DNA from: Clostridia bacterium | GTDB lineage: Bacteria; Bacillota; Clostridia; Monoglobales; Monoglobaceae | Length of the DNA stretch: 20,437 nt | Assembly: GCA_017625185.1 (NCBI GenBank) | Contig: JAGALN010000129.1 | Span: 1-20,437, forward strand | Direction: 5' to 3' | Shown here: piece after piece, positions 1-20,437 of the stretch | Numbering within the stretch: the first letter of the stretch is position 1 | Layout: each line of letters opens with the position of its first letter | Notes under the pieces: model-generated | What the model was told of the DNA's origin: nothing | The model's database searches: none | Seen by the model: only the letters and a program-made list of their open reading frames with translations | Translations under genes and position numbers: made by a program

Positions 1-806
1 TTGTCTCGGGAACCAATCTGTATCTCATTATCACGCAGAGCAATGTCCGGTGCTACCAAGCTGACACTTCCGTTGGAAGTCACGATACCTCTGTCTCTGA
101 CATAACCAAGATAATCCGCCAAAATGGTCTTTTTCAGCAACTGGTTTCCCTCAACCAACTCAACCTCTAAAGAGTCAAAGAGCATCTGGGCAATACACGC
201 CCGGCTTGCAGGAGTTTCCACTGCACCCAGCTTGTTTGCCACATCAGTAATACCAAGCTTATTTGCCTGGGCAACATACTCTCCATACCACGGGGTTCCG
301 CTAACATCCATAACATATCCCAGGGTATATACAATCATCTTAATTGCCTCTTCGTAGGCAACATTGGCGGAAGGTCTAAAGGTTCCGTCCTCATAACCGT
401 TAATAATACCCTTTGCATATGCTGTATTGATGTCCGGAATTGCCCAACTGATACTAGAATCATCATCCTTCACATCAGAGAAAGGAAGCTTTGCTGCGCT
501 AGCTGCACCAATTCCTCCATAATTCAAGGTCCGCATCAGCATTGCCGTAAATTCCGCTCTGGTCACATTCTTATCCGGTCCAAACGTACCGTCCGGATAT
601 CCATTGATAATCCCCATCAAATTCAAGAGATAAACCGCCTGCCTATAGGGTGCATTTTCCGCAACATCAGAAAATGTAGCCGCTTTGGTCCCGGTTAAGG
701 GTTTTGTCTCGGCACTGGTTTCTTCTGCAAAAACAACGGAACCCATACAGGTTGCCATCATCATGACTGCAAGCATAAATGCCAAAATCCGTTTTGCTTT
801 TCTCAT
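1..806 (-). CDS. SLH-domain surface protein (C-terminus beyond window)
   Basis: The reading frame stays open for 268 codons to the window edge, so only the N-terminal part is visible. The start at 806 is set by AGGAGG (813-820) six bases upstream. Residues 1-27 form a signal peptide (MRKAKR, then a hydrophobic stretch ending VVFA before EE). Residues about 44-95 and 105-165 are S-layer homology repeats, with FSDV, GIINGYPDGTFGPD, TRAEF and GIINGYEDGTFRPS. A third, degenerate repeat follows at about 170-215. SLH domains bind pyruvylated secondary wall polymer, so this is an exported, wall-anchored protein. After the repeats comes a non-SLH region (GNQLLKK, then DYLGYVRDRGIV) of unknown function. 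Promoter and leader lie at 807-940. The catalytic or structural part, if any, lies outside the window, so no function can be assigned. Confidence 0.9.
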   Translation of the reverse strand, partial: MRKAKRILAFMLAVMMMATCMGSVVFAEETSAETKPLTGTKAATFSDVAENAPYRQAVYLLNLMGIINGYPDGTFGPDKNVTRAEFTAMLMRTLNYGGIGAASAAKLPFSDVKDDDSSISWAIPDINTAYAKGIINGYEDGTFRPSANVAYEEAIKMIVYTLGYVMDVSGTPWYGEYVAQANKLGITDVANKLGAVETPASRACIAQMLFDSLEVELVEGNQLLKKTILADYLGYVRDRGIVTSNGSVSLVAPDIALRDNEIQIGSRD

Positions 807-881
807 AATTGTATCCTCCTGATATTTAAAATTAATACAATACAAACCTCCAAAGGAATGTAGGTACACATTCACGTTCGT

Positions 882-910
882 ATTTTATCATCAAATTGCC
901 AAAAAGTCAA
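882..910 (-). promoter_or_regulatory. Sigma-A-type promoter of the SLH-protein gene
   Basis: On the minus strand, -35 TTGACT (905-910) and -10 TAAAAT (882-887) are separated by exactly 17 bases. The predicted start of transcription is near 875, giving a leader of about 70 nt before the start codon at 806. The leader contains a 6-bp inverted repeat, GAATGT (856-861) and ACATTC (868-873). Confidence 0.75.
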
Positions 911-922
911 TAGGATAGCCCC

Positions 923-939
923 GTTACATTTTGGTTACT
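923..939 (-). promoter_or_regulatory. WalR-like direct repeat upstream of the SLH gene
   Basis: The minus strand reads AGTAAC-CAAAA-TGTAAC, matching 11 of 12 defined positions of the WalR (YycF) consensus TGTWAH-N5-TGTWAH. It ends 12 bases upstream of the -35 box and overlaps the stop codon of the U32 gene. The match is seen directly; assignment to WalR is inferred, and another OmpR-family regulator with an 11-bp repeat period is possible. Confidence 0.45.
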
Positions 940-2168
940 TTTGCAGTTCTTACCTGCCGGATGAAGGTATCCGGCTCTACCGGTTCTTGCGTTTTGAGGT
1001 ATACCTTACTCTGAGGACGGTTGGCGACCTCCAAAGGCACTCCGTTTTCGTCATAAAGCTCGGTCACCGTCTGGGAGAAAAACTTTCCCACCGGACGGAC
1101 AAATTCTACCGTACTCCCCCTGAAAAAGCGATTTTTCTGGATGACCTCCGCAAGTCCGGTTTCGGGGTTGTAGCCAGTCACCATGCCCACCATCTCATAA
1201 TCACGGATGTAACTGCTGGTGGCATAATTCTGTTCGGTTGCCCCCGGTTTCCCAAAGTAAAAGCCGGTGGTATAATCCCGATGGCTGACCTTTTTGATTT
1301 CCTCCAGCCATTCCGGGTTGACGACGTAGTGCTCCGGATCTTCAAAGTATGCGTCAATCGCCTGCCGATACGCCTGAACCACGGTTGCCACATAAAACTC
1401 CGACTTGACCCGGCCCTCAATCTTAAAACTAGAAAGACCCGACGCAATCAGCTGATCCATATGCTCTATCATACAAAGGTCCTTGGAATTATAGATAAAG
1501 GTTCCCCTCTCGTTTTCAAAAACCGGCATATACTCTCCCGGACGCTGCTCCTCCATCAAGTGGTACTTCCAACGGCAGGGATGGGCACAGTTTCCTTGGT
1601 TACTGTCTCTGCCTGCCATGTAGTTGCTAAGGAGGCACCGACCCGAATAGGAGATGCACATAGCACCGTGAACAAAGGCCTCCAGTTCCAAGTCCGGCTG
1701 AACCTTTTCCCGAATCTCCTTGATTTCGGCAAGGCTCATTTCCCTCGCCAGAATCACCCGCTTGGCACCCATATCCCGCCATGCCCTGGCACTTCTGTAA
1801 TTCACGTTGTTGGCTTGGGTGCTCACATGAATCTCCAAATCCGGCGCCAATTCCCGCGTCACCTGAAACATCCCCAAATCCGAGAGAATCACCGCATCCA
1901 GTCCCATATCCTTCACCTCGTTCAGGTATTGGGCATAGGCTTCGATGTCCCGATTGTGAGGAATGATGTTAGCAGTTAAGTAAACCTTACCGCCCCGGGC
2001 GTGGGCAAAGGCAATTCCCTCCCGCATTTCCTCTAGGGTAAAGTTCTCGGCTGCCACCCGCAAGGAAAACTCCTCGCCGCCAATATACACTGCATCGGCA
2101 CCATAGAGAAACGCCTTCTTCAGTTTTTCTAAATTGCCGGCAGGTGCCAGCAGTTCCGGTTTCTTCAT
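924..2168 (-). CDS. U32-family protein, TrhP-like (tRNA U34 hydroxylation)
   Basis: 414 aa. The start at 2168 (MKKPELLAPAG) is chosen because AGGAGGGAGA (2171-2180) directly precedes it; the longer frame would begin inside a terminator hairpin. The N-terminus has the U32 signature LLAPAGN, then GADAVYIGG. The family hallmark is at about residues 163-181 (EAFVHGAMCISYSGRC), followed by CAHPC. Cysteines 171, 178, 194 and 198 fit the four-cysteine [4Fe-4S] site known in this family. U32 proteins were first called peptidases. Characterised members such as Bacillus YrrN/YrrO and E. coli TrhP act in prephenate-dependent 5-hydroxyuridine formation at tRNA position 34, while others act in 23S rRNA hydroxylation or ubiquinone synthesis. 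Length fits TrhP2/YrrO, but the substrate is inferred. It lies 62 nt after the amidase gene, behind a terminator, with no clear promoter of its own. Confidence 0.88.
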   Translation of the reverse strand: MKKPELLAPAGNLEKLKKAFLYGADAVYIGGEEFSLRVAAENFTLEEMREGIAFAHARGGKVYLTANIIPHNRDIEAYAQYLNEVKDMGLDAVILSDLGMFQVTRELAPDLEIHVSTQANNVNYRSARAWRDMGAKRVILAREMSLAEIKEIREKVQPDLELEAFVHGAMCISYSGRCLLSNYMAGRDSNQGNCAHPCRWKYHLMEEQRPGEYMPVFENERGTFIYNSKDLCMIEHMDQLIASGLSSFKIEGRVKSEFYVATVVQAYRQAIDAYFEDPEHYVVNPEWLEEIKKVSHRDYTTGFYFGKPGATEQNYATSSYIRDYEMVGMVTGYNPETGLAEVIQKNRFFRGSTVEFVRPVGKFFSQTVTELYDENGVPLEVANRPQSKVYLKTQEPVEPDTFIRQVRTAKVTKM

Positions 2169-2189
2169 ATTCTCCCTCCTGCGATATCC

Positions 2190-2223
2190 AAAAACGCCCA
2201 CGCCCGATGGGCGAAGGCGTTTT
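2190..2223 (-). terminator. Intrinsic terminator after the SLH-amidase gene
   Basis: The minus strand reads AAAACGCC-TTCGCCC-ATC-GGGCGTG-GGCGTTTT and continues into a run of five T. This makes a long GC-rich stem with a 3-nt loop, starting about 7 nt after the amidase stop codon. The U32 ribosome binding site begins only about 10 nt after the hairpin. U32 expression therefore needs read-through or a promoter I could not recognise, and partial termination may set the amidase/U32 ratio. Confidence 0.8.
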
Positions 2224-2230
2224 CGCTTCG

Positions 2231-3652
2231 TTATTGATATTCCTTGTTAAAATACGCACAGATGCCTTTGGCAATCCCCTCGGCGTACAACTGTTGACCG
2301 CTGGTTGAACCTAAGATAGCCGCATCCTTTTCTGCATCAATAAATCCGGTCTCCAGCAGTGCCGCCACCATCTCGGTATACCGGAGCACAGCAAAACCTG
2401 CCGTTCTAACGCCCCGGTCCTGAAGACCTACAACCTCTACCACCTTTTCCTGAATCGCCTCAGCAAGGTAGATTCCCTCATCGGATTTATCGTAATAGTA
2501 GGTTTCAGTACCCGATGCACCACCGGCATTACAATGGATGGACAAAAACAGGTCCGCACCGGCTTCGTTAGCAATATCGGCACGTTTTTTCAAACTATCA
2601 CTGACCGATTCCTCGGATACATTCTCTGTTAAGCTATTTCGGGTCATAATTACCTGAAAACCGTTGCGTTCCAGCAAAGGTTTTACCTTGCTGGCAATCA
2701 GGTATGTAATATCCTGTTCCTTAAGCCCGTTTGCTGACGCACCAGTGTCGGTGGTATCGTAGTTATGTCCCGGGTCCAGGACAACCAAAATGGTTCCCTC
2801 AATTTTAATGGGTTTCCGGGTGGGCTTGGGCGTTGCCGTAGGTTTTGCCGTTGCAGTTGCAGTAGGCTTGGGTGTTGCCGTTTCCGTAGGCTTAGGGGTC
2901 GCCGTTGCAGTGGGCTTGGGTGTTGCCGTTTCCGTAGGCTTGGGGGTCGGTGTAGGCTCCGGCGCTTCCTCCGGCTCTTCGGTCTTGTCCGGAACCGGCG
3001 TCGGTCTCACTCCGGTATTGCCAACATTCACCGCATCCTGGGCACTGCTGCCGGGCCCGCCTCCCACCAGCATGGCGTTGTAGACCACCTGTGCCACAAA
3101 AGCACGGTTGGCAGAATTGCTGACCCGGATGCGGGTTCCGTTCAGCAGATTATACTTCTGTGCCACGTTCAAATAACCAGAATACCACTTGGGGCCCACC
3201 TTGGTTAAGGACTCATCCCCCACTCCGGAGGAACAAACCACCATCTTGACCGCCTGTTCATCGGTCACATAGTTTCCGGGACAAAATTTCCCATCCTCCA
3301 TGCCGTTGATATAGCCATTCTCATAGCAAAAAGAGATATAGGGATATGCCCAGCTCTCGATATCCACATCGGGAAAGGGCAGTTCTTTCGGTTCATAGTA
3401 ATTGGCATTGTAGCCGTTTGCCCGTGCCAAAAAGGCACAGAATTCCGCACGGGTGGTGTTGTCTCCGGGTGCAAAAGCGCCATCGCCCCGTCCCTGAATC
3501 ACACCCACATTGCTGAGCTTGTCCACAGCCTTATAGTAAGAAGCAGTAATCGGCACGTCAATAAACTCCAGACCGAGGGCCTGAAGGGGAAGTGCAAGAA
3601 TCAGGAGGACAAGTAGCAAAGCCACCGCCACTGATTTGTTACGGTTCTGCAT
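2231..3652 (-). CDS. SLH-anchored N-acetylmuramoyl-L-alanine amidase (Amidase_3)
   Basis: 473 aa. The start at 3652 (MQNRNKS) is preceded by TGAGGTGAT at good spacing; the in-frame ATG 16 codons upstream lacks this. Residues 1-27 are a signal peptide. Three SLH repeats occupy about 29-83, 90-145 and 150-200, the third being weak. Residues 217-283 are a Pro/Thr/Lys linker built from PKPTETAT/PKPTATAT units. Residues 287-470 are a zinc amidase domain with ligands H296 (DPGHN), E312 (KEQD) and H373 (SIHCN), and catalytic E434 (LLETGF). The enzyme cuts the bond between muramic acid and L-Ala in peptidoglycan. The SLH part should hold it at the wall, and the linker should let the catalytic domain reach the glycan. 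It has its own promoter with an adjacent WalR-like box, fitting a growth-linked autolysin. All catalytic residues are intact. Confidence 0.95.
   Translation of the reverse strand: MQNRNKSVAVALLLVLLILALPLQALGLEFIDVPITASYYKAVDKLSNVGVIQGRGDGAFAPGDNTTRAEFCAFLARANGYNANYYEPKELPFPDVDIESWAYPYISFCYENGYINGMEDGKFCPGNYVTDEQAVKMVVCSSGVGDESLTKVGPKWYSGYLNVAQKYNLLNGTRIRVSNSANRAFVAQVVYNAMLVGGGPGSSAQDAVNVGNTGVRPTPVPDKTEEPEEAPEPTPTPKPTETATPKPTATATPKPTETATPKPTATATAKPTATPKPTRKPIKIEGTILVVLDPGHNYDTTDTGASANGLKEQDITYLIASKVKPLLERNGFQVIMTRNSLTENVSEESVSDSLKKRADIANEAGADLFLSIHCNAGGASGTETYYYDKSDEGIYLAEAIQEKVVEVVGLQDRGVRTAGFAVLRYTEMVAALLETGFIDAEKDAAILGSTSGQQLYAEGIAKGICAYFNKEYQ
2819..2953 (-). repeat. Intragenic 24/48-bp tandem repeat coding the Pro/Thr linker
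   Basis: The DNA repeats with a 24-bp unit (PKPTxTAT) nested in a 48-bp higher unit. For example, the 29 bases at 2865-2893 recur exactly at 2913-2941. It lies between the SLH and amidase domains and is in frame. Such repeats are prone to slippage, so linker length may vary between strains. Confidence 0.85.
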
Positions 3653-3721
3653 GAATATCACCTCATAGTTTCGCCATGTGAAAAGCCGACACAACGCCAT
3701 TTTCGCATAATGACTATTCCT

Positions 3722-3750
3722 ATTCTAACATACTTTTGTCAAAAAAGCAA
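3722..3750 (-). promoter_or_regulatory. Promoter of the SLH-amidase gene
   Basis: On the minus strand, -35 TTGCTT (3745-3750) and -10 TAGAAT (3722-3727) have a 17-base spacer. A better-looking TTGACA lies inside the spacer but has no -10 at a proper distance. The predicted leader is about 60 nt. The weaker -35 fits an activator-dependent promoter. Confidence 0.6.
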
Positions 3751-3767
3751 GTTACATGTATGTTTCA
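3751..3767 (-). promoter_or_regulatory. WalR-like direct repeat abutting the amidase -35 box
   Basis: The minus strand reads TGAAAC-ATACA-TGTAAC, matching 11 of 12 positions of TGTWAH-N5-TGTWAH, and touches the -35 TTGCTT with no gap. The same placement occurs at 17184-17200. The match is direct; WalR binding is inferred from the family consensus and from the wall-hydrolase target. Confidence 0.5.
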
Positions 3768-3791
3768 GGAAACAGGATCTTTTTCCCAGCT

Positions 3792-4490
3792 CTAGAAAAA
3801 AGTGGTATAAACTACCGTAATCAGCCCCGCAACGCCCAGCGCCACACCGCTCATGGCACCCTCCACGTCGCCGATTTCGATTGCTTTTGTGGTGCCTAAG
3901 GCATGGCTGCAGGTACCAATGGCAAGACCTGCCTCCACCGGGTCCTTGACACCGAAGACACGAATCATCAGTGGCGCAAAGGCCGCACCAAAAACACCGG
4001 TAATGACCACTGCTGCCACGGTAACGGGAACCAGACCTCCTGCCTGCTCGGACAGAGAAACCGCAATGGCGGTGGTTACCGATTTGGGGAGCAGAGATGC
4101 CAACAGTTCCCGGTCCAGGAAAAAGACCCGGCAAAGAAGAATGACACAAATCATAGAAATTGCCGACCCCACCGCTGTTCCCAAGAGAACAGGGAGCCAA
4201 TTTTCTCTCAGGCGGTCAAACTGCTGATAGATTTTCACCGCAATCAACGCCGTTGCCGGTGCCAGGAAAATCTCTATCATATCTCCGCCTATCTGATAGT
4301 TTTCATAGGGGATATCAAAAAGAAGCAGAACTCCTATAATAAGCAGAAGCGAAACCAGCATGGGATTGACCAAGGGCGTTTTTGCCCTTTTGTTCATCCA
4401 GACACCGATGGCATAGGCAAACACCGTTACCGAAACGCCGAAAAGCGGTGTTGCCGTTAATCCCCTCAGGATTGTCAACAGATTATCCAC
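3792..4490 (-). CDS. lrgB: LrgB/CidB-family membrane protein
   Basis: 232 aa from a GTG start at 4490, chosen because AGGAGG (in GGGAGAGGAGGCTTCGCC) sits just before it; the frame's upstream ATG lies inside lrgA. The protein is almost wholly hydrophobic, with several predicted membrane segments. It carries the LrgB hallmarks PKSVTTAIAVSLSEQAGG (about 139-156) and the C-terminal GTCSHALGTTKAIEIGDVEGA (20 residues of it visible around 190-210). LrgAB/CidAB proteins act in the cytoplasmic membrane. They modulate murein hydrolase activity and autolysis, and later work links them to pyruvate transport. The start overlaps the lrgA stop by 8 nt, so translation is probably coupled. No convincing T-rich terminator follows. 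Which of the proposed roles applies here cannot be told from sequence. Confidence 0.92.
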   Translation of the reverse strand: MDNLLTILRGLTATPLFGVSVTVFAYAIGVWMNKRAKTPLVNPMLVSLLLIIGVLLLFDIPYENYQIGGDMIEIFLAPATALIAVKIYQQFDRLRENWLPVLLGTAVGSAISMICVILLCRVFFLDRELLASLLPKSVTTAIAVSLSEQAGGLVPVTVAAVVITGVFGAAFAPLMIRVFGVKDPVEAGLAIGTCSHALGTTKAIEIGDVEGAMSGVALGVAGLITVVYTTFF

Positions 4491-4860
4491 GGCGAAGCCT
4501 CCTCTCCCGATGCTTTTTCTGGAAATAAACCACCAACCGCACCGTATAGGCGGTAGCCGCAAAGGTCAGGACGGTGGAAAGAATGCAAATCACAAAAATC
4601 GGACCCAGGGAACTTCGGATTCTGTCGAAGCATTCCATCAATCCAACACCGGCAGGAACAAAAAAGATTGCCATGTTGTTCAAAAGAAAGTCGCTGCTTT
4701 CCTGAATCTGGGATGGTTTTACTAGCTTAAACAGAAACCCCAAAAACAACAAAACCATAGCAATTGCACTGCCGGGAAATGCAAAGGGCAATAATGCGGC
4801 AACCCCTTCGCTCATGACGCAAAGGGTAAAAATACCGGCAAGCTGTAATAATATTTTCAC
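4483..4860 (-). CDS. lrgA: LrgA/CidA-family holin-like membrane protein
   Basis: 125 aa. I place the start at the GTG at 4860 (MKILLQLAG) because GAAGAGGTG lies 6 nt upstream; a GTG three codons earlier falls on the binding site itself. About four membrane segments are predicted: about 2-22, 27-46, 58-78 and 86-112. The C-terminal tail is strongly basic (KKHRERRLRRG). Family motifs FPGSAIAMVLLF and NNMAIFFVPAGVG match PF03788. LrgA is the small, holin-like partner of LrgB and is encoded first in the pair, as usual. It stands divergent from the ypsA-like gene, with only 80 nt between start codons. I could not define a good minus-strand promoter there; a palindrome at 4907-4920 is a candidate control site. 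Confidence 0.9.
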   Translation of the reverse strand: MKILLQLAGIFTLCVMSEGVAALLPFAFPGSAIAMVLLFLGFLFKLVKPSQIQESSDFLLNNMAIFFVPAGVGLMECFDRIRSSLGPIFVICILSTVLTFAATAYTVRLVVYFQKKHRERRLRRG

Positions 4861-4880
4861 GAAATACACCTCTTCCTACA

Positions 4881-4910
4881 TTGACACTCCGGCAAAAGCT
4901 GTGTTACAAT
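4881..4910 (+). promoter_or_regulatory. Promoter of the ypsA-like gene
   Basis: A perfect -35 TTGACA (4881-4886) and -10 TACAAT (4905-4910) have an 18-base spacer. Predicted transcription starts near 4917, which excludes the upstream in-frame start codons and supports the ATG at 4941. Confidence 0.8.
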
Positions 4911-4920
4911 ACGAGTATTG
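4907..4920. promoter_or_regulatory. Palindrome in the lrgAB/ypsA divergent region
   Basis: CAATAC-GA-GTATTG is a perfect 6-bp dyad overlapping the end of the ypsA -10 box and its predicted start of transcription. It is about 47 bp from the lrgA start. The position would suit an operator acting on either gene. No regulator can be named. Confidence 0.35.
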
Positions 4921-4940
4921 ATATGAAATGGAGACCATTT

Positions 4941-5423
4941 ATGATACAGAAAAGCCTTGCCTGTTCCTTTACAGGGCACAGAATTATCGCAAAAAAATTC
5001 CGGGATACTCTGCCCGGGCAGCTGGAACGGCAAATCCGCCGCCTGATTGAAAAAGGCACAGTAGATTTCATCACCGGCGGCGCCTTGGGATTTGACACCC
5101 TTGCCGCCCAAATCGTATTAAAGCTCCGGGAGGAATTCCCCCAAATTCGTCTGGTTCTGGCTCTTCCCTGCAAAGACCAGACCCGAGGCTGGTCCTCTAT
5201 CGACAAGGCTCGGTATGAACAAATTATTCAGGCTGCTGATGTGGTTCACTATACCGGAACCCGATACACCATGGACTGCATGATGCGGCGGAATCGGTTT
5301 ATGGTGGACAACAGCGCTGCCTGTGTCTTTTTCCTGACCAATCAGCGTAGCGGCACCTACAAGACGGTAGCCTACGCCATGGAGCAGGGACTTCAGCTTT
5401 ATAATATCTTAACCGTAAAATAG
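4941..5423 (+). CDS. YpsA/DUF1273-type SLOG-domain protein
   Basis: 160 aa from the ATG at 4941, preceded by GGAG (4930-4933) with 7 nt spacing and by a strong promoter whose start point rules out longer forms. The N-terminus has the Rossmann-like SLOG signature SFTGHR (residues 9-14), and GGALGFDTLAA follows at about 46-56. SLOG proteins bind nucleotide-type ligands. In Bacillus, YpsA is linked to cell division and oxidative stress, but its biochemical activity is not established. The only plus-strand gene in the left 18 kb, it is a single-gene unit closed by a strong hairpin terminator. Family assignment is good; no specific function is claimed. Confidence 0.82.
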   Translation: MIQKSLACSFTGHRIIAKKFRDTLPGQLERQIRRLIEKGTVDFITGGALGFDTLAAQIVLKLREEFPQIRLVLALPCKDQTRGWSSIDKARYEQIIQAADVVHYTGTRYTMDCMMRRNRFMVDNSAACVFFLTNQRSGTYKTVAYAMEQGLQLYNILTVK

Positions 5424-5441
5424 AAAATCATGCCACATAAG

Positions 5442-5485
5442 ACTGCGACAAAAGGATTGGCAGAAATCCTTTTGTCGCAGTTTTT
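5442..5485 (+). terminator. Strong hairpin terminator between the ypsA-like gene and mnmG
   Basis: A perfect 17-bp stem (5442-5458 with 5465-5481, GACTGCGACAAAAGG type) with a 6-nt loop is followed by five T on the plus strand. It ends the ypsA-like transcript. On the minus strand the hairpin begins at the mnmG stop codon (5484-5486), but the bases after it (CTTATG) are not T-rich. There it may act as a weaker terminator or as 3'-end protection for the long operon transcript. Confidence 0.85.
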
Positions 5486-7364
5486 AGTTTGTCTTTAAAT
5501 AAATCATCAAAACGGCGATATCTGCCGGGGATACTCCCGAAATCCGAGACGCCTGCCCCAGGGATTCCGGACGAATCTTATCCAACTTCTGCCGCGCCTC
5601 AAGGCGAAGACCATCCAGATTCAAATAATCAATCTCCTTAGGGAGCTTTTTCGCCTCCAACTTTTTCAGCTGCTCTGCCTGGGACATTTGCCGGTTGATG
5701 TATCCCTCATACTTGATGGAAATCTCCGCCTGCTCCCAAACCTCTTTTGATAAATCGGGGCGGTCCCGGTCAAAGGGCGCCAATCCCGGGTAATCCACCT
5801 GGGGTCTTTTCAGCAGCTCCGCCATCCGGATTCCCGATTGCAAAGGGGTGCTCCCCACCGATGCCAGATATTCCTGCAATTCCTTAACAGGAGAAAGACT
5901 TACCTTTTCCAACCTGGCAATCTCTTCTGCAATCTGCTCCTTTTTCTCCAGGAACGCCTGATATCGTTCCTCCGAAATTAAGCCGATTTCATAACCCAGT
6001 GGAGTCAATCGCAAATCCGCATTGTCCTGCCGGAGCAGGAGCCGGTACTCAGACCGGGAGGTCATCATCCGGTAGGGTTCATTGGTCCCCTTGGTGACCA
6101 AATCGTCAATCAGGGTCCCAATGTAGGCTTCGGAGCGGTCCAACACCACCGGCGGCTTCCCGGTCAGCTTTCTTGCGGCATTAATGCCGGCAATCAAGCC
6201 CTGTGCCGCCGCCTCCTCGTATCCTGAGGTGCCGTTAAACTGTCCGGCACCATAAAGTCCCGGAATCTTCTTCATTTCCAGGGATGGCTGCAGCTGCAAC
6301 GGGTCGGCACAATCGTACTCGATGGCATAGGCATTCCGCATAACCTGGGCATGCTCAAACCCGGGCAGGGAATGAATCATATCCAGCTGAACATCCTCCG
6401 GCATACTGCTGGAGAACCCCTGGAGATACATCTCCTCGGTGTTAAGACCCATGGGCTCCACAAAGAGCTGATGCCGTTCCTTGTCCTTGAACCGGACAAT
6501 TTTATCCTCAATAGAGGGACAATATCTGGGTCCAATTCCCTTGATATCCCCGCCATAAAGAGGGGAACGGTGAAGATTATCCAGAATAATCTGTTTGGTT
6601 TTTTCATTGGTGTATGTTACATAGCAAACCGCCTGATTCTGCATTTCTCCTTTGGTTTCAAAGGAGAAGGGCGTGATTTCCTCATCCCCCTCTTGCAGCT
6701 CCAGCTTGGAAAAGTCAATGCTCCTGCGGTTAATCCTTGGCGGGGTTCCGGTTTTGAACCGAACCAGCTCGACTCCGATTCGCTGCAGGTTTTTGGAAAG
6801 CTCGGTGGCAGGAAAGACTCCGTCCGGGCCGCTCTCCTGACTGAATTCGCCAATGATAATCCGGGCCTTTAGATAGGTGCCGGTACAGAGGATTGCCGCC
6901 TTACAAAGGTATTCGGCACCGCTTCGTGCAATCACCGATCGGACGCTACCTGTATCGTCCAGCGTCACATCCACAATCTCTGCTTGACGGAGATCCAGAT
7001 TTTCGGCAAGCTCCAGCCGGTGCTTCATGTCCGCCTGATAGTTCCGCCGGTCAATCTGGGCACGGAGGGAATGAACTGCCGGCCCTTTTCCACGGTTTAG
7101 GATACGGGACTGGATAAAGGTAGCGTCCGCCGCCTTCCCCATTTCGCCGCCCAAGGCGTCAATCTCCCGAACCAGATGTCCCTTTGCCGTACCTCCAATG
7201 CTGGGGTTACAGGGCAGGTTTGCCACACCGTCTAAACTGATGGAAAACAAGCAGGTACGAAGTCCCAGCCGGGACGCCGCCAACGCCGCTTCAATTCCGG
7301 CATGTCCAGCACCCACCACTGCAATATCATAAGTATCCGCAATAAACAAACGCTCACCTTCCAT
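5484..7364 (-). CDS. mnmG: MnmG (GidA), tRNA U34 carboxymethylaminomethyl synthase subunit
   Basis: 626 aa, the usual length. The FAD-binding motif [12 protein letters not shown] is at about residues 18-29. [14 protein letters not shown] and [11 protein letters not shown] hold the two conserved family cysteines. PPRI and the C-terminal [16 protein letters not shown] region are also typical. With MnmE, MnmG adds the (carboxymethyl)aminomethyl group at C5 of wobble uridine in several tRNAs, using FAD, NADH and methylene-tetrahydrofolate. It is last in an eleven-gene operon, 17 nt after fhs. In many Bacillota mnmG lies in an mnmE-mnmG-rsmG cluster; here no rsmG follows and mnmE is not adjacent. 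The ATG start has only a weak binding site (AGAAG). A TTG five codons later, after GGTGAG, is an alternative. Confidence 0.97.
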
Positions 7365-7381
7365 CTTCTATCTTCTGTCTT

Positions 7382-9058
7382 TTAGAACAATCCTGTAATG
7401 GTCCCATTTTCGTCAATATCCATCCGGTTTGCCGCAGGAACCGCCGGCAGACCCGGCATGGTCATCACATCACCAGTCAGGGCAACCACAAATCCGGCAC
7501 CTGCCGATACCCGCACCTCACGAACGGTAATGGTGAAGTTTTCCGGTCTTCCCAAAAGCTTGGGGTTATCCGACAGAGAATACTGGGTCTTTGCCATACA
7601 AACTGGAATCTTATCAAAGCCCAAAGCGGTCAGCTGCTTGATTTCGTTTTCCGCCTTGGCAGTATAGCTCACATCATTGGCTCCGTAAATCTTCTGGGCA
7701 ATGGCGAGAATTTTCTCCTTGATGGGGAGTTTTTCATCGTAAATGGGAGCAAAGCTTTCACTGCCGTCTGCCTTTTCAATGGTTTCCACTACCTTATTGG
7801 CAAGGTCAATGCCGCCGGCACCGCCCTTGGCAAAGACTTCACACAAGGAAACGGTAACATCCTTTTCCTTGCAGTAGTCCTCTACCAGCTTAAGCTCGCT
7901 ATCTGCATCAGTACCAAACCGGTTGATAGCAACCACCACCGGAAGACCGTACTTCTGCATATTCTCAATATGGGCACCTAAATTTACAATACCCTTTTTC
8001 AGTGCCTCCAGATTCTCCTCTGCAAGCTCCGCCTTGGGAACACCGCCGTTGTACTTCAAGGCACGGATGGTAGCCACCAGAACCACCATGCTGGGTTTGA
8101 GGTCCCCGTACCGGCACTTGATATCAAAGAACTTCTCTGCACCTAAGTCAGAGCCAAAGCCTGCCTCGGTGATACAATAGTCTGCCAGTTTCAAGCCTAG
8201 CTTGGTTGCCTGCACCGAGTTACAGCCGTGGGCAATGTTGGCAAAGGGTCCGCCGTGCATCAGGCAGGGGGTGTTTTCCAAAGTCTGGACCAGATTCGGC
8301 TTAATGGCATCCTTTAGAAGAAGTGCCATAGCACCAGCAACCTCCAGCTGATCTGCCCGCACCGGCTCGCCGTCCATGTTATAACCCACAACAATTCTGC
8401 CAAGGCGTGCTTTTAAATCTTCCATATCATCTGCCAAACAGAGAATCGCCATAATCTCACTAGCAACGGTAATCATAAACCCGTCCTCTCTGGGAAAGCC
8501 GTTGACCTTTCCCCCAAGTCCTACCACAACCTGACGGAGAGCACGGTCATTCATATCAAGACACCGTTTCCAGGTAATCCGTCTTGCATCCAGCCGGAGG
8601 GCATTGCCCTGATGGATGTGGTTGTCAATGGCAGCAGAGAGTAGGTTGTTCGCCGCCGTGATGGCGTGCATATCCCCGGTAAAGTGGAGGTTGATGTCTT
8701 CCATGGGAACCACCTGCGCATAGCCGCCGCCGGCAGCACCGCCCTTGACGCCCATCACCGGACCCATAGAGGGTTCCCGCAGGGCGATAATCGCTTTCTT
8801 TCCAATCTGTGCCATTGCCTGGCCCAACCCCACCGTGGTGGTGGTTTTGCCCTCTCCGGCAGGAGTGGGGTTGATGGCAGTCACCAGAATCAGTTTCCCT
8901 TCGGGACGGTCCTTCACCGCCGCTTGAACCTCCTGACCCAGCTTTGCCTTATACTTGCCGTAAAACTCCAGATGGTCTTCGGAGATATTCAGCGCTGCTG
9001 CGACCTCCTTGATGGGTTTCATGACTGCGCTTTGCGCAATTTCAATATCAGTTTTCAT
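7382..9058 (-). CDS. fhs: Formate-tetrahydrofolate ligase
   Basis: 558 aa, typical for the bacterial single-function enzyme. It has the P-loop-like [11 protein letters not shown] (about 66-76), the first family signature [11 protein letters not shown] (about 103-113) and the second, [12 protein letters not shown] (about 329-340). It makes 10-formyl-tetrahydrofolate from formate, ATP and tetrahydrofolate, in the cytoplasm. The product feeds purine and formyl-methionine synthesis and, after reduction, methylene-tetrahydrofolate. In acetogens it is part of the methyl branch of the Wood-Ljungdahl pathway, but the gene alone does not show acetogenesis. A strong binding site (AAGGAGAGGAGAAGG) precedes the ATG. 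It stands 30 nt after asnA and 17 nt before mnmG. Confidence 0.98.
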
Positions 9059-9088
9059 GGATTCCTTCTCCTCTCCTTGGTATTTTTC

Positions 9089-10096
9089 TTAAAGCAGGGC
9101 AATGCCTGCGGCTTTGCATTTTTCCATGGTTTCCTTATCCCAGACAGAAACCTGAACCTCACCGATGTGGGCTTTTCCCAAAAGCAACATACAGAGCCGG
9201 GATTGCCCAATTCCGCCGCCCATGGTCAGGGGCAGCATGCCCGCCAGCAATGCCCGGTGGAAGGGAAGTTCCCGCCGGTCTTCACAACCGGCTTTTTTCA
9301 GCTGTTCTGCCAAAGACGCCTGATCCACCCGAATTCCCATAGAAGAAATTTCCAAGGCGGTTTCCAGCACATCATCCCAGAACAGAATATCTCCGTTCAG
9401 CTTCCAGTCATCATAATCGGGGGCACGGCCGTCATGAGGTTTTCCTGACGCCAAAACATCGCCGATTTCCATTAAAAATACCGTTTTATGCTCCTTGGTA
9501 TAGGCAATCTCCCGCTCCTTACCGGTCATATTGGGGTACAGCTCCTCCAACTCCTGGCTGGTAACAAAGCTGACCTCCCTGGTAAGGCGGGTGGTAATCT
9601 GGGGGAACTGTTTCTTAATCTCTTCTAAGGTGTCGCAGACCGCATCCACAATCTTTTGGACGGTTGCTTTTAAGAAGTCCTTATTCCGTTCCTCCTTGGT
9701 GATAACCCGGCACCAATCCCACTGGTCTACATAGACCGAATGGATATTATCCAGGGTTTCGTCACGACGGATGGCGTTCATATCAGTGTAGATACCCTCT
9801 CCTGCCGGGAAACCGTATTTTCCCAGAGCCATCCGTTTCCACTTTGCCAAAGAGTGCACCACCTGGGCATCTGCCTTGGCGTCGGGAATATCAAAGGCAA
9901 CGGCGCGTTCAATTCCGTTCAAGTCGTCGTTGAGTCCGGAGTTGGACTCTACGAACAAGGGTGCGGTAACCCGGCGTAGGTTCAATGCCGCCGTCAGCTC
10001 CTTGACAAAATTCTCCTTGATAACCTCAATCGCCGCCTGGGTATCATAAAGGCCCAGTTTGGGGTGATACCCCCTTGGAATGGTTAATTTACTCAT
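9089..10096 (-). CDS. asnA: Aspartate-ammonia ligase (asparagine synthetase A)
   Basis: 335 aa, the normal size of AsnA. The family core is clear: PLFVESNSGLNDDLNG near residue 50, VHSLAKWKR near 81-89, GEGIYTDMNAIRRDE near 98-112, and the class-II-synthetase-like motif GGGIGQSRL near 299-307. It forms L-asparagine from aspartate, ammonia and ATP, and is related in fold to aspartyl-tRNA synthetase. The start at 10096 has AGGAGG 8 nt upstream. It lies 19 nt after the polysaccharide deacetylase gene in the operon. There is no obvious functional link to its envelope neighbours beyond co-transcription. Confidence 0.97.
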   Translation of the reverse strand: MSKLTIPRGYHPKLGLYDTQAAIEVIKENFVKELTAALNLRRVTAPLFVESNSGLNDDLNGIERAVAFDIPDAKADAQVVHSLAKWKRMALGKYGFPAGEGIYTDMNAIRRDETLDNIHSVYVDQWDWCRVITKEERNKDFLKATVQKIVDAVCDTLEEIKKQFPQITTRLTREVSFVTSQELEELYPNMTGKEREIAYTKEHKTVFLMEIGDVLASGKPHDGRAPDYDDWKLNGDILFWDDVLETALEISSMGIRVDQASLAEQLKKAGCEDRRELPFHRALLAGMLPLTMGGGIGQSRLCMLLLGKAHIGEVQVSVWDKETMEKCKAAGIALL

Positions 10097-10115
10097 GATA
10101 CACTTCCTCCTGTTT

Positions 10116-11036
10116 CTATTCCCAACCCTTAAGCTGAGGAACTATCTTCTTCGCCATAGCACGGCGAACAACTTCTATTACATTTACATTTCCCATAGTG
10201 CCAGACACGGTCATTCGCACCAGTCCGTCCAGCCCCTCCGAGGGAAGGTTCACCTCGAAAGCATCCTCGGTGGTCTTATTATCCACCCAGACCTGCAACT
10301 GATAACCTGCCCTATGGGATGCAGCCGTTACTGCATCGTTATAGGAGCCATAGGGAAATGCAATCATATCACACTCATGACCAAGATTTTTTTCGATGGC
10401 ATACTTGGATTTCCGAAGCTGCAGTACCAGCTCATTGGCAGGTAAAGCTGCCAGCTCCTTATGGCTGGCGGTATGAGAATGAATCTCAATCAAGCCGCTC
10501 TCTTCCATCTCCCGTGCCTGCTCCCAGGTAAAGTGGGAGTAGTTCACCTTGCCTTCCCCTGCCATCGCACCCACCGTATCAGTGACCACGAAAATGGTAG
10601 CCGGAATCTCCAGTTCCTTTAAGATAGGGAAGGCAATCTCGTAGTTACTCAAATATCCGTCGTCAAAGGTGACAATGATGGGATTCTCCGGGAGAGTAAC
10701 ACTGCCGTCCTTGTCAAGAATATATTCATAGTACTGCCGCAAGCTGATGGGGGTGAAGTTAATCTTAATCGCCGTCATGTGCAGCCGGAAATCAGAGGGC
10801 GAAATCAGAGAAATCTCGTTCCCGCCGGAAAACGCCTCATCGGTAATATGATGGTAAAGGAGGATGGGCACCTTCACGTTCTTTTTGATCACCTTGGGTT
10901 TCTCCGGTACCGGCTCTCCCTTGAGCTGAAGCAACCAGTCGGGGGCTGTGCTTTGGGCAGCCTCTGCCACAAGGGCAGGAACGCCCGTCAAGAGCAGTGC
11001 CAGCAAGATTGCCGTCACCTTGAATATCTTCTTCAT
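10116..11036 (-). CDS. Secreted polysaccharide deacetylase (CE4/NodB)
   Basis: 306 aa. Residues 1-27 are a signal peptide (MKKIFK, a hydrophobic core, then AEAA). A linker of about 30 residues follows, then VPILLYHHI at 57-64. The NodB homology domain has the catalytic and metal-binding motif TFDDG at 123-127 and the second metal motif HSHTASH at 186-192; later FPYGSYND fits the third motif. CE4 enzymes remove N- or O-acetyl groups from peptidoglycan or other surface glycans, so the likely site of action is the cell wall. The sequence does not reveal whether the target is GlcNAc, MurNAc or another polymer. It sits between cvpA and asnA with gaps of 21 and 19 nt. The binding site GAAAGGG is 10 nt before the ATG. 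Confidence 0.92.
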   Translation of the reverse strand: MKKIFKVTAILLALLLTGVPALVAEAAQSTAPDWLLQLKGEPVPEKPKVIKKNVKVPILLYHHITDEAFSGGNEISLISPSDFRLHMTAIKINFTPISLRQYYEYILDKDGSVTLPENPIIVTFDDGYLSNYEIAFPILKELEIPATIFVVTDTVGAMAGEGKVNYSHFTWEQAREMEESGLIEIHSHTASHKELAALPANELVLQLRKSKYAIEKNLGHECDMIAFPYGSYNDAVTAASHRAGYQLQVWVDNKTTEDAFEVNLPSEGLDGLVRMTVSGTMGNVNVIEVVRRAMAKKIVPQLKGWE

Positions 11037-11057
11037 AGCATCAAAACCCTTTCTGTT

Positions 11058-11696
11058 TTATTTCCCGAAAGAGGATTCCTCCTTCGGTGTCAGTATCTTC
11101 AAAATTGGATTGCTCCTATACAGACTCCGGGTTACCATGGATTGTTCAATGGCATAGCCCAGAGGTTTGTTATCACGCAGAGGCGGCGCCACATAACAGA
11201 CCGCCAAAAGAACGCAGACAATCAAAAGTCCCTCCAAAAGACCGATTGCCATTCCTGCCAGACGGTTCACAAGCCCAAGCACCGGCAGGGATGCAACAAA
11301 ATGCAGAATCTTTCCGGCAAAAAAGAGAAGTATCCTTGCCAAAACCAGAATCAACAGAAAAGAAACGCCGTTTAAGAGGAGCCTTGCAAAATACTCTGCC
11401 GCCGCAGCTCCGGCGGCCGCAGTTCCCTCCTCCAGCATCTGCTGAAGAAATCCCGCCTCTGTGGCAGACTGGGCTCCTACGGGTGCCTTTTCTGCCACCG
11501 AAGAAAATAAGCTCTCATAAAAAGGGGTCTTTTGCAAAAACGCCGCCAGGTAGGGGTGAAACACCCAAGCCAGGACCAATGCCGCCAGATGAGATACCAG
11601 CCGGAACCCCATCTTCACAAGGCCGTTCTTCCATCCCAAAAAGGCAAAGATTCCCACAATGGTCAGAACCGCAAGATCCATTTCGCTCCGCAGCAT
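11058..11696 (-). CDS. CvpA-family membrane protein
   Basis: 212 aa with four hydrophobic segments at about 7-23, 32-50, 108-127 and 146-170. An Ala/Glu-rich, probably extracytoplasmic region lies between the second and third segments. The N-terminal pattern DLAVLTIVGIFAFLGWKNGL and the GLVNRLAGMAIGLLEGLL stretch are typical of the CvpA (colicin V production) family. E. coli CvpA is needed for colicin V export and affects purF expression and envelope properties; no molecular activity is agreed. The start at 11696 has GAAGGGGG 7 nt upstream. It lies 22 nt after the DUF5711 gene and before the deacetylase, in an apparent envelope subgroup of the operon. Confidence 0.85.
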   Translation of the reverse strand: MLRSEMDLAVLTIVGIFAFLGWKNGLVKMGFRLVSHLAALVLAWVFHPYLAAFLQKTPFYESLFSSVAEKAPVGAQSATEAGFLQQMLEEGTAAAGAAAAEYFARLLLNGVSFLLILVLARILLFFAGKILHFVASLPVLGLVNRLAGMAIGLLEGLLIVCVLLAVCYVAPPLRDNKPLGYAIEQSMVTRSLYRSNPILKILTPKEESSFGK

Positions 11697-11718
11697 TGTT
11701 ACGCCCCCTTCTTTTTTG

Positions 11719-12894
11719 TTACTTCATCCAGATAATGTCTGCCTCGGTACTGCCCGCCGCAAAGCATGCCTTCCCGTTCCCAAAGATGCTCACCTCTTTG
11801 ATGTCATGATTACAGGAACTCTGCTTTTTCAGCTTACCGTTCCGCTTGATTTGCAGAACGTCCCGTTGTTTGGCAGCCACCACCGTATCCCCGCAAACGG
11901 CCAGGGTAGTAACCGGACTGTCTGCCATGTAGCTACCCACCAGCTTGCCACGGAGATTGTAGAGTTCCAACACCGCATTGCCCAGATGGTCATAGGCAGA
12001 AAACGCCAAAACCTCATCGCTGGAAATATCATACTTTCCGGGACGTTTCCCGGCAAAGGAAACCTGATAGAGCAGTTTCCCGTTCCCCGAAAAGCCACAT
12101 AACTCTCCGTCCGATACCGTCAGGAGCTTTGTCCCGGAAAACCGGACCTCTCCAACAATCGTTCCGGTGCGTTCAGCCGTTCGAATCACCTTTTTTTGAT
12201 ATAAATCAATGAACTGGATTTTGGAATCTGCCTGGGCCCCCTCGCTGGAGAGCTGTGCTACCGCCAGATAGTGTCCGTTGTCGCTGATATCCAAATCCAT
12301 AATGTATCCGTCGCCGCTATTCCACCGGAACAATTCTCTTCCCTTTTTGTCAATCACGGCAACACTGCCTTTATACCCATCTGCCGCCGTGGCAATGGCT
12401 ACCGTTCCCTTTTTGTTCACCTTGGCAGAAATGATATCCTTGGTAATCTGATAGTCCCGTACCACCTCACCGTTTCGGTAGAGAGTTGCGGCATGGTTTC
12501 CTGCCAAATCCGCTGCCAGAACATAAGCGCCGCCCTGTTCCACCAATGGCGAGGAAAGGGATAAATCCACTGACCAACGAGTTTCCCCTTTGTGGTTTAT
12601 CACCTTCATATTCTGGTTGTTATAAAGAAGGAGTTCTTTTTGAAAAGGCTGCATGGCATAGTTACTACCCGCCCGGAACCCCAAATCAATGGTGCGGGTC
12701 CGATGGGCGGGAAGCATCAAGAGCTGAATCAAAAGGGCAAGAAGAACCAAAGCTCCTGCCGCCAAAGCGGCGAGCTTCAACGGAAAGAAGGTCATCTTCT
12801 TTCCCCGAATCGAAACCGTGACCGGCAGGTTCCATCCCGCCAGAAGCCACTGGTTTGCCTTCATATGTTCATTTCCTTTTCTTGATTTTTTCAT
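11719..12894 (-). CDS. DUF5711-family membrane-anchored beta-propeller-like protein
   Basis: 391 aa. A basic N-terminus (about 1-35) is followed by one transmembrane helix at about 37-61, and then roughly 325 residues predicted outside the cell. That part is made of repeated beta-strand patterns of the form GNGKLLYQVSF, KGRELFRWNSG and GETRWSVDLS, as in propeller blades. The pattern fits DUF5711 proteins, which occur in Clostridia and often stand beside cvpA; their function is unknown. The gene starts 2 nt after the truA stop (TAACCATG), with AAGGAA overlapping the truA end, so translation is probably coupled. A second ATG at 12864, preceded by AAAGGAAA, would remove ten basic residues and is equally possible. 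I infer a sensing or scaffold role only from topology. Confidence 0.78.
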   Translation of the reverse strand: MKKSRKGNEHMKANQWLLAGWNLPVTVSIRGKKMTFFPLKLAALAAGALVLLALLIQLLMLPAHRTRTIDLGFRAGSNYAMQPFQKELLLYNNQNMKVINHKGETRWSVDLSLSSPLVEQGGAYVLAADLAGNHAATLYRNGEVVRDYQITKDIISAKVNKKGTVAIATAADGYKGSVAVIDKKGRELFRWNSGDGYIMDLDISDNGHYLAVAQLSSEGAQADSKIQFIDLYQKKVIRTAERTGTIVGEVRFSGTKLLTVSDGELCGFSGNGKLLYQVSFAGKRPGKYDISSDEVLAFSAYDHLGNAVLELYNLRGKLVGSYMADSPVTTLAVCGDTVVAAKQRDVLQIKRNGKLKKQSSCNHDIKEVSIFGNGKACFAAGSTEADIIWMK

Positions 12895-12896
12895 GG

Positions 12897-13661
12897 TTAT
12901 TCCTTGCTTTCCCGAAAATCATAATAGACCTTTTTCAAAAACAATCCCTGGGGCGGGGCAGTCATGCCACACCGTTTCCGGTCGCAACTCGCCAAGATGG
13001 CAGGCAACTCTTCGACCCGGATTCTGTGAAGACCAATCTCCACCAGCGTGCCGGTGATAATCCGCACCATGTTATACAAAAACGCATCCGCCTCCACCGT
13101 GATGGTAATCAGTTCCCTCTGTTCCGGATCCCGTTCCACCCGACACAGACGAACTGTCCGCACAGTGGTTTTCTGGCTCCCGCCGGCTGCCATAAAAGAG
13201 GAAAAGTCATGAGTCCCCTCCAAGATAGGTGCCGCCGCAATCATGGCATCCACATCCAGCCGGTAGGGCATCTGCCAACTATATCTTGACACAAAAGGAT
13301 TCCGGAGCCCGCTATTCCAGATGCGGTAGATATACCGTTTCCCCTTGGCGGAAAACCGGGCATGAAACTCCTCTGGCATCTCCCAGGCAGAAAGCGCCGA
13401 AATGTCCTTGGGGAGATGATAGTTCAAGGCATAGGGGAGCCGCTCGGTTGGAATTTCGGTTCCGGAATGGAAATGGAACAGATATTCCATAGCGTGAACC
13501 CCTGCATCGGTACGGCTGCAACCGGTAATCTCCACAGTTTCTCCGGTTAGCGCCGAAAGAGCAGTTTCCACCGCCTGCTGCACCGAAATGCCGTTCTTCT
13601 GCCGCTGCCAGCCATGGTAGTTGGTACCGTCATAGCGAATCAGCATTGCAATATTTTTCAT
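12897..13661 (-). CDS. truA: tRNA pseudouridine synthase A
   Basis: 254 aa, usual length. It has MLIRYDGTNYHGWQRQ at the N-terminus, and the catalytic aspartate is D52 in GCSRTDAGVHA. The second conserved block, ADAFLYNMVRIITGTL, is near residues 192-207. TruA converts U38-U40 of the anticodon stem-loop to pseudouridine in many tRNAs. It follows ecfT with a single base between stop and start (TAG-T-ATG). The ecfA1-ecfA2-ecfT-truA order is the common Bacillota arrangement, usually inside the ribosomal protein cluster; here no ribosomal protein genes flank it. Confidence 0.97.
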   Translation of the reverse strand: MKNIAMLIRYDGTNYHGWQRQKNGISVQQAVETALSALTGETVEITGCSRTDAGVHAMEYLFHFHSGTEIPTERLPYALNYHLPKDISALSAWEMPEEFHARFSAKGKRYIYRIWNSGLRNPFVSRYSWQMPYRLDVDAMIAAAPILEGTHDFSSFMAAGGSQKTTVRTVRLCRVERDPEQRELITITVEADAFLYNMVRIITGTLVEIGLHRIRVEELPAILASCDRKRCGMTAPPQGLFLKKVYYDFRESKE

Positions 13662-13662
13662 A

Positions 13663-14475
13663 CTAGATCACCTTACCAAACAGGAAATTGGCGGCAAAGA
13701 CCAATGCCACAAGTGCCAAAAACGAAATCCCTGCACCCAAATCCTTCTTCCCGTACAGAAGCTCCTTGAACCGGGTCCGGTTTTCGCCCCCACGGTAGCA
13801 CCGGCATTCCATTGCCGTTGCCAGTTCGTCCGCTCTCCGGAAGGCACTGATAAAGAGGGGAACCAGAATCGGCACCATTGCCTTGGCACGGCGAAGGATG
13901 TTCCCGCTTTCAAAATCAGCACCTCGTGCCGATTGGGCTTTCATAATCTTATCGGTTTCCTCCATGAGAATGGGGATAAACCGCAGGGCAATGGACATCA
14001 TCATTGCCAGCTCATGGGCAGGAACTCCAACCTTCCGCAAGGGACGGAGGAGTCGCTCCATACCATCGGTCAAGGCGATGGGGGAGGTGGTCAGGGTCAA
14101 AAGGGATGTCCCCACCATCAAAAACACCAACCGCAACACCATAAAGGCGGCAAAGTAGATACCCTGTCGGGTGATGGAGAAAATCCACCAGGAAAATACC
14201 ACATCGCCCCGGGTCAGGAACAGATTGAACAAACCGGTAATGACCACAAAGACCAGAATCGGCTTGAGTCCTTTTAAAACAAACTTCGGGGGGACCTTGG
14301 AAACCAGAATACACCCCACGGTAAACGCCGCCAAAAGGAGATACCCTATGAAGTTTTCAATCAAAAAAGTCAGGACAATATAACACAGAACCAGCAAAAT
14401 CTTGGTTCTCGGGTCCAGGCGATGAATCACACTACTTCCCGGAAAGTACTGTCCCAAGGTAATATCCTTTAGCAT
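13663..14475 (-). CDS. ecfT: ECF transporter transmembrane subunit EcfT
   Basis: 270 aa with several hydrophobic segments. The conserved N-terminal block GQYFPGSSVIHRLDPRTK is present. The ARG motif (SARGAD, near 186-190) and a second, variant motif (CRCYRGG, near 225-231) lie in the coupling helices that contact the two ATPases. EcfT joins EcfA1 and EcfA2 into the energising module of energy-coupling-factor vitamin and metal-ion importers. Its start overlaps the ecfA2 stop by 7 nt (ATGCTAA). No substrate-binding S subunit is in the window, so this is a group II module that would be shared by S subunits encoded elsewhere. Confidence 0.95.
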   Translation of the reverse strand: MLKDITLGQYFPGSSVIHRLDPRTKILLVLCYIVLTFLIENFIGYLLLAAFTVGCILVSKVPPKFVLKGLKPILVFVVITGLFNLFLTRGDVVFSWWIFSITRQGIYFAAFMVLRLVFLMVGTSLLTLTTSPIALTDGMERLLRPLRKVGVPAHELAMMMSIALRFIPILMEETDKIMKAQSARGADFESGNILRRAKAMVPILVPLFISAFRRADELATAMECRCYRGGENRTRFKELLYGKKDLGAGISFLALVALVFAANFLFGKVI

Positions 14476-15332
14476 ATCGGTTGCTCCTTTAAGTTCATCA
14501 AATCACAAAGCTGACGGTAGGCGTCCTCCACAGTATAGATTCCCTCACCCAGATTCACACCGTTCTCCCGCAGACCGTCCATGACCTGGGTAATCTGGGG
14601 AATGTTGAGTCCAATCTCCGTCAGGCGTTTCCCCTGCCGGAAGACCGCCGCCGTTTTGTCCAGCATCTCCACTTTTCCATGGTTCATGACCAAAATCCGG
14701 TCGGCAAGCTTTGCCACATCCTCCATGCTGTGAGAAACCAGTATTACGGTCATATCCATCCGCTCGTGCATATCCTTGATCTTGCAAAGAATTTCGTCCC
14801 GCCCGGCAGGGTCCAGCCCCGCTGTGGGTTCGTCTAGAATCAAAACCTTGGGTTCCATGGCAAGAACGCCGGCAATGGCAACACGCCGTTTCTGTCCGCC
14901 GGATAAATCAAAGGGGGATTTCTCCAAAAGCTCTGGGGAAAGTCCCACCATATTGGCAACATAGGCAACCCGCTCCGCAATCTCCTCTTTGGGGAGTCCC
15001 ATATTGGAGGGTCCATAGGCAATGTCCTTTGCCACCGTTTCTTCAAAGAGCTGATACTCCGGATACTGCATCACCAACCCAACCTCAAACCGAAGCTGTT
15101 GCAGATTGGTAGACTTCTCCCCCAGAACCTTTCCGTTTACGGTAATGGTACCGGAGGTGGGTTTGAGCAGACCGTTGAGCATCTGGATCAGGGTGGACTT
15201 TCCCGAGCCGGTATGTCCAATCAATCCAATGAACTCCCCTTTGTGAATCTCCAGGGAGATATGGTCAAGGGCGGTCTTTTCAAAAGGTCCCCCCTGCATA
15301 TAAACATAACTGACATCTTCCAGTTTTATCAT
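14469..15332 (-). CDS. ecfA2: ECF transporter ATPase EcfA2
   Basis: 287 aa from ATG at 15332 (MIKLEDVSYVY), chosen because AGGTGAG lies 5 nt upstream; a GTG three codons earlier follows the ecfA1 stop directly and lacks a site. Walker A is GHTGSGKS (39-46), the signature LSGGQKRR, Walker B ILDEPTAGLDP and the switch histidine SHSMEDV. The Q-loop has QYPEYQLFEE, typical of EcfA2. The C-terminal extension beyond the nucleotide-binding domain, common in Ecf ATPases, is present. It pairs with EcfA1 to power vitamin or metal import through EcfT. It starts 9 nt after ecfA1 ends and overlaps ecfT. Confidence 0.95.
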   Translation of the reverse strand: MIKLEDVSYVYMQGGPFEKTALDHISLEIHKGEFIGLIGHTGSGKSTLIQMLNGLLKPTSGTITVNGKVLGEKSTNLQQLRFEVGLVMQYPEYQLFEETVAKDIAYGPSNMGLPKEEIAERVAYVANMVGLSPELLEKSPFDLSGGQKRRVAIAGVLAMEPKVLILDEPTAGLDPAGRDEILCKIKDMHERMDMTVILVSHSMEDVAKLADRILVMNHGKVEMLDKTAAVFRQGKRLTEIGLNIPQITQVMDGLRENGVNLGEGIYTVEDAYRQLCDLMNLKEQPIC

Positions 15333-15341
15333 TTTGCTCAC

Positions 15342-16199
15342 CTATTTGTTTTCTTTTGTAAGCCTTTCTGTCAAAGCCCTGATACAATCCCGGGGATTTA
15401 AAATATCCGCCGGCAAACCGGCACCGCTTCGATTGAGCAGATAGACAAGCTCTGTTGCCTGGGGTGTATCCAGACCAAGTCGCTTTAACTCCTCCACCTT
15501 GGGGAACACCGTATCGGGGGTTCCCTCCATGGCAATCACGCCACGATCTACTACAATCACCCGGTCAGCCAGGACCGCTTCATCCATATAATGTGTAATC
15601 AGCACCACGGTCATTCCATGCTTTTCTTTCAGTTCCCGGATGGTAGCCAAAATCTCTTTCCGCCCTGCCGGGTCCAGCATAGCAGTAGGTTCGTCCAGCA
15701 CCAGAATGTCCGGACGCATGGCAAGAACGCCGGCAATGGCAATTCTCTGCTTCTGTCCGCCCGAGAGCATATGGGGCGCATGGTCACGAAAGGCAACCAT
15801 ATTCACAGCCGAAAGTGCCTCATCCACCCGCTGCCGAATTTCGGCAGGGGGAACACCTAGATTCTCCGGGGCAAAGGCAACATCCTCTTCCACAATATTG
15901 GCAACCATCTGGTTGTCAGGGTTCTGGAAGACCATGCCCACCTTTTGGCGAATCTCATAGAGCAGATTTTCATCCGCCGTATCCATCCCCTCCACCAGCA
16001 CCCTGCCCTCGGTGGGGGTCAGGATGGCATTCAGATGTTTTGCCAGGGTGGATTTCCCCGAGCCGTTATGTCCCAATACTGCCAGAAACTCTCCCCGTTT
16101 TACCTCCATGGTAATTCCACGAAGGACCGGAACCTCTTCACCGGTTTCCTCGCTTGGGTAAGAGAACCGAAGATTTTCTATCTTGATTACCGTTTCCAA
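15342..16199 (-). CDS. ecfA1: ECF transporter ATPase EcfA1
   Basis: 285 aa from a TTG start at 16199 (reading METVIKIENL), with GAAGGTG 5 nt before it. The open frame runs further upstream but would overlap the methyltransferase gene and adds no family sequence. Walker A is GHNGSGKS (43-50), the Q-loop QNPDNQ, the signature LSGGQKQR, Walker B LVLDEPTAMLDP and the switch ITHYMDE. The Met in TAMLDP, where EcfA2 has Gly, matches the EcfA1 class. It forms the ATPase heterodimer with EcfA2. It is preceded by the methyltransferase gene with a 16-nt gap. The rare TTG start could lower its translation relative to ecfA2. Confidence 0.94.
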   Translation of the reverse strand: METVIKIENLRFSYPSEETGEEVPVLRGITMEVKRGEFLAVLGHNGSGKSTLAKHLNAILTPTEGRVLVEGMDTADENLLYEIRQKVGMVFQNPDNQMVANIVEEDVAFAPENLGVPPAEIRQRVDEALSAVNMVAFRDHAPHMLSGGQKQRIAIAGVLAMRPDILVLDEPTAMLDPAGRKEILATIRELKEKHGMTVVLITHYMDEAVLADRVIVVDRGVIAMEGTPDTVFPKVEELKRLGLDTPQATELVYLLNRSGAGLPADILNPRDCIRALTERLTKENK

Positions 16200-16215
16200 T
16201 GTGACACCTTCTTTG

Positions 16216-17094
16216 TTATTTCTCCGCCTGCCAGCGGGTGCTGTACCCGCAGGGCAGAACCAAACCTCCGTGGGCAACGGGGAGTCCAACCTCCTGAATT
16301 TCGGTAGCACCGCCGAACTGCTTTTCCAGAGTCAAGGAGATGACGTTCTTCATAATCTGTCCCGAAAGTCCGGTGGTATAGGTATTGATTAAAAAGAACA
16401 AGGGATGCTCGGACAGAACCTTGGTGCATAGCTCCACCAAGCCGAAAAGCTCCTGCTCCAGCTTCCAAAGCTCTCCATTGGGACCTCTGCCATAAGAGGG
16501 CGGGTCCATAATCACACCGTCGTACCTTCTGCCCCGGCGAAGCTCCCGCTCCACAAACTTCTTTACATCATCCACCAGATACCGGATGGGTCTTTCCTGC
16601 AATCCGGAAAGAGCCGCATTCTCCTTTGCCCAGTTGACCATCCCCTTGGCAGCATCCACATGACAAACCGATGCACCTGCCGCCGATGCCGCAATGGTGG
16701 CACCGCCGGTATAGGCAAAGAGATTCAACACATTCACGTCATTTCGTCCGCTCTTTTTTATGATATCAGAAAACCAATCCCAGTTGGCTGCCTGCTCCGG
16801 GAAAAGTCCGGTATGCTTAAACCCCATGGGCTTGATGCCGAACTTCAGGTTCCGGTAGGAAACCGTCCAGGAGTCCGGGAGCTTGTGATAAACCTCCCAT
16901 CGGCCGCCGCCGCTGCTGCTCCGGATATACCGGGCATCTGCCGATTTCCAGAGAGGCGATCTCTCCCCCTCCGGAAGGGACCAGACAATCTGTGGGTCGG
17001 GGCGAATCAGCAGATGTTCCCCCCAGCGTTCCAGCTTTTCGCCTCTGTCACAATCAATCAATTCATAATCCTTCCAACCGTCTGCAAGAAACAT
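16216..17094 (-). CDS. Class I SAM-dependent rRNA methyltransferase, RlmI-like without PUA domain
   Basis: 292 aa from ATG at 17094, after AAAAGGTGGTGG with 6 nt spacing; an upstream TTG lacks a site. A beta-rich N-terminal part (about 1-95) is followed by GLFPEQAANWDW, then the SAM-binding motif NLFAYTGGATIAASAAGA (about 128-145), the acidic VDAAKGMVNWAKEN, and the catalytic motif MDPPSYGRG (near 197-205). This is the COG1092 pattern of RlmI (23S rRNA m5C1962 in E. coli). RlmI carries an N-terminal PUA RNA-binding domain that I do not recognise here, so the exact target is uncertain. It is the first gene of the eleven-gene operon, next to a strong promoter. Confidence 0.85.
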   Translation of the reverse strand: MFLADGWKDYELIDCDRGEKLERWGEHLLIRPDPQIVWSLPEGERSPLWKSADARYIRSSSGGGRWEVYHKLPDSWTVSYRNLKFGIKPMGFKHTGLFPEQAANWDWFSDIIKKSGRNDVNVLNLFAYTGGATIAASAAGASVCHVDAAKGMVNWAKENAALSGLQERPIRYLVDDVKKFVERELRRGRRYDGVIMDPPSYGRGPNGELWKLEQELFGLVELCTKVLSEHPLFFLINTYTTGLSGQIMKNVISLTLEKQFGGATEIQEVGLPVAHGGLVLPCGYSTRWQAEK

Positions 17095-17154
17095 CTTCTG
17101 CCACCACCTTTTTATTTCAAACCCTCGATAAATCAATATTTTTAGAGATAGTAT

Positions 17155-17183
17155 ATTATATCACCTTTTGCGTCAATCGTCAA
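17155..17183 (-). promoter_or_regulatory. Promoter of the eleven-gene operon
   Basis: On the minus strand, -35 TTGACG (17178-17183) and a perfect -10 TATAAT (17155-17160) have a 17-base spacer. The predicted start of transcription is near 17148, about 54 nt before the first start codon. It is the only strong promoter recognised ahead of the run of genes down to mnmG. The same TTGACG-N17-TATAAT pattern drives the YabE-like gene. Confidence 0.85.
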
Positions 17184-17200
17184 GTTACGGTGTGGTTACA
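17184..17200 (-). promoter_or_regulatory. WalR-like direct repeat abutting the operon -35 box
   Basis: The minus strand reads TGTAAC-CACAC-CGTAAC and then continues without a gap into the -35 TTGACG. It matches 11 of 12 positions of TGTWAH-N5-TGTWAH. Placement is identical to the amidase promoter box, a position where OmpR-family regulators can contact RNA polymerase. Confidence 0.5.
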
Positions 17201-17213
17201 AGGAAAGATTTCC

Positions 17214-17245
17214 AAAAAAAACGCAGAGCGTAGGCTCTGCGTTTT
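17214..17245 (-). terminator. Intrinsic terminator of the YabE-like gene
   Basis: The minus strand has ACGCAGAGC (17234-17242), a 4-nt loop and GCTCTGCGT (17221-17229). This 9-bp stem is extended by A-T pairs and followed by a run of about eight T. It begins a few bases after the stop codon and separates this gene from the operon promoter. Confidence 0.92.
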
Positions 17246-17247
17246 CG

Positions 17248-18297
17248 TTAGTCAAAGAAATAGATGTTTACATCCCGTCTGCCGAACTGATAACAGGTGC
17301 TCCGATTGGGGAAGAACAGGTCTACCTTGTTGCCCTTGATGGCACCACCGCAGTCTCCTGCAATGGCATAACCGTAGATAAACTGTCCATCAACCGATTC
17401 GATATACATCTTGGTTCCGTAGGGAATCACTCTGGGGTCTACCGCAATCACGCCGTATACCAAAGGCATACCGGTTGAGGTCTTGCCTGCCCAGATTCCG
17501 TTATCCATGGGAGATGCGTCATAGGCAGTTGCCGTAAACCGTGCCACTCTGGTATAATTGGTGGGGCGGTATGCCGGAACCACGCCAAGCTCCCAGACAC
17601 TCTTGGGGGCGCACTCCACAATCTCGGTCACCGGATCGGAAAGCTTCGCTTCCCGAACCAAGGTGCGGCTGACCTCCTTGCCATCCTGATAGGCAATGTC
17701 ATACTCGTACTCGATAACACCGTTGATACCCTGCTGAATCAGCTTGGTTTCGCCGGGTGCCATATCGGGGTTCTCAATTTCCTGAACCTCATACGCAATT
17801 TCTTCCTGTACCGTTACGGTATGATGATCATTCAAAACCACCGTAACAGAAAGTCCATCACGAATGGGAGCAGACAGGGTAGGGGTTACCGTGTCGTTTT
17901 CGTCTACTGTAATACCCAGTTCCCGAAGCAAATCACTAACCTTGGTCTTGGCGGTGGTATGCTCCTTGGTTTCTCCCATATAGGTAAGCTTCACTGTGCT
18001 GGCACGGTAGATGCGAATCACCGCATCATCCTCCACCTTATCAGAGAGAGCATAGTTGAGCTCGTCGCCCTGATTCAGCACAATCCCCTGTTTGGAAAGA
18101 ATCTTGCCAACTACGGTATCAGAGGTTTCAATCTGTACCGGCTCTTTGCCCGCATCGGCAATGGTAATGGTATTGGCTTCGGCAAATGTAAAACCACCGC
18201 ATACTGTCACAAGAAGCATCGCTGCAAGAACTGCTGCAAGCCTTCTCATTCCGCCCACGGACCAAATGGCATTCTCTCCTCTCAGTTTTCTTAACAT
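17248..18297 (-). CDS. YabE/Rpf-like wall protein: DUF348-DUF348-G5-3D
   Basis: 349 aa. The start at 18297 has TGAGGTGA 4 nt upstream. A basic N-terminus and hydrophobic stretch (about 17-40, ending FAEA) form a signal peptide or anchor. Domains: DUF348 at about 42-100, DUF348 at about 101-158, G5 at about 159-233 and a 3D domain at about 250-349. The 3D domain shows TATAYDASP, VIAVDPRVIPYGTKMYIE, AGDCGG and KVDLFF. Such proteins (Bacillus YabE, YocH; Firmicute stationary-phase survival proteins) cut peptidoglycan, probably as lytic transglycosylases, with G5 and DUF348 binding the wall. The usual DTGG motif is DCGG here, and a second Cys occurs near the C-terminus (STCYQFG). It is monocistronic, divergent from yabB, with its own promoter and terminator. 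Confidence 0.92.
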   Translation of the reverse strand: MLRKLRGENAIWSVGGMRRLAAVLAAMLLVTVCGGFTFAEANTITIADAGKEPVQIETSDTVVGKILSKQGIVLNQGDELNYALSDKVEDDAVIRIYRASTVKLTYMGETKEHTTAKTKVSDLLRELGITVDENDTVTPTLSAPIRDGLSVTVVLNDHHTVTVQEEIAYEVQEIENPDMAPGETKLIQQGINGVIEYEYDIAYQDGKEVSRTLVREAKLSDPVTEIVECAPKSVWELGVVPAYRPTNYTRVARFTATAYDASPMDNGIWAGKTSTGMPLVYGVIAVDPRVIPYGTKMYIESVDGQFIYGYAIAGDCGGAIKGNKVDLFFPNRSTCYQFGRRDVNIYFFD

Positions 18298-18320
18298 TCA
18301 ATCACCTCAAAATAGTTTTC

Positions 18321-18374
18321 GGCAAAATAAGTTTTGCCCTTGGAATCCACAAAATTGGAAAATTTTGGATTTCC
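18321..18374 (-). promoter_or_regulatory. Two inverted repeats in the YabE-like gene leader
   Basis: The leader of about 85 nt holds GGCAAAA-TAAG-TTTTGCC (18321-18338, perfect 7-bp arms). It also holds CAAAATT-GGAA-AATTTTG (18350-18367), which extends with bulges through GGAATCC/GGATTTCC to 18342-18374. Neither is followed by a T-run, so they are not terminators. They could shape mRNA stability or be protein-binding sites. Confidence 0.5.
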
Positions 18375-18388
18375 CTTACTGCACCGTT

Positions 18389-18417
18389 ATTATAACCGCA
18401 TCCCAAAATTTCGTCAA
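18389..18417 (-). promoter_or_regulatory. Promoter of the YabE-like gene
   Basis: On the minus strand, -35 TTGACG (18412-18417) and -10 TATAAT (18389-18394) have a 17-base spacer. The predicted start is near 18382. Confidence 0.85.
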
Positions 18418-18430
18418 ATCTTAAATTTTG
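18404..18430. promoter_or_regulatory. Dyad enclosing the -35 box of the YabE-like gene
   Basis: CAAAATTT (18404-18411) and AAATTTTG (18423-18430) are perfect 8-bp inverted arms. The -35 hexamer lies in the 11-base space between them. The position suits a repressor operator; no regulator can be named. Confidence 0.4.
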
Positions 18431-18553
18431 ATTTATCTTTTGTTATTTTGGGTCAGCCAAAGTCATTTTTGATTATTCAGGATTTTTTCCCGATTTACTC
18501 CTAAATTCTCTCGATTTCTTCCAAATTGACCCCAATTGGAAAAAAATGTCAGC

Positions 18554-18593
18554 AATTTTGGTTATTGTGCAATACAAAATTATCTGGTATACT
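18554..18593 (+). promoter_or_regulatory. Candidate yabB promoter with enclosing dyad
   Basis: -35 TTGTGC (18565-18570) and -10 TATACT (18588-18593) have a 17-base spacer, with a predicted start near 18600. The -35 lies between the inverted arms AATTTTG (18554-18560) and CAAAATT (18575-18581), and inside a smaller dyad ATTG-TG-CAAT (18564-18573). A second possible -10, TATAAT at 18726-18731, lacks a good -35. Confidence 0.5.
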
Positions 18594-18599
18594 AGAAAA

Positions 18600-18802
18600 G
18601 GAGGTTTTTTTCTCCCCAAAAAGAAAATGTTACAGCTGTGTTACAAAAAAGTTCCGGATAGCGGAAACCCGCTAAAACTCAAGACTTTTTCAAGGTCCGG
18701 GAACACAAAAGACTCTGTTTTGTTTTATAATCGGCGATTTGCACAAAAGACCTTTAATTTTACGATAAATCGTATGAAAATTCAGTTTTAGGAGAGATTA
18801 TT
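18600..18802 (+). promoter_or_regulatory. Long structured leader of yabB
   Basis: If the promoter at 18565 is used, the leader is about 200 nt. It contains GTTCCGG (18651-18657) pairing with CCGGGAAC (18697-18704, one bulge). Enclosed is AGCGG-AAAC-CCGCT (18660-18673). A competing 7-bp pairing joins AAAAAGT (18646-18652) and ACTTTTT (18684-18690). ACAAAA/TTTTGT (18705-18723) and the palindrome TACGAT-AA-ATCGTA (18761-18774) follow, the latter shortly before the AGGAGAG ribosome site. I do not recognise a known riboswitch class. A short frame at 18546-18791 crosses it but looks non-coding. Confidence 0.4.
18628..18645. promoter_or_regulatory. Perfect WalR-like repeat in the yabE/yabB intergenic region
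   Basis: TGTTAC-AGCTG-TGTTAC on the plus strand matches all 12 positions of TGTWAH-N5-TGTWAH. Because TGTTACA is the complement of TGTAACA, the minus strand also matches fully (TGTAAC-ACAGC-TGTAAC). It lies just downstream of the candidate yabB promoter, where bound protein would repress, and about 210 bp upstream of the yabE-like -35. Confidence 0.5.
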
Positions 18803-19561
18803 ATGGATTTATCCTTGCTCCAGCCGGGGGAACGGTTGGACGATTTGCAGTGCAGAAATCTACACCTGATTCAAAATCCGGATTGGTTTTGTTTCGGTGT
18901 GGATGCGGTTTTGCTTGCAAGCTATGCTGCACAATCCATCAAGAAGGGTTCCCGGGTTCTGGACCTGTGCTCCGGAAACGGTATTGTACCTCTTCTCCTC
19001 TCTGCCAAAAGTCCGGCAGAAAGGATTACCGGACTGGAGATTCAGGAGCCAGTCTTTGAGATGGCAAGCCGCTCGGTAAAGCTCAATCATTTGGAGGACA
19101 AAATCGAGATGGTTTGCGGGGATTTGAAGGATGCAGAAAGCATTTTTGGCAGGAGTTTCTTCCAATATATTACGTGCAACCCTCCTTACAAGGAAGCGGG
19201 GAGCGGCATCTTATCTGCAACAGATACGGTGACACTGGCACGGCATGAGGTTCTGTGCTCCTTGGAAGATATTATCCGAGTTTCTTCTATTATATTAGAG
19301 CCCCTGGGAAAGCTCTGCATGATTCATCGCCCGAATCGGCTGGCGGACATCCTCTGCCTCATGCGAAAATACGGCATTGAACCAAAACGGCTTCGGTTTG
19401 TCCATCCAAGTTACGAAAAAACCGCCACCATGATTCTGGTGGAGGGAGCACGGCAGGGAAAACCCCGGCTGTTTCTTGACCCGCCTCTTTATATTTACCA
19501 AAAACCGGGAATTTATTCCGAGGAGATCAACGAAATTTACGGAAGGGAGCTGGATTTATGA
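18803..19561 (+). CDS. yabB: tRNA1(Val) (adenine(37)-N6)-methyltransferase-like protein (YabB/TrmN6 family)
   Basis: 252 aa. The start at 18803 follows AGGAGAG. The N-terminal FGVDAVLLASYA (about 32-43), the SAM-binding motif VLDLCSGNGIVPLLLS (about 53-68), the acidic LEIQEP and the amino-methyltransferase motif CNPPYKEAG (about 114-122) define the YabB/YfiC (TrmN6) family. The NPPY motif marks N6-adenine chemistry. E. coli TrmN6 methylates A37 of tRNA-Val; for the Bacillus-type YabB the target is inferred by homology. Its stop overlaps the rsmI start (ATGA), so the two are translationally coupled. The yabB-yabC pairing near a yabE-like gene matches the Bacillus yab region. Confidence 0.9.
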   Translation: MDLSLLQPGERLDDLQCRNLHLIQNPDWFCFGVDAVLLASYAAQSIKKGSRVLDLCSGNGIVPLLLSAKSPAERITGLEIQEPVFEMASRSVKLNHLEDKIEMVCGDLKDAESIFGRSFFQYITCNPPYKEAGSGILSATDTVTLARHEVLCSLEDIIRVSSIILEPLGKLCMIHRPNRLADILCLMRKYGIEPKRLRFVHPSYEKTATMILVEGARQGKPRLFLDPPLYIYQKPGIYSEEINEIYGRELDL

Positions 19562-20406
19562 GCGGAACACTTTACCTGTGCCCCACTCCCATTGGGAATT
19601 TAGGGGATATCACCATACGAACCTTGGAGGTTCTAAAATCAGTGGACCTAATTGCCGCAGAGGATACCCGGGTCAGCCAGAAACTCCTGAATCACTTTGA
19701 AATTAAAGCACCCTTAACCAGCTATTATGAACACAACAAGCGGGAAAAGGGCAGTTATCTCATTGGAAAGTTGCAGGAAGGACAGAATATTGCCGTCATT
19801 ACCGATGCCGGAATGCCTGGCATCTCGGACCCGGGAGAGGATTTGGTAAAGCTCTGTATCAAGGAGGGGATTCCCGTTGAGGCTCTTCCGGGGCCATGCG
19901 CTTTCGCCACCGCCTTGGTGGCATCGGGACTGCCCACCGGACGGTTTGCCTTTGAGGGATTTTTGACCGTCAACAAGAAAAATCGGCTGGAGCATTTAGA
20001 ATCCTTACGGCAGGACCCCCGAACCCTGATTTTCTATGAGGCGCCCCACAAGCTGCTGACCACCTTAAAGGACATGCTAGCCGCCTTTGGAAACCGGGAG
20101 ATTGTTCTTGCCCGGGAGCTGACCAAACGATACGAAGAATACCGACGCACCACCTTGGAGGATGCCATAATATATTATGAAGAAACTCCCCCAAAAGGTG
20201 AATTTGTTCTTCTCCTTGCCGGTTGTGACCCGGAGGAAATTCGACAATTGGCGATTGCAGAACTACCCTCTGCCGAAGAGCTGATTCGCAGATACGCCAA
20301 GGAGGGGCTTCGTGCCAAGGAGCTGACAAAACAGGTTGCCGAGGAACTGCACCTCCCCAAGCGGGATGTGTATGATTTGTATTTACAGCTCAAAGAAAGT
20401 TTGTAA
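19558..20406 (+). CDS. rsmI: 16S rRNA (cytidine(1402)-2'-O)-methyltransferase RsmI
   Basis: 282 aa, full length. The tetrapyrrole-methylase-like fold is marked by LYLCPTPIGNLGDIT (5-19), AAEDTRVSQKLL (34-45), VITDAGMPGISDPG (about 79-92) and LPGPCAFATALVASGLP (about 109-125). The C-terminal segment AKEGLRAKELTKQVAEELHLPKRDVYDLY is a helix-turn-helix-like domain common in RsmI (only part is needed for recognition). The enzyme 2'-O-methylates C1402 of 16S rRNA in the decoding centre. It corresponds to Bacillus YabC. Only 31 nt follow its stop before the window ends, and nothing can be called there. Confidence 0.96.
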   Translation: MSGTLYLCPTPIGNLGDITIRTLEVLKSVDLIAAEDTRVSQKLLNHFEIKAPLTSYYEHNKREKGSYLIGKLQEGQNIAVITDAGMPGISDPGEDLVKLCIKEGIPVEALPGPCAFATALVASGLPTGRFAFEGFLTVNKKNRLEHLESLRQDPRTLIFYEAPHKLLTTLKDMLAAFGNREIVLARELTKRYEEYRRTTLEDAIIYYEETPPKGEFVLLLAGCDPEEIRQLAIAELPSAEELIRRYAKEGLRAKELTKQVAEELHLPKRDVYDLYLQLKESL

Positions 20407-20437
20407 AAAAGAGGCGTCGTAGAGGATGTACGGGAAA

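What the first reader, a model, noticed from the sequence alone, without database searches (positions are those of the whole stretch)
3722..17200. Identical WalR-box/-35 junction at the SLH-amidase promoter and the eleven-gene operon promoter
On the minus strand TGAAAC-N5-TGTAAC runs straight into -35 TTGCTT (3745-3767), and TGTAAC-N5-CGTAAC runs straight into -35 TTGACG (17178-17200). Both match 11 of 12 defined positions of the published WalR consensus TGTWAH-N5-TGTWAH, in the same orientation and with zero gap to the -35. WalR controls wall hydrolases in Bacillus and Staphylococcus, and one target here is a wall amidase. The second target would put an ECF transporter module, CvpA, a deacetylase, asnA, fhs and mnmG under the same signal, which I do not know to be described. 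Under equal base composition a chance 11/12 match is roughly 6 in 100,000 per position and strand, so a hit in a given short promoter region is unlikely. I scanned only the intergenic regions by eye.
Basis: partly seen in the sequence, partly recalled or inferred. Interest (0 to 1): 0.72.

Follow-up and report, generated by a model that had tools for sequence, protein, structure and literature searches.

The report
WalR-type boxes abutting two promoters
Both DNA boxes exist and this bacterial family does appear to run a cell-wall control system with such boxes, but these two copies are weak and missing from close relatives, so one (the wall amidase) is a plausible target, the eleven-gene operon is not shown to be one, and a stronger conserved box lies elsewhere in the window.

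Summary
In detail: TGAAAC-N5-TGTAAC and TGTAAC-N5-CGTAAC each abut the -35 of a 17-bp-spaced promoter. Genome-wide, 11/12 matches are no commoner than a control (145 vs 132).

A WalR-like regulon is still likely. Strict TGTAAY-N5-TGTAAY gives 351 hits against 27 control in 37 family genomes, with conserved promoter positions at mreB and ftsZ. A WalR-like regulator is in 36 of 36 relatives, apart from the best WalK-like kinase; it was not found in the window's incomplete genome.

The two sites are not conserved. The operon box is absent from both same-genus promoters examined and not clearly above shuffles in 29 relatives; the amidase box is missing at that place in 3 of 3 same-genus genomes, though amidase promoters of relatives carry boxes above shuffle. 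So the amidase is plausible, the operon unsupported.

Unexpected: the zero-gap junction recurs in a sister genus at multicopy loci with a covarying RNA leader and a ~27-aa hydrophobic peptide.

The parts
3751..3767 (-). WalR-type box, 11/12: TGAAAC-ATACA-TGTAAC, zero gap to the -35
   Evidence: matrix score 13.5 against a training median of 29.7; missing at this place in 3 of 3 same-genus promoters
3722..3750 (-). promoter of the SLH-amidase gene: TTGCTT-17-TAGAAT, extended -10
   Evidence: the core resembles same-genus L047 by eye
2231..3652 (-). SLH-domain N-acetylmuramoyl-L-alanine amidase (start read as ATG 3652 after GAGGTG)
   Evidence: Amidase_3 and SLH hits; start from the ribosome site and in relatives
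17184..17200 (-). WalR-like match, 11/12: TGTAAC-CACAC-CGTAAC, zero gap to the -35
   Evidence: matrix score 9.2, below the 1st percentile (12.3) of perfect boxes; not conserved
17155..17183 (-). promoter of the eleven-gene operon: TTGACG-17-TATAAT, extended -10
   Evidence: the same TTGACG-17-TATAAT stands upstream of the same gene in same-genus L063 and L064, without the box
5484..17094 (-). eleven-gene operon: SAM methyltransferase, two ECF ATPases, EcfT, truA, DUF5711, cvpA, polysaccharide deacetylase, asnA, fhs, mnmG
   Evidence: Pfam; first start read as ATG 17094, as in relatives
18628..18645 (.). best box in the window, 12/12 on both strands (TGTTACAGCTGTGTTACA / TGTAACACAGCTGTAACA); not mentioned in the finding
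   Evidence: score 29.2; a box in the corresponding region in 4 of 4 genus genomes
18565..18593 (+). promoter TTGTGC-17-TATACT read towards the methyltransferase at 18803; the box lies 34 bp downstream of its -10
   Evidence: strongly conserved in 4 of 4 genus genomes
17248..18297 (-). G5/3D-domain protein, divergent from 18803; box about 211 bp upstream of its -35
   Evidence: TTGACG-17-TATAAT at 18417-18389, minus strand, read
923..939 (-). 11/12 match AGTAAC-CAAAA-TGTAAC, 12 bp upstream of TTGACT-17-TAAAAT before an SLH protein gene
   Evidence: no >=11/12 site at the corresponding place in L366 or L368

Best explanation
This clostridial family (near Ructibacterium and Monoglobus) has a WalR-type response regulator that binds 11-bp-spaced TGTAAY repeats. 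Shown by sequence: the boxes are enriched; they are held at fixed positions downstream of the -10 of mreB and 27-28 bp upstream of the -35 of ftsZ in the genus; and they recur at other envelope genes. Inferred: that the WalR-like protein is the binder, and that it activates from upstream of the -35 and represses from within or downstream of the promoter. In the window, 18629-18645 is the box best supported. The amidase site (3751-3767) is most likely a weak, lineage-specific activating site of this regulator, since the amidase gene family carries boxes in several sister genera. The operon site (17184-17200) is most likely a chance or very recent match, so joint control of the ECF-cvpA-mnmG operon is not established.
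For: Strict box: 351 hits against 27 for the backward control, more hits than control in 37 of 37 family genomes; own genome 6 vs 0. Of 15 own-genome loci with perfect TGTWAH boxes, six precede envelope or division genes (mreB, ftsZ, murA, an FtsK-like gene, two SLH proteins) and one is 18628-18645 (gene names read by eye). mreB: 12/12 box in 15 of 29 relatives against a shuffle mean of 0.14; same position in 4 of 4 genus genomes. ftsZ: gaps 27, 27, 27, 28 in 4 of 4 genus genomes. WalR-like regulator in 36 of 36 relatives, 312-340 bits, 2 of 36 at the 340 cut-off; YycF is its best NCBIfam model by about 66 bits in the two proteins tested. SLH-amidase, both strands: 12/12 in 5 of 29 and >=11/12 in 15 of 29 against shuffle means 0.23 and 3.64, 0 of 200 shuffles reaching either; sense strand only: 2 of 29 (1 of 200 shuffles reach it) and 10 of 29 (0 of 200). 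Position rule in S. aureus: PMC10746227 (passages).
Against: 11/12 matches are at background genome-wide. Eight of the 15 own-genome loci with perfect boxes are not at envelope genes that I could name: veg, rsmA, a TetR gene, an anaerobic ribonucleotide-reductase-like gene, and four without a clear target. Both sites of the finding are absent from same-genus orthologous promoters (3 of 3 amidase, 2 of 2 operon). Perfect boxes are followed by A in 122 of 146 cases; both sites have T there. No WalR-like gene found in the own genome. The best solved-structure match of the WalR-like protein is RegX3 (212 bits), with YycF present only as receiver-domain entries (162 bits). Shuffles treat related genomes as independent, and the amidase boxes of relatives lie at other positions. 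No binding data.
Confidence: 0.55

Rival explanations
1. Both 11/12 sites are chance matches; only 18629-18645 in this window is a true box.
For: Genome-wide 11/12 rate equals the control; both sites score far below perfect boxes; neither is conserved in the genus.
Against: 4 of 5 intergenic regions carry a >=11/12 site, 0 of 400 shuffles; related amidase promoters carry boxes above shuffle, and each of the three same-genus amidase upstream regions has an 11/12 match elsewhere within 250 bp; both sites abut good promoters with a layout seen elsewhere in the family.
Confidence: 0.3
2. One reading: WalR jointly controls the amidase and the eleven-gene operon through zero-gap boxes.
For: Composite TGTAACN5TGTAACTTG at <=1 mismatch: 48 hits (35 with TTG intact) in 37 genomes against 3 backward; in the own genome only mreB and these two sites. 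Zero-gap boxes lie at promoters elsewhere. Boxes upstream of the -35 go with activation in S. aureus.
Against: I chose the composite after seeing these two sites, and many of its hits belong to one multicopy locus family; in 790,746 bases of one relative, zero gap was no commoner (2) than 20 bp (2), other gaps giving 0 or 1; the operon promoter lacks the box in same-genus relatives and is not clearly above shuffle; its second half-site begins with C.
Confidence: 0.15
3. The boxes belong to a different OmpR-family regulator, such as the RR-A/kinase pair on contig 145, not to the WalR-like protein.
For: RR-A is the only such regulator that two queries found in the own genome and its best NCBIfam model is also YycF (257 bits); OmpR-family half-sites resemble each other (recalled). 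In the same-genus loci L151-L153 the WalR-like gene has no perfect box upstream.
Against: RR-A scores about 60 bits lower than the WalR-like protein and barely above MtrA; its 250 bp upstream have a 12/12 box in 0 of 29 relatives, whereas the WalR-like gene has a strict box upstream in at least 7 of 11 genomes of one sister genus.
Confidence: 0.15

Closest known systems
WalRK (YycFG/VicRK) regulon of Bacillota
   Same: TGTWAH-N5-TGTWAH box (consensus quoted in PMC9210968); envelope targets; box positions that fit activation and repression; a YycF-like regulator
   Different: The WalR-like gene is not next to the best WalK-like match in 36 of 36 draft relatives and has a box upstream in at least 7 of 11 genomes of one sister genus (not in three same-genus loci), whereas wal operons are reported as not autoregulated (PMC9210968); mreB and ftsZ are prominent predicted targets
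WalRK of Clostridioides difficile
   Same: Clostridial Wal system; same consensus used there; deacetylase pgdA and asnB respond to WalR overexpression there
   Different: walA-walR-walK-truA2 operon there; here the WalR-like gene is followed by an rlmH-like gene in three same-genus loci, named by eye. In C. difficile intergenic DNA one mismatch raises hits from 29 to 522, the weakness seen here too
S. aureus WalR regulon by ChIP-seq
   Same: Upstream of the -35 activates, within or downstream represses; dnaA among the targets (PMC10746227, passages)
   Different: Consensus TGTHH-N6-WGTNDD there; strict TGTAAY halves mostly followed by A here

Membership tests
WalR box/regulon | two TGTWAH half-sites 11 bp apart | tested here: met
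   11/12 at both sites, 12/12 at 18629-18645
WalR box/regulon | motif enriched in the host genome | tested here: inconclusive
   strict form 6 vs 0 in the own genome and 351 vs 27 in 37 genomes; 11/12 form not enriched, 145 vs 132
WalR box/regulon | site conserved at the orthologous promoter: operon | tested here: not met
   absent in 2 of 2 same-genus promoters; 12/12 in 1 of 29 relatives
WalR box/regulon | site conserved at the orthologous promoter: amidase | tested here: not met
   not at that place in 3 of 3 genus relatives; 11/12 or 12/12 matches at other positions in 15 of 29 relatives
WalR box/regulon | site conserved: 18628-18645 | tested here: met
   box in the corresponding region in 4 of 4 genus genomes
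WalR (YycF) protein | score above NF040534 cut-off of 340 bits | tested here: inconclusive
   36 of 36 relatives at 312-340 bits, 2 of 36 at the cut-off, own genome none
WalRK operon | walR and walK adjacent | tested here: not met
   best WalK-like match on another contig in 35 of 36 relatives and about 32 kb away in 1 (searches compared; most genomes are drafts); WalK cut-off reached in 0 of 37
WalR box/regulon | binding by phosphorylated WalR and expression response | not testable with these tools
   needs protein and cells

The most novel reading that the evidence does not exclude
In this family a WalR-like regulator, split from its kinase and autoregulated in at least one genus, drives a promoter class in which its box abuts the -35. 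That class includes multicopy loci encoding a covarying RNA leader and a ~27-aa hydrophobic, toxin-like peptide with an opposing transcript, tying envelope stress to small membrane peptides. In the window's species the same junction has been newly recruited to a wall amidase and to an ECF/CvpA/tRNA-modification operon.
Probability: 0.2. Interest if true: 0.7.

Novelty: new member of a known kind. Interest (0 to 1): 0.42.

Why it matters
It extends a WalR-type regulon, which I recall as studied mainly in Bacilli and lately in C. difficile, to a family of gut clostridia known largely from draft genomes, with the regulator and kinase genes apart and with mreB, ftsZ and a DnaA-box region as predicted targets. 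It also shows how weak one-mismatch WalR matches are as evidence, and how promoter comparison sorts them. The junction search led to a structured RNA and peptide locus family whose leader matched nothing in Rfam.

Tried and rejected
Structure prediction and fold search were not run, because the question is about DNA sites. Rfam on the window: nothing at the gathering score. Rfam on 14 junction loci: three tRNAs and one drum RNA, none on the leader; two leader loci at a relaxed threshold: chance-level hits plus the drum RNA.

Idea rejected: zero gap is the general layout of this regulon. Of 147 distinct strict boxes in the loci then held, 68 had a promoter called; the commonest box-to-(-35) gaps are -52 (12) and -63 (9), that is downstream of the -10, then 10 (6) and 27 (3); zero gap occurs once. 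Nearly all those loci were found by the box itself, so the counts describe layout, not frequency. Idea rejected: the 923-939 site is a conserved SLH-gene box.

The upstream comparisons used the loci that the tools returned: 30 amidase loci of 37 genomes with a match, 30 methyltransferase loci of 49, 30 mreB loci of 35; the own locus was dropped from each, leaving 29.

Literature: Monoglobus + WalR gave 3 papers, which look to be about gut microbiota (listing and abstract starts only). Type I toxin-antitoxin + Clostridia + hydrophobic peptide + WalR gave 4 papers holding at least three of the terms (listing only). Papers: PMC9210968 passages; PMC7299342 passages; PMC10746227 passages; all others seen only as search listings.
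Full report
What is there. The two sites are as described. Each abuts a promoter with a 17-bp spacer and an extended -10. The amidase start is best read as ATG 3652 and the first operon gene as ATG 17094, since relatives share the ribosome-site context. The operon has eleven genes by Pfam: SAM methyltransferase, two ECF ATPases, EcfT, truA, DUF5711, cvpA, polysaccharide deacetylase, asnA, fhs, mnmG. lrgA and lrgB lie upstream of the amidase.

Is it more than chance? In the window there are 5 hits against 1.54 expected, 5 of 100 shuffles reaching 5. By region, shuffles give a hit in 2.8% (amidase) and 4.3% (operon) of trials; 4 of 5 intergenic regions have one, which 0 of 400 shuffles match. 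I stretched one of those regions into coding sequence to include its site. So the sites as a group look unusual, but each alone only mildly so.

Is there a regulon? In all likelihood yes. The strict form TGTAAY-N5-TGTAAY gives 351 hits against 27 for its backward control over 37 family genomes, with more hits than control in each of the 37 (tandem triples count twice). I looked at 15 own-genome loci with perfect TGTWAH boxes: six precede envelope or division genes (mreB, ftsZ, murA, an FtsK-like gene, two SLH proteins), one is the window's 18628-18645 site, four precede veg, rsmA, a TetR gene and an anaerobic ribonucleotide-reductase-like gene, and four have no clear target (names read by eye from translations). 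The mreB box sits just downstream of a TTGACA-17-TAAAAT promoter in 4 of 4 genus genomes, and 15 of 29 relatives have a 12/12 box within 150 bp against 0.14 in shuffles. The ftsZ box lies 27, 27, 27 and 28 bp upstream of the -35 in the four genus genomes. In S. aureus, boxes upstream of the -35 go with activation and boxes between or downstream of -35 and -10 with repression (PMC10746227, passages); by that rule mreB would be repressed and ftsZ activated. These modes are inferred.

The regulator. A response regulator scoring 312-340 bits to the YycF model (cut-off 340) is in 36 of 36 relatives and was not found in the own genome. The own genome is 72.6% complete and also lacks a hit to the RlmH family; an rlmH-like gene, named by eye, follows the regulator in the same-genus loci L151, L152 and L153. 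NCBIfam ranks YycF first for this protein by about 66 bits in the two cases tested; among solved structures its best match is RegX3, and YycF is there only as a receiver domain. A WalK-like kinase is in 37 of 37 genomes at E <= 1e-50 but never over its cut-off. Comparing, the best such match lies on another contig than the regulator in 35 of 36 relatives and about 32 kb away in one; most are drafts. In at least 7 of the 11 genomes of one sister genus a strict box lies about 100-130 bp before the regulator gene; in the same-genus loci L151-L153 none does. The C. difficile paper states that wal operons are not autoregulated (passage).

Are the two sites members? I compared upstream regions of orthologues. 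Operon: of 29 relatives, 1 has a 12/12 and 3 a >=11/12 box within 250 bp; 12 and 51 of 200 shuffles reach these values (sense strand only: 6 and 15 of 200). The two same-genus promoters keep TTGACG-17-TATAAT but have no box. Amidase: 5 of 29 have 12/12 and 15 of 29 >=11/12, which 0 of 200 shuffles reach (sense strand only: 2 and 10 of 29; 1 and 0 of 200). These boxes are at other positions, and none of the three same-genus promoters has one at the -35 junction, although each has an 11/12 match elsewhere in its 250 bp. As a control gene, RR-A has 0 of 29 and 6 of 29. The shuffles ignore relatedness. With a matrix from 143 perfect boxes, the amidase site scores 13.5, the operon site 9.2, 923-939 scores 9.0 and 18629-18645 scores 29.2, against a training median of 29.7 and 1st percentile of 12.3; the training set was chosen for perfect halves, so it penalises any mismatch. 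The base after the second half is A in 122 of 146 boxes and T at both sites.

The box not mentioned in the finding. 18628-18645 is a 12/12 match on both strands, between a G5/3D-domain gene and a methyltransferase gene. A box lies in the corresponding region in 4 of 4 genus genomes, downstream of a very conserved promoter; strict boxes also precede a gene that looks by eye like the same methyltransferase in G022, G009, G033 and G035.

The junction. The composite TGTAACN5TGTAACTTG at <=1 mismatch gives 48 hits, 35 of them with TTG intact, in 37 genomes against 3 for the control; in the own genome only mreB and the two sites of this finding. I composed it after seeing these sites, so it is no independent test for them. 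I read 29 of the loci. Zero-gap boxes precede a lipoprotein-like gene (L382) and, mostly in one sister genus, loci with TTGAAA-17-TATTAT-like promoters, a ~160-nt leader, a ~27-aa hydrophobic peptide and an opposing-strand element. The leader aligns over 12 of 15 copies with 21 of 56 predicted pairs showing double changes (some pairs lie in the coding part). In 790,746 bases of G009 all 3 leader copies found have the junction, but two lie on a contig known to hold hits and one stretch was chosen for its hit. In the same DNA, promoters with a >=11/12 box show gap 0 twice, gap 20 twice, and other gaps from 1 to 30 once or never, so zero gap is one layout among several.

Conclusion. The motif call and the WalR idea were good; the two chosen examples are weak ones. 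I put about even odds on the amidase site being bound, and about 0.15-0.25 on the operon site. Function, binding and the kinase partner remain untested.

Noticed in passing
L371, L373, L375, L376, L379, L384, L390, L394, L103, L321 (and L314 in another genus): Multicopy loci in a sister genus: WalR-type box abutting TTGAAA or TTGAAT, covarying ~160-nt RNA leader that can pair with the ribosome site, ~27-aa hydrophobic peptide, terminator-like repeat, and an opposing-strand element resembling the leader; looks like a type I toxin-antitoxin layout. L314 has the leader with a box at another distance. No Rfam match on the leader.
   Followed up: partly
L383/L395 and L389: Two further, different small hydrophobic peptide genes with the same zero-gap box/-35 junction.
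   Followed up: no
L015 1195-1402, L170 1501-1716, L192 1501-1718, L343 548-768: In all four genus genomes an intergenic stretch with two or three DnaA boxes (pattern recalled) is flanked by WalR-type boxes about 200 bp apart, beside different neighbouring genes.
   Followed up: partly
L171 1501-1517: Strict box 135 bp before a dnaA-like gene, named by eye, in G001; WalR controls dnaA in S. aureus (PMC10746227, passages).
   Followed up: no
window 18560-18593 with L110, L177, L342: About 35 bp around the TTGTGC-TATACT promoter are nearly identical in four genus genomes, more than a promoter needs; it holds a TATTGTGCAATA palindrome.
   Followed up: no
G001 contig 23, 2761-4223: A WalK-like match ends about 155 bp before the mreB match with a strict box between them.
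   Followed up: no
L036, L037, L042-L044, L053-L056, L098, L099: In one sister genus a strict box lies in the intergenic region between the SLH amidase and a divergent gene that looks by eye like glyceraldehyde-3-phosphate dehydrogenase.
   Followed up: no
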